In this document: one piece after another, positions 1 through 64,000 of the stretch
How positions within the stretch are numbered: position 1 is the stretch's first letter
How the letters are laid out: each line of letters begins with the position of its first letter
Notes under the pieces: generated by a model
The model's input: the letters and a program-made list of their open reading frames with translations, nothing else
What the model was told of the DNA's origin: nothing
The model's database searches: none
Made by a program: the position numbers and the translations under genes
Virus record (IMG/VR): IMGVR_UViG_3300009502_000041
Coordinates: 1 to 64,000 of that record
Origin: a virus
DNA length: 64,000 nucleotides
Reading direction: 5' to 3' (one strand)

Positions 1-90
1 CGTTCCATTTTTTAAAAAGAAATATATTGCAAATGAAACAAAAAGAATTATTATTGTTAGTAATAATATTAATATATAGAATATTGTCAT
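1..90 (-). CDS. partial small membrane protein
   Basis: A minus-strand frame starts with ATG at 90 and runs off the left edge of the window without a stop. The visible 30 residues are almost entirely hydrophobic (MTIFYILILLLTIII, then LFVSFAIYFFLKNG), which predicts one N-terminal transmembrane helix or signal anchor. It follows the 115-336 gene by 24 nt in the same direction, as expected for the next gene of the early operon. No family is recognised. The call rests only on the open frame, spacing and hydrophobicity. Confidence 0.45.
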   Translation of the reverse strand, partial: MTIFYILILLLTIIILFVSFAIYFFLKNGT

Positions 91-114
91 TCAATGTGTC
101 ATAATTAACTAATC

Positions 115-336
115 TTATTTTATAGCTTCTTGAATTATTGTAATATCTCGAATCATTTTAAGTTGTTTATTCACTCTTAAAAGACTCTCAAGAAATTTGT
201 GATATTCTTCATCAGTAAACGAATTACGCTTAATTTTATTAACAAAACGATCTAAGATAACGTTGCGGTTATTTTCGAACCATATAACGTCATCAACAGT
301 AACATCCCCAATTCCAGTAACATTTAATTCTTCCAT
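115..336 (-). CDS. hypothetical protein, 73 aa
   Basis: Small soluble protein of the early minus-strand operon. The N-terminus (MEELNVTGIGDVTVDDVIWF) is followed by a basic helix-rich half (NRNVILDRFVNKIKRNSF) and a Leu/Lys-rich C-terminus, so it is probably a compact alpha-helical protein. No motif or family is recognised. It lies 11 nt downstream of another small gene (348-521) and is probably cotranscribed with thyA. Coding status is likely from its packing in the operon; function is unknown. Confidence 0.6.
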   Translation of the reverse strand: MEELNVTGIGDVTVDDVIWFENNRNVILDRFVNKIKRNSFTDEEYHKFLESLLRVNKQLKMIRDITIIQEAIK

Positions 337-347
337 AATTTTTATTA

Positions 348-521
348 TTAATAATATATTTCAATTAATTCATCGATAATTACATTTATTTCGTCATCAT
401 CAAAATCCCAACCAATATTTCGACATTTTAACACAATTTCATGTATCGGTCTACCTTCAAGGTATTCGGTAAAAATGAAACGCCATGAGTCTTCAATAAT
501 AAATTCAATTGAGGTTACCAT
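348..521 (-). CDS. hypothetical acidic protein, 57 aa
   Basis: An open frame of 57 codons begins with ATG at 521, two nt after the thyA stop, and ends with TAA at 348-350. The product is acidic in its second half (WDFDDDEINVIIDELIEIYY) and begins MVTSIEFIIEDSWRFIF. It fills the only gap between the 73-aa gene and thyA, which is the tight packing expected of a phage operon, and probably depends on translational coupling with thyA. No family recognised. Confidence 0.6.
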   Translation of the reverse strand: MVTSIEFIIEDSWRFIFTEYLEGRPIHEIVLKCRNIGWDFDDDEINVIIDELIEIYY

Positions 522-523
522 TT

Positions 524-1747
524 TTATTTTTTTAAACCAACAAATAGTTCATATTTAATTGCTGGATGTGATTTATAATTAAGCAATTCAAAATCATCGA
601 TAGTTAATGACAATATATCATCCAACGAATTTAATTCTTTATTAATTTTCATTGTTGGTAGAGGAAATGGTTCTCTGGTACGTTTTGGAACATTAAAATC
701 TTCATTTAATAAAGCAATTTTTCCTTCATTAGACCGTACTGGTGTATTTCCAAATATGGGTAATTTAACAATATTGTTATCAAATTGTTCTTTAGTTTCT
801 TTGGAAACCAAATTTAACATTTCGTCTAAAGTTAAATCTCTACCAATTTGTTCTTTTGCTTGTTCAACATGATTAACATATAGATGAGTATCACCACCAA
901 TCCAATTTGCAATACCTGCTATCATATTAGACGCTTTAGCAAAAATCATTAATAATAATGACATAGAAGCCAAATTATACGGGCAACCTAACGCTGTATC
1001 GACACTTCTTTGATACATATTCAAATCAAGGTAAAATTTAGGAATATTCTGCCTATCAAAAAATTTTGAATACGCATTTGGGTCTTCAGTATCAAACATT
1101 TCACCATCATAATAGGAAAGCCTTTCATGAAACGATAATGGTCTAACTATAAAGTGATAAAGCAAATGACATGGTGGCAACGCCATTTCGGGGAAGTCGG
1201 CTTTATTCCACCCATCAATTACATGATATCGTGAATATGGATTTGTTTTCAATCCATCTAACACATCTTTAACCTGATCGACACCATTTTGATTTCTCCA
1301 TTGATAGCCATAGACCTTTCCTAGGTCGCCAAGTTTATATGTAGAATCACTGCCCAAATATCCTATGTTAATATTATGAATAAATTCTTCCATTGTGAAT
1401 GGTCTGATTTTATTTTCAATAATATCTTCTTGAAGATAATCATATTCTGGTTCAACCAAAGTGCTTATGTATTTTAAATACCATCTGTAAGCATCTCCAT
1501 TCCAGATATTTACGTTATTATCGACAAGATATTTAATATTAGTATCTCCACGTAAAAACCACAGAAGCTCATGTACTATGCCTTTCCAATACATTTTTTT
1601 GGTTGTAAGTAATGGAAAACCATCTTTTAAATCCATTCTAATATCAGCTTTTGATATACCAATAGTATTTGGCATATTAGCTCTACCACTTTCTTTTTCG
1701 ACACCATTATCAATGATGTTCTGTAACAAATCTAAATATTGTTTCAT
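524..1747 (-). CDS. thyA: thymidylate synthase, ThyA type
   Basis: Converts dUMP to dTMP with methylenetetrahydrofolate, feeding the phage dNTP pool. Family signatures are clear: FPLLTTKKMYWKGIVHELLW near residues 44-63, the active-site loop PPCHLLYHF with catalytic Cys193, the dUMP-binding stretch YQRSVDTALGCPYNLASMSL, and GGDTHLYVNHVEQ. At 407 aa it is much longer than E. coli ThyA (264 aa). Extra residues lie around 95-140 (between the WNGDAYRWY region and the YGYQWR motif), around 208-235 after the catalytic loop, and in the C-terminal third. The C-terminus lacks the usual PVAI-type ending and finishes ELFVGLKK. The gene sits in the early operon with short flanking spacers. Family assignment is firm; whether the insertions matter is unknown. 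Confidence 0.95.
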   Translation of the reverse strand: MKQYLDLLQNIIDNGVEKESGRANMPNTIGISKADIRMDLKDGFPLLTTKKMYWKGIVHELLWFLRGDTNIKYLVDNNVNIWNGDAYRWYLKYISTLVEPEYDYLQEDIIENKIRPFTMEEFIHNINIGYLGSDSTYKLGDLGKVYGYQWRNQNGVDQVKDVLDGLKTNPYSRYHVIDGWNKADFPEMALPPCHLLYHFIVRPLSFHERLSYYDGEMFDTEDPNAYSKFFDRQNIPKFYLDLNMYQRSVDTALGCPYNLASMSLLLMIFAKASNMIAGIANWIGGDTHLYVNHVEQAKEQIGRDLTLDEMLNLVSKETKEQFDNNIVKLPIFGNTPVRSNEGKIALLNEDFNVPKRTREPFPLPTMKINKELNSLDDILSLTIDDFELLNYKSHPAIKYELFVGLKK

Positions 1748-1758
1748 TTACTTATATT

Positions 1759-1983
1759 TTAATCAACCACACATTCAATTGCTTTTTCATATATTGCAAG
1801 AAAATATCCCTTTTCGGTTACTAGTATATTATTTTCTTGTTTAAAAATGTCAATATTATCGGATTCCAGCACTTTACGATACTTATTAATATTTTCAATT
1901 AAATATTTATCATCACTTAATGACTTGATAACGTTCTCGTACTTACTATCCAAACCAGTACTAACTATAATAATCCTATCCAT
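1759..1983 (-). CDS. hypothetical protein, 74 aa
   Basis: Small protein beginning MDRIIIVSTGLDSKYENVIK, with a charged helical middle and ending EKAIECVVD. The start looks like the first beta strand of a small alpha/beta fold, but no family motif is visible. It is packed between the 64-aa gene (2 nt spacer) and thyA (11 nt spacer) in the early operon. Function unknown. Confidence 0.6.
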   Translation of the reverse strand: MDRIIIVSTGLDSKYENVIKSLSDDKYLIENINKYRKVLESDNIDIFKQENNILVTEKGYFLAIYEKAIECVVD

Positions 1984-1985
1984 CT

Positions 1986-2180
1986 TTAACTCACTTTCTT
2001 TTTAGTTTCAATCCTTTCAATCTCACGATTAATGCGTGTGATATCTGCAGGGGTTAATGCAATCATGTTATTGGTTGTTTTACCATTAACCTTTTCTGGT
2101 TTAGTCCCTCTTTTAAGTTGTGCTTCAAATTGTTTTCTAGCACTCTCTCTTCTGATTCTAATTCCTGTTGTACCTTTCAT
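1986..2180 (-). CDS. hypothetical basic protein, 64 aa
   Basis: Strongly basic small protein (MKGTTGIRIRRESARKQFEA at the start, ending ERIETKKKVS). Its charge would fit nucleic-acid binding, but no helix-turn-helix, zinc site or other motif can be seen. It lies in the early operon between two unknown genes with spacers of 2 and 11 nt. Confidence 0.6.
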   Translation of the reverse strand: MKGTTGIRIRRESARKQFEAQLKRGTKPEKVNGKTTNNMIALTPADITRINREIERIETKKKVS

Positions 2181-2191
2181 AATTATTTAAT

Positions 2192-2749
2192 TTAAATATT
2201 GATTAAAATTTCTTTCGGATTAAAAATACCTCTAATCATAACACTTCGTGTTCCATCATACATATAATCTTTAGGATTATCTAAAACATCATCCAATGTT
2301 TCATGTAGCAATATTCTAAGTCCATCTTCAAGAATATGGTTATTTGTCATAGTCGTTAAGTCCTGAGCCATCGCAGGACTCCAAGATAACATAATTCGCC
2401 TATTTGGTGAAAAATCTATTTCGTCATAAATAACAGGACTAATACTTGCACCATTTTTTACTGGTGTTGTAAACGATTTTACGTCCCACGTTAGTGGTGA
2501 TAGATAAATTTCATATAAATAAACCTTTCCAGTTAATTTAGTATCTTCTTTTACCGATATGGTTACAGAATCATAAATATTTTCATCCACATCTTTCATT
2601 GAAGGGGTGTCAATTATTATAAGTTCTTTTACATCGTTAAATTCTTCTGTGTGATAGAGAAGAATGTCTTTTATTCTTTCCAAACCCTTCGATTTGATAT
2701 TACCGTCCGAAATTTCGGATAAATCTGAAATAAATTCTTTTATTTTCAT
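2192..2749 (-). CDS. hypothetical protein, 185 aa
   Basis: Unrecognised protein of mixed alpha/beta character. The N-terminus MKIKEFISDLSEISDG is helical; the middle has alternating hydrophobic strands (VTISVKEDTKLTGKVYLYEI). The C-terminal half contains RRIMLSWSPAMAQDLTTM and DGTRSVMIRGIFNPKEI. No signal peptide or membrane segment. Its start directly abuts the stop of the upstream gene at 2750, suggesting translational coupling in the early operon. Confidence 0.65.
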   Translation of the reverse strand: MKIKEFISDLSEISDGNIKSKGLERIKDILLYHTEEFNDVKELIIIDTPSMKDVDENIYDSVTISVKEDTKLTGKVYLYEIYLSPLTWDVKSFTTPVKNGASISPVIYDEIDFSPNRRIMLSWSPAMAQDLTTMTNNHILEDGLRILLHETLDDVLDNPKDYMYDGTRSVMIRGIFNPKEILINI

Positions 2750-3373
2750 TTATTTAATTTTTAATAGTTTACATATATAATGAAATTCATTGATGGATTT
2801 GCATTCACCATGATATTTTTCTTGATCGTTTATTGCTATCCAAATTAATGGTGGTTCTCCAACACATTGAAGATAACCAACTTTACTTTCTTTCTTTCCA
2901 AAAACCCCATGCGAAACAGTTTCTTCCCATCCTTCGGCTTCTATTTCTTCTTTGGTAAGATAAGAGGTTCGTAGATGTCCACTTTCTAATAGTTCTAAGT
3001 AGTGATGTAATTTTAAATATACTGGATAATCTATACTTACCTTTACCCAGTTTTCATCATAAGTTAAATCGGTTCTAATAATATCGTCAACACAATGACT
3101 TATAGCACTTATTATTTCTTGTACTTCACATTCATATCCAACCCTCAAGTCAGAAATTTCAGGGATAAAATAGGTGTCCATCGTTTTTATATTTTCATTA
3201 ATATTATCTTCAGGTATAATATAACTAAGCTCGCTTTGAAATAATTCAGCAACATTTCCTTTGTAAAGCCCATTTAAACCTTCCAATAACCCTAATTTAC
3301 GCCATCTTTCTGTGGTTTCTTCTTTTAATTTCCTGAGTTGTTCTATGCCAACATTTTTCTCATTTTTTTTCAT
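2750..3373 (-). CDS. hypothetical protein, 207 aa
   Basis: Unrecognised soluble protein with a charged N-terminal helix (KNVGIEQLRKLKEETTERW) and a C-terminal half with GYLQCVGEPPLIWIAINDQ. It overlaps the end of the 100-aa upstream gene by 4 nt (ATGA-type overlap) and abuts the next gene, so all three are probably translated as a coupled set. No catalytic motif seen. Confidence 0.65.
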   Translation of the reverse strand: MKKNEKNVGIEQLRKLKEETTERWRKLGLLEGLNGLYKGNVAELFQSELSYIIPEDNINENIKTMDTYFIPEISDLRVGYECEVQEIISAISHCVDDIIRTDLTYDENWVKVSIDYPVYLKLHHYLELLESGHLRTSYLTKEEIEAEGWEETVSHGVFGKKESKVGYLQCVGEPPLIWIAINDQEKYHGECKSINEFHYICKLLKIK

Positions 3374-3672
3374 TTTAAGCTCTTTAAAGCGTTTAATATT
3401 TCATCCTCGTTCATCGTATCCAGATTATCAACAATGCCCGTCATTTCGGCTATTTTGTTGCTTAACTCATCTCCAAAGCTTGTGTTTGAGTTTAATAATT
3501 CTTCAATTTTAGTAAGCGCAAATCTAGCTTGGCTGCCGTGTTCATCTGCTGCAATCATTGAGATATTGCCCATGTATTCAACATAGTTATTATCGTTTGC
3601 ATAAAACTTTAATATTGGCTCAATTAACAACACTATGTTTTGATATTGTTCAATACTATTCGTCGTCATCAT
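3370..3672 (-). CDS. hypothetical protein, 100 aa
   Basis: Mostly helical, acidic protein (MMTTNSIEQYQNIVLLIEPI at the start, ending LNALKSLK). It overlaps the upstream KTSC gene by 17 nt and the downstream gene by 4 nt. Both overlaps are typical of a compact early phage operon. No family recognised. Confidence 0.6.
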   Translation of the reverse strand: MMTTNSIEQYQNIVLLIEPILKFYANDNNYVEYMGNISMIAADEHGSQARFALTKIEELLNSNTSFGDELSNKIAEMTGIVDNLDTMNEDEILNALKSLK

Positions 3673-4003
3673 CAGTTTCTTTATTTAAACGTTCCTTAAT
3701 TATCTCTCTTAAGCCTTTGACCTCTTCAGGATATAATGTAAATTCCTTTCGGGCGGGAAATGAAGTCTTGTTATTTATTTTTTTATGGAAGAAACTTCCA
3801 TGTGATTCGGCTTCCTCAAATTCCTCATACAATTCTAGACTAATGTTTCCGTATGAATATGTATGACCTCTACTAAATGCAATGTACAATCTTTGCATTT
3901 GGGGGAAATATGTTGTTTTTAAAATATTATCTGATTGAAACACAGACTCAATATATCCAACATCTCCATTTTCTTCTTTATGTTCATTCCTCTCAACTAA
4001 CAT
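3656..4003 (-). CDS. KTSC-domain protein
   Basis: First gene of the early minus-strand operon. Residues about 35-80 carry the KTSC-like pattern: LYIAFSRGHTYSYGNISLEL, then a conserved YEEFEEAESHGSFFHKKI. KTSC domains are small modules, named after their Lys-Thr-Ser-Cys residues, found alone or appended to lysyl-tRNA synthetase-type and phage proteins; their role is not settled. The C-terminus is highly acidic (NKETDDDDE). A host-type promoter lies immediately upstream (4023-4053). Domain recognition is by eye and moderately secure. Confidence 0.65.
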   Translation of the reverse strand: MLVERNEHKEENGDVGYIESVFQSDNILKTTYFPQMQRLYIAFSRGHTYSYGNISLELYEEFEEAESHGSFFHKKINNKTSFPARKEFTLYPEEVKGLREIIKERLNKETDDDDE

Positions 4004-4022
4004 ATTTACTGTTTTAAGTAGG

Positions 4023-4053
4023 CAAATATAAGCAATTAAATATTAAAAACAAA
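4023..4053 (-). promoter_or_regulatory. Bacteroidetes-type promoter of the early operon
   Basis: Read on the minus strand: TTTG (4053-4050), 19 nt, then TATATTTG (4030-4023), about 20 nt before the ATG at 4003. This is a full match to the Bacteroidetes primary-sigma consensus (TTTG, about 19 nt, TAnnTTTG). It overlaps the 3' end of the upstream endonuclease gene, so the early operon has its own start. Confidence 0.75.
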
Positions 4054-5608
4054 GAGATAATTCAAATTTTGTTTGACCACAATCAAATATTCTTAAATAT
4101 TCATTTTTATTTAAATCATTTTCCTCCTTTGATTCGTTTGAAAATTGTTTGCGAACATACTTACCTCTTTTAAAATACCAATAATTTGGTTTGGTATTAT
4201 TAATAAACATAAAGTTCATTTGTTTATATAAATCACCGTTAAAATATCTTCTATCTACATATGTGGAAATTGATTTGGGTTGATATATATCGATGAAGTG
4301 TTTTAGTAACATATTTGCACCGCCAATAATATTTGTGTTTAGTTTCTCGCAGAATCTTAATATTTCATATTTATCGTTAATAATACTAAAACACATTAAA
4401 CCAACCAATTCATCGTTATATATTAAACCGTAATTATATTTAGTTTTAACGCTTCCTTGAATATGGTTTTGATTTAAAAACTCGGACGATTGTTTGTGAT
4501 TAATTCTCTTAATCGCACAATCACTAACATATATTTCACGATCAAATATGTTTAATTTTGATTTAATTATGTTTTTAACAATTTCTTTTTTGCCAATCCA
4601 CTCATCTTCAAAAATATGTATTAATTGAATTCCGCGTTCTTCACATAGTTCTGTTTTATTTAAATGATATCCATCGTCTTTATGTTCACCCGAATGCCAA
4701 TATAATCCATCAAACTCAATTCCTAACTTATGTGATGGAATGTATATATCAATTTCTTTATTTTCAATTTTTATTTTTTCGGTACAAATATTTAATTCTT
4801 CTTCAATAAAATTTCGAATTTCAATTTCCTTAATCGAACTGTTTTCGGATATTGGGTAGCACTCCGTACAAACTTTTGACGATCTATTGGTTCTATTAAT
4901 TAAATTTGTTTTAGATATTTCAAATTTATCGTGCTTTTTACAGTAATTTTTAATTAAAACAACGTTATTATCTAGAACACAAATATTATCTTTAGATAAA
5001 CATAATATTTTGCTCCATTTTTTCACAAAATTAATTTTTTTTGAATTATTTATTTTTTCACAAATCAAATCGTTTTTTGCTGGAGAATTTACTCCATATT
5101 TTTTTAGCCAAGTAATTTTACTTTTTTTGATGAATTCGTTTGTTTGTGAGTAGTTTTCAACACCATATTTTTTTAGGTTGGTTTTTTTTGATTTTTCAAT
5201 TGTTTCAATTAACGTCATTGGATTCTCGACTCCAAATTTATTTAAATTGGTTTGCTTAATCTTTTCTTTAAATTTTTCACTCTGAAAGGCATTTTCGACA
5301 CCATATTTACTTAAATTAGTTTGCTTTCTTAATTCTTTAGTGTTGTTTGATTTTAAATGACACATGTTTGTGCAATATTTGGAGTATCCAGTTGAGAATT
5401 TTTGAAATTTAACAACATTTCCACAATTAATACATTTAGGTGGATTTTTAATGTTATTAATATAGTTATATAATTTATTACTCCAAATAATATTAATAAA
5501 CCTTTTGTTATGTTTTATTATTTTATCATATAATAATGAATTTTCATTTTTTAATTTCTTTTCATTCCTATCATATTTTGATAAAAATAAAACGTCTTCA
5601 ATTTTCAT
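4043..5608 (-). CDS. Vsr-like (EDxHD-type) homing endonuclease with YGVE repeats
   Basis: About 521 aa from the ATG at 5608, which I prefer to a TTG 15 nt upstream because it overlaps the RHH gene by 11 nt exactly as in the cassette at 29240-30977. Domains in order: an N-terminal zinc-finger-like segment (CINCGNVVKF and YCTNMC, about 60-90); four repeats of the type KYGVEN.xQ, probable DNA-binding units (about 100-190); and a CxxC site (VCTECYP). A nuclease core at about 282-306 reads EIDIYIPSHKLGIEFDG then LYWHS. It resembles the very-short-patch-repair fold of the EDxHD homing endonucleases such as I-Bth0305I. The C-terminal region (about 385-470) looks GNAT-like, and the protein ends with the family signature IFDCG. 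The neighbours are intact phage genes, as expected for a free-standing homing endonuclease. Catalysis is inferred. Confidence 0.75.
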   Translation of the reverse strand: MKIEDVLFLSKYDRNEKKLKNENSLLYDKIIKHNKRFINIIWSNKLYNYINNIKNPPKCINCGNVVKFQKFSTGYSKYCTNMCHLKSNNTKELRKQTNLSKYGVENAFQSEKFKEKIKQTNLNKFGVENPMTLIETIEKSKKTNLKKYGVENYSQTNEFIKKSKITWLKKYGVNSPAKNDLICEKINNSKKINFVKKWSKILCLSKDNICVLDNNVVLIKNYCKKHDKFEISKTNLINRTNRSSKVCTECYPISENSSIKEIEIRNFIEEELNICTEKIKIENKEIDIYIPSHKLGIEFDGLYWHSGEHKDDGYHLNKTELCEERGIQLIHIFEDEWIGKKEIVKNIIKSKLNIFDREIYVSDCAIKRINHKQSSEFLNQNHIQGSVKTKYNYGLIYNDELVGLMCFSIINDKYEILRFCEKLNTNIIGGANMLLKHFIDIYQPKSISTYVDRRYFNGDLYKQMNFMFINNTKPNYWYFKRGKYVRKQFSNESKEENDLNKNEYLRIFDCGQTKFELSLCF

Positions 5609-5768
5609 AATTAATATTATCAATTTCTTTATTCAATTCTTTTCTAATTAATACTCTAATTCTCTTAGAAATTGAATATCCGTTTTTTTTACAATAATTC
5701 TTAAACTCTTCGCTAATATTTGAATCGAGTCGAATATTTAGCATTTTACTCTTAATTTGTTTTTCCAT
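5598..5768 (-). CDS. ribbon-helix-helix protein coupled to endonuclease
   Basis: 56 aa from ATG at 5768; a longer frame upstream is less likely because it would start upstream of the late promoter at 5790-5798. The sequence KMLNIRLDSNISEEFKNYCK, then KNGYSISKRIRVLIRKEL, is the pattern of an RHH DNA-binding domain: a beta strand, helix, turn and second helix. RHH dimers bind operator DNA. The stop overlaps the endonuclease start by 11 nt, so the two are translationally coupled. Likely role: autoregulation of the cassette or assistance to the endonuclease. An antitoxin-like role is possible but unproven. Confidence 0.75.
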   Translation of the reverse strand: MEKQIKSKMLNIRLDSNISEEFKNYCKKNGYSISKRIRVLIRKELNKEIDNINYEN

Positions 5769-5789
5769 GTTGTGTAGTATTTGCTTTAC

Positions 5790-5798
5790 ATAAATACT
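5790..5798 (-). promoter_or_regulatory. putative late promoter, RHH/endonuclease cassette
   Basis: AGTATTTAT on the minus strand, 22 nt before the RHH ATG. It matches the motif found upstream of nearly every virion gene in this window. It is divergent from the equivalent element for the 5855 gene. Confidence 0.55.
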
Positions 5799-5831
5799 CT
5801 CAAATATAAAAACATTATAAATAATAAACAA

Positions 5832-5839
5832 GTATTTAT
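5832..5839 (+). promoter_or_regulatory. putative late promoter for 5855 gene
   Basis: GTATTTAT followed by ATAAAAATT, 15 nt before the ATG. Same element and A-rich downstream flank as at the other virion genes. Confidence 0.55.
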
Positions 5840-5854
5840 ATAAAAATTAATTAA

Positions 5855-6616
5855 ATGGCTTTTCCAAAAAAAATAAAATATACTTTAGATACCAATCCCC
5901 CTAAGATTGGTACTGAATATCTTAAATATGGGTTTGATAGAATTGAGGAATTAATGTGTGAAGCCGATACCAAAACCAAATATCTCCCAAGAACCATTTT
6001 ACTTGAAGATTTAGATCAAGCTCTTTTTGATTATGTTAATAATGAAATGAAAGTTGTTATTGACGGTAATGCACTGTCTGTCATCTACTTAGATAACGAT
6101 AGATGGGGTGAACTGAGCAAGACGTGGAAATTAATGGACGGAGACCATAATATCCCAACTCCATATGTTACAGTAAGACGCACCGAAAAACAAGCAGGTA
6201 CTAGACTTGGTACTAAGTATCGTATTGCACAGGGGCGTAAGTTCAGATATATGGATGTGCCAATTCTTGATAACGGTGAGGTTATATATCTAAGATTTAA
6301 AATGCCTGAGCCAACGAATGTTGATTTAACATATGAAGTGGTGTTATTTACAAAATACAGGGTTGATGTTAACACGTATGACGAGCAAGTACTTAAGAAT
6401 TTTGCTTCTCGTCAAGAATACCTAGTAATTAAAGGCAATCCAGTTCCACTAGTATTTGACAATTTTGCTGAGGCAAATTCTATTGAGAATATTGATGGTG
6501 ATAGATTTTTTGTGTCAAAATATACCATAAAATTACTTGGGTTTATTCAAGACGAAAAAGAATTTGAAATCGTTAAAACAACAAGAAGACCAAAATTTGG
6601 TTACGTCATTAAATAA
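5855..6616 (+). CDS. putative virion structural protein, 253 aa
   Basis: Soluble protein with many beta strands (RYMDVPILDNGEVIYLRFKM; YTIKLLGFIQDEKEFEIV) and no signal peptide. The length, strand-rich composition and late-type promoter (5832-5839) suggest a neck, tail-completion or baseplate component, but I cannot name a family. It converges on the 6609-7922 gene with an 8-nt overlap of the two 3' ends and no visible terminator. Confidence 0.6.
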   Translation: MAFPKKIKYTLDTNPPKIGTEYLKYGFDRIEELMCEADTKTKYLPRTILLEDLDQALFDYVNNEMKVVIDGNALSVIYLDNDRWGELSKTWKLMDGDHNIPTPYVTVRRTEKQAGTRLGTKYRIAQGRKFRYMDVPILDNGEVIYLRFKMPEPTNVDLTYEVVLFTKYRVDVNTYDEQVLKNFASRQEYLVIKGNPVPLVFDNFAEANSIENIDGDRFFVSKYTIKLLGFIQDEKEFEIVKTTRRPKFGYVIK

Positions 6617-7922
6617 CGGTATAAGAATTTTCATTAGATTGGTATTTATTTCCCAGAGGAAAAATCTGTTTAATATTATTGGTATTAATAATAGTGTTGT
6701 CAATTCTGTTATTGTATTGAGTACTATTTACTAATTGATTTGCATTCATGTTTGGGGATGATGCACCTATAACCTTCCATGTTTTATTAATCAAATCTAA
6801 ATTAATTTTAAAATACATTTTTTCTGAAGTACCGATACTTATATTATCTTGATTATAAAATAGTGTGGTTTTTCCATTTTTGGCATTATAGAATGTAAAT
6901 TTAGCATAACCATTTACAATATTATTTATTTGTGATTCAATAAATGATACTGGAATATATAAATCATATAATTGATTTTTGGTACTTGCATTGATAACAT
7001 ATTGAGATTTGTTACCAATTTTTGTTAAATATGTTGTAAATAATTTTACTTGTGTATTAATATCATAAGTATCATAAAAGTCCAATATAAAAAAACTATT
7101 AAGCATTGTAACACTATTTCCATCAATCTCTGCTTGACTAAAACCAGCATTAATAAATGATGTATCATATGAAAGAATGGTTGGGGTTGATGATATACCA
7201 CCACAGCTTGAGTTTTCGCCTGAACAATTATAAGAATATGTGTTATTACAAATAATTTTTACTAAACCAGAATTGGATGTTGCGGAATCAATAATAACAG
7301 TAACACCCCCACTTTTTCCGTTTAATCCCATATCACAATCAATACCACCGCCAACAACTATTTGTGTAACATCAGTAACGCCGTTAATTACATATGTACT
7401 AGTTTTTGTTTGTGAATCTGATTGTGAATTTGGATAATTTCCCCCCGATACTGAAGCATAAACGCTATCGATTGTAATAAAACTAATTCCACCATTGGTT
7501 GATATATTAAAATTGCTTGTAGCTTGTGTTGGGTCTTGACCATTAGTTCCACTATTATCACAACTTGCATCAATAGTATATTTAAATGTAATTGAAAATA
7601 TTTGTCCACTAGCATTATTTGCTTTTAAACTATTAATTAATGCGGGGTTATAATAAATCTCAGCTGGTATTGAATTATTATTACTGGTAATACCATTCGG
7701 ATTATAAAAATAGAAACTAATTGTAGATGTCCCAACAAGCGGATTTAATTTAAATTTTCTTTCTTCAACATCAATAACAGGATTTACCACATCAAGAGCA
7801 CTAAATTCAGTTAAATCATTAATTTCTTGTTGACTTCCAATAAAATCATCGTTTGAATTAAAATTAAGTTTTAGGCTTAAGTTTTGTCCAATACTTCTTA
7901 ATTTTTCACGAATTATTGGCAT
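6609..7922 (-). CDS. putative tail or baseplate protein, 437 aa
   Basis: Ser/Asn/Thr/Gly-rich, beta-type protein. Stretches such as FYFYNPNGITSNNNSIPAEI and NYPNSQSDSQTKTSTYVING look like phage fibre or baseplate-appendage sequence. Several cysteines cluster at about 215-245 (CNNTYSYNCSGENSSCGG), unusual among its neighbours. It overlaps the upstream gene by 10 nt and is probably cotranscribed with the 7913 and 9113 genes as a distal tail module. Exact role unknown. Confidence 0.55.
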   Translation of the reverse strand: MPIIREKLRSIGQNLSLKLNFNSNDDFIGSQQEINDLTEFSALDVVNPVIDVEERKFKLNPLVGTSTISFYFYNPNGITSNNNSIPAEIYYNPALINSLKANNASGQIFSITFKYTIDASCDNSGTNGQDPTQATSNFNISTNGGISFITIDSVYASVSGGNYPNSQSDSQTKTSTYVINGVTDVTQIVVGGGIDCDMGLNGKSGGVTVIIDSATSNSGLVKIICNNTYSYNCSGENSSCGGISSTPTILSYDTSFINAGFSQAEIDGNSVTMLNSFFILDFYDTYDINTQVKLFTTYLTKIGNKSQYVINASTKNQLYDLYIPVSFIESQINNIVNGYAKFTFYNAKNGKTTLFYNQDNISIGTSEKMYFKINLDLINKTWKVIGASSPNMNANQLVNSTQYNNRIDNTIINTNNIKQIFPLGNKYQSNENSYTVI

Positions 7923-9076
7923 GGTTTTCCTATATTAGTAATATCACCAATTGGTGCATAATTTATTGTAATTGCATTTCTGCTAAACCAAACTTCATTA
8001 AATTTTGAAAGGGTATTTCCGTCTGCTAAATCTGGCGTAACATCAAATATTATGTTTGTAAACAAATATCTTTTTTTGTTTACAAACGGATAGTCAACGC
8101 CAATACCAGTTAATGGGTCAAAATACCCTTGTGATAAAATGTCTCTCCATACATAATTATTATTACCAATTGAGGTTGCATATAAAGGAATTGAATTTGC
8201 TTGATCATATGAAGTACTGCCAGTATTTGCAGCATAAATATCATCACCTAAATATCTTAATCTTAAGGGAATAAATGGGTTATATTTCCAAATAAGTTTT
8301 TTGGTATTAGTATCATATGGAGTACTGATGAAAATAGTTTGTTCAGATAATCGTGTTTGAAGAAATTCGGATTTAGTATATTCTATCAGATCACATATAT
8401 TATTATTATTAAGTGTTTTAACAAAGTCGCCAATATTTAACATCAATGGTAGATATGTTTTTATTGAACTCGTACCGTCACTATACCATTCGGTATAATA
8501 CATTAATTCAATTGGGTTTGGCGATGTGGTTGGTTTGTATTGTACATATAAATATAATTCAGTTGCTGGAAACATTAATTGATCATAATAATTTGAAACA
8601 TCAATATCAACGTTAAAGTTAAATGCATATGCTTGTTCACCATATACATTATTAGAAAAACCAACGGGAAATAATTCAAATTGATTCGGTGTTGCAATAA
8701 CCTCAAAACATCTTACAATTTTGGTGACTCCATTAACGGTTATACCGCTTATATAACCAGCATGTGCGTCTCTAACCAGATAAAAATCAAACGAATTTAG
8801 AATGTTTTTCGATTCAGTTTTTTGTGGTAAAAAAAAATCTTGAAATTGATTATAATTTAATTTTAAACCATTTAAAAGTGACATATACTCAATTTTCCCA
8901 TATATTCTATATATTTGATTTGCTTCTCTTTCTGCTTCAAACACATCGCTTGCACTAAGTACATTTCTAATATCATATTCTGTAATTTCAGTTGGCTTAT
9001 TAAATAACTCTACTTTATCATATGAATCAACATTGACAGATGCAACATTTTTATAGCTATTGAGTAATATTTCCAC
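7913..9076 (-). CDS. putative tail or baseplate protein, 387 aa
   Basis: Start is GTG at 9076 (VEILLNSYKN), 16 nt after a late-type element; no nearby ATG fits. The sequence is strand-rich and aromatic (ELYLYVQYKPTTSPNPIELM), typical of virion surface proteins. It lies between two other minus-strand structural genes and overlaps the next by 10 nt. No family recognised. Confidence 0.6.
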   Translation of the reverse strand: MEILLNSYKNVASVNVDSYDKVELFNKPTEITEYDIRNVLSASDVFEAEREANQIYRIYGKIEYMSLLNGLKLNYNQFQDFFLPQKTESKNILNSFDFYLVRDAHAGYISGITVNGVTKIVRCFEVIATPNQFELFPVGFSNNVYGEQAYAFNFNVDIDVSNYYDQLMFPATELYLYVQYKPTTSPNPIELMYYTEWYSDGTSSIKTYLPLMLNIGDFVKTLNNNNICDLIEYTKSEFLQTRLSEQTIFISTPYDTNTKKLIWKYNPFIPLRLRYLGDDIYAANTGSTSYDQANSIPLYATSIGNNNYVWRDILSQGYFDPLTGIGVDYPFVNKKRYLFTNIIFDVTPDLADGNTLSKFNEVWFSRNAITINYAPIGDITNIGKPCQ

Positions 9077-9092
9077 TACTTTATTTTTATTA

Positions 9093-9100
9093 ATAAATAC
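9093..9100 (-). promoter_or_regulatory. putative late promoter for 7913-9076
   Basis: GTATTTAT on the minus strand followed by TAATAAAAATAAAG; the GTG start follows 16 nt later. Part of the window-wide late motif set. Confidence 0.55.
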
Positions 9101-9112
9101 CGATAAATTATT

Positions 9113-11428
9113 TTATATGAGACCTAGACCTAGAACCAATTTTATGCAATCATTATTATACATTCCTTTGAACAGATAAGCAGTATCAGGTTCGTCTGGT
9201 GGTATATTAATATAAGTACCAGAGTAATCATCCCAACCAAATTTATTATATTGTCTACTTGTTGTGGTTTCACCAGCCCGTTTCACATGTTGATACATGT
9301 ATGTTTTTGCGGATAGTTGAATGCTTTTATTAGGATTTGGTGTAATGTCTTCATCCTCATTAAACTTTCTTATATTAATTCCCTTTGCATCTATTAGATT
9401 TAATTTTTCCAATTCTTTTCTTGTGGCTACAATGAAATTTGTTCTAAAAGAATCCCCTTTCATTAAATTTTTTGTATTACTTAATCCAGCAAATATTTTT
9501 TGATTATTATCAACCATAAAATACTCGTCTTTTATGTAATTATTAAAATACACGTCTGCCATGTCTTGAGTTCTGCTCGAATCACCCCCTGTATGGGCAA
9601 CTGCAAATTGTGGAAAAAATAAACAAAAATTTAACCATTGTCCCCCAAAATATGCTTCGCCATTAGGCTGATTCGAAAATTTAATTACGTTTGGTGAAAA
9701 ATCGTATTCAAATTGGGGTGTTGCGTTTGTTCTTGGGGGAATAATATAATTACCATCATCGTATGATTTTTCATTACTAGAACCAATATTATTTTCTCCT
9801 GCAACTTTAAACCACGCACCTCCTTGTGTATTAATATCTACAGTATATGTATTACCATCTACCATCATTGAATTCCCAAAAGTATTTTCAGACTTAACAT
9901 TTGCAGCATTATCTTCATAAATTAACGGATTTTTTGTTGGAAAAAATTGTGCTATACTATATATTGTATTTGCACTAAATGAAAAATATTCTTTTCTCCA
10001 TTTATCATTATTTCCCTTCCAATCAAGATTAGAATTTTGACCATCCGAATGTTGATCATCTTTTATTAATCCAATCGATTGGGGTATTTTAAACCAACCC
10101 CTTGCGGGACGTGCGGGGTGATTAACAAGAAAATCACGGTCATGATATGAATTTATTGGCAAAACGTCCACATCGGGATATCTCGCTAAAACCATTCCAA
10201 AGAATTTACTAAACACCCCAACGGTTGAGTTATTATCAACAATTTTATCAACAGCCAAATCATCCGTTATGATCTTTACCTGATTACATGGAATGCTCAA
10301 CGCAAAATTTCCATTATTATCTACATACTTATAATAATCACTATCAAACAATTCAACAATGTCAGTATCTGGATCAAAATTAGAGAGTAATTGTAAATCA
10401 CCGTTAGAATCTATTTGTATATTTGGAGAGCTTGGTAAAATCGAAAATACCTTAATCTCTATTGGTGCAACTCTATTAACACGAATATCAATATTACCAT
10501 AATTTGAATATAGTGGAATACCAGCGGTAGAATCCAATGAATAAGACATTGCATAAAAGCCTCTGTTTGTTCTTGAAACATTTGGATTGCCAAACATTGC
10601 CATTTGACCCATTGTCATTGAAGTACCAAATATCACAAAATTTGATTCAATATTTGCACGAACCCTAAAATCTTGACGTGTAATGCCAATTTCAAAATTT
10701 GTTATATCCCCCCAAAAAGGAAATATATTTACGTCAATTTCTTGTGTTTCAATGTTAGGCAAATCGTTTAAATCTTGACTTGGTTTTATTTCATTTCCAT
10801 TTTTTGTAAATAAATTTGCAGGATAACCTGCAGTAATCATACTCTGTGGTGACATTGAATATTTTCCTATGTCCGTAATATCTACACTCATATGCACGGT
10901 TTGTGTTCCTACAGGCACACCAAAAATCATATAATCGCCATTATCATTAGTTAGTGCAGTATATTTATAATATTTTTTATATACATCAAGGAATGGTTGA
11001 TTAGACACAAGTTCAGGTTTAATTAAAAATGATCCAAATGGTTGTGCTGGTTTATATGTGCCCACATTAGTATCATATTGAGATACACGTGGTAGTAAAT
11101 TATATCTTTTTCCTTCATTATTTGTATCTCTAGGTGTTGTATAAGGATAAATGCTAGTTATTTCCCCATCATTAGCATCACTATCTGTTAAAGGGATAAA
11201 TACACTTATTTTAGTATTTGGTATACCAACACCACCATTAGCAAGTACCCTTCCAATTAGAACACCATAATCTGAATTAAAATTTTGATATGCATCATTT
11301 GCATCTAATTTCATTGTAAGAAATTCAAGAGTATCAACATCTTGCTCAAGTTTTATTTTGATGTGCATATCCAGCCCAACATTGCTCGTATTCCCCGTTC
11401 CCAAATAAATTCTTTGCGATTTGTTCAT
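9113..11428 (-). CDS. large baseplate or tail-fibre protein with carboxypeptidase-regulatory-like domain
   Basis: 771 aa from ATG at 11428; a TTG six nt upstream is also in frame but is less likely. Residues about 58-185 fit a transthyretin-like (carboxypeptidase regulatory/CNA-B) fold: GRVLANGGVGIPNTKISVF at the start and NDNGDYMIFGVPVGTQTV at the end, interrupted by an insertion with the PYTTPRDT segment. Such domains are common on phage tails as rigid surface or sugar-binding modules. The rest is strand-rich and unrecognised. The gene is the first of a three-gene minus-strand structural set and carries a late-type promoter. Confidence 0.6.
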   Translation of the reverse strand: MNKSQRIYLGTGNTSNVGLDMHIKIKLEQDVDTLEFLTMKLDANDAYQNFNSDYGVLIGRVLANGGVGIPNTKISVFIPLTDSDANDGEITSIYPYTTPRDTNNEGKRYNLLPRVSQYDTNVGTYKPAQPFGSFLIKPELVSNQPFLDVYKKYYKYTALTNDNGDYMIFGVPVGTQTVHMSVDITDIGKYSMSPQSMITAGYPANLFTKNGNEIKPSQDLNDLPNIETQEIDVNIFPFWGDITNFEIGITRQDFRVRANIESNFVIFGTSMTMGQMAMFGNPNVSRTNRGFYAMSYSLDSTAGIPLYSNYGNIDIRVNRVAPIEIKVFSILPSSPNIQIDSNGDLQLLSNFDPDTDIVELFDSDYYKYVDNNGNFALSIPCNQVKIITDDLAVDKIVDNNSTVGVFSKFFGMVLARYPDVDVLPINSYHDRDFLVNHPARPARGWFKIPQSIGLIKDDQHSDGQNSNLDWKGNNDKWRKEYFSFSANTIYSIAQFFPTKNPLIYEDNAANVKSENTFGNSMMVDGNTYTVDINTQGGAWFKVAGENNIGSSNEKSYDDGNYIIPPRTNATPQFEYDFSPNVIKFSNQPNGEAYFGGQWLNFCLFFPQFAVAHTGGDSSRTQDMADVYFNNYIKDEYFMVDNNQKIFAGLSNTKNLMKGDSFRTNFIVATRKELEKLNLIDAKGINIRKFNEDEDITPNPNKSIQLSAKTYMYQHVKRAGETTTSRQYNKFGWDDYSGTYINIPPDEPDTAYLFKGMYNNDCIKLVLGLGLI

Positions 11429-11443
11429 ATTCAAATATTTTTT

Positions 11444-11452
11444 ATAAATACT
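11444..11452 (-). promoter_or_regulatory. putative late promoter for 9113-11428
   Basis: AGTATTTAT followed by AAAAAATATT on the minus strand, about 15 nt before the ATG at 11428. Same motif and spacing as the other virion genes. Confidence 0.55.
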
Positions 11453-11646
11453 AAACCAAAGGAAATCTTATTAATAGAAATTATTTTTAAAATAATTTTT
11501 CGTGTTTTTTTAAAAATTTAAACATAAATAATCCAAATTTTTAAAAATTTGAATATAAAAAATCTAAAATTCTTAAAATTTGGGTTTATAGGGAAGAGCA
11601 ACTGACTTATAATAATACACCTCACGTTCCTTTTGAAATATTTTTT

Positions 11647-11655
11647 AGTATTTAT
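11647..11655 (+). promoter_or_regulatory. putative late promoter for tail sheath
   Basis: AGTATTTAT followed by TGAAAACAACAATTAAATGG. The annotated sheath ATG lies 65 nt downstream, a longer leader than usual; the ATG at 11671 just after the element opens only a very short frame. Confidence 0.5.
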
Positions 11656-11720
11656 TGAAAACAACAATTAAATGGTTTCTGAAAATAAAATAATAATAAA
11701 AAACATTAATAATTAACAAA

Positions 11721-14549
11721 ATGACAGAATTTGTATTTACTTCCCCGGGGGTTAAATTTCGTGAACGTGATTTATCATACGTGGTCCGCTCGGTTGGAAT
11801 AACGACACTTGGTGGTGTTGGTGAAACACTTAAAGGACCAGCCTTTGAGCCTATTTACATTCAAGATAAAACACAATTCTCACAAAGATTTGGTGCGCAG
11901 AGTGTAGCTAGATTATCCAATGGGAATCCCCAATATCAATTACCTTATGTAGCTAACGCATATTTAGAAGAATCTAATCAAATGTGGATAACAAGAATAT
12001 TAGGTTTAAGTGGATATGATGCGGGTAAAGCATGGGCAATTACTTTAGAAGCGGGTGTTGATCCGATAACAGTATCTGCAACAACGGCAACAACTTTTAC
12101 CAATGTGCCGTTTATCAACTATTCATATCTTGGTGTTGGGATACAGGCAGTCGGTAACACTGGTGTGACATTTTTAGGGTTTGATAAAATAAGTGCAACT
12201 AATTTTACGGGTAGGTCATATAATTTTATTGTCACATCATATACAGCAGCTACAGGTGCTGGTAATGTAAGTGGTCACACAACAGTATTGGTAGGTACTG
12301 AATACACTGCATATAAGAACATGGTATTAGCAAAAGTTAGAAGTAGAGGTACTACTTATGATCACGTAAATTTACCAACATCAGTTAAATGGAATATAAA
12401 AGATTTAACACTTCCACTTTCAGGCAATACAACCACATTGGGTACGGGTAATTTATTTGGTACATTTAAATTGATTACAACAAGTGGTTTAACAACACAA
12501 TCATATGTGGTATCATTAAATCCTGATGCAAGCAGTTTTTTACCAAACGTAATTGGTTTAGAGTCTAAAGATAAAACAACTAAAATTTGGACAGAAGCCG
12601 TGTATCCAGACCTAATTAAAAAACTTGATGGTGATGGTGATACATATCCAACAGGATTAACTAAATATGGAATATCTGGAGTTGCACCATATGCATTTGG
12701 GGTTAGTAGTGATTTAATTAAATGTGAATCCAGCTTTTTTGGTAACTATAAAACACAATTTAAAACCCCTGAAACCCCTTGGATTGTATCACAATTAAAA
12801 GGTAATAAAGTAAGTAGATTAGCTAAATTTATTAGTATTTCGGATGGTAATGCAGCAAATCAAGAAATTAAAGTTAGTATTGCTAACATCAATCCTCTAA
12901 CATATGAGTTTGATGTGCTTGTTCGTGATTTTAATGATACTGATGATAATGTTAATCTTTTGGAATCATTTACGAAATGTACAATGATTATTGGACAAAA
13001 TAATTACATTGGACAGCGCATTGGTACTTCAGATGGTGAATATGACCTTCAAAGTAAATATATTATGGTTGAGGTAGGTACAGATATTGCGGTAGGGGAT
13101 TTTCCTGCTGGTTTCGAAGGCTATTCCTTTAATAACTATGCTGTTTCTGCAACCACTACTGGGAATACGGCAGGAATTATTGCAGGTATTACTCCAAAGA
13201 TTTTTTACAAAACTCAATACAATACAGATGAAAGAGTAAAAAAAGTATATTTAGGTATTTCTGAAAATGCTTATGATGCATCCAATGTTATTGGAACTGG
13301 GATTAATCAGAATTTCTTTAATTTTAATGGTCAGGAAAGTACTGGTAGTCACATTAAAACAATAGGATTTCACATGGATAAATATGCAACAGGCATTACC
13401 GAAAATGGGTATGATTTTGATTGTGGTAATGGTAAATTTCAAGTTGCAGATGATGTTCTTGATCCAACATTGACATATTATGACATTAACACAAGAAAAT
13501 TCACATTAGTCCCTGCGGGCGGTTTTGATGGTTGGGATGTAAATAGGGGTGTTGATGGAGTTGGTTATACTCGCTCATATAGTGATAATTATAGCCTTAA
13601 TAAAATTTGGGACGGGGTTAATCCTAATGGCAGTCCCATGAATGATTTTCAAGCATGGCAAACAGCAATTAATACTTTCTCAAATCCTGAAGAAGTTACA
13701 ATTAACGTATTTGTTACACCGGGTATTAATTGGTCAGATCAAAATATTTTAATTCAAAATACAATTGAAATGATTGAACAGCAAAGAACCGATACCCTAT
13801 ACGTTATAGATGCGCCAGATATTGACATTCCCGTGACAATCGGTGATGGAGGTAAGTCAGATGTTATAGCAGCGCAAGGAGTTGTTGATTTAATTAACAC
13901 ATCAAGTATTGATTCAAGCTATTCTTGTACATATTTTCCTTGGATTCAAATGAGGGATACTCAAAATAATGTTAATATGTACATTCCACCAACAGGTGAA
14001 GTTGTAAAAGCAATGGCATTTACTGATAATACTTCATTTCCTTGGTTTGCTCCAGCTGGTTTAAATCGTGGTGTAACAGGTGCAAGAAAATCTAAATATA
14101 AATTATCACTTGAGGCTCGTGATATTCTTTATGCGGGTAGAATTAATCCAATGGCTGACTTTGCTGATTCTGGAACTGCAATCTTTGGACAAAAAACACT
14201 TCAGGTTAAAGAAAGTGCACTTGACAGAATAAATGTTCGTAGATTATTACTTCAAATTAAAGTACTTATTGCAAACATTGCAATCAGACTAGTGTTTGAA
14301 CAAAACGACCAAGCAACTATTGATCAATTTTTAGCTAAAGCAACTCCTGTTCTCGATACAATTAAAAGAGAAAGGGGATTACAAGATTTTAGAATTAAAA
14401 TGGATAGTAGTAATAATACACCTGAGACAATGGATAGAAATGAGCTTTATGGCGAAATCTTCTTAAAACCAACACGTGCAGTTGAATTCATTGGAATTAC
14501 TTTCACAATAACACCTTCAGGAGCATCATTTGCAGATGTTGGTGCATAA
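11721..14549 (+). CDS. contractile tail sheath protein
   Basis: Forms the contractile sheath around the tail tube. The N-terminus (FVFTSPGVKFRERDLSYVV) has the SPGV...ER.LS pattern of T4 gp18-type sheaths, followed by GVGETLKGPAFEPIYI. The C-terminus has the conserved subunit-handshake region: AGRINPMADFADSGTAIFGQ, then RINVRRLLLQIKVLIANIAI, and RAVEFIGITFTI. At 942 aa it is much longer than T4 gp18 (659 aa); the excess lies in the middle, where surface domains are expected. A strong terminator follows at 14568-14601, so the gene is probably transcribed alone at high level. Confidence 0.9.
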   Translation: MTEFVFTSPGVKFRERDLSYVVRSVGITTLGGVGETLKGPAFEPIYIQDKTQFSQRFGAQSVARLSNGNPQYQLPYVANAYLEESNQMWITRILGLSGYDAGKAWAITLEAGVDPITVSATTATTFTNVPFINYSYLGVGIQAVGNTGVTFLGFDKISATNFTGRSYNFIVTSYTAATGAGNVSGHTTVLVGTEYTAYKNMVLAKVRSRGTTYDHVNLPTSVKWNIKDLTLPLSGNTTTLGTGNLFGTFKLITTSGLTTQSYVVSLNPDASSFLPNVIGLESKDKTTKIWTEAVYPDLIKKLDGDGDTYPTGLTKYGISGVAPYAFGVSSDLIKCESSFFGNYKTQFKTPETPWIVSQLKGNKVSRLAKFISISDGNAANQEIKVSIANINPLTYEFDVLVRDFNDTDDNVNLLESFTKCTMIIGQNNYIGQRIGTSDGEYDLQSKYIMVEVGTDIAVGDFPAGFEGYSFNNYAVSATTTGNTAGIIAGITPKIFYKTQYNTDERVKKVYLGISENAYDASNVIGTGINQNFFNFNGQESTGSHIKTIGFHMDKYATGITENGYDFDCGNGKFQVADDVLDPTLTYYDINTRKFTLVPAGGFDGWDVNRGVDGVGYTRSYSDNYSLNKIWDGVNPNGSPMNDFQAWQTAINTFSNPEEVTINVFVTPGINWSDQNILIQNTIEMIEQQRTDTLYVIDAPDIDIPVTIGDGGKSDVIAAQGVVDLINTSSIDSSYSCTYFPWIQMRDTQNNVNMYIPPTGEVVKAMAFTDNTSFPWFAPAGLNRGVTGARKSKYKLSLEARDILYAGRINPMADFADSGTAIFGQKTLQVKESALDRINVRRLLLQIKVLIANIAIRLVFEQNDQATIDQFLAKATPVLDTIKRERGLQDFRIKMDSSNNTPETMDRNELYGEIFLKPTRAVEFIGITFTITPSGASFADVGA

Positions 14550-14567
14550 ATAACATCTAATAGATTT

Positions 14568-14601
14568 AAAAAGCCGTTAATTTAGTTATTAACGGCTTTT
14601 T
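14568..14601 (+). terminator. terminator after tail sheath
   Basis: Inverted repeat AAAAAGCCGTTAAT / ATTAACGGCTTTTT with a 6-nt loop and a following T run. It has a GC-rich core of GCCGTTAA, a good rho-independent terminator. Confidence 0.85.
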
Positions 14602-14667
14602 TTATTGAAATCAAGTATTTGTATTTGCAAGACCGACTTAGTTGGTTAAATATAAAATACTTCAATT

Positions 14668-14983
14668 ATGGCAACAATTGTTAATTTAATTTGTAAAGAA
14701 TGTGGAATTTCGTTTAATGTGAAAAAGGGTAATGAAAAAATGTTTTGCTCAAAAAAATGTAAATCAGATAACCGACATAAGATAGATGAAATATATTTTA
14801 TTGAAAAAGATTGTAAATGCTGTAGTAAAACATTTAGATCAAAAATAAAAGAAAATAAAATTTTTTGTTCTTATAAATGTGCTGGTCAATACAAATAAAA
14901 CAGAACATCAAATTATGTTAGAAAGAAAAATACTTAGAATATATGATTGTGGAAACATTAAATATATTGATATATGCATTTAA
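14668..14983 (+). pseudogene. remnant of Vsr-like homing endonuclease
   Basis: The first frame (14668-14898, 76 aa) has two CxxC...CSxKC zinc-finger pairs: ICKECGISF with FCSKKC, and CKCCSKTF with FCSYKC. This matches the N-terminal fingers of the full-length endonucleases in this window. A second frame then gives LRIYDCGNIKYIDICI (14936-14983). This is the C-terminal signature of the same family (IFDCG or IYDCG followed by a K and a short strand). The whole repeat and nuclease core of some 400 residues is missing and the two pieces are in different frames. It sits between the sheath terminator and its own terminator, a typical eroded homing-gene scar. The 76-aa zinc-finger piece could still be expressed. 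Confidence 0.75.
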
Positions 14984-14984
14984 T

Positions 14985-15012
14985 AAAAATTCTACCAATT
15001 GGTAGAATTTTT
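14985..15012 (+). terminator. terminator after endonuclease remnant
   Basis: Perfect 12-bp inverted repeat AAAAATTCTACC / GGTAGAATTTTT with an AATT loop, directly after the stop of the remnant. It probably marks the end of the original endonuclease insertion. Confidence 0.8.
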
Positions 15013-15024
15013 ATTTTAAAATTA

Positions 15025-15033
15025 AGTATTTAT
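15025..15033 (+). promoter_or_regulatory. putative late promoter for 15060 gene
   Basis: AGTATTTAT followed by TAATAAAAAATAGAG, 26 nt before the ATG. Confidence 0.55.
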
Positions 15034-15059
15034 TAATAAAAAATAGAGAATAAAATAAA

Positions 15060-15404
15060 ATGACTAAAATAAAAAAATTTATGAATAAAAAATTGGTTGA
15101 GAACAATGAATTTAATAAAGATATGATAGAAGAAGTTTATGAAACTATTGATGCGCCTATCGAACAAACATTAAACGAACAAAACTATTTTCTCGGTCAA
15201 ACTGATGTTGAATCGGTAGATATAGACGTTCTTCCTGAAGAGCCAATTGAAGAGATTATTGATTCATATCAAGATGATGTGGTTGTAGATGAAATTAGTG
15301 TTCCAGTTTTTGTTTTTGAAGAAGAGCCGTTTATGAAAACAATTGAGGATTTAACATATAGTGAATTAAAATTGTTAAAAAGAACGGGTGCAATGCCCAA
15401 ATAA
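15060..15404 (+). CDS. acidic hypothetical protein, 114 aa
   Basis: After a basic start (MTKIKKFMNKKLVENNEF) the protein is strongly acidic (DVDVLPEEP-type stretches and VFEEEPF) and ends in a short basic helix (SELKLLKRTGAMPK). It lies between sheath and tube genes with its own late-type promoter, so a tail-assembly or scaffold-like role is plausible. No family recognised. Confidence 0.6.
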   Translation: MTKIKKFMNKKLVENNEFNKDMIEEVYETIDAPIEQTLNEQNYFLGQTDVESVDIDVLPEEPIEEIIDSYQDDVVVDEISVPVFVFEEEPFMKTIEDLTYSELKLLKRTGAMPK

Positions 15405-15433
15405 AAAATTTTATTATAAATTTTAATCGTAAC

Positions 15434-15442
15434 AGTATTTAT
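15434..15442 (+). promoter_or_regulatory. putative late promoter for tail tube
   Basis: AGTATTTAT followed by GATAAAATAAAAATAAC, about 42 nt before the tube ATG. Confidence 0.55.
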
Positions 15443-15484
15443 GATAAAATAAAAATAACAAAACAAAATTTAACAAATAACAAC

Positions 15485-15976
15485 ATGGCAGGAGAAATGA
15501 TAAGGGGGATTCCATTTGAATACGAACCAAAAAGAGTTAATAGATTCTTTGCGGAATTCGCAAATGAATTGGGAATAGAAGTTTGGAAAGTACAAAAGTT
15601 CAAAAGACCTTCAATGAAAATCAATTCAGTACAAATTGATTATATGAACGAAAGAAATTATGTTGCAGGTAGATATAATTGGGAAACAATGAGCGTTACA
15701 TTTATTGATCCAATCGGTCCGTCCACCTCACAACAACTTATGGAATGGGTTCGTTTACACGCAGAATCACTTACAGGAAGAATGGGCTACGCTGCAGGAT
15801 ATAAAAAGAATATTCTACTAAAAGCATTGGACCCAACAGGGGTTGAGGTTGAAAAATGGTTCTTGGAACAATGCATGATTACCTCAATTGATTTTGGTGA
15901 TAATGATCATGGAAGTGATGAATTAACAAATATTACTTTGGAGTTGCAGCCGTGGAGGTGCATATTAAACATGTAA
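15485..15976 (+). CDS. tail tube protein (T4 gp19-like)
   Basis: Forms the inner tube of the contractile tail through which DNA passes. 163 aa, the same length as T4 gp19 (163 aa). Recognisable features are RVNRFFAEFANELGIEVWKV at 14-33, the strand pair KINSVQIDYMNERNYVAG, and MSVTFIDPIGPSTSQQLMEW, the conserved tube core pattern of a strand followed by a D(P) loop and the helix LMEWVRLHAES. It ends in the strand ITLELQPWRC. A strong terminator follows. The position next to the sheath is the usual T4 order. Confidence 0.85.
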   Translation: MAGEMIRGIPFEYEPKRVNRFFAEFANELGIEVWKVQKFKRPSMKINSVQIDYMNERNYVAGRYNWETMSVTFIDPIGPSTSQQLMEWVRLHAESLTGRMGYAAGYKKNILLKALDPTGVEVEKWFLEQCMITSIDFGDNDHGSDELTNITLELQPWRCILNM

Positions 15977-16006
15977 TCAGACACTTACAAATAAGTTAAT
16001 AAAATT

Positions 16007-16047
16007 AAACAAACCACAAATAATTTATATATTTGTGGTTTGTTTTT
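16007..16047 (+). terminator. terminator after tail tube
   Basis: 15-bp perfect stem AAACAAACCACAAAT / ATTTGTGGTTTGTTT with a 9-nt AT loop and T run. The endonuclease ATG at 16055 lies just beyond it; the terminator excludes the longer upstream start at 16040 as a sensible choice. Confidence 0.85.
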
Positions 16048-16054
16048 ATATATT

Positions 16055-17551
16055 ATGAATAAATCAGAATTGCAAGAATATTTTTTATCAAATAATAAGT
16101 CTGGTCATAAAACCAACGAAAGGTGGTTGTCGGTTAACAATACCTTGTTGTATAACGAAATTGTTGATAAATATAAAAGCATTGTAGCCACTTTTAGTGA
16201 GAAAGTATGTCTATATGTTAATGGTTTAAATGATGTTCCTAAATGTCCTAATTGTGACAAGAACGTAAAATACAACGGTACTCTTCGTAAGGGATATAAT
16301 AAATATTGCTCGATTAAATGTCTAAATTCATCTGAAGAACATAAAAAATTGATAATAGCCTCTAATAATCTTAAGTACGGTGTTGATAGTCATAACCAAA
16401 CAGAGTTGGTTAAATATAAGAAGAAAGAAACTTCATTAAAAAATTACGGTGTTGATAATCCAATGAAGTGTAATAAAATTTCGTTAAAACAAAAAACAAC
16501 TTTACTTGATAAATATAACGTTACTAACCCAATGAACATTGGTTCGGTTATTAACAATAGAATAGACAATGTTATTAACGGAACTGAGCTTAATATTCAA
16601 AGAATGTTAAACAGGATAACAGATACAAGCATTAAATTCATAAAACACGATAGTAATAAAAATGTGTTTTTTCATTGTAATAAGTGTAATGCCGACTTTA
16701 ATTTAAATAGCAACTTATTAACATCAAGAATAGCAAACAATACGACAATATGTACAAACTGTAATAAAAACAAATCATATAGTAACATTTTGCTACAATT
16801 AACCACATTCTTAGATTCAATTAACATTAATTATATTATTAATGATAGGAAAATATTAAAAGGCAAAGAACTTGATATCTATCTTCCTGATCATAAATTA
16901 GGAATTGAGATTAATGGTTTGTATTGGCACAGCAATAAATATAAAAGAAATAATTATCATTTAAATAAAACAAAATTGTGTGATGCCAATGGCGTGAAAC
17001 TTTTACATTTTTTTGAAGATGAAATATTGGGTAAAATAGATGTTGTTAAAAAGATAATATTAAATAAAATCAATGATAAAATAGAAGAAAATATTTATAT
17101 TATTAAAGAAGTTAATAATATTGAGCTAACGAACAAATTTTTATTAGAAAACACTTTAAGTCTTAATGATTATTCTGACATTAAAATAGGTGCTTTTAAA
17201 AATGATAATTTAGTTTCGTTAATGCAATTTAATAAAAGTAAAAGCATTGACGAATATAAATTATCTGGATTAAATATAGAGAATTGTGCCGAACACACAT
17301 TAAGATATTTTATCGATAATTATTCGCCAAAATCAATAATAGTTTTTAATGACAGAAGGTTTTTAAATAATATTTATGAAAACTTGGGGTTTAAAATTAT
17401 TAAAAATACGAAACCTAAATATCGCTATATTATATCTGGAAAGTTTAAAAGGTATTTACGATCTGAATTGACTGAAACCGAATTAAAATCCAATGGTTTG
17501 CATAAAATTTATGATTGTGGTTCGGTTAAGATGAAATTAACAATTAATTAG
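16055..17551 (+). CDS. Vsr-like (EDxHD-type) homing endonuclease
   Basis: 498 aa from ATG at 16055. Same architecture as the 4043-5608 gene: N-terminal finger (KCPNCDKNVKYNG with YCSIKC), three YGVD/YNVTNP-type repeats at about 105-170, and a CNKC/CTNC zinc site near 210-245. The Vsr-like core at about 271-293 reads ELDIYLPDHKLGIEING then LYWHS, followed by HFFEDE. A GNAT-like C-terminal region and IYDCG near the end complete it. There is no RHH partner and no late-type box upstream, only the tube terminator, so expression may depend on read-through. It sits between the tube gene and a convergent nuclease gene, consistent with homing next to a conserved tail gene. Confidence 0.75.
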   Translation: MNKSELQEYFLSNNKSGHKTNERWLSVNNTLLYNEIVDKYKSIVATFSEKVCLYVNGLNDVPKCPNCDKNVKYNGTLRKGYNKYCSIKCLNSSEEHKKLIIASNNLKYGVDSHNQTELVKYKKKETSLKNYGVDNPMKCNKISLKQKTTLLDKYNVTNPMNIGSVINNRIDNVINGTELNIQRMLNRITDTSIKFIKHDSNKNVFFHCNKCNADFNLNSNLLTSRIANNTTICTNCNKNKSYSNILLQLTTFLDSININYIINDRKILKGKELDIYLPDHKLGIEINGLYWHSNKYKRNNYHLNKTKLCDANGVKLLHFFEDEILGKIDVVKKIILNKINDKIEENIYIIKEVNNIELTNKFLLENTLSLNDYSDIKIGAFKNDNLVSLMQFNKSKSIDEYKLSGLNIENCAEHTLRYFIDNYSPKSIIVFNDRRFLNNIYENLGFKIIKNTKPKYRYIISGKFKRYLRSELTETELKSNGLHKIYDCGSVKMKLTIN

Positions 17552-17565
17552 CTTTTAGTTGACAT

Positions 17566-18357
17566 TTACTCTGCAATCTCTTTCATTCTTTTACTTAAAA
17601 TCTGCTTAACGTAATATTCTCTATTTTTAGTTTCAATAATTTTATAATTATCATTATTATGTGAAAACCAGACCAAGTAAGATTTTCCTAACTTTATAGG
17701 TACATTTTTTTCAATGATTTGCTTATATAATTCTAACTGTAAGGAATATATTTCCAAGTCAGATTCTTCAAGCATATATAATTCGTCTTTTAAATGTCTA
17801 GATTTACACTCAGCAGTAAAATCTTTGTTAGTTTTATAATCCCAAATCTGAAATTCATTGGCTTTCACATTATAAAATAAAATATCCAACATTCCACCAA
17901 TATTTGTCTCCTTATCATAAATAACAAATTCGGTTCTAACTGGAATTAATTTACCTTGAACATCAGCATAAAAATTATCAACATGTTGTTTTGTTGTTCT
18001 GTATTCTTCCCATATTGGGTCAAATCCAAATTCATTTAATATTGTTTGTTTGGGATATTCGAATTTTTTATTTTGGAAAAGATTTTCTGCATAATCATGA
18101 ATTGCAGAACCTTTGATTGTTCCTTTTTTATTAATGAAGTTCCATGCCCTTAATATTTCAGAAGGTTTGAGATTAAGTTGATTTCCTTTATATTCTGACC
18201 AATATTCCCCATTAAATTCCTCTTGATATTTATGAATCAATGTTGTAACCGAAATAAATTCTTCGTTTTTAACATAATATTTATGAAATTCATCATAAAA
18301 TGTTACATCGTTAAATGCGGTAAACAATTCGCTGGGTATATCTATTGAAATTTTCAT
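17566..18357 (-). CDS. PD-(D/E)XK nuclease, RecB/Cas4-like
   Basis: 263 aa. Motifs in order: KGSAIHDYAENLF (motif with conserved His, about 82-94), GGMLDILFYN with the metal-binding Asp, then IWDYKTNK (the DxK part of PD-ExK), and YSLQLELYKQIIE, the C-terminal helix with QxxxY typical of RecB-family exonucleases. Likely a phage DNA exonuclease used in recombination or host DNA breakdown. Transcribed from a host-type promoter (18362-18391) whose -7 box ends only 4 nt before the ATG, so the message may be leaderless. Confidence 0.75.
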   Translation of the reverse strand: MKISIDIPSELFTAFNDVTFYDEFHKYYVKNEEFISVTTLIHKYQEEFNGEYWSEYKGNQLNLKPSEILRAWNFINKKGTIKGSAIHDYAENLFQNKKFEYPKQTILNEFGFDPIWEEYRTTKQHVDNFYADVQGKLIPVRTEFVIYDKETNIGGMLDILFYNVKANEFQIWDYKTNKDFTAECKSRHLKDELYMLEESDLEIYSLQLELYKQIIEKNVPIKLGKSYLVWFSHNNDNYKIIETKNREYYVKQILSKRMKEIAE

Positions 18358-18361
18358 TATG

Positions 18362-18391
18362 CAAACTTACAAAAAAATTAATTAATTACAA
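18362..18391 (-). promoter_or_regulatory. Bacteroidetes-type promoter for nuclease gene
   Basis: Minus strand: TTG (18391-18389), 19 nt, TAAGTTTG (18369-18362), then CATA and the ATG. It is embedded in the inverted repeat at 18366-18405, and the expected transcription start falls at or inside the start codon. Confidence 0.6.
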
Positions 18392-18405
18392 TATTTTTTT
18401 GTAAG
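18366..18405. terminator. inverted repeat, possible bidirectional terminator
   Basis: CTTACAAAAAAAT / ATTTTTTTGTAAG, a perfect 13-bp repeat around a 14-nt AT spacer. It covers the stop codon of the baseplate gene (18378) and the promoter of the next gene, so it may end the baseplate transcript. Alternatively it may be an operator. Confidence 0.45.
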
Positions 18406-19277
18406 ATTGAATCGAAATTAATTTTTTCTAAATTATTAACAAGCGCATCTTTATCCGCAGGCAATCCAGAATATCCATGAATATGGCTTATTATTACATT
18501 ACGCATGATATTTAGCGCCTCAGCAAGAACATCGCCCCTTACCATTGGGTGTCCTTCGGCAAAAATTCTTTCTCTATCTTTTTGCACTAAACGTGCTGGT
18601 TTAAATTGTGGTGTTCCTTCATGTGAAATTAATGCAATTTTATCACTCATTACAATTGTGCTACTCTGATATGCAGAAACGGTAGCATTAGCAGCACCAG
18701 TTTTTGCTTCATAAACAAGACTAATTTCTGCAGGATTTTTTGTGTTAAGTTTTAATATATTGTCATTCTCATGTTTTCCAGCTCTAATATGTACCTCATT
18801 TATGCGCAATATGACATCAGTATTTATTTTACCAACGATTGCCACATCGGTTTTAAGAGGAAATACGCCAATTGCATCAGGATATGTAGATGCTGCTGGT
18901 TCTGGTATAGTAAGTGCCACATTGGTCGTTGAAAAGGCAGTGTATATTGAATCGAACCCAATTCTTTGTGGTTGTGATATAACACTCCCAAGCCAAAATC
19001 TACTTCTTTCAGGATATTTAATATCTTCAATAAACACCCTAACCATTTCGCCAACCTGTGGATAAAGATGAAAAAACTTTGGGAGCAATGGATAACAATA
19101 AGGCAAATCAGCATTAGATGTTTTGTTATCCAACCCCAATATTTTAACCTGAATTCTTCCACCATCAGTTGAATCCTCAATAGATATTACTTCACCATAA
19201 TAAATTGTTCTGGTTGGTTGAATATTATCCTCTCTTTTAAAAGGATTACTAGTTTGTATTATTGGCTTGTCAAACAT
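18378..19277 (-). CDS. baseplate hub/spike protein with OB domain (T4 gp5-like N-terminus)
   Basis: 299 aa. The N-terminal part TIYYGEVISIEDSTDGGRIQ followed by VKILGLDNKT and the strand LYPQVGEMVRVFIEDI fits the gp5/VgrG-type OB fold that plugs into the hub. The signature WLGSVISQPQ follows. The middle (DVILRINEVHIRAG) and C-terminal helical segment (RGDVLAEALNIMRNVIISHI) match the part before a spike in other myoviruses. There is no lysozyme domain and no long beta-helical spike, so the tip is probably on another protein. Last gene of the baseplate operon. Confidence 0.7.
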   Translation of the reverse strand: MFDKPIIQTSNPFKREDNIQPTRTIYYGEVISIEDSTDGGRIQVKILGLDNKTSNADLPYCYPLLPKFFHLYPQVGEMVRVFIEDIKYPERSRFWLGSVISQPQRIGFDSIYTAFSTTNVALTIPEPAASTYPDAIGVFPLKTDVAIVGKINTDVILRINEVHIRAGKHENDNILKLNTKNPAEISLVYEAKTGAANATVSAYQSSTIVMSDKIALISHEGTPQFKPARLVQKDRERIFAEGHPMVRGDVLAEALNIMRNVIISHIHGYSGLPADKDALVNNLEKINFDSILQKNIVIN

Positions 19278-19483
19278 TATCTATTTGTTGTTTCTTCTAT
19301 TAATGCAATATAATTTTTTTCAATTTTATCTAATATTTCAATTTTATCATTAATTATTCTATCAAGATTGTCAATTTCGTAACTATGATCAATAATTTCT
19401 TGTTTTAGCTCATCATGCTTTTCTTTAATATCATTAATCATTTTATTTAACTCAATTAATGTGTATTTACTTAAATCTTCCAT
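19277..19483 (-). CDS. small coiled-coil protein, 68 aa
   Basis: Almost entirely heptad-like charged helix (LNKMINDIKEKHDELKQEII, DRIINDKIEILDKIEKNYIA). It overlaps its neighbours by one nt at each end (TAATG-type junctions), so it is translationally coupled within the baseplate operon. Probably an assembly partner of the flanking baseplate proteins; no family recognised. Confidence 0.6.
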   Translation of the reverse strand: MEDLSKYTLIELNKMINDIKEKHDELKQEIIDHSYEIDNLDRIINDKIEILDKIEKNYIALIEETTNR

Positions 19484-19890
19484 TATTGTATTACCCCAAA
19501 TCCTTTAATATATGTAATTGTTGACCCAAACACACTAACAGGACCTGTTGGAGAAATACCGAAAGCAGATACTGCCATCCCGGGCGGTATTCCTACACTA
19601 ATAACAGCATCTTGCTGAAAAGCATTCACGATTTCCTCAATAGCAATCCTCCACATCTTTTCATCGGGATTAATTGCTCCCGATGGTAATGCACCAACAG
19701 GTAAACCCGCCTCACTCTTTCTCGCTATTATATTTGAGGCAATTTTTGTTGGTGATAATCCTGTACGTTGAGGAACACCTGTTAAAATAAGTGGAACTGG
19801 AATTTGTGGCGGAACACCAATAGACGATAATTGTAATATTTTATCAAAACCGTCAATAATCGATTCGGGACTATTAAAATCAATTGCCAT
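19483..19890 (-). CDS. putative baseplate protein, 135 aa
   Basis: Pro/Gly/Ile-rich protein (SIGVPPQIPVPLILTGVPQR; GLPVGALPSGAINP) with a single helix (MWRIAIEEIVNAFQQDAV) and a strand-rich end. Its location between gp5-like and other baseplate genes suggests a small structural baseplate component. No family recognised. Confidence 0.55.
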   Translation of the reverse strand: MAIDFNSPESIIDGFDKILQLSSIGVPPQIPVPLILTGVPQRTGLSPTKIASNIIARKSEAGLPVGALPSGAINPDEKMWRIAIEEIVNAFQQDAVISVGIPPGMAVSAFGISPTGPVSVFGSTITYIKGFGVIQ

Positions 19891-20065
19891 TTTTGTTTTC
19901 CTTTAATTCTTTAATGCCTATCCATTTCCAGCCTAAGAATAATCTTGTGGCAAATCTTCTAAACCAATTTGGTTTAATTGAAGTTGCCAATTGTGTTCCA
20001 TTTATATCTTTATCAATAAGATATACGCCCAGAAATTTCTTATTTATTTTTTGATCTACTATCAT
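19880..20065 (-). CDS. hypothetical protein, 61 aa
   Basis: Small basic protein (MIVDQKINKKFLGVYLIDKD; FRRFATRLFLGWKWIGIKEL) overlapping the next gene by 11 nt. It belongs to the baseplate operon; function unknown. Confidence 0.55.
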   Translation of the reverse strand: MIVDQKINKKFLGVYLIDKDINGTQLATSIKPNWFRRFATRLFLGWKWIGIKELKENKNGN

Positions 20066-20097
20066 AACATATAATTTAAATTATTAATTTTTATTAT

Positions 20098-21420
20098 TTA
20101 TCCAGAACTAACAACCTTTGCTATTTTTGTGGGTAATAAACTTTTTAATATTTTTATATATTGATTAATTTTTTCTTTTAAAACCATTTTTATTATAGGT
20201 ACGAGTAGTAATATTAAATATTTCTTCACTAAATTAAAAATATATTCAGTAATCATTGCAATAATTTGTTTTACGTTACATTTAATAAAAATTTTAAACT
20301 TCTTTAAATCATCTTTAGCCTGACTTATTAATATTTGACCGTTATTTTGTAATCCACTAATAATACCCAAAAGAGTACGTACTTGTGGTGATGTTGTTAA
20401 TGCTTTGGCTAATGATTGTGTAATAAATTGAATTATTTTTTGAAAAAACCCGTCTTTAATTGAGTCTTTGTTTTCATCTGCAACTGTTTGATCAGAAATA
20501 CTTTTATTAATACTATCATTAATTTGATTACCAACATAAAAAGAATCGGTTGATCCAGATATATTTGACACAATATTACTTAAATCATTTAAGGATAATT
20601 TTGCTCCATATACTCCACATCCCATATCATAATTAACAACCCCATTAACCATTTCATTTGCCTTGGTTAATAATTCATCATTATCATTAGGAGAAAGTTC
20701 AAAAGTATCGTTATCATCATCAATTAATTGCTGAATTAATTTGTCAACAACTAATTCTTGGTATACCTCATCAACTGTTTTATTTTGACCATTGGTAATA
20801 CTCCCATAAATTTTATTCATTACATTACTGATAATTTCTTTTTTATCAATAATTGTTAAGCTGTCAATATATTTATTTGTCCAAGTACCAATAGTCGCAG
20901 CTGGATCGCCTTTTAATGTTATTTTATCGGTAATTGAAGAATATGTCATATTTAAACCGCCAATACTTGTGGTACTTTCATTTTTAATTGCACTATATAA
21001 CGAATTATCAAAATTAGGTTTAATTTTTTCATAAAGTAAACTTCCTACTTTTGAATCTGGATTAGTTTTTAATTTACCATAAACATCAATATTTTTTACA
21101 GGTATTTGATACCCCGTTACAGAAAATGCTGTGGGTAAATTAATACCAGAATTAAATTGAGTTGCTTGTTTTTTTAATGCATCTTTCATTTTAGGTTCAA
21201 TACCATCAATAAATTTTGTTAATAATTCACCAGTTAATTCTTGAAGTGCTACAGTACCGACAATTACCTTCAGAGTATCTAATAAAAACGGAATAACGTC
21301 TTTTTTATTGTTGATTGAAGGGAAAAGGTTTGTAGTGTTCGTTTTATCAATAGTTTGAATAATTGATGTATACGAACCAATTTTACTAAAAACATTTTTT
21401 TTACTATCACTCAAACTCAT
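20098..21420 (-). CDS. putative baseplate/tail protein, 440 aa
   Basis: The N-terminal two thirds are mixed, Asn/Asp/Thr-rich. The C-terminal 90 residues hold long hydrophobic-basic helices (FIKCNVKQIIAMITEYIFN, KKYLILLLVPIIKMVLKEKI) that could insert in a membrane or pack in the hub. Its start overlaps the stop of the 128-aa gene by one nt. Position in the baseplate operon suggests a hub or wedge component; no family can be named with confidence. Confidence 0.55.
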   Translation of the reverse strand: MSLSDSKKNVFSKIGSYTSIIQTIDKTNTTNLFPSINNKKDVIPFLLDTLKVIVGTVALQELTGELLTKFIDGIEPKMKDALKKQATQFNSGINLPTAFSVTGYQIPVKNIDVYGKLKTNPDSKVGSLLYEKIKPNFDNSLYSAIKNESTTSIGGLNMTYSSITDKITLKGDPAATIGTWTNKYIDSLTIIDKKEIISNVMNKIYGSITNGQNKTVDEVYQELVVDKLIQQLIDDDNDTFELSPNDNDELLTKANEMVNGVVNYDMGCGVYGAKLSLNDLSNIVSNISGSTDSFYVGNQINDSINKSISDQTVADENKDSIKDGFFQKIIQFITQSLAKALTTSPQVRTLLGIISGLQNNGQILISQAKDDLKKFKIFIKCNVKQIIAMITEYIFNLVKKYLILLLVPIIKMVLKEKINQYIKILKSLLPTKIAKVVSSG

Positions 21421-21806
21421 TATTTACTATTATTTTGTTTTTTTCTCTCAATTTCACTCTGAACAAAATTTAATAATTCATTTCTTCTATCTGTTGTTAA
21501 TGTTCCAGTTTCTTCAGATTTTGATGTTTCGTTGTTGTTATTAGATTTATTATCAAAAACCACCTCTTTCAAATATTTTAACAACATGATTTTTTGATCT
21601 TGATTTTTTGCTTCAGCAGCAATAAGTTTAACAATCTGATCACCAATTGCGGCAACTTCACCACTTTCTTTTACTTTAGTTTCCCACTTAGTAAAAAGTC
21701 TAGTGATTTTTGCTTTAATGTTATACGAGTCATCGTAAATTTCTTGAAGCAGTTTATTTACACTTTCTTCATTGAATTGCAGGCGTTTACGTAAAGGTCT
21801 TGGCAT
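21420..21806 (-). CDS. hypothetical helical protein, 128 aa
   Basis: Charged helical protein (RPLRKRLQFNEESVNKLLQE at the N-terminus, ending SEIERKKQNNSK). It leads the baseplate operon and has a late-type promoter 22 nt upstream. Its small, helical character would fit an assembly factor. No family recognised. Confidence 0.6.
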   Translation of the reverse strand: MPRPLRKRLQFNEESVNKLLQEIYDDSYNIKAKITRLFTKWETKVKESGEVAAIGDQIVKLIAAEAKNQDQKIMLLKYLKEVVFDNKSNNNNETSKSEETGTLTTDRRNELLNFVQSEIERKKQNNSK

Positions 21807-21828
21807 TGTAAATATAGTTTTAGTACAT

Positions 21829-21837
21829 ATAAATACT
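21829..21837 (-). promoter_or_regulatory. putative late promoter of baseplate operon
   Basis: AGTATTTAT on the minus strand followed by ATGTACTAAAAC; the first gene starts at 21806. Confidence 0.55.
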
Positions 21838-21839
21838 AG

Positions 21840-21995
21840 TTATTTTGATTTATATATATTATTAAAAAATCCACGTTTTAGTATTACGCTTGTACTTATA
21901 CGGTAAGTTAAAATATCTTTTTTATAATAATCATGAGTAAAATCGGCTATTTTATCAATTTGTTCTTTAATACAAGCTATTCTATAAGACATCAT
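21840..21995 (-). CDS. hypothetical basic protein, 51 aa
   Basis: Short frame from ATG at 21995 (a second ATG follows directly) to TAA at 21840-21842. The product begins MMSYRIACIKEQIDKIADF and ends basic (LKRGFFNNIYKSK). Support comes from a GGTGGA sequence just before the ATG and an exact late-type element at 22024-22032. No family recognised. Confidence 0.5.
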   Translation of the reverse strand: MMSYRIACIKEQIDKIADFTHDYYKKDILTYRISTSVILKRGFFNNIYKSK

Positions 21996-22023
21996 TCCAC
22001 CAAATTTTTTTAGGGTGGAAGTA

Positions 22024-22032
22024 ATAAATACT
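22024..22032 (-). promoter_or_regulatory. putative late promoter for 51-aa gene
   Basis: AGTATTTAT followed by TACTTCC on the minus strand, 29 nt before the ATG. It helps justify the short gene at 21840-21995. Confidence 0.5.
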
Positions 22033-22125
22033 TTATAACAATTAAACTACATGTCACATTATATACATAATCATATCATTTTTTATATTTATATTCATAA
22101 TGTTTATATTTTTTATTAATTAATA

Positions 22126-22992
22126 TTAGTCATCTAAATAATCAAATTTCTCAATAAAATAAATATCTTTAAATGGTTTAATTGCAATTCGTATTTCCTT
22201 GGCTGATAAATTTGTTTGTTCTTTTAAAAAAAATAATATTTTATTTTTTGCAAATTTATTTGTAATTCTTTTATTAAATCTACCATCTGGACTATCTTCC
22301 ATAAACAACACATGCCAATTTTTTAAAACATTAACAATTGCATCTCCAACAATAATTTCGTTTTTTTTCATTAAACAATCACCATTGATTTTAATTTCAA
22401 TTTTATTAACAACTCCGTTAATTAATTTTTCAAGTTGGTGTTGATTTTCCATTTCAATTTCATAAGTATATTCACCATTCTCATTAATTTCGTCAACATA
22501 GTCATCAAACGGTAAATTAATTTTCATTTCAGTATAACTTTTTTTACCATGATCTTTATAAAAATTTCTGATTATCGTTTGACAATAACTAAACGCCCTT
22601 GAATTAAATATTCGATAATTATTTATTTGGTCTTCATTAATTAAATCATTTAATCTATAATTTGCTTCTTCCACAAACCAGAATCTATTATTAATATCTA
22701 ATTTATTCCATTTAGACGTTCCACATTTATTAATTTCAATAATAAATGGTCTATACTTAATCATATTTTCAATTAAATGAGAAAGTGCGTTTGATTCCAC
22801 TTCAATCATATCATAATTACCAATATATATTGGGTAACGTCTTAATATAGATTGTATCATTTTTCGAAAAGGTTCTATAAGAATTTCGTTATATATCTTA
22901 TTTTTTTCCTCAAATGAATTTGATTTAATGTAGTTTAAAACTGCATTCTCTTCTTTTTCGGCAAAATACGGTGTATTATTTTCATTTTTCAT
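22126..22992 (-). CDS. possible late-transcription sigma factor (T4 gp55-like)
   Basis: 288 aa, charged and helical. The N-terminal region (FAEKEENAVLNYIKSNSFEE) and the following helix RKMIQSILRRYPIYIGNYDM are followed by EVESNALSHLIENMIKYRPF. Next comes SRAFSYCQTIIRNFYKDHGK, which resembles the region-2 core of phage sigma factors of the gp55 type: an aromatic-rich FSYCQTI helix preceding a basic K segment. A C-terminal helix-turn-helix-like part (NLSAKEIRIAIKPF) could read promoter DNA. If correct, it would direct host RNA polymerase to the AGTATTTAT late elements. Last gene of the PhoH operon. Assignment is tentative. Confidence 0.5.
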   Translation of the reverse strand: MKNENNTPYFAEKEENAVLNYIKSNSFEEKNKIYNEILIEPFRKMIQSILRRYPIYIGNYDMIEVESNALSHLIENMIKYRPFIIEINKCGTSKWNKLDINNRFWFVEEANYRLNDLINEDQINNYRIFNSRAFSYCQTIIRNFYKDHGKKSYTEMKINLPFDDYVDEINENGEYTYEIEMENQHQLEKLINGVVNKIEIKINGDCLMKKNEIIVGDAIVNVLKNWHVLFMEDSPDGRFNKRITNKFAKNKILFFLKEQTNLSAKEIRIAIKPFKDIYFIEKFDYLDD

Positions 22993-23019
22993 TATTTAAA
23001 ATAGATTCAATATATAGTA

Positions 23020-23844
23020 TTATTCCGAAATTATTTGTTTATGAAGTCTTGACACATCAATTGTCCTGTCGTTCATAATGTTTGCTTCTGTGGTTGCAGT
23101 ATCAAACCAGAACTTTCTTTCGTTAACTGACATAGTTTTTAAATAATTATCAAAGAGACTATTTTCTCTTGTTGCAAGGTGTTTATATCCAATTTTAGGT
23201 ATTGAAAATACTTTACATGCATTATTTAATGCCCTGAGTAAAAATTCATACATGAAGCTTAATTTAATGTTTGATTTATACCCCCCAAGATTTTCAAATT
23301 CCAATTTCTTTATAATTGCACCCGATAATTTAAAATCACTATATTGCTTTAATGCATTTGCATTTAAATAACCCATTTCGCCATTTTCGCCCACAAACTG
23401 TTGTGCCCACACAGTTTCATTGGTTAATTTAATACCCTCATTTTTTTCATTAACCTCAATCATCATAGTTAAAAAGATATCAATATTAGGAAATGACTCA
23501 ATGTATTTATTTGCATTCTTGAAATAAGTGGTACTATACTCATCATCAAATTCAAGTACCGAGAAATATTCGGTTGTTACAGATTTTACCGCAAGATTTA
23601 CTTGAGATTGATAATCCGTTTTACCTTCATTTTTGAGATATGTAACATCTGGATGAACATAATTATAAACTTTCATTTGTTCTTCAATCTCTGGAGGATA
23701 TACTATAATCACTTTCGGTAAATTAAGACTTAAGTCTTCATTAACAAGATCTTCTTGTTTAAGTATTGATTCAATTGCTTTATTTAGGTAGTTGTTAACC
23801 ACATCATTATATTCGTGAACTGGAATTATTACTGTAATATTCAT
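23020..23844 (-). CDS. family 2-type glycosyltransferase
   Basis: 274 aa from ATG at 23844 (MNITVIIPVHEYNDVVNNYL); the longer frame upstream overlaps the previous gene and has no merit. GT-A features: the N-terminal nucleotide-binding strand IPVHEY, AIESILKQEDL, and SVLEFDDEYS, where the DDE is a DxD-like metal site at about 115. It transfers a sugar from a nucleotide donor to an unknown acceptor. Works with the adjacent GT-B enzyme in the same operon. Confidence 0.65.
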   Translation of the reverse strand: MNITVIIPVHEYNDVVNNYLNKAIESILKQEDLVNEDLSLNLPKVIIVYPPEIEEQMKVYNYVHPDVTYLKNEGKTDYQSQVNLAVKSVTTEYFSVLEFDDEYSTTYFKNANKYIESFPNIDIFLTMMIEVNEKNEGIKLTNETVWAQQFVGENGEMGYLNANALKQYSDFKLSGAIIKKLEFENLGGYKSNIKLSFMYEFLLRALNNACKVFSIPKIGYKHLATRENSLFDNYLKTMSVNERKFWFDTATTEANIMNDRTIDVSRLHKQIISE

Positions 23845-23866
23845 TTTTATATTTTTTAATTTAAAA

Positions 23867-25009
23867 TTATTCTTTTGTTTCTGGTTCAATTGCTTTTTGC
23901 ATTAAAATTATTCTATCATTAAGAAATCCTTGATAAACTTCAGTTAATTGATTTTCGGCAGCTTCTTGAGTGTATTTTGCAACCACAACATCCATTGATT
24001 CATATAGTTTAGCATCAACATTATCATCTAAGAATTTAATTAAAACCTCACCAACTAACACTGGTAGATCATAATAATTATCAGTCCAAACTCCAGCGCC
24101 TTCAACAACATTTGTCACTATACCATTTTCATCTCTTTTAACCATAAATTCTGGCATAATATCTGGTTTTAAACAAATTGGAACTACTCCCGATTTCATG
24201 CACTCTAAAGGAAACGTACCAAAAGAAGCAATTCTATCAATCCAAACTGCAGCAAAGTTACCTTGTAATCTTTTTGCAAAATCAATTCTACGCATTGCCT
24301 GTGGCGGTTTGCTCTTTGTAAGCATAGGGTCAAACGTTACCCAACTATATTGTGGATATCTGCTAAAGAATAACTTGACTAGTTTTGAAATTTCATTTGC
24401 ATTTCTACCTATTACAGAAATAACAGGTTTTTGTGGTAATTTTGATTTTTCAAAATAATCTGGAATACCAATATTATATGTTTTAATGTTAAACTTATTA
24501 GTTCCATAGAATGTTTCAACCCATTCTTTAAGTGTTTGTGAGGTTGTAATAATATCATTAATACCAAAAGATTTCCAATCAGTACCCGGGATTAAACTAT
24601 TCACCATATAATCAACAGATTGCAATAATCCAATTCTTATACATGGCAAATTTTTGGTTTGTTCCATAACGTTTGAATATACTTCGGGAATGACCATCAC
24701 GTCTTCAGGTCCGACCATCAGTTTAGGGTCTGACATTGACATGTGTTTAAAACCCGTTAATTCTTTCTCAATCCAAGCGGGAACAGCATAGTCACCCTTT
24801 TCAACCAACATAATTACTTCATATCCCATATTTTTTACAACTGTTGCATGGAAATAAATTTCATACACACTTGCCACAGGACTTTGTGCTTCGGGTACAA
24901 CAAATAAAAATTTTGATTTTTTTTCTGCCATTTTACCAAGTGATTCTTTAATTTTCTCAATTTTTTCTAATTCAGCCTTTTGAACTTCATTATTTAATAC
25001 TTCGCTCAT
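23867..25009 (-). CDS. GT-B-type glycosyltransferase
   Basis: 380 aa. After a helical lead (residues 1-32) the N-terminal Rossmann half begins FLFVVPEAQSPVASVYEIYF, and the C-terminal half begins PVISVIGRNANEISKLVKLF. The donor-site pattern SFGTFPLECMKSGVVPIC (about 265-282) is the usual E-containing motif of GT4-like enzymes. Acceptor unknown. It lies between an HAD-like protein and a GT2 gene with 4-nt spacing, suggesting a small glycosylation unit carried with PhoH. Confidence 0.7.
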   Translation of the reverse strand: MSEVLNNEVQKAELEKIEKIKESLGKMAEKKSKFLFVVPEAQSPVASVYEIYFHATVVKNMGYEVIMLVEKGDYAVPAWIEKELTGFKHMSMSDPKLMVGPEDVMVIPEVYSNVMEQTKNLPCIRIGLLQSVDYMVNSLIPGTDWKSFGINDIITTSQTLKEWVETFYGTNKFNIKTYNIGIPDYFEKSKLPQKPVISVIGRNANEISKLVKLFFSRYPQYSWVTFDPMLTKSKPPQAMRRIDFAKRLQGNFAAVWIDRIASFGTFPLECMKSGVVPICLKPDIMPEFMVKRDENGIVTNVVEGAGVWTDNYYDLPVLVGEVLIKFLDDNVDAKLYESMDVVVAKYTQEAAENQLTEVYQGFLNDRIILMQKAIEPETKE

Positions 25010-25013
25010 TTTT

Positions 25014-25751
25014 TTAATTTTTAAATTTAATTATTTTTTCAAATTCTGGATTTTCGTATAATTCAGCAATTTGTAATATTTCTAAAGAACCAGATTTAAT
25101 GTTTTCATTATATGGTCTTTTTACTTTAATTAATTTTTGTCCCCAAGGAGCACCTAATTGTAATATTTCAGGGTCTGTTGTAATTAATACATCAATATCT
25201 TTCCACATTTCGGTTGCTTTATCAACAAAACAAATATTTTTAAATCTAGATGTCATCTTACTTAAAAAGAAAAGTGTTGATGGAATGCTAAATCTATTTT
25301 CAACAGAAAATAATGTAAATTCTACACTATCACCATATTTTAAAAGAAAATTATTTACATGTAAATCCATTTGCTTATACATAATCGGTGCAGATGCATG
25401 AATTTCAAAAACAAAATCTTCATACATAAACCTATTATATACTTCTTTTGCAGTTAATTTAATCTCTTTAGGTGCTTTAAACAAAAAAGCATCTGCTGGT
25501 GCTTCACCAAGTTTTTCATCGTGTTGATAATCCAAAGGATTAATGTCTTCGGGAAGATCACCCGGTTCTTTCAATTCTTTAATCACCTCAACAGTATCTT
25601 TCCAAGGATAATTCTTAAAAAAGTCATATACATATGGTTGTTCAGGAACACCCTCATCGGTGAACTCTTGACAAAAGAATCGATCTGTCTGAATCCATTT
25701 ACTTCTGAACACCTCATTAATATCAATACCCACCCTTATTTTCTTACTCAT
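25014..25751 (-). CDS. HAD-superfamily-like protein (deoxynucleotidase-type)
   Basis: 245 aa. The N-terminus VGIDINEVFRSK carries a DxN variant of the HAD nucleophile motif. The C-terminal part (FVDKATEMWKDIDVLITTDP followed by PWGQKLIKVKRPYN) resembles motif IV and the loop of 5'(3')-deoxyribonucleotidase-like proteins. The second Asp of DxD is Asn here, which may mean altered or lost phosphatase activity. Located in the operon between a 92-aa gene and two glycosyltransferases. Confidence 0.5.
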   Translation of the reverse strand: MSKKIRVGIDINEVFRSKWIQTDRFFCQEFTDEGVPEQPYVYDFFKNYPWKDTVEVIKELKEPGDLPEDINPLDYQHDEKLGEAPADAFLFKAPKEIKLTAKEVYNRFMYEDFVFEIHASAPIMYKQMDLHVNNFLLKYGDSVEFTLFSVENRFSIPSTLFFLSKMTSRFKNICFVDKATEMWKDIDVLITTDPEILQLGAPWGQKLIKVKRPYNENIKSGSLEILQIAELYENPEFEKIIKFKN

Positions 25752-26022
25752 TTTTTAATTTTAATTGTTCCAATTGATATTGGAGATTTTCTTGTAATTT
25801 TTTCATCATTTCTGTATGTTCAAAAATTAATTCACTATCTGTAATATATTTTGGGTTTATACATTCTATTTTTATATTAGTAGATTGTATTGGTATTGAT
25901 ATGATTTCACCCTCAAACGTGCTGGGAATAATTTTTTTTGTTACATTTGTAACAAAACTAGGTATGTCTTCACTACGCACCCCTGCAATTCCAACATATA
26001 TTACAAATATTTTAGTTTCCAT
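25744..26022 (-). CDS. hypothetical protein, 92 aa
   Basis: Start ATG at 26022 (METKIFVIYVGIAGVRSEDI) lies inside the end of the upstream endonuclease gene. An earlier in-frame ATG at 26034 is less likely. It has an alpha/beta pattern and a C-terminal coiled helix (MMKKLQENLQYQLEQLKLK). It overlaps the next gene by 8 nt. No family recognised. Confidence 0.6.
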   Translation of the reverse strand: METKIFVIYVGIAGVRSEDIPSFVTNVTKKIIPSTFEGEIISIPIQSTNIKIECINPKYITDSELIFEHTEMMKKLQENLQYQLEQLKLKNE

Positions 26023-27190
26023 TTTTAGACTCACTTAATAATTGTTTATTTACTTTTATAAATAACTTACAGTCATCAATTAAATTATTTTTTTTCATGT
26101 AATTAAAATAATTATAATTATCATATTTAATAGTTGTAATATTAGGTATATTATTATCTGTAATATGTTTTTGAATAATTTCAAAATTTATTACTTCTTT
26201 AAATTTATTTAATAGATGTTTTAAATTATTTCTCATTACATACAAATAACAACCATAATTATTTATAAACAATTCATTATATGAATTACATTTATTAATT
26301 ACATTTATAGCCAATTCAACATTCCAACAAATACGATCTTTAATTAAGTGTTTAGTGTATTCATTCAATAATTTGGTTTTTTTTAATAGATTATATGTTT
26401 TAGGTTCATTAATAATAAAATCATGGTAATTATTATATTTTTCAATAATTTTAACAACATCGTTTACATTAAAAATATTATTTTTTATTAGTTGATATAA
26501 ATATTTATCATTAATTTCTAATATTTTATTTTCAGTAATATTTGAATTGGTAATATTATTAATTATATGTAAATTTGTTATAAGCTGTTGTTTTATGTCA
26601 AAAATATATTTTTTACTAACTTCATTAATAACAATTAAACTGATGTTATTATTTATACATAAATCAAATTTAATTTTATCTTTAATATTATCAGTGTGCC
26701 ACTGTTTACCATTGTATTCAAATCCTAAATTAAATTCTTCAATATAAATATCAATTTCATAAGGTTTTATTGCCTTTCGATTATTATATTCAACAATACA
26801 ATTAGGAAATAAAATTTTTAAAATTTCAAATAGTAATAATTGTGGGGTAGAGTAATGCTGTTTAATCATGTGTTTACAAACATCATCAACAATTTTTAAT
26901 TGTCGACACGTTGTATACGCACTTGGGTCAGCTAACTGAAATTCACCTCTGGTTTTATATTTTAATGCAACTTCTGTTAAATATTCTATATTTAAATCTC
27001 TACCCACCATTTTATTTCTTTTTCCAATTTGTTTTGAGATATGTAATACAGATTTTCTTAAATTAAGCTCATTCGCTTTATTAGAAATACCCTTTTCAGA
27101 CCTATTCAAAATAATTGATAATTCCAAATCACTTTTGTTTAAAAAATTAGCTTTTAGGTAATCAATATCCGTTTTTATCCAATAATTCAT
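26012..27190 (-). CDS. Vsr-like endonuclease with NGW/CSHM-type repeats
   Basis: 392 aa from ATG at 27190 (MNYWIKTDIDYLKANF), two nt after the PhoH stop; the longer frame would run into phoH. Residues about 10-60 have a helix-turn-helix-like segment (LSIILNRSEKGISNKANELN). One clear copy of the KYKTRGEF...SAYTTCRQL...VCKHM repeat follows at about 70-105. The nuclease core at about 143-166 has EIDIYIEEFNLGFEYNG then KQWHTD, a diverged form of the core in the three larger endonucleases. The C-terminal half contains two or three degenerate copies of the repeat (KYNNYHDF, KCNSYNELF). Its end overlaps the next gene by 11 nt. Probably a homing endonuclease inserted after phoH. Confidence 0.65.
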   Translation of the reverse strand: MNYWIKTDIDYLKANFLNKSDLELSIILNRSEKGISNKANELNLRKSVLHISKQIGKRNKMVGRDLNIEYLTEVALKYKTRGEFQLADPSAYTTCRQLKIVDDVCKHMIKQHYSTPQLLLFEILKILFPNCIVEYNNRKAIKPYEIDIYIEEFNLGFEYNGKQWHTDNIKDKIKFDLCINNNISLIVINEVSKKYIFDIKQQLITNLHIINNITNSNITENKILEINDKYLYQLIKNNIFNVNDVVKIIEKYNNYHDFIINEPKTYNLLKKTKLLNEYTKHLIKDRICWNVELAINVINKCNSYNELFINNYGCYLYVMRNNLKHLLNKFKEVINFEIIQKHITDNNIPNITTIKYDNYNYFNYMKKNNLIDDCKLFIKVNKQLLSESKNGN

Positions 27191-27191
27191 T

Positions 27192-27962
27192 TTATTTTCT
27201 TTTTTCTTTAAAGTACTCGTCAAATTTATTTTCAATAACATCAATAAGCGGATTTCTAACATTTTTATCAGCATTACTCATTTCAACAACACCAATATTT
27301 TCAGTATTATTAAACATTTTAATTAAATGTTTTAATGAACTGTCTGATTTATTTGTAATATCAATTTGATTGGTATCACCTAACATAATTAATTTACAAT
27401 TTTCCCCAATGCGAGTCATTGAGGTATGTGAATTATCCATCGTTATATTTTGTGCTTCATCACTGATTATTAAGCAATTATCTAAACTAACCCCACGCAT
27501 AAACGCAAGTGGTAATGGTTTAACAATTTCTTTTTCAATTAAAGATTTTAATGCAATGCTCCCAATTATTTTTTCCATGTTAATATAATAACTTAACATG
27601 AAGGGTGTTATTTTATCGTCCAAACTTCCTTTAAGATAACCTAAATCTTCTGATTTTAAAGTAGTTACCGATTTTACTAAATATATTTTATTATAACCAT
27701 TTTCTTTTTTTCTTAAAAGACTTAAAGCATATGCAACAGCAATATAAGTTTTACCAGAACCTGCTCTACCACCGCATATTGTAATTTCATTATTTTTTAT
27801 TGAGTTTATTAAATTTTTTTGACTGTCATTTTTTGCTGTTAATTTTATTTCTGTTTTTATAATTTTACTAATTTCTTCTTTAACCCTTGAAGAAACAATA
27901 TTACAATCTGTTGATGTTAGTTCCTGAAAATCCTTTTCTTCCTTAACTCTATCCCTGCCCAT
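27192..27962 (-). CDS. phoH: PhoH-like ATPase
   Basis: 256 aa. A PhoH-family P-loop ATPase: Walker A GGRAGSGKTY at about 60-69, the family segment KIYLVKSVTTLKSEDLGYLK, PLAFMRGVSLDNCLIISDEA with Walker B (ISDEAQN), MTRIGENCKLIMLGDTNQID (sensor motif) and a conserved R near the end. Widespread in large phages; a role in nucleic-acid metabolism under stress is suspected, not proven. First gene of a minus-strand operon ending with the sigma-like gene. No promoter motif of either class is obvious upstream. Confidence 0.9.
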   Translation of the reverse strand: MGRDRVKEEKDFQELTSTDCNIVSSRVKEEISKIIKTEIKLTAKNDSQKNLINSIKNNEITICGGRAGSGKTYIAVAYALSLLRKKENGYNKIYLVKSVTTLKSEDLGYLKGSLDDKITPFMLSYYINMEKIIGSIALKSLIEKEIVKPLPLAFMRGVSLDNCLIISDEAQNITMDNSHTSMTRIGENCKLIMLGDTNQIDITNKSDSSLKHLIKMFNNTENIGVVEMSNADKNVRNPLIDVIENKFDEYFKEKRK

Positions 27963-28084
27963 AAATTATATTTAATGTTTTACTTTAAGTAATTTTTATA
28001 AAATGTTTTTAACCATACATGTTAATAACTACTATTACGTAATTTAATTTAAAATCTTGAATTATGTTACAAAATTTTTTTTAT

Positions 28085-28093
28085 AGTATTTAT
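28085..28093 (+). promoter_or_regulatory. putative late promoter of tail assembly genes
   Basis: AGTATTTAT followed by TGAAAAACTATAAAA, 25 nt before the ATG at 28119. Confidence 0.55.
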
Positions 28094-28118
28094 TGAAAAA
28101 CTATAAAATTTTATAATT

Positions 28119-29048
28119 ATGGAAAATAATAAATTACCTCAAAGAGAAAGTGTTTCAGATGCATTAAAAAAATATAAAGAAGCGAATGATAAAGTATCTG
28201 ATGAATCACAATATGTAAATTCAGTTTCAAATGTCTCAAATGTTTCAATTCCAAAACCAACACAATTTAATCAACAGGATTTTGAAAAAACAATGACTAA
28301 AGAAACTGATCCAGATTTAATGACTTCTTATGAAGTAGTTAAATTACCATCAAAAGGCATGTTTTATTCACATGGTATTTCAGAAGTCAATGTTGAATAT
28401 ATGACTTCAAAAGACGAAGATTTATTAACTACACCATCATTAATTGAAAATGGAACTGTTTTAGATAAACTTTTAAAAAGAAAAATTAAAACTCAAGGAA
28501 TTAATATTGATGAATTATTAACGGGCGATAGAAATGCAATCATTTTATTTCTTCGTACTTCGAGTTATGGTTCAGACTATACAGTACAAGTAACTGACCC
28601 AAGATCAGGCATACCGTTTACAACTACAGTTAATTTATTAAAATTACAATATAAAGAACCTAAAGAATTTCCTGATGAATTTGGATATTTTTCTGTGGAA
28701 CTTCCTATGCGTAAAAAAACTGTTAAATTTAAATTATTAAGTTCAGGTGATGAAAATTTAATCTTTAAAAAAGCAGAATCAATTAAAGAAGTGTATAATG
28801 AAGAATTTAGCCAGTATAACACAATGAAATTAAAATCACACATTGTTGCGATTAATGAAAAGGCTGATAGGTCATATATTGACAGATTTATTGATGCAAT
28901 GCCTGCTTTAGATGCATATACCATTCGTAAAAAATTGATGGAAGTATCTCCAGATGTTGATATGAATTATGAATTTATGACCAATGATGGTTATAAATTT
29001 TACACAAGTTTAAGTGTTGGTGTAGATTTTTTTTTCCCTCAAATTTAG
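28119..29048 (+). CDS. baseplate/tail assembly chaperone (T4 gp26-type family), first part of a frameshift pair
   Basis: 309 aa. The segment LPSKGMFYSHGISEVNVEYM, then SKDEDLLTTPSLIENGTVLD, KLLKRKIKTQGINIDELLTG and DRNAIILFLRTSSYGSDY is the pattern of the T4-type baseplate family (gp26-like). It comprises a shell-like start, the E/D-DLL step, LL.G(D)RN and a R..SYG strand. In tailed phages a protein at this position, just before the tape measure, is a tape-measure chaperone. The 3' end holds a T9 run (29027-29035) where a -1 shift would join it to the 29066-29239 frame, giving about 373 aa. Confidence 0.7.
   Translation: MENNKLPQRESVSDALKKYKEANDKVSDESQYVNSVSNVSNVSIPKPTQFNQQDFEKTMTKETDPDLMTSYEVVKLPSKGMFYSHGISEVNVEYMTSKDEDLLTTPSLIENGTVLDKLLKRKIKTQGINIDELLTGDRNAIILFLRTSSYGSDYTVQVTDPRSGIPFTTTVNLLKLQYKEPKEFPDEFGYFSVELPMRKKTVKFKLLSSGDENLIFKKAESIKEVYNEEFSQYNTMKLKSHIVAINEKADRSYIDRFIDAMPALDAYTIRKKLMEVSPDVDMNYEFMTNDGYKFYTSLSVGVDFFFPQI
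29027..29036 (+). promoter_or_regulatory. putative -1 ribosomal frameshift site
   Basis: The zero frame reads GAT TTT TTT TTC CCT CAA ATT TAG. A one-base backward slip on T-TTT-TTC gives GAT TTT TTT TTT CCC TCA AAT TTA GCG, open through the downstream small gene to 29239. This mimics the G/GT-type frameshift conserved in tail chaperones upstream of the tape measure gene. The slip itself is inferred. Confidence 0.6.
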
Positions 29049-29065
29049 CGGGTGAGTATAAGAAG

Positions 29066-29239
29066 ATGGTTGATGAAGAAATCTTCATTTTAACTAAACA
29101 CGCCAAATTTCAAGCAGAATATATTGAGAAACTTCCAATATATCGTAGACGACATTTCTTATATTTACTTCAAAGAGAGAATGAAGAAGTAGAAAAAATG
29201 CAAGATAAAGCAAGAAGTAAGAATAATAGACCAAGGTAA
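29066..29239 (+). CDS. small tail assembly protein, frameshift extension or separate gene, 57 aa
   Basis: Frame open from just after the upstream TAG; ATG at 29066, stop at 29237-29239. The product has VDEEIFILTKHAKFQAEYI followed by KLPIYRRRHFLYLLQREN, a short helical motif like the C-terminal domains of tail chaperones (an acidic-aromatic helix and YRRRHFL). It may be made from its own ATG or as the C-terminal extension of the 309-aa protein, because the frame is open without a break back to the slip site. It ends directly against the antisense endonuclease stop. Confidence 0.6.
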   Translation: MVDEEIFILTKHAKFQAEYIEKLPIYRRRHFLYLLQRENEEVEKMQDKARSKNNRPR

Positions 29240-30847
29240 TTAGTTAATATTTAATATAAATTTACTTTTACCACAGTCAAATATTTTTAAATATTTATTA
29301 TTTATATCTTGTTCTTTGTCATTATTAAAAACCTGTATTTCTTTTTTATTATATCTCGTTAATCCACTTGATTTAAAATAGTAATAATCTGGCTTGGTAT
29401 TATTTAAAAAACTAAAACCGAGTTGTTTTAATAAACTATCATTTGAATATCTTCTATCCGAAAAAGTTATAATTGACTTTGGTTGATATGTTATAATAAA
29501 ATAATTTAATAACTTACTTGCACCATCAACTACATAATGATTGATCTTATTACAAATATTAATCATTTTATATTCATTCTTATTAGTTTTTTTAAATGAT
29601 ATTAAAAAAACTAATTCATCATCATTATATAACCCAAAATTTAATTTAGATTTAGTATAATCGTGAATATTATTTTCATTTAGAAATATTTTAGACTTAT
29701 CAGAATTAATATTATTAATAACACAATCCTCACTAAATATTTTACTGTTAAATATGTTTAATTTTGATTTAATTATACTTTTAACAATTTCTTTTTTAAA
29801 AACCCACTCATCTTCAAAAACATGTAATAATTGAATTTCTTTTTTCTCACATAATTCTGTTTTATTTAAATGGTATTTATTATTTTTATATATGCTAGAG
29901 TGCCAATATAAACCATCAAATTCAACTCCTAACCTGCTTTCAGGTATGTAAATATCAATTTCTTTATTATTTAAAATTGTTTTATTTTTTTCTGTTTTAA
30001 GTTTTAAATCATTTTCTATAAATGATTTAATTTCATCTTCTTTAAGCGAAGAATTATTTCCAACTGGATTGCATATTATACAAGGATTTTCACATTTTCC
30101 TAAAATAACTCTCCAATAAAATACTTTTTTATTTATGGTATATTCACTATGTATTTTACACTGATTTTTAATTAAATAATTATTGTTACCATTATTAGTA
30201 ATTATTACATCTTTACCCATAATGTCGGCAGATAATTTAATTGTATTTTTTGTTTGATTTATTATTGATTTATTTTTAATGTTAATATTTTTCATTGGGT
30301 GAGATACTCCGTAATTTTCAAATAAGGTCTTTTTTATTTTATTTTTAACCAAAGGAGATTGTGATGGATAATTAACACCTAAGTTTTTTTGATTTGTTTG
30401 AATTACTTTATTTTTAATTTCTTTTGATTGTGAAATATGTTCAACCCCATATTTTTTAATTAAACTATTTTTTATTTTGTTTTTAACGTCTGCATTTTGA
30501 AAAACACAATTGCTACCATATTTTATATTATTGGTGCTTTTTATTCTATTTTTAATATTATTATCATTATTAATACATTCATTTGAGCAATATCTAAAAT
30601 ATTTGTTATTGGTATTACCCCAATTTACATTCTTATTACAAACTGGGCATACTGGTATTTTTATTATATTATTTACATAATTAAATAATTTCTGTTTAAA
30701 ACTAAAATTATTTGAAAAATATAATAAATCATGTATATTTATTTCATCATAATTTATATTATGGTGTGATTTAATATAACTTTCACGACAAACATTAGGG
30801 TTTTTATTATTTTTAATTAAAAAAATAAATTCTTCTTTATTTATCAT
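29240..30847 (-). CDS. Vsr-like (EDxHD-type) homing endonuclease, antisense in tail cluster
   Basis: 535 aa. N-terminal fingers (VCPVCNKNVNWGN, YCSNEC), four YGV-type repeats (KYGSNCVFQ, KYGVEHISQS, NLGVNYPSQS, NYGVSHPMK) at about 105-200, and a CxxC site (CIICNP). The core at about 295-317 reads EIDIYIPESRLGVEFDG then LYWHS, followed by HVFEDEW. A GNAT-like C-terminal region follows, with FDCGKSKF near the end. Its sequence resembles the 4043-5608 gene most closely, even in EDEW...KKEIVKSIIKSKLN. It is inserted antisense between the tail chaperone and tape measure genes and is coupled to an RHH gene by an 11-nt overlap. Confidence 0.75.
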   Translation of the reverse strand: MINKEEFIFLIKNNKNPNVCRESYIKSHHNINYDEINIHDLLYFSNNFSFKQKLFNYVNNIIKIPVCPVCNKNVNWGNTNNKYFRYCSNECINNDNNIKNRIKSTNNIKYGSNCVFQNADVKNKIKNSLIKKYGVEHISQSKEIKNKVIQTNQKNLGVNYPSQSPLVKNKIKKTLFENYGVSHPMKNINIKNKSIINQTKNTIKLSADIMGKDVIITNNGNNNYLIKNQCKIHSEYTINKKVFYWRVILGKCENPCIICNPVGNNSSLKEDEIKSFIENDLKLKTEKNKTILNNKEIDIYIPESRLGVEFDGLYWHSSIYKNNKYHLNKTELCEKKEIQLLHVFEDEWVFKKEIVKSIIKSKLNIFNSKIFSEDCVINNINSDKSKIFLNENNIHDYTKSKLNFGLYNDDELVFLISFKKTNKNEYKMINICNKINHYVVDGASKLLNYFIITYQPKSIITFSDRRYSNDSLLKQLGFSFLNNTKPDYYYFKSSGLTRYNKKEIQVFNNDKEQDINNKYLKIFDCGKSKFILNIN

Positions 30848-30977
30848 TTCTAATATTTTTAATTATAAATTGTCTAATTTCATGTGACATAGTAGTTCTA
30901 TTTTTTTCTGTTATAATTTTAAATTGATTGAACAATTCTTCATCTAGCCTGATCATTAAAGTTTTTACTTTTTTCAT
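30837..30977 (-). CDS. ribbon-helix-helix protein coupled to endonuclease, 46 aa
   Basis: ATG at 30977, TAA at 30837-30839. The sequence KKVKTLMIRLDEELFNQFKI followed by TEKNRTTMSHEIRQFIIKNI is a clear RHH pattern (strand LMIRLD, helix, turn, helix). It overlaps the endonuclease ATG by 11 nt, exactly like the 5598-5768 gene, and has a late-type element at 30996-31003. Probably an autoregulator of the cassette. Confidence 0.7.
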   Translation of the reverse strand: MKKVKTLMIRLDEELFNQFKIITEKNRTTMSHEIRQFIIKNIRNDK

Positions 30978-30995
30978 AACATTGTTATTACATTT

Positions 30996-31003
30996 ATAAA
31001 TAC
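30996..31003 (-). promoter_or_regulatory. putative late promoter of RHH/endonuclease cassette
   Basis: GTATTTAT followed by AAATGTAATAACAATG on the minus strand, 19 nt before the RHH ATG. It is back to back with the tape measure promoter. Confidence 0.55.
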
Positions 31004-31055
31004 AAAGATATAAATAATAATTAAATATATTTTAAAATATATTATTTAACTCTTT

Positions 31056-31063
31056 GTATTTAT
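31056..31063 (+). promoter_or_regulatory. putative late promoter for tape measure gene
   Basis: GTATTTAT followed by ATAAAAACG, 19 nt before the ATG. Confidence 0.55.
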
Positions 31064-31082
31064 ATAAAAACGTTAAATTATC

Positions 31083-33617
31083 ATGGCTAAAAATCCCACT
31101 TCTGTAAATGCTAATAATCTTAAACAAGTTAATGATGCACTAGAAAAACAAGCCAAATTATATTCCGATCTCGGTGCTAAAGAAGAAGCAATGTTTTTAA
31201 AACAGAAAATGGCTGAAAATAACAGAACGGCTATTAATAAACTTCTTAAAGAACAATTAGAATTAACTAATTTGATCGGTCCTAAGACCATTGAACAAGA
31301 AGAAACACTTGCAAAAATTCCTGCTCTATTAAATAAAATTACGAAAGAACACGCAAAATTAATTGCCGATTTAAAAACCGAAAATGAATTATTAAAATCT
31401 GGTGTTAAATACAGACAAATTGCTGTTGATTTAACAAGAGAATTGGGCAATCAATTAAAACTTGGGTGGACATATTTACAAGCATCAGATAAAGCAATTA
31501 AATCAACAATTCTTAATTTAGGAATGTCTGGTGCTAAAGCAGTCGAAATGAGATTATCTTTTGAGCAATCCGCACAATTTGCTGCAACTTTAGGTGCTAA
31601 TTTGGAAGATATTCAAAAAATAATGGAGGGTTTTGCTGATGAAACTGGTAGAGCACGTGTATTATCAGCTCAAATGGTTGAAGATGTTGTAACTATGGGT
31701 AAAGGTACTGGATTAGGTATTGAAAATGCAACTAAACTTGGTGCTCAATTTGAATATATGGGTGTTGATGTTAAAAATACAATGAATTTTGTACAAGGTG
31801 TTGTAGACACATCTGAAAGAATGGGTGTTAATACAACTAAAGTATTAAAAACAGTTAATGATAATTTTAAAAAATTAAGTACTTTTACTTTTCAGGGTGG
31901 TGTAAAGGCAATGGGTCAAATGGCAATGAATGCCGAAAAAACTAGAGTAAGTTTAGCTACCGCACTTAATGTTGCCGAAGCAACTAGAGGATTAGATCAA
32001 GTTATTGAATTAGGTGCTAATTTACAGGTAATGGGTGGTGAGTTTGCTAAAATGGACCCATTCCAATGGTTATATATGGCTCGTAATGAACCAGATAAAA
32101 TGACTGAAAAAATTTCTGAAATGACAAAGGGTATTTATACACTTAAAAAAAATTCAGATGGTACTTTTGAAAAATTTATAAGTCCTGAAGATAGAGATAG
32201 ACTTGCAAACGTTGCAAAATCATTAGGAATATCACAAGAAGAAATATCACAAATTGCACAAAGAAGACTTGATTTAAGTCTTTTAGATAAACAAACTGCT
32301 GGAATGGGTTTAACTAAACGTGAAAAAGAATTAATTCAAGGTGCATCCACAATGAATAGTGCCACAGGTAAATATCAAGTATTACTTGGTGGTCATATGC
32401 AAGATATTAGTACTTTAACTAAAGACCAAGCAGATGCATTTGCTAAAGAACAAGTATTACTTAAAGATAGAGCAAAAGAAGCCCAAACCTTTGATGAGGC
32501 ATTTAAAAACACCATAAACGCATTAAAAGCAGCATTATTGCCTTTGTTAGATAATGTGAATGGTTTATTAAAAACCGTTAGACCAATTTTTGATGCAATA
32601 AGTAAGTTTGGAACTGGTGGTGCGATTGCAACATTATTACTTGCGGGTCTTGCGTGGAAAGGCGTTGTTGGTGTTCTTGGTAGATTAACAAGTACTTTTG
32701 TTGAAAAAGGAGTTTCTACTGTAGGTGGTTCTATTGGTAGAATGTTTGGGAAAAACCCAGTATATGGGCCACAATTACCCCCACCCACAGCACCAGCAGG
32801 TGGTGGTACATTTGGGGGTGGTGCAGGTGGTACTGCATTAGGTATTGGTGCAGGTATTGGTGCTGCTGCTTTAGGTACTGGCGCAGGTGTTGGTGCTGCT
32901 GCTGCTGGTATTAGTTTATTGGCAGATGCAATGAGTAAATTGGATGTTGAAAAAGCAAAAATTTTACAAAACATAGTAATCACAATTGGTTTAATTACAG
33001 CAGCTGGAATTGCAGCTGCTACCACATTAATGTTTGCTGCACCATCAATAGTTGCTTTTGGCACAGCAGCGGGTGCAGCATCTATTGGTATTGGTATGTT
33101 AGCAATAGCATTAACACCGATTGGTCTTTCAGTTTTAGCAATAGGTGCAGGTATTGGTCTTGCAACAGCTGGAATTGGATATATGTTTACAGGAATTGGT
33201 AATTTAGTAACAGGAGTTGGTAATTTAGTTACATCATTTTCTAATTTAAAAATAAGTAGCGAAACACTTACAGCAATAAAAACAATTGCACTAAGTGCAC
33301 CAGATTTTAAAATAGTTGGTGATAGTTTTGCTAATATAAATGCAGCTTTATCTGGAAGTAAAGATGATTGGGTTGCTGTTCAAAATGCAATTACTGCAAT
33401 TAGCGGTGCAAACATATCTGGTGGTGGAATGTTGGCTGAATTAGCAAACCTATTGAGAAGTCCATTAAAAGTTGAATTCACCGATAAAAATGTTGCTATC
33501 GTAAGTAATATTACAATGGAAATAGATGGGGAGAAATTTATGCAAAAAGTATATAATATTAATACTTCAGTACAAAAACTTGCATCTGCTAGAAATGGAA
33601 CAGGTGGACAAGTGTAA
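31083..33617 (+). CDS. tail tape measure protein
   Basis: 844 aa. Sets tail length and forms the core inside the tube. The first 130 residues are charged coiled coil (DALEKQAKLYSDLGAKEEAM). Long helical segments follow, then a Gly/Ala-rich region (GAGIGAAALGTGAGVGAAAA) and several hydrophobic stretches (TIGLITAAGIAAATTLMFAA; LAIALTPIGLSVLAIGAGIG), the usual tape measure make-up. It is preceded by a chaperone pair, as expected. The length is moderate for a contractile phage. No lysozyme or peptidase domain seen. Confidence 0.8.
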   Translation: MAKNPTSVNANNLKQVNDALEKQAKLYSDLGAKEEAMFLKQKMAENNRTAINKLLKEQLELTNLIGPKTIEQEETLAKIPALLNKITKEHAKLIADLKTENELLKSGVKYRQIAVDLTRELGNQLKLGWTYLQASDKAIKSTILNLGMSGAKAVEMRLSFEQSAQFAATLGANLEDIQKIMEGFADETGRARVLSAQMVEDVVTMGKGTGLGIENATKLGAQFEYMGVDVKNTMNFVQGVVDTSERMGVNTTKVLKTVNDNFKKLSTFTFQGGVKAMGQMAMNAEKTRVSLATALNVAEATRGLDQVIELGANLQVMGGEFAKMDPFQWLYMARNEPDKMTEKISEMTKGIYTLKKNSDGTFEKFISPEDRDRLANVAKSLGISQEEISQIAQRRLDLSLLDKQTAGMGLTKREKELIQGASTMNSATGKYQVLLGGHMQDISTLTKDQADAFAKEQVLLKDRAKEAQTFDEAFKNTINALKAALLPLLDNVNGLLKTVRPIFDAISKFGTGGAIATLLLAGLAWKGVVGVLGRLTSTFVEKGVSTVGGSIGRMFGKNPVYGPQLPPPTAPAGGGTFGGGAGGTALGIGAGIGAAALGTGAGVGAAAAGISLLADAMSKLDVEKAKILQNIVITIGLITAAGIAAATTLMFAAPSIVAFGTAAGAASIGIGMLAIALTPIGLSVLAIGAGIGLATAGIGYMFTGIGNLVTGVGNLVTSFSNLKISSETLTAIKTIALSAPDFKIVGDSFANINAALSGSKDDWVAVQNAITAISGANISGGGMLAELANLLRSPLKVEFTDKNVAIVSNITMEIDGEKFMQKVYNINTSVQKLASARNGTGGQV

Positions 33618-34112
33618 ACATAAATACCTAATTATCAGCTATTTAAATTTATTTTATTATTTATTTAATTGTTAATATTTGTTAATAAAAGTTAAATATT
33701 AATATTTTTATCAAAAACATGGTAATTACTAACTTTATTTTTTGTAACTTTGACGTAGCTTTACGCAAGCGCACAGCATAGCGTACTGACGTACACTACA
33801 CAGTCTCGCACCGCACGCTACTTTCTTCAGTTCTGCGAACCAAAGAACAAATTTACAAGGTTTGTTATTGAATTTTTCAAATCCAATTAAAACTTGACAT
33901 GATAGGGTAGCTATATTCATTTTATAAATAAAATTCAAATTAAAAATCAAAAGTAGTAATTAAATTATAATAAAAAATAATTATTACAAATTATTACCCA
34001 ATTTTTTTGTTAAAATAATGGTGAGAAAAATTTTTGGGTTTTGGAGCGGTCTATTCCAATGTAAAAATACAGTAAATAAAATCAATATGCAAGTATTTAT
34101 TTAAAAAAATTA
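33618..34112. other. intergenic region with GC-rich island
   Basis: About 495 nt between tape measure and the 1087-aa gene. Most is very AT-rich, but about 33751-33850 is markedly GC-richer and contains several short alternating or palindromic words (GCGCACAGCATAGCG, GACGTACACTACAC). A minus-strand frame of 71 codons crosses it but looks artefactual. A late-type element in minus orientation occurs at 33619-33627 (ATAAATACC on the plus strand) antisense to the tape measure gene. No tRNA cloverleaf was found by eye. Possibly a structured RNA or an inserted host repeat. Confidence 0.4.
34092..34100 (+). promoter_or_regulatory. putative late promoter for 34113 gene
   Basis: AGTATTTAT followed by TTAAAAAAATTAATGG, 12 nt before the ATG. 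Confidence 0.55.
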
Positions 34113-37100
34113 ATGGCAAATACATCTGGTATTCCAACTTCAAGATTATTAACTAGTACGGAGGCTTTGAGAAAGACATTAGCTGCTAGAAATATTTATG
34201 CACCTGATACTGAATATCCTATTAATACTCAAACTACAGTTAATAAAACTGTTGATGCTATTAATAGTGTTATTGCAGGAATAACACCTTTCAAATCGAT
34301 CAATCTTGAAAATACTGTATTTGGTAGAATTGTAACAAATCAAACTCCAATTTCAACAATTGGTTTAGCTATGCTTGCTAAACAAATGGCACTCAATTCG
34401 ATGTCACATGCTTCTCAGCAAGTATTACCTGTATTAAATTTAAGTAATGTTTTAACTGGAAAACCAATAATATCATTTAGCAAGAATTATAATATTACGG
34501 TTAAATCAAGCACAAGCTTTTTAGAAAAATTAAGTCATATTGCTGCATATTGGTATCCAAATAGAGATTATCCATTTAAGCCAACCTCAACCAATGATGA
34601 TTATATCAAAAATAGTGGTAAGGGACAATTAAGTTTAATGTATACTGCTATTAATAGAAATCCCTATAAACAGGGTAAAGTTGGTGATGTTTTTTCTGAA
34701 TATGCAGATGTTGTAAAAATACCAATTAACCCAAGAGATGTAATTTATAATATAGGTAATAAAACTTTTTTTAATTATAATGATAATAAGGAATATCCTT
34801 ATTTGAAAACAGTACCTAAAGAAAGTTCAATTGCACAGGCAAATGCTGGAATGAATCAGGCATATGTTTTAAATGGTTCATCAATACAAGAATATGCACC
34901 AACTGCTGAGTTTATTGATAATAATTTTGGAAGCACTATTTCTAAAGTATCTGACGAAATGTTAGATGAAGGATTTTTAAACTTATATTCTGACTATAAT
35001 ATGAATAGTTGGGTTGGTGATAATACTGAATTTAGTGATTTAATTGAAAATAAAGTTGTTTGGGGTAGAGATGGTGTTACTAAAGAAACTGCTGCAATAA
35101 CATCTGGTTTACAAGGTCTTCCTAGTGGTGTTTCAGTTGTTCCTCAAAATTTATCTAGTGGATTTAACATAAATGCTGGTTTATTGGAATATACGAGAAA
35201 TCTAGTAAATGCTACAGAAGGTTCTGTTGTTGATATTACAAGAAAAGCATATTTAAAAGACGGTAAAATTGCTGGATTTAATGGTTCTGCACTATGGAGA
35301 GCACCCTCAACGTCATTTCCTGAAAATGCTGGAAAAGTTGGCTTACGTCAACATTCCGTATTAGATCAATATGATAGATTTGCAAAAGCAATTCGATTTA
35401 ATGGTAATAATTTATATCAGGGAAATGAAGATTCTGTAATATTCAATTCAGTGTTACCACGCATACATCCCGTTTTAAATAAAAAAGGTGTGTTGGAAAA
35501 TAAAAATATGATGTTTAGTATTGAAAATCTTGCCATTCGTGTAATAAGCACTAACGATGGTTTTGGTGTGATTGATGATGAATATGGTTCACCTATACCA
35601 GCAAGTGAAGTCGGTCAGTTCAACGGGCGTGTGATGTGGTTTCCACCATACAACTTGGAAGTTAATGAAACTGCAACAGCTAAATATGAGTCTACTGTAA
35701 TGGTGGGAAGAAATGAACCAATGTATAATTACATGAATTCAGAAAGAAGTGCAACATTAAATTTTTCTTTATTGGTTGATTATCCACCACAATTAAGAAA
35801 TTTTGCTAATAGCGAGACTGCTCATAAAGACATTGCGGAATTTTTTGCATTTGGAGGCGATTCAACTGCTTTACAGGGAAAATATAAAGGTGATTCTGAA
35901 TATAAAATAAAGCAACTAGAAGAGGAAATAAATAAAATTAATGGTGGTGGTGCAATCTCCGAACCAAAAATTAACGTTCCTACCCCTATCTCAATATATT
36001 TTCCAAACAATATTCCAGAAGAGGGAGATGATCTTAATTCAATTATTGATGAGATGTATAAAGGCGGTAAGGGCGGTTATCATTATGAGATTATTCCTAA
36101 TTGTAAATCGAGTGATGGGGGTCATTACGCATTAAATGCTCCAATTTATTGGATTAGTGGTGTTACTCAAGAATTTGATGACATAACTGGAAAATTTGTA
36201 TATTATGCACCAACTTCACCATCATTTTCACAATATGAGTATTCATCCACTAATCAAGACGGATTTAGTTCTAGTTTAAATTTAAATAAAGTATTAAAAG
36301 ATGTGTATGATAATGAAATGCTTAGAAAATATTATAGTATTAGAATAGTAGGTGCTGCATCAAAATTATATATTGAAAATGGTACAAACGGTACTGAGGT
36401 TAATTTTAATAATCTTTTGGGTCAAAGAAGGGCAGATGCTGCAAAATCTTTTGTAGACCAAAGATTAATTGCAATTTATGATAAATCAGCAACAGAATTG
36501 GGTATTGATATAGTTACTTCAACTTCAGGTAGTATTAGTGCTAAAGCCCCCGCTACTGCTGATGCAATACCATTATTATCTACTAAACTGGAGAGAAATG
36601 CTAGTATTAATATATATCGAAATAACAAGACTTTTGACGAAAAAGCAAAAAAATTAACCATAGAAGAAGAAGAAACAATTAAACAATTACAAATCGAAAT
36701 TGACGTTTTAACAACTCAGATTAATAATACTAAATCACCAAGAGAATTAATTTATAATGAAAGAAAAGCAAGTGAGACCGCAATTTTAAATGGTTTTAAA
36801 TCAGTTACTGGTAATTATTTGTATCCAGCATTTCATTCTCAGACACCAGAAGATTTTCATAAAAGATTAACATTTTTACAACAATGTACAAGACAGGGTG
36901 CAGCTAAAAGATATGATGTTGTAAATGAAAATGGAACATTAAGAGCAAAGAATTCGGTTTTCGGTAGACAACCCATATGTATTTTAAGGGTTGGCGATTT
37001 CTTTTATACAAAAGTTATAATTGAAAATGTTAACATTGACTATAATGAAGTTCCTTGGGATATGAACCCAGAGGGATTTGGCATGCAACCAATGATGGCT

Positions 37101-37376
37101 AAAGTTACATTACAAATGAAATTAATTGGTGGTCAATCGTTGAAAGGACCGATCGATGCACTTCAGAATGCCGTTTCGTTTAACTATTATGCTAATTCAT
37201 CTTATAGTTCAGATGGTATGTATAAATTGCCTTCAGACCAAGCAACTGCGCAGTCTTCATATATCAATGGCATTTTAACTACCGAAAAAAATAGTCTAAT
37301 GGGGGCATATGATAAAAAACATCCCAAAAACACTAACACTGTAATTAATGGACAAACAACCGTTAATAATGAATAA
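34113..37376 (+). CDS. very large baseplate protein with OmpA-like segment
   Basis: 1087 aa. The N-terminal 600 residues are unrecognised and tail-like (PFKSINLENTVFGRIVTNQT; GRVMWFPPYNLEVNETATAK). Residues about 745-845 resemble an OmpA/peptidoglycan-binding fold: YYSIRIVGAAS, LLGQRRADAAKSFVDQRL and a later ERNASINIY. The last 150 residues (GRQPICILRVGDFFYTKVII then NPEGFGMQPMMAKVTLQMKL) resemble the tube-like domain of baseplate tube-initiator proteins (T4 gp48/gp54 type). A composite of tube initiator and wall-binding module would suit the central baseplate. The OmpA part is the least certain. Confidence 0.55.
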   Translation: MANTSGIPTSRLLTSTEALRKTLAARNIYAPDTEYPINTQTTVNKTVDAINSVIAGITPFKSINLENTVFGRIVTNQTPISTIGLAMLAKQMALNSMSHASQQVLPVLNLSNVLTGKPIISFSKNYNITVKSSTSFLEKLSHIAAYWYPNRDYPFKPTSTNDDYIKNSGKGQLSLMYTAINRNPYKQGKVGDVFSEYADVVKIPINPRDVIYNIGNKTFFNYNDNKEYPYLKTVPKESSIAQANAGMNQAYVLNGSSIQEYAPTAEFIDNNFGSTISKVSDEMLDEGFLNLYSDYNMNSWVGDNTEFSDLIENKVVWGRDGVTKETAAITSGLQGLPSGVSVVPQNLSSGFNINAGLLEYTRNLVNATEGSVVDITRKAYLKDGKIAGFNGSALWRAPSTSFPENAGKVGLRQHSVLDQYDRFAKAIRFNGNNLYQGNEDSVIFNSVLPRIHPVLNKKGVLENKNMMFSIENLAIRVISTNDGFGVIDDEYGSPIPASEVGQFNGRVMWFPPYNLEVNETATAKYESTVMVGRNEPMYNYMNSERSATLNFSLLVDYPPQLRNFANSETAHKDIAEFFAFGGDSTALQGKYKGDSEYKIKQLEEEINKINGGGAISEPKINVPTPISIYFPNNIPEEGDDLNSIIDEMYKGGKGGYHYEIIPNCKSSDGGHYALNAPIYWISGVTQEFDDITGKFVYYAPTSPSFSQYEYSSTNQDGFSSSLNLNKVLKDVYDNEMLRKYYSIRIVGAASKLYIENGTNGTEVNFNNLLGQRRADAAKSFVDQRLIAIYDKSATELGIDIVTSTSGSISAKAPATADAIPLLSTKLERNASINIYRNNKTFDEKAKKLTIEEEETIKQLQIEIDVLTTQINNTKSPRELIYNERKASETAILNGFKSVTGNYLYPAFHSQTPEDFHKRLTFLQQCTRQGAAKRYDVVNENGTLRAKNSVFGRQPICILRVGDFFYTKVIIENVNIDYNEVPWDMNPEGFGMQPMMAKVTLQMKLIGGQSLKGPIDALQNAVSFNYYANSSYSSDGMYKLPSDQATAQSSYINGILTTEKNSLMGAYDKKHPKNTNTVINGQTTVNNE

Positions 37377-37394
37377 AATTTAAAATAATTAATT

Positions 37395-37709
37395 ATGCCA
37401 TACGTAGATTATAACAGATATTCAATATTAGCAAATGACAACGGTACAACAGAACTAATGCCTTTTGTCAATTTACCAATTAATCAAAGTGACAAATATG
37501 AAAACTGGAACACTGAGTTTAGTAGGTTGGACAAATTATCACAAAAATATTATGGTAATCCATTTTATGATTTTTTAATATTATATGCTAATAATATTTA
37601 TCTTAGTGAATTTGACATTCCAGACAATGCGGTTATAAGAATTGGATTTCCTCTAAATAAAGTTAAGGCAGATTATGAAGCAGCTTTAACTCAATTTAAA
37701 AAACAATAA
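37395..37709 (+). CDS. baseplate wedge protein, T4 gp53-like (LysM-type)
   Basis: 104 aa. The stretch SRLDKLSQKYYGNPFYDFLI then LYANN and EFDIPDNAVIRIGFP fits the LysM-like fold of T4 gp53 and tail protein X: RLD.LS..YYG...YD.LIL.ANN.....DIP....IRI. It lies 18 nt after the large baseplate gene, probably cotranscribed, and helps clamp wedges around the hub. Confidence 0.75.
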   Translation: MPYVDYNRYSILANDNGTTELMPFVNLPINQSDKYENWNTEFSRLDKLSQKYYGNPFYDFLILYANNIYLSEFDIPDNAVIRIGFPLNKVKADYEAALTQFKKQ

Positions 37710-37715
37710 TAATCC

Positions 37716-37746
37716 TTGTAAATTACAAATATGTTTTATATATTTG
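37716..37746 (+). promoter_or_regulatory. Bacteroidetes-type promoter before glycosylation island
   Basis: TTG (37716-37718), 20 nt, TATATTTG (37739-37746). It lies upstream of the repeat remnant and the sugar gene cluster and may drive both. Confidence 0.65.
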
Positions 37747-37775
37747 CGGTTGGAATATACTGTAAATATATAAAC

Positions 37776-38125
37776 ATGAAATACGATGAAATAGTTAAGC
37801 AGTTTCAAAGCAATATTTTTGAAACGTTAACAATAACAGAAGTAGCTTTGTTAAAAAATCTAAAGGTGCTTATTCTAGCGCATTTAAAAATGGTTGGTTT
37901 GATGAAGTTTGTTCACATATGATTATAAAACATAAACCAAAAAATTATTGGAATAAGGAAATGTGCACAAAAGAAGCGTTAAAATATAACGGCAGATACG
38001 AATTTCAAAAAAATTCAATGAGTGCTTATCGTTCGGCAATTTTAAATGGCTGGCTAGATGAGGTTTGTTCGCATATGGTAATTTCTGAAATCTATTTAAA
38101 AACACAAAAGAATAATGAAAGATAA
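37776..38125 (+). pseudogene. frameshifted remnant of NGW/CSHM-repeat nuclease family
   Basis: From ATG 37776 the first frame (MKYDEIVKQFQSNIF) loses the repeat pattern near 37830. A second frame continues with NNRSSFVKKSKGAYSSAF, then KNGWFDEVCSHM, and one more copy, ALKYNGRYEFQKNSMSAYRS then NGWLDEVCSHM. These are two copies of the 45-residue repeat of the GIY-YIG protein at 60033-61418. No nuclease core remains. It lies between baseplate and sugar genes. The second frame (from 37919) is still open and could make a 68-aa repeat-only protein. Confidence 0.7.
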
Positions 38126-38807
38126 AATAATAGTAGTTTTCTCTTCACATTTAGGAGAAGAATACGATAATAAATTCATTAAGCATATTAGTGATACCAT
38201 TGGAGTTAAGCATACAGCAATTGCTTACCCCAATTACAATCAATTTAGTTTACCTGAAGTCTACAATCTGGCAATAAAAGAAAATAATGCCAAAAATGTG
38301 ATATTTGTGTTCTGTCACAATGATCTAACCATACTCAGCCCTAATTGGGGAAGATTATTACTTACAAAATTTAATAGCACTAATTATTCGATTATTGGTG
38401 TTGCTGGTACTACATACCTTAACGAAAATGGTGTTTGGTGGCACGATAGATCAACAATGCATGGCGTTGTTGAACATACCGATGGAACAAACACATGGGT
38501 TAATGAATACTCAAAACCACGTGCTGGACATATCACTCCCGTTGTTTTAATTGATGGTTTATTTATGGCTGTTGATTGTAATAACATTGAACATCAATTT
38601 GATGAAGATTTTAAAGGCTTCCACCACTACGATACTTCGTTTTGTTTACCTAATGCAATTGCTGGCGTAAACATTGGTGTAACCACCGATATAAGAATTT
38701 TACACCAATCAGTGGGTATGACAAATGACCAATGGGAATTAAATAGGATACAATTAGTAGAAAAATATAAAAACGAATTACCAATTTCAATTAATGATTT
38801 TAATTAA
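38115..38807 (+). CDS. glycosyltransferase-like protein (StrF/GT2-like)
   Basis: 230 aa. The N-terminal strand IIVVFSSHLGEEYDNKFI, the segment VIFVFCHNDLTILSPNWGRL with the ND/ED loop, GVAGTTYLNENGVWW, and the later IDGLFMAVDCNN resemble the GT-A-like StrF family (Glyco_tranf_2_5). It starts 10 nt before the end of the repeat remnant. First gene of the glycosylation island. Confidence 0.65.
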   Translation: MKDKIIVVFSSHLGEEYDNKFIKHISDTIGVKHTAIAYPNYNQFSLPEVYNLAIKENNAKNVIFVFCHNDLTILSPNWGRLLLTKFNSTNYSIIGVAGTTYLNENGVWWHDRSTMHGVVEHTDGTNTWVNEYSKPRAGHITPVVLIDGLFMAVDCNNIEHQFDEDFKGFHHYDTSFCLPNAIAGVNIGVTTDIRILHQSVGMTNDQWELNRIQLVEKYKNELPISINDFN

Positions 38808-38813
38808 AAATTT

Positions 38814-39446
38814 ATGATTAAAGTAGATAAAATAGATGGCGGATTACCAATAAGCATTATTGTACCTCTAAGTAAAAGCAGAAAAGACTTTTTTGAGCAC
38901 ATGGTATTACCGCTAATTGAAGCAAATGATGTTAATGAAATTATTGTTAATGATGATGAGGGACGTGCACCTAAAAAAAGAAATGCAGGATTTAAAAAAT
39001 CAACTCAGCCATTCATACTGTTTGTAGATGATGATATTCTACTACCAAGTAATTATGCATCAACATTATACAAAACTTTAATGAAAAATCCCGATGTTGA
39101 TTTTGTATATACTGGGTATAATGGCATTGTGTTACATCCCGAATCACACCCAATAGGAAGAAATTTTCAAATTCCACCAATTGAATTTAGTATTAACGCT
39201 TTAAGACAAGGAAATTATATTTCGACAATGACATTGATGCGCAGAGAAGTATTTCCAATGTTTGACGAAAATTTAAAAAGACTACAAGACTGGGACATGT
39301 TTTTAACTATCTGTAAAAATGGTGGTAAAGGCATTTTAGTGCCGAATTTAACCTTTTATGCATTCTACCTTGATTCGGGTATTACTTCTAATGATAATAG
39401 TGAAATTGATGCTCTAAATGCAATAAGAATTAAACATCAAATTTAA
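38814..39446 (+). CDS. family 2 glycosyltransferase
   Basis: 210 aa. GT-A signatures: ISIIVPLSKSRKDFFEHMVL, NEIIVNDDEGRAPKKRNAGF, then PFILFVDDDILLPSNYASTL with the DDD metal site (about 64-66). The LQDWDMFLTICKNGGKGILV segment is the usual acceptor-side helix (WD motif). Compact, no membrane segment. Acceptor unknown. Confidence 0.8.
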   Translation: MIKVDKIDGGLPISIIVPLSKSRKDFFEHMVLPLIEANDVNEIIVNDDEGRAPKKRNAGFKKSTQPFILFVDDDILLPSNYASTLYKTLMKNPDVDFVYTGYNGIVLHPESHPIGRNFQIPPIEFSINALRQGNYISTMTLMRREVFPMFDENLKRLQDWDMFLTICKNGGKGILVPNLTFYAFYLDSGITSNDNSEIDALNAIRIKHQI

Positions 39447-39454
39447 GTATTTAT
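39446..39454 (+). promoter_or_regulatory. putative late promoter inside glycosylation island
   Basis: AGTATTTAT, ending five nt before a possible ATG at 39459. A transcript from it would miss that ATG and favour the in-frame start at 39543. Confidence 0.45.
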
Positions 39455-39542
39455 TTTAATGAAGAAACAAAACATTAAAATTAAAACGATAATAAAAAAA
39501 AGAATTGAAAATAATAATATTTTTTTTATTGGGAATAAAAAA

Positions 39543-40649
39543 ATGAATGAAAGAGATTTGAGAAGAATAAATGGTGGGAGTAATAATCTTAAATCATTAT
39601 CTTGTAATGAAAAGCAAAATAATGATTTAAGACAAATAAATTCACCAATAGAACCAGAAAAATTAATATTAAAAACTGTATCAAAATATAGTTTATTGAC
39701 CAATAAAACCGCATTTAAATCAGGTTTAACTCTTAAGACCGCACCCAAATCGGTTATTCCTGATAAAGAAATGAGTAATTTCATTACATCAGAAGCAACA
39801 TCCCGTGATGGTAGAAGAAATACAACAAATAACTTATCTATCGACCATTCTACTTCGTTGAGTCGTGACGAAAGAAGAACAGGATATAATGTTCAAACGT
39901 TATTAAATAACAGTATATATCAAATTAAAGCATTTGTTGATTATGATGTTGTGATATGTATCCCTTCTTATAATAGATACGAAAAGGTTAAAAGATTGAT
40001 ATCTCAATTTTATTCACAAACAACAAAATATAGATTTAAAATAATATTGTTAAATGATGGATCAACAGATAATTCATATAATGATTTAATAAAAGAATTT
40101 CCACAAATCACATATTTAAGCAATAAAACCCCAAACGGTAAAACAATGCATTGGTATTGTTATAATCAAATGTGGAGTTATTTAAAGAACATTGAATATT
40201 ATACCGTATTGCAAATGGACGATGATTTCATATTATCAAAAAATTTTTTAAATAATATTCTTGATTTATATTTTAAATTAAAACAAGAAAATAATACAAT
40301 ATTAGCAATTTCCCCTCATTTATGGTCGTTTAATAAAAAAAGTAATCATGAAATGTGGTGGGATAAAAAAGATTTTGTTGATGGAATTGCGTTAATTGAT
40401 GAATCTGTAATTTCCTCAATGAAATATGAAATGAAAAAAGTTGATGTTGTAATGGTAAGTAAACCGGGCATACCCGTTCGTACATGGATACAAATATCCG
40501 AAGCAATTGTGAAAATGGGCGGAATTATATATAGAACACAGAATTCATTAGTATATCATGATGGTAATGATGATTCAAAGTTACATGGCGATGTTAGAAA
40601 AAAGGGCAAAAATGGGGTTTATACACAAAAATATATCGAAAAACTATGA
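39543..40649 (+). CDS. family 2 glycosyltransferase with N-terminal extension
   Basis: 368 aa from ATG 39543 (MNERDLRRINGGSNNL, preceded by GGGAAT); an ATG at 39459 would add 28 residues but lies too close to the late-type element. The first 135 residues are polar and basic with repeated SRDxRR motifs (TSRDGRRNTT, LSRDERRTGY). The GT-A domain follows: VVICIPSYNRYEKVKRLI, ILLNDGSTDNSYNDL, LQMDDDFILSKNFLNNIL (DDD metal site), and MWWDKKDFVDG. The basic lead may anchor the enzyme to an acceptor. Overlaps the next gene by 4 nt. Confidence 0.75.
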   Translation: MNERDLRRINGGSNNLKSLSCNEKQNNDLRQINSPIEPEKLILKTVSKYSLLTNKTAFKSGLTLKTAPKSVIPDKEMSNFITSEATSRDGRRNTTNNLSIDHSTSLSRDERRTGYNVQTLLNNSIYQIKAFVDYDVVICIPSYNRYEKVKRLISQFYSQTTKYRFKIILLNDGSTDNSYNDLIKEFPQITYLSNKTPNGKTMHWYCYNQMWSYLKNIEYYTVLQMDDDFILSKNFLNNILDLYFKLKQENNTILAISPHLWSFNKKSNHEMWWDKKDFVDGIALIDESVISSMKYEMKKVDVVMVSKPGIPVRTWIQISEAIVKMGGIIYRTQNSLVYHDGNDDSKLHGDVRKKGKNGVYTQKYIEKL

Positions 40650-41380
40650 TAAGCGTAATTTTAAATGTTTACAAAAGACCTCACATGTTAGAGAAGCAAA
40701 TTGAGGCAATAAAAAACCAATCGGTTAATGTTAAAAGTGAAAATATACATGTTTGGTATAATAAAACAGATGTTGCACAATATTTTCCTTTTGATAAGAA
40801 AATTAATACATATGCATGTAATTGGAATACGAAATTTTGGGGTAGGTTTACAGTACCTTTATTAGTTAGAACACCTTATGTTGCAATGTTTGATGATGAT
40901 ATTATTCCCCAAAAAGATTGGTTAAAGAATTGTATAAATACAATTCAAAAACCCGAAACAAATGGTATTTTAGGCGGTAGTGGAGTTTTATTAAAAGCCA
41001 AATCGTATACACCTTTTGATAAATTTGGATGGAATGGTAATCATTTAGATAAAACTGAACGTGTTGATTTAGTTGGACATGCTTGGTTTTTTAAACAAGA
41101 ATGGATAAAATATCTTTGGTATGAAAAACCATCCACATGGGAAAATGGTGAGGATATAATGTTTTCATTTCTTGCACAAAAATATGGAAATATAAACACT
41201 TTTGTTCCACCACATCCTGAAAATAATAAAGCATTATGGAGTTGTGATTTTAAAATTGGTAATGAGGTGGGCAATGATAAGAATGCTTCTTGGTTAAAAG
41301 GTGCACATTACGGTCAGAGAGACGAAATTGTTAAATATTGCATTAATAATGGATGGAAAACCGTTAATAATATCAAATGA
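40646..41380 (+). CDS. glycosyltransferase (GT-A type)
   Basis: 244 aa. ISVILNVYKRPHMLEKQIEA at the N-terminus, VRTPYVAMFDDDIIPQKDWL with the DDD metal site at about 90-92, GILGGSGVLLKAKSY, and ENGEDIMFSFLAQKYG, the ED acceptor-side motif. Overlaps the previous gene by 4 nt (ATGA). Its stop codon lies in the left arm of a perfect inverted repeat (41366-41403). Confidence 0.75.
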   Translation: MISVILNVYKRPHMLEKQIEAIKNQSVNVKSENIHVWYNKTDVAQYFPFDKKINTYACNWNTKFWGRFTVPLLVRTPYVAMFDDDIIPQKDWLKNCINTIQKPETNGILGGSGVLLKAKSYTPFDKFGWNGNHLDKTERVDLVGHAWFFKQEWIKYLWYEKPSTWENGEDIMFSFLAQKYGNINTFVPPHPENNKALWSCDFKIGNEVGNDKNASWLKGAHYGQRDEIVKYCINNGWKTVNNIK

Positions 41381-41403
41381 AAAATCATTCATTTGATATT
41401 ATT
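41366..41403. repeat. perfect 15-bp inverted repeat
   Basis: AATAATATCAAATGA / TCATTTGATATTATT with an 8-nt spacer AAAATCAT. The left arm is the last codons of the glycosyltransferase; the right arm and spacer lie in the start of the broken LAGLIDADG gene. There is no T run after it, so it is not an ordinary terminator. Confidence 0.7.
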
Positions 41404-42081
41404 AAATTAATTGAAACCAAAGAAGGGTGTTATTTTTTTAGGATTTTTATGGGCAGATGGTCATATTAACAAGAAGTCATCGAGAGTTAGTTTAGATTTG
41501 GTTAGAGACGATGCCGATTATTTATATAAACAATGTTTAGTCATATCAAATGATTTTAATATGAAAATGAAACCCGAATATATTAGAAATGATTCATTGA
41601 CAGTTAGGCGTAAACCTCAAAATATTATATATTTAACAAATAATAAATTATCATTATTTTTAAAAAATCATGATTATATGAATAAAAGTAATGTTAGTGC
41701 AGATTCAATATTAGAAATTGTTAAATATAAAAATTTCTGGTTTAGGGGATATTTCGATGGTGATGGATCATTATTAATTAGAGAAAGAAATAAAATATTT
41801 AATAGTAGTTTACAATTTTCATCAAGTATTGAACAGGATTGGAAATTTTTGTTAAATCTTTAAATTTAAAAAGCTTTAAAATAATTAGAAGAATTGAAAA
41901 ATCTGGAAATTCTTCGATGTTTAAATCAGAATCGATTTATGAATCAAAAATATTTTTAGATTATGTTTATTCTGATTATTTAAATATTGGCTTACATAGG
42001 AAATATTTAATATATTTACAATTAAAAGAAATAACTTTGAAAAGAAAAAGTAAATATGAAAACATTTGCAGGGGATTTTGA
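41377..42081 (+). pseudogene. LAGLIDADG homing endonuclease, frameshifted
   Basis: Both LAGLIDADG motifs are present: FLGFLWADGHINKKSSRV (about 41440) and FWFRGYFDGDGSLLIRE (about 41738-41785), with the metal-binding Asp in each. The frame starting at ATG 41377 needs one T fewer in a T7 run (41433-41439) to join the first motif; a TTG at 41411 avoids this. The second half breaks at a T5 run near 41846-41850, where WKFLLNL ends at a stop and FVKSLNLKSFKIIRRIEK continues one frame over to 42081. Reading across both gives a normal single-chain enzyme of about 234 aa. It is either a decaying homing gene or two homopolymer sequencing errors. Confidence 0.75.
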
Positions 42082-42781
42082 TAAATTTTTAAATAAAATT
42101 AAAAATAATAAATCATTTTCGTTATCTCGTTGGGGTGATGGTGAGTTGTCCATTTTAGAAGGTCTTTATATTGACATTCGCTCAAAAGGCAATGGTGAAT
42201 TCAGATACGATCCTAAATTGGATCAATATACTAGTGTTAGAAATAAATTAAATTTGTCTTTCATTGGTAAGTCTAATGAATATTATATAGGAATTGCATG
42301 CCCTTGTTGTGTTGGTGATGACAAATACCAATATATGAAGAAAAAATCAAAACAAGATGAGGAACACTTAACTTGGGCAAATATTTTTGTTAATGCTAAT
42401 TATAGTAAGACAATTAATGACTTAATTCCTGAATTTAAAAATCATACGATTAATCTTGTTGTTAATAAAAATTCTAAATTAGATAAATTACCGTTTAAAC
42501 CTAAAAAAGTTTGGTATGTTGGAACCGATGCTTGGGAGAGTGATTATAAATTAGTCGGTGAGATGATAAAACACATAAAAGATAATTCAATAATGAATGA
42601 GATATTTTTATTTGCTGCCGGACCGTTGGCAAACATTCTTACGTATGAATTATGGTTTTATGCAAGTAAGAGTAATACCTATATAGATATTGGTTCGATT
42701 TTAGACCCATATTTACAATTAAAATTAACAAGAGGATATCACTTAGGTGCAACTACTTTAAATAAAATTTGTAGGTGGTAA
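42056..42781 (+). CDS. GT-D-fold glycosyltransferase (DUF1792-like)
   Basis: 241 aa. The N-terminal segment SFSLSRWGDGELSILEGL has the R(F/W)GDGE motif of the GT-D fold, in which DxE binds the metal and sugar nucleotide. Then follow YYIGIACPCCVGDDKYQY and KKVWYVGTDAWESDY, a conserved VG...W strand. The C-terminus contains NEIFLFAAGPLANILTYEL and YIDIGSILDPYLQ, which match the DxGS and D(P) family ending. It overlaps the pseudogene tail by 26 nt. Confidence 0.7.
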   Translation: MKTFAGDFDKFLNKIKNNKSFSLSRWGDGELSILEGLYIDIRSKGNGEFRYDPKLDQYTSVRNKLNLSFIGKSNEYYIGIACPCCVGDDKYQYMKKKSKQDEEHLTWANIFVNANYSKTINDLIPEFKNHTINLVVNKNSKLDKLPFKPKKVWYVGTDAWESDYKLVGEMIKHIKDNSIMNEIFLFAAGPLANILTYELWFYASKSNTYIDIGSILDPYLQLKLTRGYHLGATTLNKICRW

Positions 42782-42800
42782 TATATTAAATGTTTATAAT

Positions 42801-43451
42801 ATGAATAATATTGTTTTTGCACATAACGTATATAATAGATTAAAAACTTTAAAAGACACTATTTTAGTTGAGAAAAAATATTTTCCCAATTCAAATATTA
42901 GTGTGGCTTGTAATGATGTTTTTATTAATATTTTTTATGATATTACTAATTTTTCTGTTATTCGTTTTAATGAACGTGAACATAAAATTGGTTGTGTTAA
43001 TGGTTGCATATCATCGATAAAACAGTTATTAAACCAAGTGTTTGATGTGCTAATTTTTTCACATGATGATGTTAGAATTAATGAACGTTATATTAATATT
43101 GTTGAAGAACACATTAACAGTATTATTGAAAACAAATATGATTGTATTTGTCGTAAACCATTAAATGGATATGGGGATGATTATTATCTCATGGAAGTGT
43201 TTTATATATCAAAAGAGGCTGCTGTTAAAATATTTTCAAATTTAAATACAATAAATAATGAATCAGAAATCCCAACCGATATTAGAGGTTCGATTTCTCC
43301 AGAGGTTTTTTTATTTCAAAATATAAATAAATTTAATCTCAAAATTAATGAAATTAAATATGTTCATAATGATAATGATTATAATGAAATACTAGGAAAA
43401 ACAATGGGTTATGAACATTTGAATGCTGGAAATAGAGGTTGGATTGATTAA
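42801..43451 (+). CDS. probable glycosyltransferase-related protein, 216 aa
   Basis: A GT-A-like beginning (NIVFAHNVYNRLKTLKDTIL), VCNDVFI-like strand, and VFDVLIFSHDDVRINERYIN, where HDD resembles the metal site. The rest (DCICRKPLNGYGDDYYLMEV, FYISKEAAVKIFSNL) is consistent with a glycosyltransferase-like fold. No closer family can be named. It lies in the sugar island between a GT-D enzyme and a methyltransferase. Confidence 0.55.
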   Translation: MNNIVFAHNVYNRLKTLKDTILVEKKYFPNSNISVACNDVFINIFYDITNFSVIRFNEREHKIGCVNGCISSIKQLLNQVFDVLIFSHDDVRINERYINIVEEHINSIIENKYDCICRKPLNGYGDDYYLMEVFYISKEAAVKIFSNLNTINNESEIPTDIRGSISPEVFLFQNINKFNLKINEIKYVHNDNDYNEILGKTMGYEHLNAGNRGWID

Positions 43452-43473
43452 ACAATTAAATATATATATAGTT

Positions 43474-44097
43474 ATGAATAAAAGAGAAGATTTTGTGTTA
43501 TCGTATTACGATGGTTTTAATAAATTAACTGGGGTTAGTTTAGAAGATTTTGAGAATTATTATAATGAAGCCATTTATGGTGGATACCCCGAAGAACCGG
43601 GTGGTAGTATCTGGGAAAGTGAGGGTAAATCTATATATGTATTAATACGTATATTAAAACCTAAAAAAATATTGGAAATTGGTAATTTTTTGGGAAGAAG
43701 CTCAAATCATATACTACAGGCAGTTGAAAAAAATGGCATGGGCGAAGTTACATTGCTTGATATTGAGGAACGTTTACAATACGATAAACTTCACAATAAA
43801 AATTTTAATAGAGTTCTGGATGACTCATTAAATCATTTATCATCCCCAATGCAATATGATTTATTTGTACAAGATGGAAACCATGCTCGTGAACATGTAA
43901 CTAAAGAAATTAAGTTGATTTTAGATAATAATTTACCTAGTAATTATTATATTTGGGCACATGATTATTATATGAGAACACATCCTGATTGTGGAGTGTG
44001 GTTAGCTTGGGATGAAATGAAATCAAAATTTAATGACTTTCAAACATTTCAAGATTCTAAAAGTAATTGTGGTTGCTCAATAGCAAAAAAAATGTAA
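43474..44097 (+). CDS. class I SAM-dependent methyltransferase
   Basis: 207 aa from ATG at 43474; an upstream in-frame start would overlap the previous gene. The Rossmann motif I is PKKILEIGNFLGRSSNHILQ at about 63-82, motif II has VTLLDIEER, and the motif IV region reads MQYDLFVQDGNHAREHVTKE, as in Methyltransf_24 sugar O-methyltransferases. Substrate unknown; the island context suggests a sugar. Confidence 0.7.
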   Translation: MNKREDFVLSYYDGFNKLTGVSLEDFENYYNEAIYGGYPEEPGGSIWESEGKSIYVLIRILKPKKILEIGNFLGRSSNHILQAVEKNGMGEVTLLDIEERLQYDKLHNKNFNRVLDDSLNHLSSPMQYDLFVQDGNHAREHVTKEIKLILDNNLPSNYYIWAHDYYMRTHPDCGVWLAWDEMKSKFNDFQTFQDSKSNCGCSIAKKM

Positions 44098-44098
44098 A

Positions 44099-44368
44099 AT
44101 GTATAATCCTAAAGAATATTGGGAAAATGAATTGGGTGGAGTTGAAAATTGGAAACACGATGCAGATACTTCACCCAATATTGTTAGGTCAATTGATAGA
44201 CTTAGAAATGTAGTAATACCAACTATTGTTAATTTAAAACAAGTCAACGGTGGTAATATTTTAGATGCTGGATGTGGATGCGGATACTGTGCAAATGAAT
44301 TTAATTTATCAAATTCATTTAATAATGTATATGGCATTGATTTTCAAATAATATACGCCAAAAAATGA
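44099..44368 (+). pseudogene. truncated SAM methyltransferase, N-terminal part
   Basis: 89 aa. The start (MYNPKEYWENELGGVENW) and motif I (GGNILDAGCGCGYCANEFNL) are those of a class I methyltransferase, but the chain ends after NNVYGIDFQIIYAKK, just past motif II. The other half of the Rossmann fold and the catalytic part are missing. The next gene overlaps it by 4 nt, so the truncation left tight coupling. It probably has no activity alone. Confidence 0.65.
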
Positions 44369-45306
44369 CAAAAATTGCTTTTCATAGTAATCAATTATGT
44401 TTGAGAGGTACTGAAGTGGCTTTATATGACTATGCTAAGTATAATGAAGAACTACTTGGAAATAAAAGTATTATTATTTCTAAACATCCAGATGTGTGGA
44501 AATATTCACATCCATTGGCGATTGAAAAATTTAAGAAAAGATTTCCTGTTTATTTTTATAATGATTTTAATGAGGTTGAAAAAATATTGGATAATAATAA
44601 TGTGGATATTTTTTATGCAATTAAAGCTGGAATAAATGATGGAATTGTTTCGACTAGTAGAAAATCTGTCAATCATGTCGTATTTCAAAATTATGAGCCA
44701 CATGGTAATGTATATGCATATGTCTCAGAATGGCTTGGGAGAAGGTATAATTCACCCTTTGTACCACATATGATAACGTTACCCGAAGTGAATGATGACT
44801 TAAGAAATGACCTGAATATACCCAAAAACGCAATTGTTTATGGTCGTCATGGTGGTGCAGAAACATTTAATTTGCCTTTTGTTTATGATGTAATAAAACA
44901 AATATTATTAAAAAGAAGTGATATTTATTTTCTTTTTTTATATACAAATAAATTTATTGATCATAAAAACGTAATTTATTTGGAAGGCAATAGTGATATG
45001 GAATATAAGACAAAATTTATTAATACTTGCGATGCAATGTTACATGCTAGACATCAAGGCGAAAGTTTTGGATTGTCTGTAGGGGAATTCTCAATTAGAA
45101 ATAAGCCCGTTATAACATGGACACATGGTAGAGATGGTGCACACATCGAAATGCTGGGTAATAGGGGAATTTATTATAATAATGATGTTGAATTATTCAA
45201 TATTTTAAATAACTTTGTACCTGACCCTACAAAGGATTGGAATGCATTTAAAAATTATAATTCGGAAAGTGTTATGAAAATATTTAATAATGTTTTTTTA
45301 AAATGA
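44365..45306 (+). CDS. GT-B glycosyltransferase, family 4-like
   Basis: 313 aa. The N-terminal half KIAFHSNQLCLRGTEVALYD carries the G(T)E loop of GT4 enzymes. The C-terminal half has IVYGRHGGAETFNLPFVYDV, CDAMLHARHQGESFGLSVGE and KPVITWTHGRDGAH, the donor-site pattern with the E.FG..V.E motif (about 228-240). Overlaps both neighbours by 4 nt. Confidence 0.75.
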   Translation: MTKIAFHSNQLCLRGTEVALYDYAKYNEELLGNKSIIISKHPDVWKYSHPLAIEKFKKRFPVYFYNDFNEVEKILDNNNVDIFYAIKAGINDGIVSTSRKSVNHVVFQNYEPHGNVYAYVSEWLGRRYNSPFVPHMITLPEVNDDLRNDLNIPKNAIVYGRHGGAETFNLPFVYDVIKQILLKRSDIYFLFLYTNKFIDHKNVIYLEGNSDMEYKTKFINTCDAMLHARHQGESFGLSVGEFSIRNKPVITWTHGRDGAHIEMLGNRGIYYNNDVELFNILNNFVPDPTKDWNAFKNYNSESVMKIFNNVFLK

Positions 45307-46055
45307 AAATAGCGACCCATTTATTGTTTTTTAACCAAGACAATTTCATATTAAAAAATATTGAAATGATTGCGCCGTTTGTAGATAAAATATATGTCAC
45401 TTGGAGCGAATTTCCTTGGTTATACAATTTACAGGCAAGAGATTTGTTTAAAAACAAATCAAACCCCGAACTTCTAAAACAATCGCCATATTACGATAAA
45501 ATTGAATTAATTATAGGTGAATGGAATCTTGATGAAGACCAAAGAAACGCATGTCTTGATGCCGCAAAGCGTGATGAAATGGATTATCTGTTAATAATAG
45601 ATGCTGATGAGTTTTATACTCACGAAGATTTAAAAAAACTAATAACCGATATAGCAAACAATCCTGATTATGAATATTATACTACACCTTGGTTTACATA
45701 TTGGAAAGATTATAATCATGTTATAGTTAACAAAAACGGTAATTATATTAATGGCTTTCCAGAAGTTTGTGTTAATTTAAAGTATAATAACAGATTTATT
45801 AGATGCAGAAGACCATCAGGCACAAGAATTAAAAAATTGACCTCATTATGTGGGCATGCATCATATGTATTAAACAATGAGGAGTGTTGGAGTAAAATTA
45901 ATACTTGGGGTCACGCCCATCAATTTAATAGAAATCAGTGGTATATGGATAAATGGATTAATTGGAATGAAAACACAATAAATTTACATCCAATTGACCC
46001 AAGCGCATGGTATAGAACAATTAAAACACCTGAAGAATTAAAATTAAATATATGA
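45303..46055 (+). CDS. glycosyltransferase (GT2/GT92-like)
   Basis: 250 aa. The N-terminus THLLFFNQDNFILKNIEMIA and the central DYLLIIDADEFYTHEDLKKL are the pattern of GT92-like and related enzymes, with DADEF as the metal site at about 99-103. The His-rich part (SLCGHASYVLNNEECWSKIN, then WGHAHQFN) and the conserved W in W(Y)RT fit acceptor binding. Coupled by 4-nt overlaps. Confidence 0.7.
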   Translation: MKIATHLLFFNQDNFILKNIEMIAPFVDKIYVTWSEFPWLYNLQARDLFKNKSNPELLKQSPYYDKIELIIGEWNLDEDQRNACLDAAKRDEMDYLLIIDADEFYTHEDLKKLITDIANNPDYEYYTTPWFTYWKDYNHVIVNKNGNYINGFPEVCVNLKYNNRFIRCRRPSGTRIKKLTSLCGHASYVLNNEECWSKINTWGHAHQFNRNQWYMDKWINWNENTINLHPIDPSAWYRTIKTPEELKLNI

Positions 46056-47065
46056 TACTTATTGCCTACGGGACCCGTCCAGAAATACTTAAAATACAGT
46101 CGGTTATAAATGTTTTTGATGAGAATAATGTTCAATGCGTAACATTATTTACTGGTCAACACGCTAATTTAATTGGTAGACATAATCCAAACTATATAAT
46201 TGATATTGTTGATATACCTTATGTTAGTAGACTCGATTGTATTGTTAAATCAATAATGGGTTTATTTACAACAATAGGTCTCCACCCAGTTAAAACAGAT
46301 TATGTTTTGGTTCAGGGCGATACTACCACAGCACTTGCTGTTGCTTTAACGGCATTTCATAATGGTATAAAGGTTATTCATTTAGAAGCTGGATTGCGAA
46401 CATACGATAATAATAATCCATATCCAGAAGAGGTAAATAGAAAAATGATATCACAAATTGCTGATATTCATTTATGTCCAACAGAACACGCAAGATTAAA
46501 TCTTGTTAGTGAAAACATAACAAAAAATGTATTTGTTGTTGGCAATACGGTAATTGATAATTTATTACCGTATAAAAGTATGTGTGAATATACAAACAAA
46601 ATATTGGTTACAATGCATAGACGTGAGAATCATCACTGGTTGGATAAATGGTTTATTGAAATCAACGAATTGGCTAAGGATCATCCCGAATATGAATTTA
46701 TATTACCGATACATCCGAACCCAAATGTGATGAGGTATAAGCATTTATTAACGAACGTAAATGTTATTGACCCATTATCATACGATGCAATGCTGAGTTT
46801 ATTGGTTAAAACAAGACTTGTTATTACTGACAGTGGTGGATTGCAAGAAGAAAGTAGTTTCTTTAATAAAAAATGTTTAACTTGCAGAATTGTTACAGAA
46901 AGACCCGAAGCAATAGGACAGAGCACATTTATGGTTGAAAGTCCATCAGTATTGAAAAAAATATTTGACGAACATATTGATAATTATGAAATTAATTATG
47001 TTTCACCGTTTGGTGACGGACACTCTGCAGAAAAAATACTAAAAATATTAAAGAATATTATATGA
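46052..47065 (+). CDS. wecB: UDP-N-acetylglucosamine 2-epimerase
   Basis: 337 aa, close to the usual 370. Converts UDP-GlcNAc to UDP-ManNAc. Signatures: AYGTRPEILKIQSVINVF at the start, LFTGQHAN, HLEAGLRTYDNNNPYPEEVN (about 110-129), VTMHRRENHHWLDKW, LPIHPNPNV, and the active-site segment LVITDSGGLQEESSFFNKKC, then ERPEAIGQST. All key residues expected (D, E, H and E of the active site) are visible. Overlaps both neighbours by 4 nt. Confidence 0.9.
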   Translation: MILIAYGTRPEILKIQSVINVFDENNVQCVTLFTGQHANLIGRHNPNYIIDIVDIPYVSRLDCIVKSIMGLFTTIGLHPVKTDYVLVQGDTTTALAVALTAFHNGIKVIHLEAGLRTYDNNNPYPEEVNRKMISQIADIHLCPTEHARLNLVSENITKNVFVVGNTVIDNLLPYKSMCEYTNKILVTMHRRENHHWLDKWFIEINELAKDHPEYEFILPIHPNPNVMRYKHLLTNVNVIDPLSYDAMLSLLVKTRLVITDSGGLQEESSFFNKKCLTCRIVTERPEAIGQSTFMVESPSVLKKIFDEHIDNYEINYVSPFGDGHSAEKILKILKNII

Positions 47066-47823
47066 GGAAAGTACTAGTAATTGGCGATAGCTGTCAGGAC
47101 ATATTTAATTATGGGGTTTGTAATAGATTGTGTCCTGAAGCACCTGTACCTGTTTTTAACCCAACTAAGATGATAATAAACGGGGGAATGTCAATCAATG
47201 TATTTGAAAATCTTAAATCATTAAAAATTGATTGCGACATTGTAACCAATGATCACAGACCAATAAAAACAAGATATGTTGATGAGGTTTCAAACCAAAT
47301 GTTATTAAGGGTGGACGAAAAGGATGTCGTTAAAAGAATTGAGGAAAAAAGATTAAAATCAATTGACTTTAGTAAATATTATGCAATTGTAATTAGCGAC
47401 TATAATAAGGGATTTTTAGATGAAGAAGATATATATAGTATCACCAATTCACATTCATTAACTTTTTTGGATACAAAAAAAGAAATTAAAACGTGGGCAA
47501 TGAACACCAATTTTATTAAAATTAATGAAAATGAATATAATCGAAATTTATTTTATTTTAAAAATCACCATACTAAAGACTTAATAGTAACATTAGGCAA
47601 GAATGGTGCAATGTTAAATAGAGAAGAAATATTTCCAATTACTGGTAATCATGATATTAAAGATTTGTGTGGTGCTGGTGATACTTTTTTTGCAGGACTT
47701 GTTGCGGATTTCATAAATAATAACGATATTCGCAGTGCAATAGTATTTGCAAATAAATGTGCATCATGGGCTGTTACACAAAAAGGAGTTTCTGTTATGA
47801 ATTTAATAAATGAAATAAAATGA
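47062..47823 (+). CDS. PfkB-family sugar kinase, HldE kinase-domain-like
   Basis: 253 aa. NRLCPEAPVPVFNPTKM followed by NGGMSINVFENLKSL closely follows the SPEAPVPV...GGAANVA segment of the D-glycero-D-manno-heptose-7-phosphate kinase domain of HldE. RYVDEVSNQMLLRVDE corresponds to its R..S.NQQ..R.D element. The PfkB signature DLCGAGDTFFAGLVADFI (about 210-227) contains the catalytic Asp. Shorter than the usual domain (about 310). Likely phosphorylates a heptose or related sugar phosphate at C1. Partner of the separate nucleotidyltransferase at 48121. Confidence 0.75.
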   Translation: MRKVLVIGDSCQDIFNYGVCNRLCPEAPVPVFNPTKMIINGGMSINVFENLKSLKIDCDIVTNDHRPIKTRYVDEVSNQMLLRVDEKDVVKRIEEKRLKSIDFSKYYAIVISDYNKGFLDEEDIYSITNSHSLTFLDTKKEIKTWAMNTNFIKINENEYNRNLFYFKNHHTKDLIVTLGKNGAMLNREEIFPITGNHDIKDLCGAGDTFFAGLVADFINNNDIRSAIVFANKCASWAVTQKGVSVMNLINEIK

Positions 47824-48110
47824 ATATTTTTGTAGATATCGACAATACCGTTTGTTTAACCAGAGATAGTGATTACGAGAATTCCGAACCGATTTTCGAA
47901 AACATTGCTAAGATTAATAAATTATTTAACGAAGGAAATAATATTGTCTACTATTCGGCAAGGGGAAGGAGATCAGGGGTCGATTGGACAGAGTTTACAA
48001 TAAAGCAGTTGCGGGAGTGGAATTGTAAATATAACGACTTGTTTATGAATCATAAACCCGATTATGATTTGTATATTTGTGACAAAACCAAGAGAATTGA
48101 AGAAATTTAA
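47820..48110 (+). CDS. small HAD phosphatase-like protein
   Basis: 96 aa, capless. Motif I is FVDIDNTVCLT (DxDNT, D6 and D8); motif II may be YYSARGRRSG; the end DYDLYICDKTKR could contain motif IV. Small HAD phosphatases of this kind occur in sugar-nucleotide loci; GmhB removes the C7 phosphate in heptose activation, and this gene fills that position in the order kinase, phosphatase, nucleotidyltransferase. Substrate inferred from context. Confidence 0.6.
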   Translation: MNIFVDIDNTVCLTRDSDYENSEPIFENIAKINKLFNEGNNIVYYSARGRRSGVDWTEFTIKQLREWNCKYNDLFMNHKPDYDLYICDKTKRIEEI

Positions 48111-48120
48111 ATAATTATCA

Positions 48121-48657
48121 TTGAAAAAGATTTACAATTTTACAACAGATAAGAAAGAAATTTTAGAAGTATTAGACGTGAGACGAAAATTCGTTAACTA
48201 CTTTTTTATGTGTTTTCATCCTTGGAGCAAAAAGAAAGCAAAAATTGTTTTCACTAATGGTTGTTTTGATTTAATTCATTCTCAACATGTAAATCTTTTA
48301 AATAAATCCAAAGAACTTGGATTTTATTTAGTTGTTGGGGTAAATTCAGACAAATCGGTTAAATTGCTTAAGGGAGAAGATAGACCTATTTTTAATGAAG
48401 ACGATAGAGCATTTATTCTCTCAAGTTTAGAGGCGGTTGATTGCGTGATAATTTTTGATGATTATTCGGTGTTAGATTTGATTAAATTCATTAAGCCAGA
48501 CATTATAACCAAGGGTGATGATTATCAAATAAACCAATTAAATAATGTTGGTGGTGAATTTGTTAAAGAATATGGAGGTAAATTAGAAATTATTCCCACA
48601 AAAAAGGGAATGGCAACTAGTGATATTATTAATAAAATTATAAAAATTTACAAATGA
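48121..48657 (+). CDS. sugar-phosphate nucleotidyltransferase, HldE cytidylyltransferase-domain-like
   Basis: 178 aa with TTG start at 48121 (a later ATG at 48208 would remove 29 residues). The core, about 40 on, reads IVFTNGCFDLIHSQHVNLL, the TNGCFD.LH..H motif, with HSQH in place of the usual HxGH. It continues VVGVNSDKSVKLLKGEDRPI, VDCVIIFDDYSVLDLI and PDIITKGDDY, as in HldE domain II. Ends with a helix after SDIINKI. Activates a sugar 1-phosphate, probably as an NDP-heptose-like donor. The G to Q change deserves a test of activity. Confidence 0.75.
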   Translation: MKKIYNFTTDKKEILEVLDVRRKFVNYFFMCFHPWSKKKAKIVFTNGCFDLIHSQHVNLLNKSKELGFYLVVGVNSDKSVKLLKGEDRPIFNEDDRAFILSSLEAVDCVIIFDDYSVLDLIKFIKPDIITKGDDYQINQLNNVGGEFVKEYGGKLEIIPTKKGMATSDIINKIIKIYK

Positions 48658-49289
48658 AAATTGGAAACATTATTTATGAAAAAGAATTGGTTAATCATGT
48701 TAAAGTAGATTTTGTTAATTATTATAACGAAGCCATTGAATATGATAAACTCGATAAGACTTTACCTACATTATGTGTTGGTTGGTCGTTTATGAAGAGT
48801 TGTAATGTTGATAATGAAATAATTCAAAACGCAGACATTCTAAAGAAGAAAATAATTGCAAATGAGTTATATTGGGAATGTAGTTTTGAGGAAAGCAAAT
48901 CGTCTCACATTAAAGGAGTTGGAAGTTTTATAAACCTAATTCCTCAACTTTATTTTCCACCAAAATATCAATACATAAATTTAGACCCAGTGTTTTTTCA
49001 ATTAAAAGATATTGAGGATTTAATGGATGTGATTCCAAAGCACTTTGATGTTTTATATAGGTTTAAAGACGAAATGCTTTATATATTATTTCAAAATAAA
49101 ATATCTGGCATAAATTTAAAAACATATGAATTTTATAAATTTGATATTGAGAATTTATGTAATAGAATTTCCGAGAGAGCAAATACAATTCACATTGATT
49201 TGGATGGTAAAATTCATGAAGATTATTATAAAATTTTACCCAATTTTACCCAACTTAAAAGATATCTAATCACATTGTTGACAAAATGA
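48654..49289 (+). CDS. hypothetical protein of sugar island, 211 aa
   Basis: Not recognised. Features are LPTLCVGWSFMKSCNVDNEI, a short WECSFEESKSSH segment, QLYFPPKYQYINLDPVFFQL and NTIHIDLDGKIHEDY near the end. Overlaps the nucleotidyltransferase by 4 nt and is the last gene of the run before a late-type element, so it probably belongs to the same pathway. Confidence 0.55.
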   Translation: MKIGNIIYEKELVNHVKVDFVNYYNEAIEYDKLDKTLPTLCVGWSFMKSCNVDNEIIQNADILKKKIIANELYWECSFEESKSSHIKGVGSFINLIPQLYFPPKYQYINLDPVFFQLKDIEDLMDVIPKHFDVLYRFKDEMLYILFQNKISGINLKTYEFYKFDIENLCNRISERANTIHIDLDGKIHEDYYKILPNFTQLKRYLITLLTK

Positions 49290-49298
49290 ATGTTTCGT

Positions 49299-49307
49299 AG
49301 TATTTAT
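49299..49307 (+). promoter_or_regulatory. putative late promoter of internal protein genes
   Basis: AGTATTTAT followed by ATGAAATAAATATAATT, about 20 nt before the ATG at 49328. Confidence 0.55.
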
Positions 49308-49327
49308 ATGAAATAAATATAATTATT

Positions 49328-49510
49328 ATGGAAAATAATGTAGAAAAAGCAGTTAACAATTTTATTGGTACTTCTGAAGAAGAAGAATTGAAAAATTCTA
49401 ATGGTAACACCAAGAAAGTTATCTTAAATCAACGTGAAGGTTTGATTGAGAGGGTTGACCGTTTATATATTACCGAAGACGGAAGACAGTTACTAAGAGA
49501 ACAATATTAA
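49328..49510 (+). CDS. hypothetical protein, 60 aa
   Basis: Acidic N-terminus (MENNVEKAVNNFIGTSEEEE) and a C-terminal half LIERVDRLYITEDGRQLLRE that looks like a small conserved phage head-core motif. First gene of a late-type unit running to the Ser/Thr adhesin. No family can be named. Confidence 0.55.
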   Translation: MENNVEKAVNNFIGTSEEEELKNSNGNTKKVILNQREGLIERVDRLYITEDGRQLLREQY

Positions 49511-49524
49511 AAAACATTCATTCA

Positions 49525-50649
49525 ATGGAAAATAATGCAAAGACAAAACTTTTTGAGGAACAACTTAGAAAGTTTAAATATCGTGTTGATTATAAAGTAA
49601 ACGAGTCTCCAAGATATCGTCCATTAGTTGGCGAAGACGAAGAGTTTGATGAAGTTCCTTCATTAACCAATGAGGCTGGCGATCAAGAAGATGCGCCAAA
49701 ACCAGAGGGAGCAGTTCCTCCAGCACCAACAAATGATCAGCCAATGGGAATGGAAAATGATTCTCAACCACCAGTACCAACAGAACCACCAGTACCCGCA
49801 TTTGATGCAGCAGGTGGAATGCCACCTCCAGATGGAGCACCCGCAGGAATGGACGGTATGCCACCAATGGGAGGTGCACCAGTTGAACCACAACAACAGG
49901 TAGATGATATTCAGAATGAAATTATTAGGCATAATATTGAGGCAATGAAAAGTATTCATGATCAATTGGAGAGCTTAAATAATATGGTTCAGGGATTAAA
50001 TGGTAAGTTGGAAACATTGGGTGCTGATGTTGAGGAAGTTCGTGAACCAACCAACACAGAAAAACTCATGAATAAATCAAAAGTTTCGTATCCATATTAT
50101 TTTAATTTAAATGATTTATGGACGGGAAACTGGTTTAATGAAAAGAGAGAGCAAGAAATGGAAAAGGGTGTAAGGGAATTACCTGACGGTACTTTTATTG
50201 CAGATTTTGATGATTTGCCTCAAAAATCTAAAACTGATGTTCAAAATAGTTTTAATGAGATTAGTGAATCTAAAAAAAAAGTTAAACTAAAAGAAGATTT
50301 TGAATTGAACACCAAATCTGAGATTGATGGTGTTTCAGATAAAAAAATAGCAATTAATCGAATTTACAATAAAGTATCGCCATTAATTAAGGGATTTTTT
50401 AGTGATACTGGTTGGGAAAATGTTCATAAAGTTTTTAAGGTTTTTGAAAGCATGGGCTTAGATTGGTCAATTGTTAAAGCGGAGTATGATGGCTCTATGC
50501 CACCACAGCGTAAGACTTGGTATTTTGAAATTAGTTTTGTTGACAAATTAGGTAAACCAAAACGGATTGGCGGTAATTTAACCGCAGCTGGTGCTGGAAG
50601 AGTTGAAGACCCTTTAGAAAGATATGATATATCGTTAGTACTATATTAA
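49525..50649 (+). CDS. putative capsid-internal or scaffold-like protein, 374 aa
   Basis: The N-terminus (TKLFEEQLRKFKYRVDYKV then NE) resembles the lead peptide of the next two genes. A Pro/Gly/Met-rich acidic linker (VPPAPTNDQPMGMENDSQPP and GGMPPPDGAPAGMDGMPP, about 65-130) follows, then a coiled coil (SIHDQLESLNNMVQGLNGK). The C-terminal third is globular with MGLDWSIVKAEYDGSM. The composition suits a prohead core or internal protein. No family recognised. Confidence 0.55.
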   Translation: MENNAKTKLFEEQLRKFKYRVDYKVNESPRYRPLVGEDEEFDEVPSLTNEAGDQEDAPKPEGAVPPAPTNDQPMGMENDSQPPVPTEPPVPAFDAAGGMPPPDGAPAGMDGMPPMGGAPVEPQQQVDDIQNEIIRHNIEAMKSIHDQLESLNNMVQGLNGKLETLGADVEEVREPTNTEKLMNKSKVSYPYYFNLNDLWTGNWFNEKREQEMEKGVRELPDGTFIADFDDLPQKSKTDVQNSFNEISESKKKVKLKEDFELNTKSEIDGVSDKKIAINRIYNKVSPLIKGFFSDTGWENVHKVFKVFESMGLDWSIVKAEYDGSMPPQRKTWYFEISFVDKLGKPKRIGGNLTAAGAGRVEDPLERYDISLVLY

Positions 50650-50651
50650 TT

Positions 50652-51098
50652 ATGAAAGTATTTCATTCACATGGTACAAAAGAAAGACTCTTCGAAATGA
50701 TGAAAAGGGTTAGTAATCTTAATGAACAATTATTGCCGTTTCAAAAAAAAGATGAAATTTTAAATAATTTTGTTGAGTTTGCAATAAAAAAACTTGATTT
50801 GGAAAATGATTCACCAAATGTGGTGGTATCTCATAAAGATAATGATGCTGAAGAAATGAAATCTTTTGGGAAATTTTTCCCCGACACTAACGAAATTAAG
50901 GTTGTTGGAACAAACAGAAATTTAGCTGATGTGTTAAGAACGATTGCACATGAAATAGTGCATTACAAACAAAATAAAGAGGGTAAATTAAATCAAAACT
51001 CAGGTGAGACAGGAAGTGCCGAAGAAAATGAAGCAAACGCACTTGCTGGTGTTCTTATGAGGGAATTTGGTAAAATGCATCCAGAAATATTCGAATAA
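50652..51098 (+). CDS. small HExxH metallopeptidase-like protein
   Basis: 148 aa. Zinc-protease motif RTIAHEIVHYKQNKEGK (HEIVH, about 99-103) with a downstream acidic GSAEENEANALAG segment as third ligand candidate. The N-terminus (MKVFHSHGTKERLFEMMKRV then SNLNE) is shared with the next gene. Could be an internal virion protein that is processed or acts on injection. The LNE site resembles the LxE cut sites used by T4-type prohead protease. Confidence 0.65.
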   Translation: MKVFHSHGTKERLFEMMKRVSNLNEQLLPFQKKDEILNNFVEFAIKKLDLENDSPNVVVSHKDNDAEEMKSFGKFFPDTNEIKVVGTNRNLADVLRTIAHEIVHYKQNKEGKLNQNSGETGSAEENEANALAGVLMREFGKMHPEIFE

Positions 51099-51110
51099 AA
51101 AATTTATACA

Positions 51111-53144
51111 ATGAAAATATACAACCAAATTGGTAGTAAAGACAGACTTTTTGAAATGATGAAAAATGTCAACAAAGTCAAATTAAATGAAGATTTTAAT
51201 GCAAACGCATCTGACATTCTGGATATTGAGTTTAATGGACTAAAAAACCAAACACTTAAAGTTCAACAAAGTAATGTTCAGGCAAGTGATAATAAAAGCT
51301 ATGTTGAGTTGGTTTGTCTTGACGAACAAGGGAATGTAATAGACTTTAATTTCGAAGTGGAAGCATCTGAGGGTGATCAAGACGGTGTGTATAATATTAA
51401 CGGAGCTAAATTATTGGGATTTAAATTTACGAATAAGGCTGGAAGTAATACAGTTTCAATTGATGAAAATGGGTTGGCTCAATTTAATTCCTTGCATGGT
51501 AATGAGTTGGTTGATGTTGTTAGTAATTATGCCGATTTTGAGTCGGGTACACCAGAAATTGACGAATCTTTTGTAGAGATAGCAAAAAAAATTGATTCTT
51601 ATCCATTCGGTGGTACGCCAAGAACAATGCAAACATCTAAGGCATATGCAGATGAAAAACCTACAAATCCTAAACTTAGAGTTAAATCTCCAGAATTGAA
51701 TAAATATGTTGATGAGGGAAATTTACCAGTTAATGACTTGCCAGATAATAAAATACAAATTATAAAAACAGCAATTAATAATTTAGAAACAAAAGGCATC
51801 TCAAAAAGTATGTTAACAACTGGTGAGGTTAATTCTGAAATTCAAAGAATGTTAAGTAGTGGTGAAGCTAGTTTGGATGAAACTACAAATACAACCCAAA
51901 CGGTTGATACTGCACCAACGGTTGATATAAAATCAATACCTGATTTTAATACCAAAGATATTAGCACAAAATATTATGAAGAATTGCCACCAGTAACAAA
52001 ATTTGAGGTAATTCAACAGGCACTGCCAATTACAGACAAACTTTTTAAAAACTTAGGTAGAAATCCACAAGAAGCATCACGAGAAGAATATGCTGACGTA
52101 CTGAAAAGAGTTGCAACAAAAATGTATCAAAAGCATATGACGCAAATGAATGGAAGTGGTGATTTGGAAGAAGGGTTTGGAAAAAATCTTGCAGCAGGTG
52201 CATTAATGACGGCAGCTACAATGGGGGGTATGAATAATCAAGCACAAGCAGCACCTCATTTTGGTGATAAACTAAAAGCAAAAATGGAAAAAGTTGGTGG
52301 TGGTGTTCAAAAAACTATTGATAATTTTAAAGATAGAGTTGCTAATTTTAGAACCCAAGGGGGTGGAATACAAACAGAACCATCAGAAACCTCAACACAA
52401 ACGTATGAGAGAATGAGTAAAGAAGACGGATTTGGACAAGGTAAATCACCAGACCAAAGTACAGCAAAAAAGATTGCACTGAATAATGCACAACATAATC
52501 TTGCTAGAGTCGCCACTGGAAATAGAACTACAGTAAATGCAAATGTTAATAGCACTAATATTACAGATGAGGTAACTTATAGAAATAAAGATACTGGGGA
52601 ATATACGACATATGTGGTGGTGACAGCTAATGTACAGAATCTTAGAGAAGACGATGAAATGTCATTTGAGCCAAACGGCGATGAGGTTGAACAACTTGCA
52701 CAAGATAATGAAATACGGAATGATAACGAAGAATCGCCATTAGAATTCGACCCAGACCAAGTATTGGCGGGATTAAAAGTGGAGATGGAAGAAAATCCAA
52801 ATCCAATGGAAGCGTTGGAAATTGTTATGGGTAATTTGGAAGAAGACCCAGAATATTATGTAGTTGGAGATGATAATGTCGATGGTCAAGAAGAAAATCC
52901 TTCGACCGAATTTACAACCGATGATACTGAAGATATTTTACTAGGTTATAAACAAAAGGGCGATGTGGATGAAGAAATGATTGGTGCTACTGGTGCAAAA
53001 CCTGTGGTAGATACCAATACAGCCAAATATGATCAAGATTCAGAAAGAAAATACAAAGAATACCAAGCTAAAGATTTTAATTCACTACCCGATAATGATA
53101 AGGAAGAATATTTTACGCTGTGGCAACAATTTAAAGACAAATAA
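51111..53144 (+). CDS. putative internal virion protein, 677 aa
   Basis: Shares its N-terminal leader with the preceding gene (MKIYNQIGSKDRLFEMMKN then VNKVKLNE, a possible prohead-protease cut). The body has a beta-type domain (about 30-120), a long linker, a short hydrophobic Ala/Met/Gly-rich stretch (NLAAGALMTAATMGGMNNQA, about 364-383), and a highly acidic C-terminal region (EMEENPNPMEALEIVMGN). Its length, leader and possible membrane-active segment suggest a protein packaged with DNA and ejected. Function unproven. Confidence 0.5.
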   Translation: MKIYNQIGSKDRLFEMMKNVNKVKLNEDFNANASDILDIEFNGLKNQTLKVQQSNVQASDNKSYVELVCLDEQGNVIDFNFEVEASEGDQDGVYNINGAKLLGFKFTNKAGSNTVSIDENGLAQFNSLHGNELVDVVSNYADFESGTPEIDESFVEIAKKIDSYPFGGTPRTMQTSKAYADEKPTNPKLRVKSPELNKYVDEGNLPVNDLPDNKIQIIKTAINNLETKGISKSMLTTGEVNSEIQRMLSSGEASLDETTNTTQTVDTAPTVDIKSIPDFNTKDISTKYYEELPPVTKFEVIQQALPITDKLFKNLGRNPQEASREEYADVLKRVATKMYQKHMTQMNGSGDLEEGFGKNLAAGALMTAATMGGMNNQAQAAPHFGDKLKAKMEKVGGGVQKTIDNFKDRVANFRTQGGGIQTEPSETSTQTYERMSKEDGFGQGKSPDQSTAKKIALNNAQHNLARVATGNRTTVNANVNSTNITDEVTYRNKDTGEYTTYVVVTANVQNLREDDEMSFEPNGDEVEQLAQDNEIRNDNEESPLEFDPDQVLAGLKVEMEENPNPMEALEIVMGNLEEDPEYYVVGDDNVDGQEENPSTEFTTDDTEDILLGYKQKGDVDEEMIGATGAKPVVDTNTAKYDQDSERKYKEYQAKDFNSLPDNDKEEYFTLWQQFKDK

Positions 53145-53168
53145 GTAATTAAGATTCATACATAATTT

Positions 53169-53195
53169 AAAGACTGTTAATAGCAGTCTTTTTAT
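53169..53195 (+). terminator. terminator after internal protein genes
   Basis: AAAGACTG / CAGTCTTT, 7-nt loop, then TTTATTTTT. Followed directly by the adhesin's late-type element. Confidence 0.75.
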
Positions 53196-53201
53196 TTTTA
53201 T

Positions 53202-53210
53202 AGTATTTAT
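53202..53210 (+). promoter_or_regulatory. putative late promoter for adhesin
   Basis: AGTATTTAT followed by AGTAAAAAAAGAAAAATG, 15 nt before the start codon. Confidence 0.55.
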
Positions 53211-53225
53211 AGTAAAAAAAGAAAA

Positions 53226-56200
53226 ATGTCAACATTTCGAAACTATTTTTTAAAGAATAATACTTTAATAGATAATAATCTAACAAATTCTTCACAGAAT
53301 CCAGTGTGTGAAATCTCATACGGGACTTATAATAAGCAAGTTAGCAGATTTATTTTTGATGTTGATTTAAGTAATTTACAAGATAAAATTGCAAATGGTT
53401 TTATTAACCCAAATAGAATTGTTAAACATGTATTGCATATGACCAATACAATTAGTGGTGCAGAACAATATGTTGGCAAAAAATCGTATTCGTTAAGTAT
53501 TGATAGAGCAACTAGTTTTAATTTAGAAGTTTTTAATGTTAATGAGGATTGGGATGAAGGGGGTGGTTATGATTTTATTTATAATGATAGCCAATTATTG
53601 GATTCTACGGTATATCCACAAGCATCAAATTGGTTTAGCAGAAAAACCGCAGATACATGGTTAACGGCTGGAGCATATTTTAGTGGTAATACTGAAATAA
53701 TTGGAACACAAAGATTCGAAACTGGTGGTGAGAATCTTGAAATAGATGTTACTGATTATATTAATCGAAGATTATTATATGGTAATATTTATACTGGCAC
53801 TACTAATTATACAGGTACTACTAACTATACTGGTGAAACTACGGGAACTACTGGTTATACAGGAACTACTGGTTATACAGGAACTACTGGTTATACAGCC
53901 ACGACATTTGGATTAGGTATTAAGTTCACAGATGTTTATGAACAACTCGATCCTGAATTTAGACAAGCAGTTGCGTTTTATACAAAACATACAAATACTT
54001 TTTATGAACCATACGTAGAGACAATTATTGATGATACAATCACTGACGATAGAAATTATTTTTATTTGGATAAAGATAATGATTTATATTTATATGCAAA
54101 TGCAGGACAGTCACAACAAAATGTTATTGTAAATCAAGTTAATATATATGATAATGAAGATATGTTACTTGGTAGTTTATCAGGTAACTCAATAGTTAAT
54201 GTAAGTAAAGGTGTTTATAAAATAACGTTAAACATTGATTCACAATCATATCCAGATGCCGTTATTTTTAGGGATGAGTGGATTATAACTATTAATAATA
54301 AAGAGATCACACATAACGGTGAATTTTATTTAATATCTCAGGATAAATATTTTACCTTTAATCAATCAAACCAAATTGATTTTAATAACTATTTTTTCTA
54401 TTTCTGGGGAATTGGGGAAAAGGAAAATATTAGAGCAGGTGCGGTTAAAAAAATTAAATTAACAATAAAAGAATTGTATTCAAACCAAGATAGTTTTTTA
54501 CCATTAGAAATTGAATATCGTTTATTCACAACAGTTGGAAAAAAATACGAAATTGATATAATTCCGTTTACTCTTACAAATAGAACTAATACTGGATATG
54601 AGTTTAGTCTTGATACTTCGTGGTTAATTCCCCAAGACTATTATTTACAAATTAGAATGAAAAATGGTGATTATTATGAAAATAAGCAAACACTATCGTT
54701 TACAATTGTAAGTGACGGTATTTTTGGCAATTTATCACATAAAATAACCACAACAAAAGCACCTAAAACAACCACCAGTACATCAACAAGTACTAGCACC
54801 AGTACCAGTACATCAACAAGCACTAGTACTAGCACCAGTACCAGTACATCTACAAGCACCAGTACATCTACAAGTACTAGTACATCTACCAGTACAAGTA
54901 CCACAACTAGTACAAGCACCACAACTAGTACATCTACTAGTACAAGCACCACAACTAGTAGTACAACCACGATAGCGCCAATACTTAATCCATTAACATT
55001 GTCTTTTGACAGTATTTTAAACGCTAATTTATTAATTGGTGGGAATTCATCGGATGTTAATGTGTGGAATACATTTTTTGATTTACCCACTAACGGTAAT
55101 TCGTTTGTAATTGCAACGGTAAGTGGAAATAGTGTAACTTTGCTTGGGGGAAACAATATTCATTTAAGAGATTCATTATTCTATGTAAATACTGTTCAAG
55201 GTAATACAACTTTAGTATCGATTGTTGATAGTTCATGTATTATTTCATCAGGAAATCAAGGTTTTATGTGTTGTGTTTCATTAACCACAATAAGTTTACC
55301 TTTATTAATTTCGGATAATGGACATTTTCTTTATGGGTGTACTTCCTTAACAACCGTTGATTTACCAAAACTGACCAATTCGGGAATATTTGGTTTTGGG
55401 TTTTGCACTTCATTAACATCAATTAATTTACCAAGTTTAATTACAACAGGAGATTATTGTTTTTATAATAGTACTGGTTTATATACTGTTAATTTACCAT
55501 TTTGTGTTAATTTGGGTAGTACCACTGGAAATGACTATGTATTTGGCGGAATTAGTGGAAGAGCTATTACACTTTCCGTTCCTCCAGCACTAATGACGTG
55601 TAATAATGGAAATCCAGATGGAGATATACAAGATTTCCTGTTTAATAATAATTCATCAATAATTTCCCCAGTAATATCTTTAAGTTTTAATAATATTACA
55701 AATGCCGATTTATTAATTGGAGGGAGTTCGTTAGATGTTAATGTTTGGAATACATTTTTTGATTTACCAAATAATGGAAATCCTTTTATTTCTGTGAGTG
55801 TTAGTGGAAACACTGTTGAATTATTTGGAGGAGAAGGTATTTTTCTTAAAGATTCATTATTTGATGATGCTGGAAGATATGGAACGAATTTATTATCTTT
55901 TATAGATTATGGAAGTATTATGAGCACTGGTTATGATTGTTTTGGGGCTGATAATAATGGGGGATGTCCTAATTTAATCACAGTGGTTCTACCAAGTGTT
56001 GCAACACTTGGTAATTATTGTTTTTTGGGGTGTTTTTCCTTAACAACCGTTGATTTACCAAGTTTGATTGTCGCAGGTCAAGGGAGTTTCCAACAATGTT
56101 CAAGTTTAATATCTATTAATTTTCCAAGTTTAATTAATATTAAAGACTATTGTTTTTATGGTTGTACATCATTAATAAATATCAATATACCTGCTTGTAT

Positions 56201-57410
56201 AAATTTAGGAACAACAACAGGAAATAACAATGTATTTTCAAACATTAACTCAAATATCATCACATTAACAGTTCCTTCTACATTGATGTCTTGTGATGGA
56301 GGTTTACCTGATGGAGATATAGTTATATTACAAGGAAATAACACAGTAACCGTCTTAACTAATGCGTTACAAATATCTATGACGTTTGTGAACACAAGGA
56401 GTTTAACTTTTTTTATTGGCAATGATCCTAGTGATATCAATGCGTGGAATACTAAATTTAATCTACCTACAAACGGTAATATATTTACTTCTGTTATTGT
56501 AAGAGGAAATTCTGTTATATTATTAGGTGGAAGTAATATTCATTTGAAAGACAACTTATTTAATCTTACTCTTGGTAGTAATGATAATGGCTTAGTGTCT
56601 TTTATTGATGGTGGATGTATTATAAGTGCAGGAAACAATGTGTTTGGAAATCAAAATCAACAAAAAGCCAATAGTAGTTTAACTACAATTAATCTTTCTG
56701 CTTTAACTACTGCTGGAAATGATTGTTTTTCTAATTGTTTTATGAATTACTTTAATGCACCATTATTGGAAACAATTGGTAATTCATGTTTCTATTACTG
56801 TTATTATTTGACTTCACTTAGTCTTCCTAGTCTAATAACCGCAGGGAATGAATCGTTTGCTTTGCTGAACTCATTAACAAATCTTGACTTACCTAAATTA
56901 ACAACTGCTGGAACTTCCTGTATTTCTTCTTGTTCTAGTTTGACTTCACTTAGTCTTCCTAGTCTAATAACCGCTGGGTATCGTTGTTTATATAACAATA
57001 CTAATTTAACCTCTTATGATTTACCAAAATTAACAAGTGCTGGCAGTGAATGTTTTAGTGGTTGTGTAGCATTAGTAAATGCTAATTTTCCAAGTTTAAC
57101 TACTGCTGGAAATACTTGTTTTTCTTATTGTACAGGACTAGTAAATATTAATTTACCAAGTTTAACTATTATTAGGGATAATTCTTTTACTGAATGCAGT
57201 TCATTAATATCAATTAATTTACCAATTTGTACAAATTTGGGATCAACTATTGGTAACAATGGTGTATTTGATGGAATAATAGGAAATACAATAACATTAA
57301 CCATACCTTCAGCATTAATGACTTGTAATGATGGTATAACCACTTTTGATCCTGATGGAGATATTCAATATTTACAGGCAAATAATACGGTAAATGTGAT
57401 AACCGTTTAA
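53226..57410 (+). CDS. tail-fibre adhesin with Ser/Thr-repeat stalk and BspA-like leucine-rich repeats
   Basis: 1394 aa. An N-terminal virion-associated part (about 1-500) contains YTGTTNYTG-type repeats at about 190-225. Then comes a pure Ser/Thr stretch (STSTSTST, about 518-580). The C-terminal 810 residues consist of three modules. Each begins with an IGG-type DVNVWNTFFDLP element and ends with a V(F)GG...ALMTCN element before DGDI. Between them lie LRR_5/BspA-type repeats of about 23 residues (CTSLTTVDLPKL, SLISINFPSL). BspA repeats bind surface ligands, so this is probably the receptor-binding fibre. The Ser/Thr stalk is a plausible target of the phage's own glycosyltransferases. Confidence 0.75.
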   Translation: MSTFRNYFLKNNTLIDNNLTNSSQNPVCEISYGTYNKQVSRFIFDVDLSNLQDKIANGFINPNRIVKHVLHMTNTISGAEQYVGKKSYSLSIDRATSFNLEVFNVNEDWDEGGGYDFIYNDSQLLDSTVYPQASNWFSRKTADTWLTAGAYFSGNTEIIGTQRFETGGENLEIDVTDYINRRLLYGNIYTGTTNYTGTTNYTGETTGTTGYTGTTGYTGTTGYTATTFGLGIKFTDVYEQLDPEFRQAVAFYTKHTNTFYEPYVETIIDDTITDDRNYFYLDKDNDLYLYANAGQSQQNVIVNQVNIYDNEDMLLGSLSGNSIVNVSKGVYKITLNIDSQSYPDAVIFRDEWIITINNKEITHNGEFYLISQDKYFTFNQSNQIDFNNYFFYFWGIGEKENIRAGAVKKIKLTIKELYSNQDSFLPLEIEYRLFTTVGKKYEIDIIPFTLTNRTNTGYEFSLDTSWLIPQDYYLQIRMKNGDYYENKQTLSFTIVSDGIFGNLSHKITTTKAPKTTTSTSTSTSTSTSTSTSTSTSTSTSTSTSTSTSTSTSTSTSTSTTTSTSTTTSTSTSTSTTTSSTTTIAPILNPLTLSFDSILNANLLIGGNSSDVNVWNTFFDLPTNGNSFVIATVSGNSVTLLGGNNIHLRDSLFYVNTVQGNTTLVSIVDSSCIISSGNQGFMCCVSLTTISLPLLISDNGHFLYGCTSLTTVDLPKLTNSGIFGFGFCTSLTSINLPSLITTGDYCFYNSTGLYTVNLPFCVNLGSTTGNDYVFGGISGRAITLSVPPALMTCNNGNPDGDIQDFLFNNNSSIISPVISLSFNNITNADLLIGGSSLDVNVWNTFFDLPNNGNPFISVSVSGNTVELFGGEGIFLKDSLFDDAGRYGTNLLSFIDYGSIMSTGYDCFGADNNGGCPNLITVVLPSVATLGNYCFLGCFSLTTVDLPSLIVAGQGSFQQCSSLISINFPSLINIKDYCFYGCTSLININIPACINLGTTTGNNNVFSNINSNIITLTVPSTLMSCDGGLPDGDIVILQGNNTVTVLTNALQISMTFVNTRSLTFFIGNDPSDINAWNTKFNLPTNGNIFTSVIVRGNSVILLGGSNIHLKDNLFNLTLGSNDNGLVSFIDGGCIISAGNNVFGNQNQQKANSSLTTINLSALTTAGNDCFSNCFMNYFNAPLLETIGNSCFYYCYYLTSLSLPSLITAGNESFALLNSLTNLDLPKLTTAGTSCISSCSSLTSLSLPSLITAGYRCLYNNTNLTSYDLPKLTSAGSECFSGCVALVNANFPSLTTAGNTCFSYCTGLVNINLPSLTIIRDNSFTECSSLISINLPICTNLGSTIGNNGVFDGIIGNTITLTIPSALMTCNDGITTFDPDGDIQYLQANNTVNVITV
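53790..53900 (+). repeat. YTGTT/GYTGTT tandem repeat in adhesin
   Basis: Repeated 15- to 18-nt units (tactggtta tacaggaac type) encode NYTGTTNYTGE and GYTGTTGYTGTT. The last three copies are nearly identical. In frame, no stop; a likely hotspot for length change. Confidence 0.75.
54769..54972 (+). repeat. Ser/Thr dipeptide repeat in adhesin
   Basis: About 200 nt of AGTAC(A/T), AGCACC and ACTAGT-type units encode an almost uninterrupted (ST)n run with short T clusters. Codons are mixed between AGT/AGC/TCA/TCT and ACA/ACC/ACT, so the DNA is not perfectly repetitive. It translates without frameshift. Confidence 0.8.
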
Positions 57411-57451
57411 ATTTTTATTTTTTAAATATAATTAAAAAATTTTAAAAACAC

Positions 57452-57482
57452 TTGTATTTATAATAAATGAAGGCTATATTTG
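57452..57482 (+). promoter_or_regulatory. overlapping host-type and late-type promoters of gp32-like gene
   Basis: TTG (57452-57454), 20 nt, TATATTTG (57475-57482) matches the Bacteroidetes consensus. The late-type GTATTTAT (57454-57461) overlaps the -33 element. Both lie within 80 nt of the ATG, so the SSB could be made both early and late. Confidence 0.6.
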
Positions 57483-57530
57483 TAGCACAATTATATAATT
57501 GAAAATAATTTTAACTGTAAATTTTTTAAA

Positions 57531-58757
57531 ATGGAAAACCAAAATTCAAATGCGACAAATGCCCAAGGCGGCAATTTGTCAGATTTAAAAAGAATGTTTA
57601 ATGACTACCAGAAAAAACAAACCCAAGCTGGTTCAGGTAACAGAAAAACACGTGAGGACATCTTATCAAAGTACTTCGTCCCTCGTAAAACCAAAGAATT
57701 GTTTAGGATTCTTCCCCCAAAAGGAAACAAGAAACACATTGAAGAAGCATTCTTCCATGTTGTCACTACTAACGCTGCTGGTGGTAAGAAAAAGCACGGT
57801 ACTGTTGTTTATTGTCCTGCTCACAATGACGTTAAGGTAAAAAAAATGGACAGTAACGGTAATCCTGTTTTGGATTCTTCTGGTATTCAAATTATGATTC
57901 CAGCACCATGTCCTTTGTGTGCAAAAAACAAAAAACTCATTGCAACACAAGATCAATCTTTAAAGGGCATTAAGAAAGAGAACATGAATGATGATCAATT
58001 GAAGATTAAGGCAAAAAATGATGAAATCTACAAGGATGCCATCAAATGGGAAGCGAAAAAATTTTACATCGTTCGTGGTATTGACAAGGGTCAAGAAAAA
58101 GACGGTGTTAAATTCTGGAGATTTAAACACAATTACAAAAATCAAGGTACTCTTGATAAACTTCTTCCTATAATTCAAGAATATATGGAAGTACAACAGG
58201 CAGATTTTTCTAACCCTCAGAATGGTACTGATTTAAGTATTATTATGACCGATAGCGAATTCAATGGTCATGTTTACAAAACAATTTCTGCAATTAGTTA
58301 TCGTGGTAAATCACCACTTCACAGCGATCCTTTGGTTGCAAGACAATGGCTTGATGATGATATTATTTGGAGAGATGTTTTTCTACCCAAAAGAGCACCA
58401 AACACAACTCCTTATGAGTTTTTGGAGATGATTGTTAGAGGAGAAAATCCTTATTGGGACGACACTGACGCATCTAACAAGCATTGGGTGTTCCCAAATC
58501 GTCCTGACTTGGAAGAAGCAGCAAATACTCGTAATCGTAATCTTGATGCCGATGCTGAAGAAGATTTTGAACAAGCATCTGACTTGGATGAAGAATATCC
58601 ACGTGTCACAATTAATAACATTACCGAATCAAAGGTAGGTACTTATAATGACAATGCATCTGATTTGGGGGCTGAAATACTTGCAAACGCACCAAAGGTT
58701 GTTGATGTAGTAGAAGAAGAACCTGAGAGTGATAATTATGAGGATCTTCCTTTTTAA
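57531..58757 (+). CDS. single-stranded DNA-binding protein, T4 gp32-like
   Basis: 408 aa. Coats ssDNA in replication and recombination. After an N-terminal flexible part, the OB core contains DILSKYFVPRKTKELFRILP. The zinc site is C95xxH98 in YCPAHND and C127xxC130 in PCPLCAKNKK, analogous to the His-Cys3 site of gp32. Aromatic stretches KFWRFKHNYKNQGTLDKL and WRDVFLPKRAPNTTPYEF could contact DNA. The C-terminus is strongly acidic (EEDFEQASDLDEEYP, ending EESDNYEDLPF-like), as in partner-recruiting gp32 tails. Larger than T4 gp32 (301 aa). A strong terminator follows. Confidence 0.85.
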   Translation: MENQNSNATNAQGGNLSDLKRMFNDYQKKQTQAGSGNRKTREDILSKYFVPRKTKELFRILPPKGNKKHIEEAFFHVVTTNAAGGKKKHGTVVYCPAHNDVKVKKMDSNGNPVLDSSGIQIMIPAPCPLCAKNKKLIATQDQSLKGIKKENMNDDQLKIKAKNDEIYKDAIKWEAKKFYIVRGIDKGQEKDGVKFWRFKHNYKNQGTLDKLLPIIQEYMEVQQADFSNPQNGTDLSIIMTDSEFNGHVYKTISAISYRGKSPLHSDPLVARQWLDDDIIWRDVFLPKRAPNTTPYEFLEMIVRGENPYWDDTDASNKHWVFPNRPDLEEAANTRNRNLDADAEEDFEQASDLDEEYPRVTINNITESKVGTYNDNASDLGAEILANAPKVVDVVEEEPESDNYEDLPF

Positions 58758-58779
58758 GTATTGAGATTTTAAAATTAAT

Positions 58780-58805
58780 AATAAGGGGATGAAAATCCCC
58801 TTATT
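58780..58805 (+). terminator. terminator after gp32-like gene
   Basis: AATAAGGGGAT / ATCCCCTTATT, 4-nt loop GAAA. Strong 11-bp stem separating the SSB transcript from uvsX. Confidence 0.85.
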
Positions 58806-58833
58806 TACATAATTTAATTAAACATAAAATTAC

Positions 58834-59937
58834 ATGGCAAAAATAGAAGAAGTTCCCTCAAACGATAAGGGACGTAAACCAACAGCGAAAAAAACATTTT
58901 CTTTGGATGATTTTAAGAAAAAAATAGGGGGAGAAGATATACCAGATAAACCATTACTTTGGATTCCAATTGATAGTGCATTGGAAAATGTTACAGGTAT
59001 GCCCGGTTTTCCGAAAGGATACATATCAACCTGTTGTGGTTTTTCGAACAGTGGAAAATCTACTGCAATTTGTTTAGGAATTGTTTCTGCACAGAAAATG
59101 GGATTACTACCAATAATTATTGATTTAGAAAATAATTTAAGTAAATATAGGTTAACCACAATGGGATTTGATTGGGATGGTGATTATATTTTTATTGATA
59201 ATGAATATTTACTTACAAATTTTGGTAAAGTTAGCGATAAGACTAGAAATTATGCCTCAATTGAAGATTTGGCTAATTGCATAAGATTCTTTTTAAAGGA
59301 GCAAGAATTGGGAAATATACCATATGACATGGTGTTTGCAATCGATTCTATTGGTACGTTAAATTGTAATAAAACAATTAATGCTGCTGAAAAAAATGAG
59401 TCAGATTCAAATTTCTGGAATGCTGGTGCATACGAAAAAGAATTTATGTACCTATTTAATGATGTAATTCCAAACAGTAGAAAATCAAATAAGCCGTATA
59501 CTAATACAGTTATTGCCGTTCAAAAAATAGGCAGAGATGCTATGAATAATACCATAACCATGAAAGGTGGACGTACTTGGGAATATGTACCAAGATTGCA
59601 ATATTATTTTGGGGGTATTTTATCTAAGGGGGTTAAAAAAATCACAGCCGTTTCAAAAAAGAAAGAAATTTCATATGGGGTTTCCGTAAAGGTAAATATT
59701 TTGAAAAACCAGATCGACGGCCCGCTTGGTGGTATTTCGATGGAAGGTTCAATTATATCAGTGCCACACGGTTTTATTACTGCAGAAGGGATTGAGGAAT
59801 ATAAAAAGAAAAATATTTTATATTTCCGTAATTTATTTGGAAACGATGAATTAACTGTTGATGACATTAGTACTGGTGAACGAATTGAAGGTAGTGATGG
59901 TAAATTATTATATGATTTTATTGATAAGTCTGAATAA
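58834..59937 (+). CDS. uvsX: UvsX/RecA-like recombinase
   Basis: 367 aa. Walker A at about 69-77 in CGFSNSGKSTAICLG. LGLLPIIIDLENNLSKYRLT resembles the strand after the P-loop helix, and MVFAIDSIGTLNCNKTI is Walker B. KPYTNTVIAVQKIGRDAMN and GGRTWEYVPRLQYYFGGIL match the L2 region and core strands. Catalyses strand exchange on gp32-coated DNA. Followed by a terminator and by a homing-type nuclease. Confidence 0.85.
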   Translation: MAKIEEVPSNDKGRKPTAKKTFSLDDFKKKIGGEDIPDKPLLWIPIDSALENVTGMPGFPKGYISTCCGFSNSGKSTAICLGIVSAQKMGLLPIIIDLENNLSKYRLTTMGFDWDGDYIFIDNEYLLTNFGKVSDKTRNYASIEDLANCIRFFLKEQELGNIPYDMVFAIDSIGTLNCNKTINAAEKNESDSNFWNAGAYEKEFMYLFNDVIPNSRKSNKPYTNTVIAVQKIGRDAMNNTITMKGGRTWEYVPRLQYYFGGILSKGVKKITAVSKKKEISYGVSVKVNILKNQIDGPLGGISMEGSIISVPHGFITAEGIEEYKKKNILYFRNLFGNDELTVDDISTGERIEGSDGKLLYDFIDKSE

Positions 59938-59988
59938 GGGATATAATATAAATAAAAATAACTATTTAACTGAGAAATAAATTTTAAA

Positions 59989-60021
59989 AATATTGTGGAA
60001 GTTTAATATTTCCACAATATT
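59989..60021 (+). terminator. terminator after uvsX
   Basis: AATATTGTGGAA / TTCCACAATATT with 9-nt loop GTTTAATAT and a T-rich tail. It ends the recombinase transcript just before the endonuclease start. Confidence 0.8.
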
Positions 60022-60032
60022 TTAATTAAACA

Positions 60033-61418
60033 ATGAAACCTATTAATTATTGGACATACGAAAATTGTAAAGTAGAAGCATTGAAATACCACAATAGGGT
60101 TGATTTTAGAATAAAATCCAGCGGTGCTTATTATTCGTCCCGTAAAAATGGGTGGCTAGAGGAAATTTGTTCACACATTATAAACAAGAAAAAAACAAGT
60201 AATTATTGGACTTATGATAAGTGTAAAGAAGAGGCATTAAAATATAAAACAACAAATGAGTTTAAACTAAATTCCGTGGGGGCATATGGATCATCAAAGA
60301 GAAATGGGTGGATGGTGAAAATATGTTTACATATGATCCAAAAGAAAAATTCTAGTTATTGGGAAAATATTGAAAATTGTAAAAACGAAGCATCGAAATA
60401 TAAAAATAGAGGAGAGTTCAAATCAAAATCTAATTTATCATTTAAAATATCTCGTAAAAATGGTTGGTTAAATATTGTTTCTCCACTTACGAATGTCAAT
60501 GCTGCCCCAAATAATTATTGGATATACGAAAGGTGTAAAAAGGAGGCATTAAAGTATTCCACGAGAAGTGAATTTAAAAGGAAATCCATAGGTGCTTATG
60601 CTGCTTGTTTGAGAAACAAATGGGATGATGAATTATTTTCACATATGATAAGAATTGGAAATAGATATTTAAAATGTGTTTATGTTTATGAGTTTTCTGA
60701 TAATTGTGCGTATGTTGGACTTACATATAATATGGAAAGTAGAACTCATGATAGAAATAAAACTGCAACCGATTCTGTTACAAAACATATTAAAGAAACG
60801 GGGATAAAAAACCCAACATTAAAACTGTTAACTGATTATATTAATGTTGATGAGGCGGTTATTTTAGAAGAAAAATATGTGAAAGAATATAAAAATAATG
60901 GTTGGTGTTTATTAAATAGTGCAAAAACTGGTAGTGTTGGTAGTGTTAGAAAATGGAACAAAGAAAAGTGTTTGAATGTTGCATTAAGATGTAAAACATA
61001 TGGTGAATTTAGTAAAAATTTTTCTGGGGCGTACCAATGTGCCTGTACAAACGGTTGGTTGAATGAAATTTGTTCTCATTTAACAAGAAAAAATAAAAAA
61101 GGGGGTTATTGGACAAAAGAATTGTGTAAATTGGAATTCTTGAAATATAAAACACTAAAGGAAATAAGATTAAATTCCAAAACGGCATATTCTAAGGCAT
61201 CTAAGAATGGATGGCTCAGTGAATTAAATTCGCATATGATAAGGTTTGTAAAAAGTAGAGGATATTGGACAAAAGAACGTTGTTTAGAAGAGGCACTTAA
61301 ACATTTTAAAAAAACTGAGTTTCGTAAAAAAAATGGAAGCACATATGTTATTGCATGCAAAAATGGTTGGCTAAATGATATTTGCTCTCATATGATCAAA
61401 AAAGAACCTAAATTATGA
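60033..61418 (+). CDS. GIY-YIG nuclease with seven NGW/CSHM repeats
   Basis: 461 aa. Four repeats of about 45 aa in residues 1-210 (YWTYENCKVEALKYHNRVDF then GAYYSSRKNGWLEEICSHI is the first). A GIY-YIG-like core at about 212-300 reads CVYVYEFSDNCAYVGLTYN then METSRTHDR-type, with LLEEKYVKEYKNNG. Three more repeats run to the end (KNGWLNDICSHM last). Repeat 3 has lost its C-terminal Cys-Ser-His. The order repeats, nuclease, repeats suggests a DNA-recognition scaffold wrapped around a single cutting domain. Sits between uvsX and rnh; overlaps rnh by 4 nt. Probably a homing endonuclease; whether every repeat contacts DNA is unknown. Confidence 0.75.
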   Translation: MKPINYWTYENCKVEALKYHNRVDFRIKSSGAYYSSRKNGWLEEICSHIINKKKTSNYWTYDKCKEEALKYKTTNEFKLNSVGAYGSSKRNGWMVKICLHMIQKKNSSYWENIENCKNEASKYKNRGEFKSKSNLSFKISRKNGWLNIVSPLTNVNAAPNNYWIYERCKKEALKYSTRSEFKRKSIGAYAACLRNKWDDELFSHMIRIGNRYLKCVYVYEFSDNCAYVGLTYNMESRTHDRNKTATDSVTKHIKETGIKNPTLKLLTDYINVDEAVILEEKYVKEYKNNGWCLLNSAKTGSVGSVRKWNKEKCLNVALRCKTYGEFSKNFSGAYQCACTNGWLNEICSHLTRKNKKGGYWTKELCKLEFLKYKTLKEIRLNSKTAYSKASKNGWLSELNSHMIRFVKSRGYWTKERCLEEALKHFKKTEFRKKNGSTYVIACKNGWLNDICSHMIKKEPKL

Positions 61419-62467
61419 AAACCCGCACATTATTAATTGATGGATCATATTTATTGAAACGTTCGTTTCATGGGGCTAAAGACATTTACAATTCTAAAGG
61501 AATACATATTGGTGCAATATATCAATTTTTAACCACCGTAAGAATGTTAATATCAAAACACGCAATAAACCGCTGTGTGGTTTTCTGGGACGGTGATCAA
61601 GGAGGAAAACAACGTTATTTAATTAGTTCTGATTATAAAAGTAACAGAAAAAATAAGGATTGGCATAATAGAATCGAGCTTTCTGATTTCGAAATAAAAA
61701 AAGAGAAAGAAAAAGAAGAATCGATTTTATATCAACGAATAAAAATTAAAAATTATCTTGAGAACGTTTTTATAAAACAAATTGAGGTGTTAGAATGTGA
61801 GGCAGATGACCTAATTGCCAAGTATTGTATTGAACATAATAATAAGGAAGAGCTATTTTTATTCACAAATGACCGTGACTTCGCTCAACTTTTATATTTA
61901 AATATGGTCATAATTTTTGGTAACATACCCGAACCTGTTAATAAGACTAATTACATGATGCATTTTAATCATCATTATTCAAATGCATTAACATTAAAAA
62001 TAATTTGTGGAGATGTTGCTGATAATATTAAAGGAATTGAGGGAGTTGGTGAGGATACGCTATTAAAATTATTTCCAGAACTAAAATTTAAGCATTTATC
62101 TGATAGGGAGATTTGCACCAAAGCAGACGAGATAAATAAAGATAGAATTTTAAATAAAAAGAAACCTTTAAAATCGTTAGAAAACTTACTTAACAATATT
62201 GAGCGTTTAAAGACTAATTTTAAGCTTATTAATTTGCGTGAGCCAATGCTTAACGAGGAAGCAATTGAAGAGTTAGAGCAGCTAGAAATGCCATTATCTC
62301 CTGATAATAGAGGAAGTAAGTATCTTTATAGATTAATGATGGAAGATGAGTTTTTAAAAGTGTATGGTAGTACATTTGTACAATATGTAGAACCGTTTTA
62401 TACTGTAATAATGTATGAAAAACAATTACTTACAGAATATAGAAAAAATAATAAAAATAGTTTATAA
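61415..62467 (+). CDS. rnh: 5' to 3' exonuclease, T4 RNase H-like
   Basis: 350 aa. Removes RNA primers from Okazaki fragments (FEN-type). Metal-binding signatures: LLIDGSYLLKRSFHGA at the N-terminus (Asp9), VVFWDGDQGGKQRY, LECEADDLIAKYCIEHN (three acids of the metal cluster), LFTNDRDFAQLLY, and ICGDVADNIKGIEGVGEDTL (helix-hairpin-helix-like). Arrangement and length (T4 enzyme is 305 aa) fit. Overlaps the upstream nuclease by 4 nt. Confidence 0.85.
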   Translation: MKTRTLLIDGSYLLKRSFHGAKDIYNSKGIHIGAIYQFLTTVRMLISKHAINRCVVFWDGDQGGKQRYLISSDYKSNRKNKDWHNRIELSDFEIKKEKEKEESILYQRIKIKNYLENVFIKQIEVLECEADDLIAKYCIEHNNKEELFLFTNDRDFAQLLYLNMVIIFGNIPEPVNKTNYMMHFNHHYSNALTLKIICGDVADNIKGIEGVGEDTLLKLFPELKFKHLSDREICTKADEINKDRILNKKKPLKSLENLLNNIERLKTNFKLINLREPMLNEEAIEELEQLEMPLSPDNRGSKYLYRLMMEDEFLKVYGSTFVQYVEPFYTVIMYEKQLLTEYRKNNKNSL

Positions 62468-62472
62468 AACTC

Positions 62473-62503
62473 TTTGTTATTTAGAAAGATTCTCATATAT
62501 TTG
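62473..62503 (+). promoter_or_regulatory. Bacteroidetes-type promoter for 62535 gene
   Basis: TTTG (62473-62476), 19 nt, TATATTTG (62496-62503). Exact consensus, starting six nt after the rnh stop and about 30 nt before the next ATG. Confidence 0.75.
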
Positions 62504-62534
62504 TGAATATTTAACAATTTAATTATAATTAAAC

Positions 62535-63182
62535 ATGTACGAAAAAGAATATAACAATATGTTCAAGTTCTCCTTGCATCAGGAAGACGTTTTGTTATGC
62601 GAAAAAGTGTTCGATGCTGACCAGTTTAACCCCTTTACCAGATATTCAATTGATATTAGGGAAATTCTTCCACGTGCAATTACTAAATTGCAAAAAACAT
62701 TATCAAAGAAAAGTTATTATACACAAGTGGACGAAGACTTTGATTTGTATCAATATCATCAAAAGATGGTTAATTTATATATACCTGAATATAGAGGTTT
62801 TATGAGATATAATCCACAGCAAGTCGTTCAACAAATTGACAATAAAGTTATCAGGGGTGTTGAAAATAAAATAGGATTCTATATCAACGATAAGCCTATT
62901 GTTGAAAGAACTTTTTATGTTGATGGTTTTAATCCTATTGCTAGATGGTCATTTGATATTGTAGACGCAGTAAGTGATATCAGTGATGCAATTTACGATC
63001 AGATTAAAAAAATTGACATTAAAAATATGTGGGATGATTATGATTTGATTAATGTATATGGATACTCGATTTCTCAAATTAGAGAATTCTCACCCGCAAA
63101 AAGAGAAGATTTATTAAGAAAAATTAGAGGAAATGTTTCGTATGGTGTACATTCAATGACACTAACCTCAACAGGAAACTAA
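62535..63182 (+). CDS. hypothetical protein with internal duplication, 215 aa
   Basis: Not recognised. Residues about 20-75 and 125-180 look like diverged copies: CEKVFDADQFNPFTRYSIDI against VERTFYVDGFNPIARWSFDI, then helix and D.DL..Y at similar spacing. This suggests a two-domain protein from gene duplication. It has its own host-type promoter and lies between rnh and the helicase, so a replication role is likely. Confidence 0.65.
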   Translation: MYEKEYNNMFKFSLHQEDVLLCEKVFDADQFNPFTRYSIDIREILPRAITKLQKTLSKKSYYTQVDEDFDLYQYHQKMVNLYIPEYRGFMRYNPQQVVQQIDNKVIRGVENKIGFYINDKPIVERTFYVDGFNPIARWSFDIVDAVSDISDAIYDQIKKIDIKNMWDDYDLINVYGYSISQIREFSPAKREDLLRKIRGNVSYGVHSMTLTSTGN

Positions 63183-63222
63183 TTGTTTTGTAATACAATT
63201 CAACAAATTTTTTATTTTATAA

Positions 63223-63254
63223 GGTAGTTGCATAATTTGGTTTATGTGACTACC
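63223..63254 (+). promoter_or_regulatory. RNA hairpin in helicase leader
   Basis: GGTAGTTGCATAA / TTATGTGACTACC, 6-nt loop TTTGGT, with a tandem G-U wobble at TG/TG. It lies 19 nt before the helicase ATG, where it could act as a translational operator. No T run follows. Confidence 0.5.
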
Positions 63255-63273
63255 GTTATACACCCAATTCAAA

Positions 63274-64000
63274 ATGAGCGAAACAACAGAAAATACTCTC
63301 TCTTCGTATCTCGGTCCTGAATTTCAAACACATCTCATGTGGCAATTACTGGTTGAGCCAGAGTTTGCAGAAAAAACAATATCTAGTTTGGCTATCGAAT
63401 ATTTCGATGACCCAAATCTTAAGAGATTATTTATAATTGTGCTTGAGTTTTATAAAGAATTTGGCAGAGTTCCAAATTTACAGAATCAGAGTATCCATCA
63501 AGCAATTAATAAATATAAAACACCCAACAACTATATTGAAGAAGAATCGCTTTTTTCCGTAATTAAACGAATTAGTTTATGGAATGAAATGATTATTAAC
63601 AAACAAATGTTATATAATGGGGATGTTGTCCAAAAAACCACCAACAATTTCATTAAACAACAAGAATATCGTAAATTAGCTGAATATATTTTGGATAAGA
63701 CCAAAAATGGTGAAATTAAAAATAAGTTTATTGTCTCGCATATAGAAGATAAGTTTCAGAAGATTACCCATATTGGTGAAGAGAATGATGATTGCGAAGA
63801 AGTGTTCGAAAATATTGATCGTGCGCTAAGAAAAGAATTCAGACAAACAATCCCAACAGGTGTCGATGTAATTGATACATTAACTGGTGGCGGATTAGGT
63901 AAGGGTGAAATTGGTTTAATATTAAGTCCTTCGGGAGTGGGAAAATCGACATTGCTAACCAAAATTGCCAATACTGCTTATGAAGAAGAAAAAAATGTTG
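63274..64000 (+). CDS. DnaB-like replicative helicase, T4 gp41-like (partial)
   Basis: 242 residues visible; the gene runs off the right end. The N-terminal helical half (SSYLGPEFQTHLMWQLLVEP and the PNLKRLFIIVLEFYKEFGRV segment) resembles the DnaB-like N domain, then a linker (QTIPTGVDVIDTLTGGGLGK) and Walker A GLILSPSGVGKSTLLTKIAN at about 215. The ring helicase unwinds DNA at the fork. Start ATG 63274 follows a leader with a hairpin. Confidence 0.8.
   Translation, partial: MSETTENTLSSYLGPEFQTHLMWQLLVEPEFAEKTISSLAIEYFDDPNLKRLFIIVLEFYKEFGRVPNLQNQSIHQAINKYKTPNNYIEEESLFSVIKRISLWNEMIINKQMLYNGDVVQKTTNNFIKQQEYRKLAEYILDKTKNGEIKNKFIVSHIEDKFQKITHIGEENDDCEEVFENIDRALRKEFRQTIPTGVDVIDTLTGGGLGKGEIGLILSPSGVGKSTLLTKIANTAYEEEKNV

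Follow-up and report, generated by a model that had tools for sequence, protein, structure and literature searches.

A probable free-standing homing endonuclease gene beside phoH in a T4-like viral record carries a helical repeat that accompanies several unrelated catalytic domains

Results

The gene beside phoH and its surroundings

The DNA analyzed here (referred to as the window) is a stretch of 64 kb from a 74 kb viral record with T4-like genes. Immediately 3' of its phoH-like gene lies a minus-strand ORF that opens with an ATG at 27190, extends into the beginning of a small conserved gene, stops at 26012 and encodes a protein of 392 residues, as determined by ORF analysis and translation (Table 1). 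The original prediction had assigned a protein to this interval; the protein proved to be real, and its strand required correction to minus, as the plus strand of 26012-27190 contains many stops and is thus not the coding reading. An alternative, longer ORF from an ATG at 27274 would overlap phoH. By family alignment the starts of relatives fall within a few residues of the tryptophan at position 4, so the start at 27190 is better supported than that at 27274. The order of domains in the 392-residue protein is helix-turn-helix (HTH), repeat 1, Vsr/EDxHD-like core and repeats 2, 3 and perhaps 4, with the motif KYKTRGEF...SAY at residues 77-92 and EIDIYIEEFNLGFEYNGKQWHTD at residues 145-167.

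Table 1. Features of the window discussed in the text
Feature	Position	Strand	Remarks
Homing endonuclease gene, free-standing (probable)	26012..27190	-	392 aa; ORF, starts of relatives, phrog_3339 'homing endonuclease' (E = 2.7e-12)
N-terminal helix-turn-helix, Myb/SANT-like	27053..27190	-	aa 1-46; three helices, pLDDT 85-94
Repeat copy 1 (good)	26855..26995	-	aa 66-112; 34.9 bits, i-E 6.5e-13; helix starts 68/81/89/101
Vsr/EDxHD-like nuclease core	26546..26854	-	aa 113-215; profile, predicted structure, alignment
Repeat copy 2 (degenerate)	26333..26467	-	aa 242-286; 10.8 bits; helix starts 242/255/263/275
Repeat copy 3 (degenerate)	26201..26326	-	aa 289-330; 7.5 bits; helix starts 291/304/312/324
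Possible decayed repeat copy 4 (uncertain)	26021..26185	-	aa 336-390; 2.6 bits; pLDDT under 50
Last 12 codons, NKQLLSESKNGN	26015..26050	-	possibly captured 3' tail of original phoH
phoH-like gene	27192..27962	-	endonuclease gene at its 3' end
Small conserved gene	25744..26034	-	3' of the insertion; ATG start probably 26022
GIY-YIG protein, seven repeat copies	60033..61418	+	four copies before and three after the nuclease; uvsX-exonuclease junction
100-aa ORF, two repeat copies, no nuclease	37823..38122	+	repeat profile
Hef-like homing endonuclease gene	4043-5623	-	phrog_3339
Hef-like homing endonuclease gene	16040-17551	+	phrog_3339
Hef-like homing endonuclease gene	29240-30847	-	phrog_3339
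LAGLIDADG-type ORF	41411-41863	+	150 aa, possibly a truncated gene; matches phrog_4645 and, short of its cut-off, LAGLIDADG_3

Nuclease core and N-terminal domain

The core had been described as Vsr-like rather than GIY-YIG, and this assignment was borne out by a profile match to I-Bth0305I and by the predicted fold. When the family profile was compared to the PDB, I-Bth0305I (3r3p) was the only significant match (E = 1.5e-4). AlphaFold2 models of the 392-residue and GIY-YIG proteins had mean pLDDT values of 79 and 81, respectively. Residues 109-215 of the predicted model aligned to 3r3p with a Z score of 10.1 (2.8 Å over 95 residues), tying it with the small nuclease-like protein 3hrl as best structural match, and Vsr itself (1cw0) had a Z score of 8.1 against the predicted core. 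The curated Vsr model (Pfam PF03852) gave no match to the 392-residue protein at E ≤ 10; the Hef-like protein at 16040 alone had a Vsr match, itself below cut-off.

Among nine family sequences, P143-Y-E-x-D147, F157-E-Y-x-G-K-x-W-H165, E190 and Q202 were invariant, with D147, W164, H165 and E190 unchanged down to 36% identity. Of the presumed catalytic signature (E, D, H, D), D147 and H165 were thus invariant in these nine sequences, and the last D of 'WHTD' was not conserved. The residue that we take to be the first catalytic Glu of Vsr (Glu25) appears to correspond to Gln117 in most family members, so nuclease activity is not certain.

The N-terminal HTH of the predicted model aligned to a Myb chain (7b9v_O) with a Z score of 6.3 and an rmsd of 1.2 over 43 residues. 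This region was also matched weakly by phrog_11013 (E = 0.017), a family that matched 4 of 82 repeat proteins (best E-value 8e-8).

Repeat copies within the 392-residue protein

The repeat profile was built from eight copies only, all from the GIY-YIG protein (60033-61418) and the small ORF (37823-38122) of the window. Against this profile the three copies of the 392-residue protein summed to 51.8 bits, compared to a maximum of about 10-11 bits in 10,000 shuffles of the same protein. The family phrog_20046 of PHROGs, which represents the repeat and is independent of the window profile, matched residues 66-112 (E = 6.4e-11). The window-derived profile located copy 1 at one and the same position in each of the nine members of the Vsr-like family (35-53 bits); its hits to the C-terminal copies were weaker and occurred in most of the nine. 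When the nine sequences were aligned and compared by hhalign to the repeats of the GIY-YIG protein, copy 2 matched with a probability of 95% (P = 3.2e-8) and copy 3 with 87% (P = 4.3e-6); by profile-profile comparison, copies 2 and 3 matched each other at 96%. In the predicted models, copies of both proteins consist of four helices whose starts are spaced by 13, 8 and 12 residues. Clear extra tandem copies are present in the relative at locus L039 (5558-6883), and extra copies also occur in the L162 relative. The presence of a fourth C-terminal copy in the 392-residue protein is doubtful. Thus, the expectation of one good copy plus degenerate copies was confirmed by the scores relative to shuffles, by hhalign and by helix spacing, and a resemblance confined to a few residues or arising by chance was excluded by the shuffles, the scan of nine sequences and the profile-profile comparisons.

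Partner domains of the repeat

Bacterial and viral contigs were scanned with a four-copy subset of the repeat, which yielded 107 loci; after iteration, the repeat was found in 131 ORFs in 1-12 copies. Proteins bearing 2-12 copies, 94 in all once redundancy had been removed, formed the comparison set. A GIY-YIG domain was present in 72 of the 94, at variable positions within the array, and the Vsr-like family accounted for nine. Two proteins of bacterial contigs (L059 and L070) had a different restriction-fold core, assigned by the pattern FDFYLP...IE..G.QH, with a DUF559 match in L070 only and below cut-off. An MUG113-like or similar domain was found in four (L065, L067, L068 and, by resemblance only, L149), and two were SF2 helicases with seven (L103) and four (L133) C-terminal copies (ResIII, E = 1.7e-18 and 5.5e-13). 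The remaining proteins were repeat-only ORFs. Five partner types among 94 non-redundant proteins thus uphold the proposal that the repeat and the cutting domain move separately; the profile search, partner listing and repeat counting favor a portable module.

Several individual proteins stood out. SF2 helicases (ResIII, phrog_16) with seven or four copies and no nuclease were encoded at L103:3-2447, L104 and L133:1069-3153. A GIY-YIG repeat gene lies just 3' of the L103 helicase, which hints that the helicase gene captured an array. L075 and L076 additionally carry treble-clef zinc-ribbon repeats. One GIY-YIG repeat protein was 100% identical in L005 and L006 (IMG/VR 3300029442 and 3300022555), so the two contigs come from one phage or the gene was transferred very recently.

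No named family was found for the repeat in Pfam or NCBIfam. In PHROGs it corresponds to phrog_20046 (function unknown), which matched all 82 repeat proteins tested. Pfam gave no NUMOD match in the 392-residue protein or in the repeat itself, and among the families shown for the 82 repeat proteins the sole NUMOD was of the I-HmuI NUMOD-like type, a distinct domain at the C terminus of L153. Searching the PDB with the repeat profile returned no credible solved relative, and the structural searches scarcely sampled the repeat, which may thus have a known fold. No description of the repeat, or of its pairing with unrelated nucleases and helicases, was found in the libraries and literature searched (subscription journals lay outside this search). 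In bacterial chromosomes the repeat was rare, detected in one of 395 Bacteroidota genomes (the centre genome), which argues for a phage-borne element.

The phoH junction

Relatives of the 392-residue protein in viral contigs were recovered with a three-sequence alignment and not with a single-protein query. Among 41 related loci, most have the small gene directly after phoH, the arrangement of an empty site. Only L039 among the 41 holds homologues, located in two consecutive junctions, with 53% identity at the same phoH junction and 48% at the next, such that the small gene is bracketed. In addition, homologues in six records of diverged T4-like phages lie between phoH and its neighbor but are inverted, standing tail to tail with phoH. 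Occurrence in the same place and in both orientations is as expected of a site-directed mobile gene. One family member, L159, sits outside the phoH context. In L039 (4294-6883) and L155, two paralogous Vsr-type repeat genes flank the same 92-aa gene, an arrangement that resembles a small homing-endonuclease island.

The phoH of the window was also unusual. Its C-terminal tail is about 20 residues shorter than in the closest relative (L012), and its identity to other phoH genes is on average 12.7 points below that expected from the flanking genes, compared to means of -4.7 to +3.8 for the other genomes. This over-divergence together with the shortened tail would fit co-conversion or loss of the target. 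The last 12 codons of the endonuclease gene, NKQLLSESKNGN, resemble phoH C-terminal tails (...RKQILVESNGD in L012, ...TKQLLVEN in L007), a likeness scored as high by 6 of 2000 shuffles and at most suggestive that the endonuclease gene took over the 3' tail of phoH.

By Rfam, no RNA family, and hence no group I intron, was detected in the window or in five loci, four of which have an interrupted phoH. In L037 the Walker A motif of phoH is split by several hundred in-frame residues with the look of an intein. L044 has a phoH ORF of comparable length that is disrupted at this position too, and the phoH genes of L043 and L045 are also interrupted.

The uvsX junction and other homing-type genes

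Residues 208-303 of the GIY-YIG protein aligned to I-TevI (1mk0) with a Z score of 10.6. The uvsX-exonuclease junction at which this gene lies was found in relatives to be empty (11-150 bp), to hold a full gene (3 to 7 copies) or to hold a one-copy remnant. The gene at uvsX behaves as the phoH-site gene does, with occupied, empty and decayed states. In L198, L202 and L234, one-repeat ORFs are present at this junction where relatives carry a full GIY-YIG gene, and these look like decayed endonuclease genes. The 100-residue ORF at 37823 is probably also a decayed homing endonuclease remnant. The three Hef-like genes of the window have different repeats of their own (DUF7487, KYGV.N..); together with the repeat-bearing genes, they bring the record to at least five homing-type genes.

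Discussion

Free-standing endonucleases of T4 cut DNA, and repair of the cut by recombination copies the endonuclease gene into the junction (PMC2988022). By analogy, the Vsr/EDxHD-type core of the 392-residue protein (residues 113-215) may cut DNA, and the N-terminal HTH and the separately folded, four-helix repeats of about 45 residues may bind DNA and position the core on its target. This target would lie in or near the 3' end of phoH; an unoccupied allele would be cut, and repair from the occupied genome would copy the gene into the junction. In T4, the cut may fall hundreds of bases away from the endonuclease gene (PMC2988022). The repeat itself would be a portable recognition module that serves several unrelated catalytic domains.

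One alternative is that the repeat match in the 392-residue protein is convergent similarity of low-complexity sequence rich in K, N and I, as might be suggested by an AT-rich genome and by the 7-11 bits that are all the C-terminal copies score on their own. We consider such convergence refuted and its likelihood negligible, as shuffles reach about 11 bits at most compared to 51.8, copy 1 lies at one place in nine family sequences (35-53 bits), the profile-profile comparisons are significant (P = 3e-8 and 4e-6), and the predicted helices are the same. The likeliest function of the repeat is recognition of DNA, based on net positive charge, flexible linkers, partners that act on DNA and site-specific insertion. 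The repeats average a net charge of +2.2, compared to 0.0 for control segments, and copy 1 of the 392-residue protein is net neutral. In the AlphaFold2 model of the GIY-YIG array (pTM 0.32), the linkers that join the copies have low confidence, suggesting that each copy folds on its own, like a bead, and does not pack into a solenoid. A role in protein-protein interaction or oligomerisation, with the HTH and core alone targeting DNA, would suit a helical repeat of a kind that commonly mediates interactions, whose variable positions display no obvious code and for which DNA contact is deduced indirectly and no solved relative was found. We judge it rather unlikely, in view of the beads-on-a-string appearance of the array with its poorly predicted linkers, the positive charge, and the partners, all of which (nucleases, helicases) act on DNA or nucleic acid. 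Moreover, most GIY-YIG members consist of little beyond repeats and nuclease, so the repeats must supply the specificity if such members home.

The gene could also be domesticated or dead, and kept without homing. Degeneration of the C-terminal repeats, Gln at the presumed Glu25 position and the decayed one-repeat remnants at the uvsX site are what such a history would leave; the ORF, however, is intact, the invariance of D147, W164, H165 and E190 points to purifying selection, and the family occurs site-specifically in two orientations, such that we find this account improbable. Taken as a whole, the best explanation, which we hold to be likely, is that the gene at 27190..26012 is a free-standing phage homing endonuclease gene in which the repeat serves as a portable recognition module. 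Only tentatively do we propose that the repeat represents a hitherto undescribed way of targeting DNA that is general among phages and has its own fold. Up to 12 units would then be joined in one array to catalytic domains of at least four unrelated kinds (GIY-YIG, Vsr/EDxHD-like, another restriction-fold nuclease and SF2 helicase), the number and order of copies setting the target.

Two specific modes of recognition were considered and rejected. A TALE-like code of one repeat per base gained no support: it calls for near-identical repeats that differ at a few positions, yet the copies of the window array were only about 41-57% identical to the first, and the variable positions resembled exposed helix positions and were not common to proteins at the same uvsX site. 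For a zinc site at C7/C41/H43, the ligands were found to be lost independently (254 CCH, 66 xCH and 51 CxH).

By predicted fold and profile, the 392-residue protein would belong with the EDxHD homing endonucleases, and the occupied and empty phoH junctions reveal a site-specific mobile phage gene, as is typical of this type. Its core is Vsr-like, as is the catalytic core of I-Bth0305I, a multi-domain phage enzyme with extended DNA-binding regions that is treated among the group I intron homing endonucleases (PMC3943268). The likeness is one of the catalytic core, the non-catalytic part of I-Bth0305I being absent from PDB entry 3r3p. By contrast to I-Bth0305I, the PDB molecule of which is named 'Mobile intron protein', the gene described here is free-standing beside phoH. 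Hef of phage U5 (nrdA-nrdB junction), annotated as a T-even homing endonuclease, is likewise free-standing in a T4-like phage, and the core pattern E-x-D-I-Y...(I/F)E(Y/F)-x-G...WH is common to the family of the 392-residue protein, Hef and the three Hef-like genes of the window. Similarity to Hef/phrog_3339 is not full-length, however, with only residues 62-202 aligning to model positions 214-346 of 536. Hef and its window counterparts possess N-terminal regions (in the window copies, DUF7487) and an extended C-terminal domain that are missing from the 392-residue protein, and no KY.TR.EF repeat was noted in Hef.

NUMODs are portable, modular DNA-binding units common to GIY-YIG and HNH homing endonucleases (PMC1564403, PMC3943268). 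The repeat is alike in concept and differs in its length of about 45 residues, its four predicted helices and its arrays of up to 12 that flank the nuclease on both sides. The library entry for the repeat family, phrog_20046, gives no tie to Vsr cores or helicases. The Seg and Mob genes of T4 (e.g., segA beside uvsX) are also intergenic, site-specific mobile genes next to conserved genes of DNA metabolism (PMC2988022), but their recognition architecture differs from that of the repeat-bearing endonucleases, and the phage records that the repeat protein matched included no T4 member.

Phage homing endonucleases were already known to borrow small DNA-binding modules. This repeat, by contrast, lies outside of Pfam and NCBIfam, builds long arrays to either side of the nuclease and is common to unrelated nucleases and helicases. 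If the repeat recognizes DNA, it would amount to a modular array of natural origin, and the proteins at the phoH and uvsX sites could be compared to work out its specificity; many 'hypothetical' proteins of phages and bacteria could then be recognized as homing endonucleases or as what is left of them after decay.

Follow-up and report, generated by a model that had tools for sequence, protein, structure and literature searches.

The gene that begins at position 28119 of the window (the whole 64-kb stretch of virus DNA analysed here) very probably involves a change of reading frame close to its 3' end, at a long run of T, ahead of a probable tape measure gene. The locus raises the question of whether this gene makes one protein or two, by which route the second would be made, and whether its relatives use the same route. 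The features on which the argument depends were the following.

28119..29048, + strand: putative short form of a tail assembly chaperone (TAC-N), 309 aa, zero frame; PF12322, phrog_150 and AlphaFold2 (AF2) model
29027..29038, + strand: T9CCC slippery run, present as GATTTTTTTTTCCC in 46 of the 54 other clade members
29027..29033, + strand: first in-frame heptamer, U UUU UUU; read from the sequence
29030..29036, + strand: second in-frame heptamer, U UUU UUC; jumbo-phage −1 homologues use the identical heptamer
29046..29048, + strand: zero-frame stop TAG; ends 13 nt past the slip in the eight clade members first examined
29036..29239, + strand: predicted −1 extension, TAC-C/T-like domain, 67 aa plus stop; profile match, codon constraint and AF2 model
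29066..29239, + strand: 57-aa ATG open reading frame (ORF) lying inside the extension; clade member L034 has ATA for this ATG

The 309-aa protein matched the PF12322 (T4_baseplate) family with an E-value of 6.4e-13 and 49.3 bits against a cut-off of 24.5, i.e., above the family threshold, and it also matched phrog_150. Both T4 gp26 (E 8.8e-64) and T4 gp51 (E 3.9e-52) belong to PF12322. We read these two as the tail assembly chaperone (TAC) genes meant by Vladimirov et al. 2022, since the title of that paper and the family match agree. An AlphaFold2 model of the core, built on a 66-row alignment, had a pLDDT of 88.8. Its best VIA-align scores, which were middling, were to the HK97 TAC (2ob9, Z 5.6), YqbN (3klu, Z 5.4), which we take to be a TAC-type prophage protein, and 5ir0 (Z 4.5); all rows below scored Z 3.1 or less. 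The predicted core fold is thus suggested to be nearest to known TAC structures, at middling Z. The initial annotation had proposed a gp26-type chaperone, and the PF12322 match, with HK97 TAC and YqbN as the top fold rows, bears this out. Judged by its profile matches, 28119-29048 is a TAC of the T4 gp26/gp51 family, and the phage that carries it is contractile-tailed and probably a jumbo phage.

The gene ends in GTA GAT TTT TTT TTC CCT CAA ATT TAG, read in the zero frame (28119-29048) as ...GVDFFFPQI*. Two overlapping in-frame heptamers of the form X XXY YYZ (U UUU UUU and U UUU UUC) lie ahead of the zero-frame stop. The 309-aa frame and the T9CCC run are where they had been reported, but the frame does not end at the run itself: the stop falls just after it, three codons beyond TTC. 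In the whole 64-kb window, which has a G+C content of 29%, this is the one run of at least nine T on the + strand. An in-frame T TTT TTY occurred at 12 places in the 19,445 codons of the window's ATG ORFs of at least 100 aa, and the two sites in the chaperone gene were the only ones within six codons of a stop.

Between 28997 and 29239 the −1 frame stays open. A slip at T TTT TTC (29030-29036) would join DFFF to PSNLAGEYKKMVDEE, with 67 aa following the junction and spanning the 57-aa ORF; the fused reading ...GVDFFF continues as PSNLAGEYKKMVDEEIFILTKHAKFQAEYIEKLPIYRRRHFLYLLQRENEEVEKMQDKARSKNNRPR, and the predicted fusion (TAC-NC) would total 373 aa. A slip at either heptamer (29027-29033 or 29030-29036) would yield the identical fusion protein. 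The initial annotation had claimed that slipping back on T-TTT-TTC opens a continuous frame through the 57-aa gene, and this was found to be so; its coordinates and junction peptide were also correct.

We consider it very probable that programmed −1 ribosomal slippage on 29027-29036 makes a 373-aa long form beside the 309-aa short form. Most ribosomes would end at the TAG at 29046 and release the short form, while a minority would step back by one base on U UUU UUU UUC (29027-29036), bypass the TAG and gain 67 residues. The sequences themselves show the site, the open frame, the constraint on its codons, its conservation, the family and the order of the genes; slippage itself, its origin in the ribosome and not the polymerase, its rate and the role in assembly are inferred. 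If the system works like lambda gpG/gpGT, the tape measure protein would be covered by a large number of short forms and a small number of long ones, tail tube subunits would be brought in by the extension, and neither form would stay in the finished tail. The window shares with lambda G/GT a short chaperone, a −1 frameshift (here a predicted one) near the 3' end, a C-terminal extension and a tape measure downstream. It differs in that its slippery site is a U run and its core is about three times longer than the HK97 TAC; the likeness is drawn from the arrangement and the suggested HK97-TAC-like fold.

Conservation of the site was assessed in a dedicated scan, which gave 54 other distinct clade sequences with a readable site, from IMG/VR and one Bacteroidota metagenome-assembled contig. 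The −1 frame was open in all 54, and none of them lacked an in-frame U UUU UUY heptamer. The run was T9 in 46 sequences and T8 in the other eight, the latter being GAC TTT TTT TTC (n = 5), GAT TTT TTT TCC (n = 2) and GAT TTT TTT TCT (n = 1). Three sequences (L239/L240 and L285) kept only the first heptamer, U UUU UUU.

These run lengths bear on the strongest alternative, that RNA polymerase slips on the T9 run and that some transcripts carry U10 and encode the same fusion without ribosomal frameshifting. A run of nine A/T is the reported condition for polymerase slippage in bacteria, where such runs have been reported to slip (PMC5009743), and the chaperone gene holds the sole T9 of the window's + strand, a length kept by most of the clade. 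The eight T8 members, however, vary in arrangement and each retains an in-frame heptamer, and the homologous −1 sites of jumbo phages hold just T6 before C. A conserved run of at least nine A/T is thus not a property of the clade (T8 in 8/54). Since the T8 members keep the heptamer though their run is shorter, ribosomal slippage is favoured, and we regard the polymerase explanation as unlikely. As the sole mechanism, polymerase slippage was rejected on the T8 clade members; at T9, transcriptional slippage could contribute. The junction peptide FFFPSNLAGEYK is identical for a slip at either heptamer or for polymerase slippage to U10, and DFFFPSNLAGEYK is the fusion peptide common to all routes, so mass spectrometry alone cannot decide the mechanism.

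Several results bear on whether the −1 frame is translated. A profile of the extension, trained without the window's clade, scored 28.0 bits (E 4.8e-8) in the −1 frame of the window and at most 1.4 bits in the other two frames. In the window and the seven clade members tested, the −1 frame scored 21–33 bits, and the other frames scored close to zero. Between the slip and the ATG, the −1 codons of eight clade members showed 65 synonymous and 14 non-synonymous differences, and codon position 2 never changed. No start codon was present in this stretch in any of the eight. The AF2 model of the extension is a helical hairpin (pLDDT 88.8). Comparison of the extension with PHROGs and Pfam returned no family of known function, and a Foldseek search returned nothing useful.

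The same data speak to the reading in which the 57-aa ORF is an independent gene starting at ATG 29066 and no fusion is made. That ATG is present in the window and in six of the seven relatives examined, and phage annotations usually treat the homologous segment as a hypothetical gene in its own right. Against this, conservation in the −1 frame extends over the ten codons that precede the ATG, none of them a start codon, L034 has ATA in place of the ATG, and relatives with a +1 arrangement (see below) hold the homologous domain without that ATG. We therefore consider an independent gene very improbable and rejected it on the −1 constraint upstream of the ATG. The small gene of the initial annotation does lie within the −1 frame but, judging from these codons and from the ATA of L034, it is the inside of the extension and not a gene of its own.

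It is scarcely credible that the break in the frame reflects decay of the gene or a mistake made in sequencing or assembly: homopolymers do attract indel errors and one relative has a zero-frame fusion, but the same break recurs in the 54 other clade sequences, which come from many assemblies, the zero-frame stop lies 13 nt past the slip in the eight examined closely, and cultured phages show homologous breaks. The relative in question, L292 (51% identical and of the same clade; 2501-3600), carries core and extension in one zero frame (GAG TTT TTT TTG CCC), with one extra nucleotide near the run and the former TAG now in the +1 frame. This fusion may be genuine, possibly with the logic of the frames reversed, or it may be a homopolymer error.

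A downstream stimulatory structure is common for programmed −1 frameshifts, though not obligatory. No significant conserved stimulatory RNA fold was found 3' of the site (z −0.51 in the window, mixed values in relatives, weak covariation), and the best predicted stem begins about 30 nt from the slip site. The related L007 has a stable hairpin at 5921-5951, about 30 nt 3' of the slip (60-nt z −3.7), which the window and the related L033 do not have; at such a distance it does not readily qualify as a stimulator.

Downstream of the chaperone gene, and elsewhere in the window, the following genes were relevant.

31083..33617, + strand: probable tape measure protein, 844 aa; similar to an L007 ORF and to the immuto tape measure
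29240-30847, − strand: homing endonuclease-like gene; phrog_3339, E 2e-101; absent at this place in L007 and L033
4043-5623, − strand: homing endonuclease of the same phrog_3339 family; E 1e-109
16040-17551, + strand: homing endonuclease of the same phrog_3339 family; E 1e-73

The 844-aa ORF at 31083 matched no Pfam family. It shares 71% identity over 543 aa with the ORF that directly follows the extension in L007, and it matched the annotated tape measure of immuto weakly (E 2e-4 in a single comparison). On these similarities, 31083..33617 is a probable tape measure protein. In L007 and L033, the tape measure-like gene starts about 45 nt past the extension. The gap of 1843 nt between extension and tape measure in the window is attributed to an insertion, because a homing endonuclease gene sits between them which L007 and L033 do not have. 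The three phrog_3339 genes imply that the phage carries at least three homing endonuclease copies in 64 kb. The chaperone gene precedes the tape measure-like gene in the window, in the order of tail genes, and in relatives the tape measure gene comes directly after it. The idea of a GT-like extension ahead of the tape measure agrees with this gene order, with the −1 coding constraint and with the 54 clade relatives.

Among known systems, two published accounts that cite Vladimirov et al. 2022 (Virology 566:9) describe TAC genes in T4-like phages, some with a short and a longer, fused gene and no frameshift, and also poly-T −1 signals in TAC-N genes of T4-like phages (PMC10885494, PMC12846349). 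T4 gp26/gp51 and the window share the PF12322 family and short and long chaperone forms, which in the window are predicted products. In T4, however, the two forms are two genes on opposite strands, whereas the window has one gene with a predicted frameshift. The two-gene arrangement was not seen in L007, the nearest longer relative (327 kb), where the core profile had one match, or in the window's own record of 74 kb, possibly incomplete, where the window protein finds one match; tandem short and long genes do exist in L216 (see below). The C-terminus of T4 gp51 matched the extension profile weakly, 27 of 2000 shuffles being as good, which is only suggestive of gp51 ending in a fused extension. 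Vandenendeviridae and Andersonviridae (Adele, PMC12846349) share with the window, where the shift is predicted, a poly-T −1 TAC shift and an extension running through a mis-annotated small gene; the likeness is one of arrangement, and their site, an invariant GTTTTT at the TAC-N 3' end, has a different sequence from that of the window.

We then compared homologues outside the clade. NNT TTT TTC with a homologous −1 extension was found in the jumbo phages GAP32, CBB, RaK2, 121Q, Munch, BF, XaC1, Kaldavass, XbC2, Atu_ph07, Phosso, PA5oct and SCTP-2. XacN1 and RAS14 carry T TTT TTT instead, and the LR756511 group (L110-L118) has NNT TTT TTC TTC CC, again in the −1 direction. In about 150 relatives, the homologous extension lies in the +1 frame. 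These include the nearest core homologues outside the clade, namely LR756508, the Microcystis phage Mel-JY01, the Flavobacterium phage immuto and about 140 further IMG/VR loci; SP-15, LIS04 and GXN1 likewise carry the homologous extension in the +1 frame. The +1 relatives join homologous core and extension at the same Phe-Phe junction as the window. Whether homologues keep the site thus has a divided answer: all 54 other clade sequences keep the heptamer, but outside the clade most of the relatives found use +1.

The 133 non-redundant +1 sites included TTT TTT TGG (104), TTT TTT TAC (12), TTC TTT TGG (7) and TTT CTT TGG (4), the main form being V TTT TTT TGG CC or TAC CC, where V is not T. TTT CTT TGG resembles the CUU U of prfB. 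A −2 rather than a +1 shift in these relatives was disfavoured, because TTC TTT TGG re-pairs well for +1 only. Before TTT TTT at the TGG and TAC sites of the +1 relatives, T was found in 0 of 116 cases, compared with 8 of 53 for TTT TTT elsewhere (p 6e-5, with related phages treated as independent). When the C/T-ending codons of those genes, 70% of which end in T, served as the background instead, p was 2e-33; this comparison was set aside as too strong, because T is also scarce before TTT TTT elsewhere (8/53). The simplest reading is that the +1 phages avoid the −1 heptamer. Every −1 site has T before the run, which partly follows from the search definition. A different arrangement was seen in L216 (G004 contig, 54818-56784), where short and long PF12322-like genes stand in tandem, corresponding to the two-gene solution of T4.

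In TAC genes of different phages, −1, −2 or +1 shifts are reported to occur (PMC5009743). What the present comparison adds is a contrast in predicted direction inside one homologous family, and we claim on the strength of these aligned sites that frameshift direction differs within this chaperone family. Trees of 69 and 86 rows were built with the junction columns left out. The best trees need three changes of direction, or two once L006 and L103, both long rows, are omitted; branches with good support call for a minimum of two, and no bootstrap tree had only one. The window's clade grouped with the large +1 clade (support 100/93 and 98/97). AU tests did not reject a single −1 clade (p 0.074, 0.31 and 0.158), and we therefore grade a reversal of direction in the window's lineage, read from these phylogenies, as likely only. 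We lean slightly towards a fuller account in which direction has reversed more than once at the same Phe-Phe junction with the fused protein kept, the phase of the U run sets the direction, and the window's clade is a −1 branch whose origin lies among +1 relatives. A −1 heptamer would then be created by a T standing immediately ahead of TTT TT(T/C), while in +1 sites no T would precede the TTT TTT that leads into TGG or TAC.

A frameshifted TAC is of a kind already known from lambda G/GT and gp26-type TACs; the switch of direction within the family is the interesting part. The members of the family form a natural series (−1, +1, tandem duplicates and a possible zero-frame fusion) for studying how frameshift direction evolves while the product stays constant, and the way in which +1 phages avoid a T ahead of TTT TTT gives a testable indication of selection against unwanted −1 slippage. 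The annotation of a tail morphogenesis gene is also corrected for a widespread group of large phages, in whose records the long chaperone is absent or listed as an orphan 'hypothetical protein'.

Three further observations were made in the window. A 420-aa ORF at 26012-27274 (− strand), without a Pfam match, overlaps the end of a PhoH-like gene (27192-27962). In L007 the PhoH-like gene extends to 272 aa, with the next gene immediately after it, so the shorter gene of the window seems to have received an insertion at its 3' end. Glycosyltransferase genes (PF13712, PF00535) stand in a run at 38115-40649 (+ strand), after the baseplate genes. The gene at 53226-57410 (+ strand) encodes 1394 aa that include BspA-type leucine-rich repeats (PF13306, E 2e-43), and its product is possibly a tail fibre or surface protein.

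What the first reader, a model, noticed from the sequence alone, without database searches (positions are those of the whole stretch)
60033..61418. Seven-repeat GIY-YIG protein with repeats on both sides of the nuclease
A 45-residue repeat occurs four times before and three times after a single GIY-YIG core. The repeat has variable positions between invariant Y-W, KY, EF, AY and NGW...CSHM residues. Such a layout resembles a modular DNA reader, by analogy with other tandem-repeat binders, but I know of no described code for it.
Basis: partly seen in the sequence, partly recalled or inferred. Interest (0 to 1): 0.8.

Follow-up and report, generated by a model that had tools for sequence, protein, structure and literature searches.

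The report
Phage nuclease with modular DNA-reader repeats
A phage gene encodes a DNA-cutting enzyme set in the middle of a row of small helical repeats that very probably read DNA piece by piece, and hundreds of relatives suggest an undescribed modular DNA-recognition system whose targets change quickly.

Summary
In detail: 461 aa, four repeats, one GIY-YIG core, three repeats. The unit is a 43-residue domain (WTKEKCKEEALKYKTRSEFRKNSSGAYNAARKNGWLDEICSHM) plus a linker, usually 9 residues (xxxxKPxGY). Pfam, NCBIfam, PADLOC and the PDB hold no match; the protein falls in PHROG 20046 (unknown function). I found over 500 repeats in about 120 proteins of phages and bacteria, in 32 before+after layouts (0+3 to 8+4). 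The same repeat also joins MUG113/T5orf172-type and PDDEXK nucleases and SF2 helicases. Models give four short helices per repeat; the core matches I-TevI. Variation concentrates on five positions (17, 20, 24, 28, 31) of helices 2 and 3. They differ between repeats of one protein (dN/dS about 1.6, against 0.24 elsewhere) yet are kept between orthologous repeats. The gene behaves as a mobile free-standing nuclease: the uvsX-exonuclease gap is occupied in 15 and empty in 35 of 53 related phages (at least 7 gains/losses). Best reading: a homing-type GIY-YIG endonuclease with a modular, fast-evolving reader array. DNA binding, a code, and scaling of site length with repeat number remain untested.

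The parts
60033..61418 (+). whole gene, 461 aa: 4 repeats + GIY-YIG core + 3 repeats
60051..60179 (+). repeat 1 (aa 7-49)
   Evidence: HMM
60207..60335 (+). repeat 2 (aa 59-101)
   Evidence: HMM
60360..60488 (+). repeat 3 (about aa 110-152), degenerate C-terminal end
   Evidence: HMM
60519..60647 (+). repeat 4 (aa 163-205)
   Evidence: HMM
60648..60953 (+). GIY-YIG nuclease cassette (aa 206-307, 102 aa), invariant Y217, Y227, G229, R237, E279, N295
60954..61082 (+). repeat 5 (aa 308-350)
   Evidence: HMM
61110..61238 (+). repeat 6 (aa 360-402)
   Evidence: HMM
61266..61394 (+). repeat 7 (aa 412-454)
   Evidence: HMM
58834..59937 (+). left flank: UvsX-like recombinase gene
   Evidence: phrog_97 E 1.5e-15
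61415..62467 (+). right flank: exonuclease gene, start overlaps the nuclease gene's stop (ATGA)
   Evidence: phrog_107 E 1.7e-25; sequence
26015..27277 (-). second gene with the same repeat: PDDEXK-like homing endonuclease with one clear repeat before and two weaker (perhaps three) after the nuclease
37832..38125 (+). two-repeat relic without nuclease, open frame cut at its 5' side

Best explanation
A free-standing, homing-type (mobile) GIY-YIG endonuclease with a modular reader. The repeats are beads on a string: each is a small four-helix domain whose helix 2 - helix 3 element, with hypervariable positions 17, 20, 24, 28 and 31, faces DNA and reads a short subsite. The roughly 9-residue linkers (xxxxKPxGY) set the step. 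Repeats on both sides hold the I-TevI-like core over the cutting site. Arrays evolve by gain, loss and shuffling of repeats and by substitution at the reading positions, so that the target shifts while the framework stays. Shown: architecture, identity of the core, concentration of variation, mobility of the gene. Inferred: DNA binding, which residues touch bases, cleavage, and homing as the way it spreads.
For: I-TevI-like core with conserved catalytic positions. Repeat joined to MUG113/T5orf172-type, PDDEXK and helicase domains. Five positions chosen on 408 non-Vibrio repeats show dN/dS 1.58 against 0.24 elsewhere in 45 held-out Vibrio-phage repeats, and are kept between orthologous repeats (0.51 against 0.17 at equal framework identity). 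Linker of 9 residues in 183 of 299 cases, nuclease insert usually about 102 aa at any joint. Every repeat has net charge +4 to +6. Site occupied in 15, empty in 35 of 53 phages, at least 7 changes; remnants; different gene lineages between 100% identical UvsX genes. Repeated reader domains are known in T5orf172 homing genes (PMC10448857).
Against: No experiment. Array geometry is not predicted (pTM 0.40) and the repeat has no PDB match, so its DNA-binding face is inferred. In Schizotequatroviruses the reading residues change almost completely at one fixed locus, which is not what simple homing to that junction predicts. Helices 2 and 3 are separated by one residue only, shorter than a classical helix-turn-helix turn. 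Pairs used for dN/dS are not independent and orthologue counts are small.
Confidence: 0.62

Rival explanations
1. A weapon rather than a homing enzyme: the array targets DNA of competing phages, satellites or plasmids (in bacteria, of invading phages), and the fast-changing reading residues follow an arms race. Spread of the gene itself is secondary.
For: Reading residues turn over (0.07-0.3 identity) while the framework stays 0.7-0.9 identical at one fixed locus in Schizotequatroviruses. Five of 12 inspected bacterial loci lie near defence-type genes: HsdM with DUF1016/YhcG, AbiE with bSEFIR, MNT-like genes, an AriA-like ATPase.
Against: No background rate was computed for the neighbours; PADLOC has no model for the protein; sporadic occupancy, remnants and replacement at the uvsX-exonuclease gap are typical of homing genes.
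Confidence: 0.2
2. A homing endonuclease whose repeats bind DNA without sequence preference, only raising affinity; specificity comes from the core or from elsewhere, and array length is free to drift.
For: Array length varies widely between close relatives (1+2 to 4+2 at one locus); repeats are basic.
Against: Diversifying change confined to five positions between repeats together with conservation between orthologues is not expected of a non-specific binder.
Confidence: 0.1
3. The repeats are distant, diverged copies of known homing-nuclease reader domains (NUMOD or the CapR/DUF723/DUF4379 zinc fingers), so the protein is an ordinary member of a known homing family.
For: Same catalytic core fold and similar genomic behaviour; repeated reader domains exist in T5orf172 homing genes.
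Against: No Pfam match of the repeats to NUMOD, DUF723 or DUF4379 in the window protein or in ten diverse relatives; no set of conserved metal ligands in the repeat.
Confidence: 0.06
4. The repeats are a protein- or RNA-binding scaffold.
For: Small helical repeats can be either; no DNA complex is known.
Against: Fused to several kinds of DNA enzymes, basic, and independent beads rather than a continuous solenoid in the models (low pTM).
Confidence: 0.02

Closest known systems
T5orf172 homing endonuclease genes with repeated CapR/DUF723/DUF4379 zinc-finger domains (PMC10448857)
   Same: Phage-borne mobile nucleases with repeated, recombining DNA-binding beads; our repeat too occurs with MUG113/T5orf172-type cores (L009, L030)
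   Different: Reader is a four-helix repeat without zinc ligands; usual core is GIY-YIG, placed at any joint of the array rather than at one end
I-TevI and the Seg enzymes of T4-like phages (GIY-YIG homing endonucleases)
   Same: Catalytic core (1ln0, TMt 0.71); free-standing mobile genes in phage gene gaps
TALE-like repeat proteins
   Same: Constant framework with few hypervariable positions, array length variation, order kept between orthologues
   Different: No sequence relation found; 43-aa beads joined by linkers, pairs usually much less alike (about 45-50% for window repeats), no known code, nuclease naturally inside the array
PHROG 20046 (unknown function)
   Same: Window protein matches at E 6.5e-84 and the window's PDDEXK protein at 1.4e-10
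   Different: Carries no name or function; repeat unit not defined there

Membership tests
GIY-YIG nuclease superfamily | GIY-YIG fold with conserved Tyr, Tyr-x-Gly, Arg, Glu, Asn | tested here: met
   Invariant Y217, Y227, G229, R237, E279, N295 over 26 homologues; match to I-TevI and UvrC structures; Pfam GIY-YIG above cut-off in homologue L008, though not in the window protein itself
GIY-YIG nuclease superfamily | DNA cleavage | not testable with these tools
   needs an assay
Free-standing homing endonuclease genes | Sporadic presence at one site, occupied and empty alleles, turnover and decay | tested here: met
   15 occupied, 35 empty of 53, at least 7 changes; remnants L159, L191; core and flank histories differ
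Free-standing homing endonuclease genes | Cuts the empty allele at or near the site and converts it | not testable with these tools
   needs cleavage and mixed-infection experiments
I-TevI/NUMOD homing endonucleases | NUMOD or I-TevI-type reader domains C-terminal to the core | tested here: not met
   No NUMOD match; readers on both sides of the core
   Only C40 and H42 are highly conserved, C6 is often L, I or V; no Pfam match
TALE-like modular readers | Few hypervariable positions in a constant framework | tested here: met
   Positions 17, 20, 24, 28, 31
TALE-like modular readers | One repeat reads one base by a known code | not testable with these tools
   no binding data
TALE-like modular readers | Sequence or fold homology to TALE repeats | tested here: not met
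   PDB sequence searches and Foldseek gave no TALE hit
Classical helix-turn-helix | Helix, turn of about three residues, recognition helix | tested here: inconclusive
   Helices of 8, 7, 9 and 4 residues with one non-helical residue between helices 2 and 3; no coordinates to measure angles, no PDB match

The most novel reading that the evidence does not exclude
The repeat is a new class of modular DNA reader: each 43-aa domain reads a fixed short subsite through positions 17, 20, 24, 28 and 31, repeats add up in order with a linker-set step, and nucleases can sit between any two repeats, so that natural arrays of up to 12 repeats are site-specific nucleases with a decipherable code.
Probability: 0.35. 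Interest if true: 0.9.

Novelty: new variant of a known kind. Interest (0 to 1): 0.7.

Why it matters
Modular DNA-reading repeats are rare (TALE-like proteins and zinc fingers are the well-known ones) and each became a laboratory tool. This one is small, comes already joined to nucleases or helicases, tolerates a nuclease in the middle of the array, and exists as natural allelic series that differ in the presumed reading residues, which makes its specificity rules directly testable. It also gives a clear case of how phage nucleases may switch targets quickly.

Tried and rejected
Zinc finger: rejected for lack of conserved ligands. NUMOD, DUF723, DUF4379: no match. Pfam 'Insulin' (E 2e-13) and 'SusF_SusE' on a Vibrio homologue: rejected as artefacts of many near-identical repeats. 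PDB search by single sequence and by profile: chance-level hits only. Foldseek and VIA on the two-repeat model: no PDB chain; BFVD gave mainly family members. The search for related loci with the repeat alignment failed for lack of conserved stretches, so DNA patterns were used. A loose orthologue definition gave little contrast and was replaced by order-preserving array alignment of a few clear pairs. Literature: no paper with the repeat's motif or the PHROG number; the TALE-inspired repeat screen PMC5472282 mentions neither nucleases nor phages. Chance origin of the repeats: rejected. The tree of cores is too short to say how many lineages entered the uvsX site.

Full report
WHAT IS THERE. 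The ORF at 60033-61418 (+) encodes 461 aa: four repeats, a GIY-YIG core (aa 206-307) and three repeats. Repeat scores are 70-91 bits, against at most 12.6 in 5000 shuffles. The window lies in a 74,270-base virus record. The gene stands between a UvsX-like recombinase gene and an exonuclease gene; its stop overlaps the start of the latter as ATGA. Pfam and NCBIfam find nothing significant; the protein belongs to PHROG 20046, unknown function, E 6.5e-84.

THE UNIT. From 345 repeats in 84 ORFs the unit is 43 aa, WTKEKCKEEALKYKTRSEFRKNSSGAYNAARKNGWLDEICSHM. W1, A10, F19, C40, H42 and M43 are nearly invariant; Y13, A26, Y27 and A30 are strongly conserved. The linker between repeats is 9 residues in 183 of 299 cases, pattern xxxxKPxGY. 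When the nuclease lies between two repeats its insert is mostly 98-107 aa, mode 102. Layouts before and after the core run from 0+3 and 3+0 to 8+4; 32 different ones were counted, some from proteins cut by contig ends. The core behaves as a cassette that can occupy any joint of the array, or an end.

FAMILY. Relatives occur in Schizotequatrovirus Vibrio phages, Rhizobium and Burkholderia phages, Lak phages, a 636-kb phage, many IMG/VR contigs and bacterial contigs. The same repeat is joined to MUG113-type domains (L009 above the Pfam cut-off, L030 below it; L013, L014, L095, L102, L113 by eye), to PDDEXK-like nucleases (window 26015-27277 by PHROG; L028, L088, L098 by eye), to an HNH-like part (L015, by eye) and to SF2 helicases (L045 by Pfam; L099, L104 by eye). 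A domain shared by unrelated DNA enzymes is most simply a DNA-binding module; this is inference.

STRUCTURE. AlphaFold2 on the full protein: mean pLDDT 84.5; most repeats near 90 with four helices each (repeat 1: 9-16, 22-28, 30-38, 42-45), repeat 3 poorer; pTM 0.40, so relative placement is not predicted. Two-repeat model from 107 sequences: pLDDT 88, pTM 0.50, same helices. The core matches I-TevI (1ln0, TMt 0.71, prob 1.00; E 0.39 for the whole query) and UvrC. The repeats match nothing in the PDB; for so small a domain that is weak evidence of novelty. No coordinates were available, so the exposure of residues is inferred from helix register.

THE READING POSITIONS. The most variable positions are 28, 31, 17, 24 and 20: 17 and 20 in helix 2; 24, 28 and 31 in helix 3. 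I chose these five from 408 repeats excluding Vibrio phages and tested them on 45 repeats of nine Schizotequatrovirus genes: dN/dS 1.58 there, 0.24 elsewhere; none of 20,000 random position sets did as well. A first count over 19 proteins, not held out, agrees. Pairs are not independent, pS is about 0.4, and positions 24-27 contain small gaps, so the value is approximate; the contrast is large. Orthologues behave in the opposite way: in arrays aligned in order, at framework identity 0.55-0.70 the five positions are 0.51 identical (n=9) against 0.17 among repeats of the same proteins (n=38); at 0.70-0.85 it is 0.80 (n=10) against 0.35 (n=4). Numbers are small. Constant framework, divergence between repeats and conservation between orthologues is what base-reading residues should show.

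MOBILITY. Among 53 different phages in which uvsX and the exonuclease gene are neighbours, 15 have this kind of gene between them, 35 have a gap under 160 bases and 3 have something else; the occupied state needs 9 changes on the tree, 7 of them forced by starred branches. L159 and L191 hold one-repeat pieces, L159 being near a contig end or decayed. L156 and L201 have 100% identical UvsX but cores 52% identical and different arrays, while the L156 core is 69-73% identical to those of L174 and L186, whose UvsX is 55-56% identical. Core and flanks thus have different histories. One repeat of L160 nearly equals repeat 1 of L156 at another array position, so modules are shuffled.

AN ALLELIC SERIES. 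At one locus of Schizotequatroviruses I find 3+3 with 1+4 in tandem (PVA23), 3+3 with 2+3 (R11Z, Va3), 4+2 (R10Z), 3+3 (XZ1), 2+3 (Grn1), 3+2 (VH1_2019), 2+2 (VH7D), 1+2 (ST2), and none in ValKK3, where a short stretch with a small ORF stands instead. In PVA23 and VH7D a terminator-like GGGTTGCGCTATGCAGCCC-T run (a few bases variable) stands before and after each gene; ValKK3 has one copy. Reading residues differ almost completely between many alleles (about 0.07-0.3) although the framework is about 0.7-0.9 identical. So the presumed targets change while the gene stays. This fits poorly with homing to that exact junction and leaves room for a role against competitor DNA.

BACTERIAL COPIES. Of 12 loci inspected, 5 lie near defence-type genes, others near an rpsB-like gene (by eye), metabolic genes or prophage-type primase genes. 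No background was computed, so this is a lead only, and some contigs may be phage.

JUDGEMENT. It is a GIY-YIG nuclease by tested features and behaves as a free-standing homing-type gene by tested mobility. It is not filed as an I-TevI/NUMOD protein or as a CapR/DUF723 zinc-finger protein, since their defining reader domains were sought and not found. It most likely works as a modular reader joined to a cutter. The nearest published kind is the T5orf172 homing genes with repeated zinc fingers (PMC10448857); the reader domain, its placement on both sides and the clear reading positions are what is new as far as I could search. No paper with this motif was found, but the held library lacks most subscription papers.

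Noticed in passing
window 26015-27277 (-): PDDEXK-like homing endonuclease (phrog_3339, E 3e-12) carrying one clear copy of the same repeat before the nuclease and two weaker (perhaps three) after it.
   Followed up: partly
window 37832-38125 (+): Two repeats without nuclease, open frame interrupted at the 5' side, next to a baseplate-wedge-like gene: a relic of a second GIY-repeat gene.
   Followed up: partly
L045 1552-3513 (-), L099 4027-6060 (-), L104 1728-3593 (+): SF2-type helicases with three or four copies of the repeat at the C-terminal end.
   Followed up: partly
L107 2290-6975: Type I methyltransferase (HsdM), DUF1016/YhcG nuclease and a GIY-repeat gene in a row on a Prevotellaceae contig.
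   Followed up: partly
L015 1961-3652: Vibrio phage EniLVp02 protein with an HNH-like N-terminal part and six repeats, next to uvsY.
   Followed up: no
L103 1511-4583: Two GIY-repeat genes in tandem (3+4 and 6+3 repeats) on one Prevotella contig.
   Followed up: no
window 53226-57410 (+): 1394-aa protein with a long Thr-Ser low-complexity tract followed by leucine-rich, BspA-like repeats; no PHROG match.
   Followed up: no
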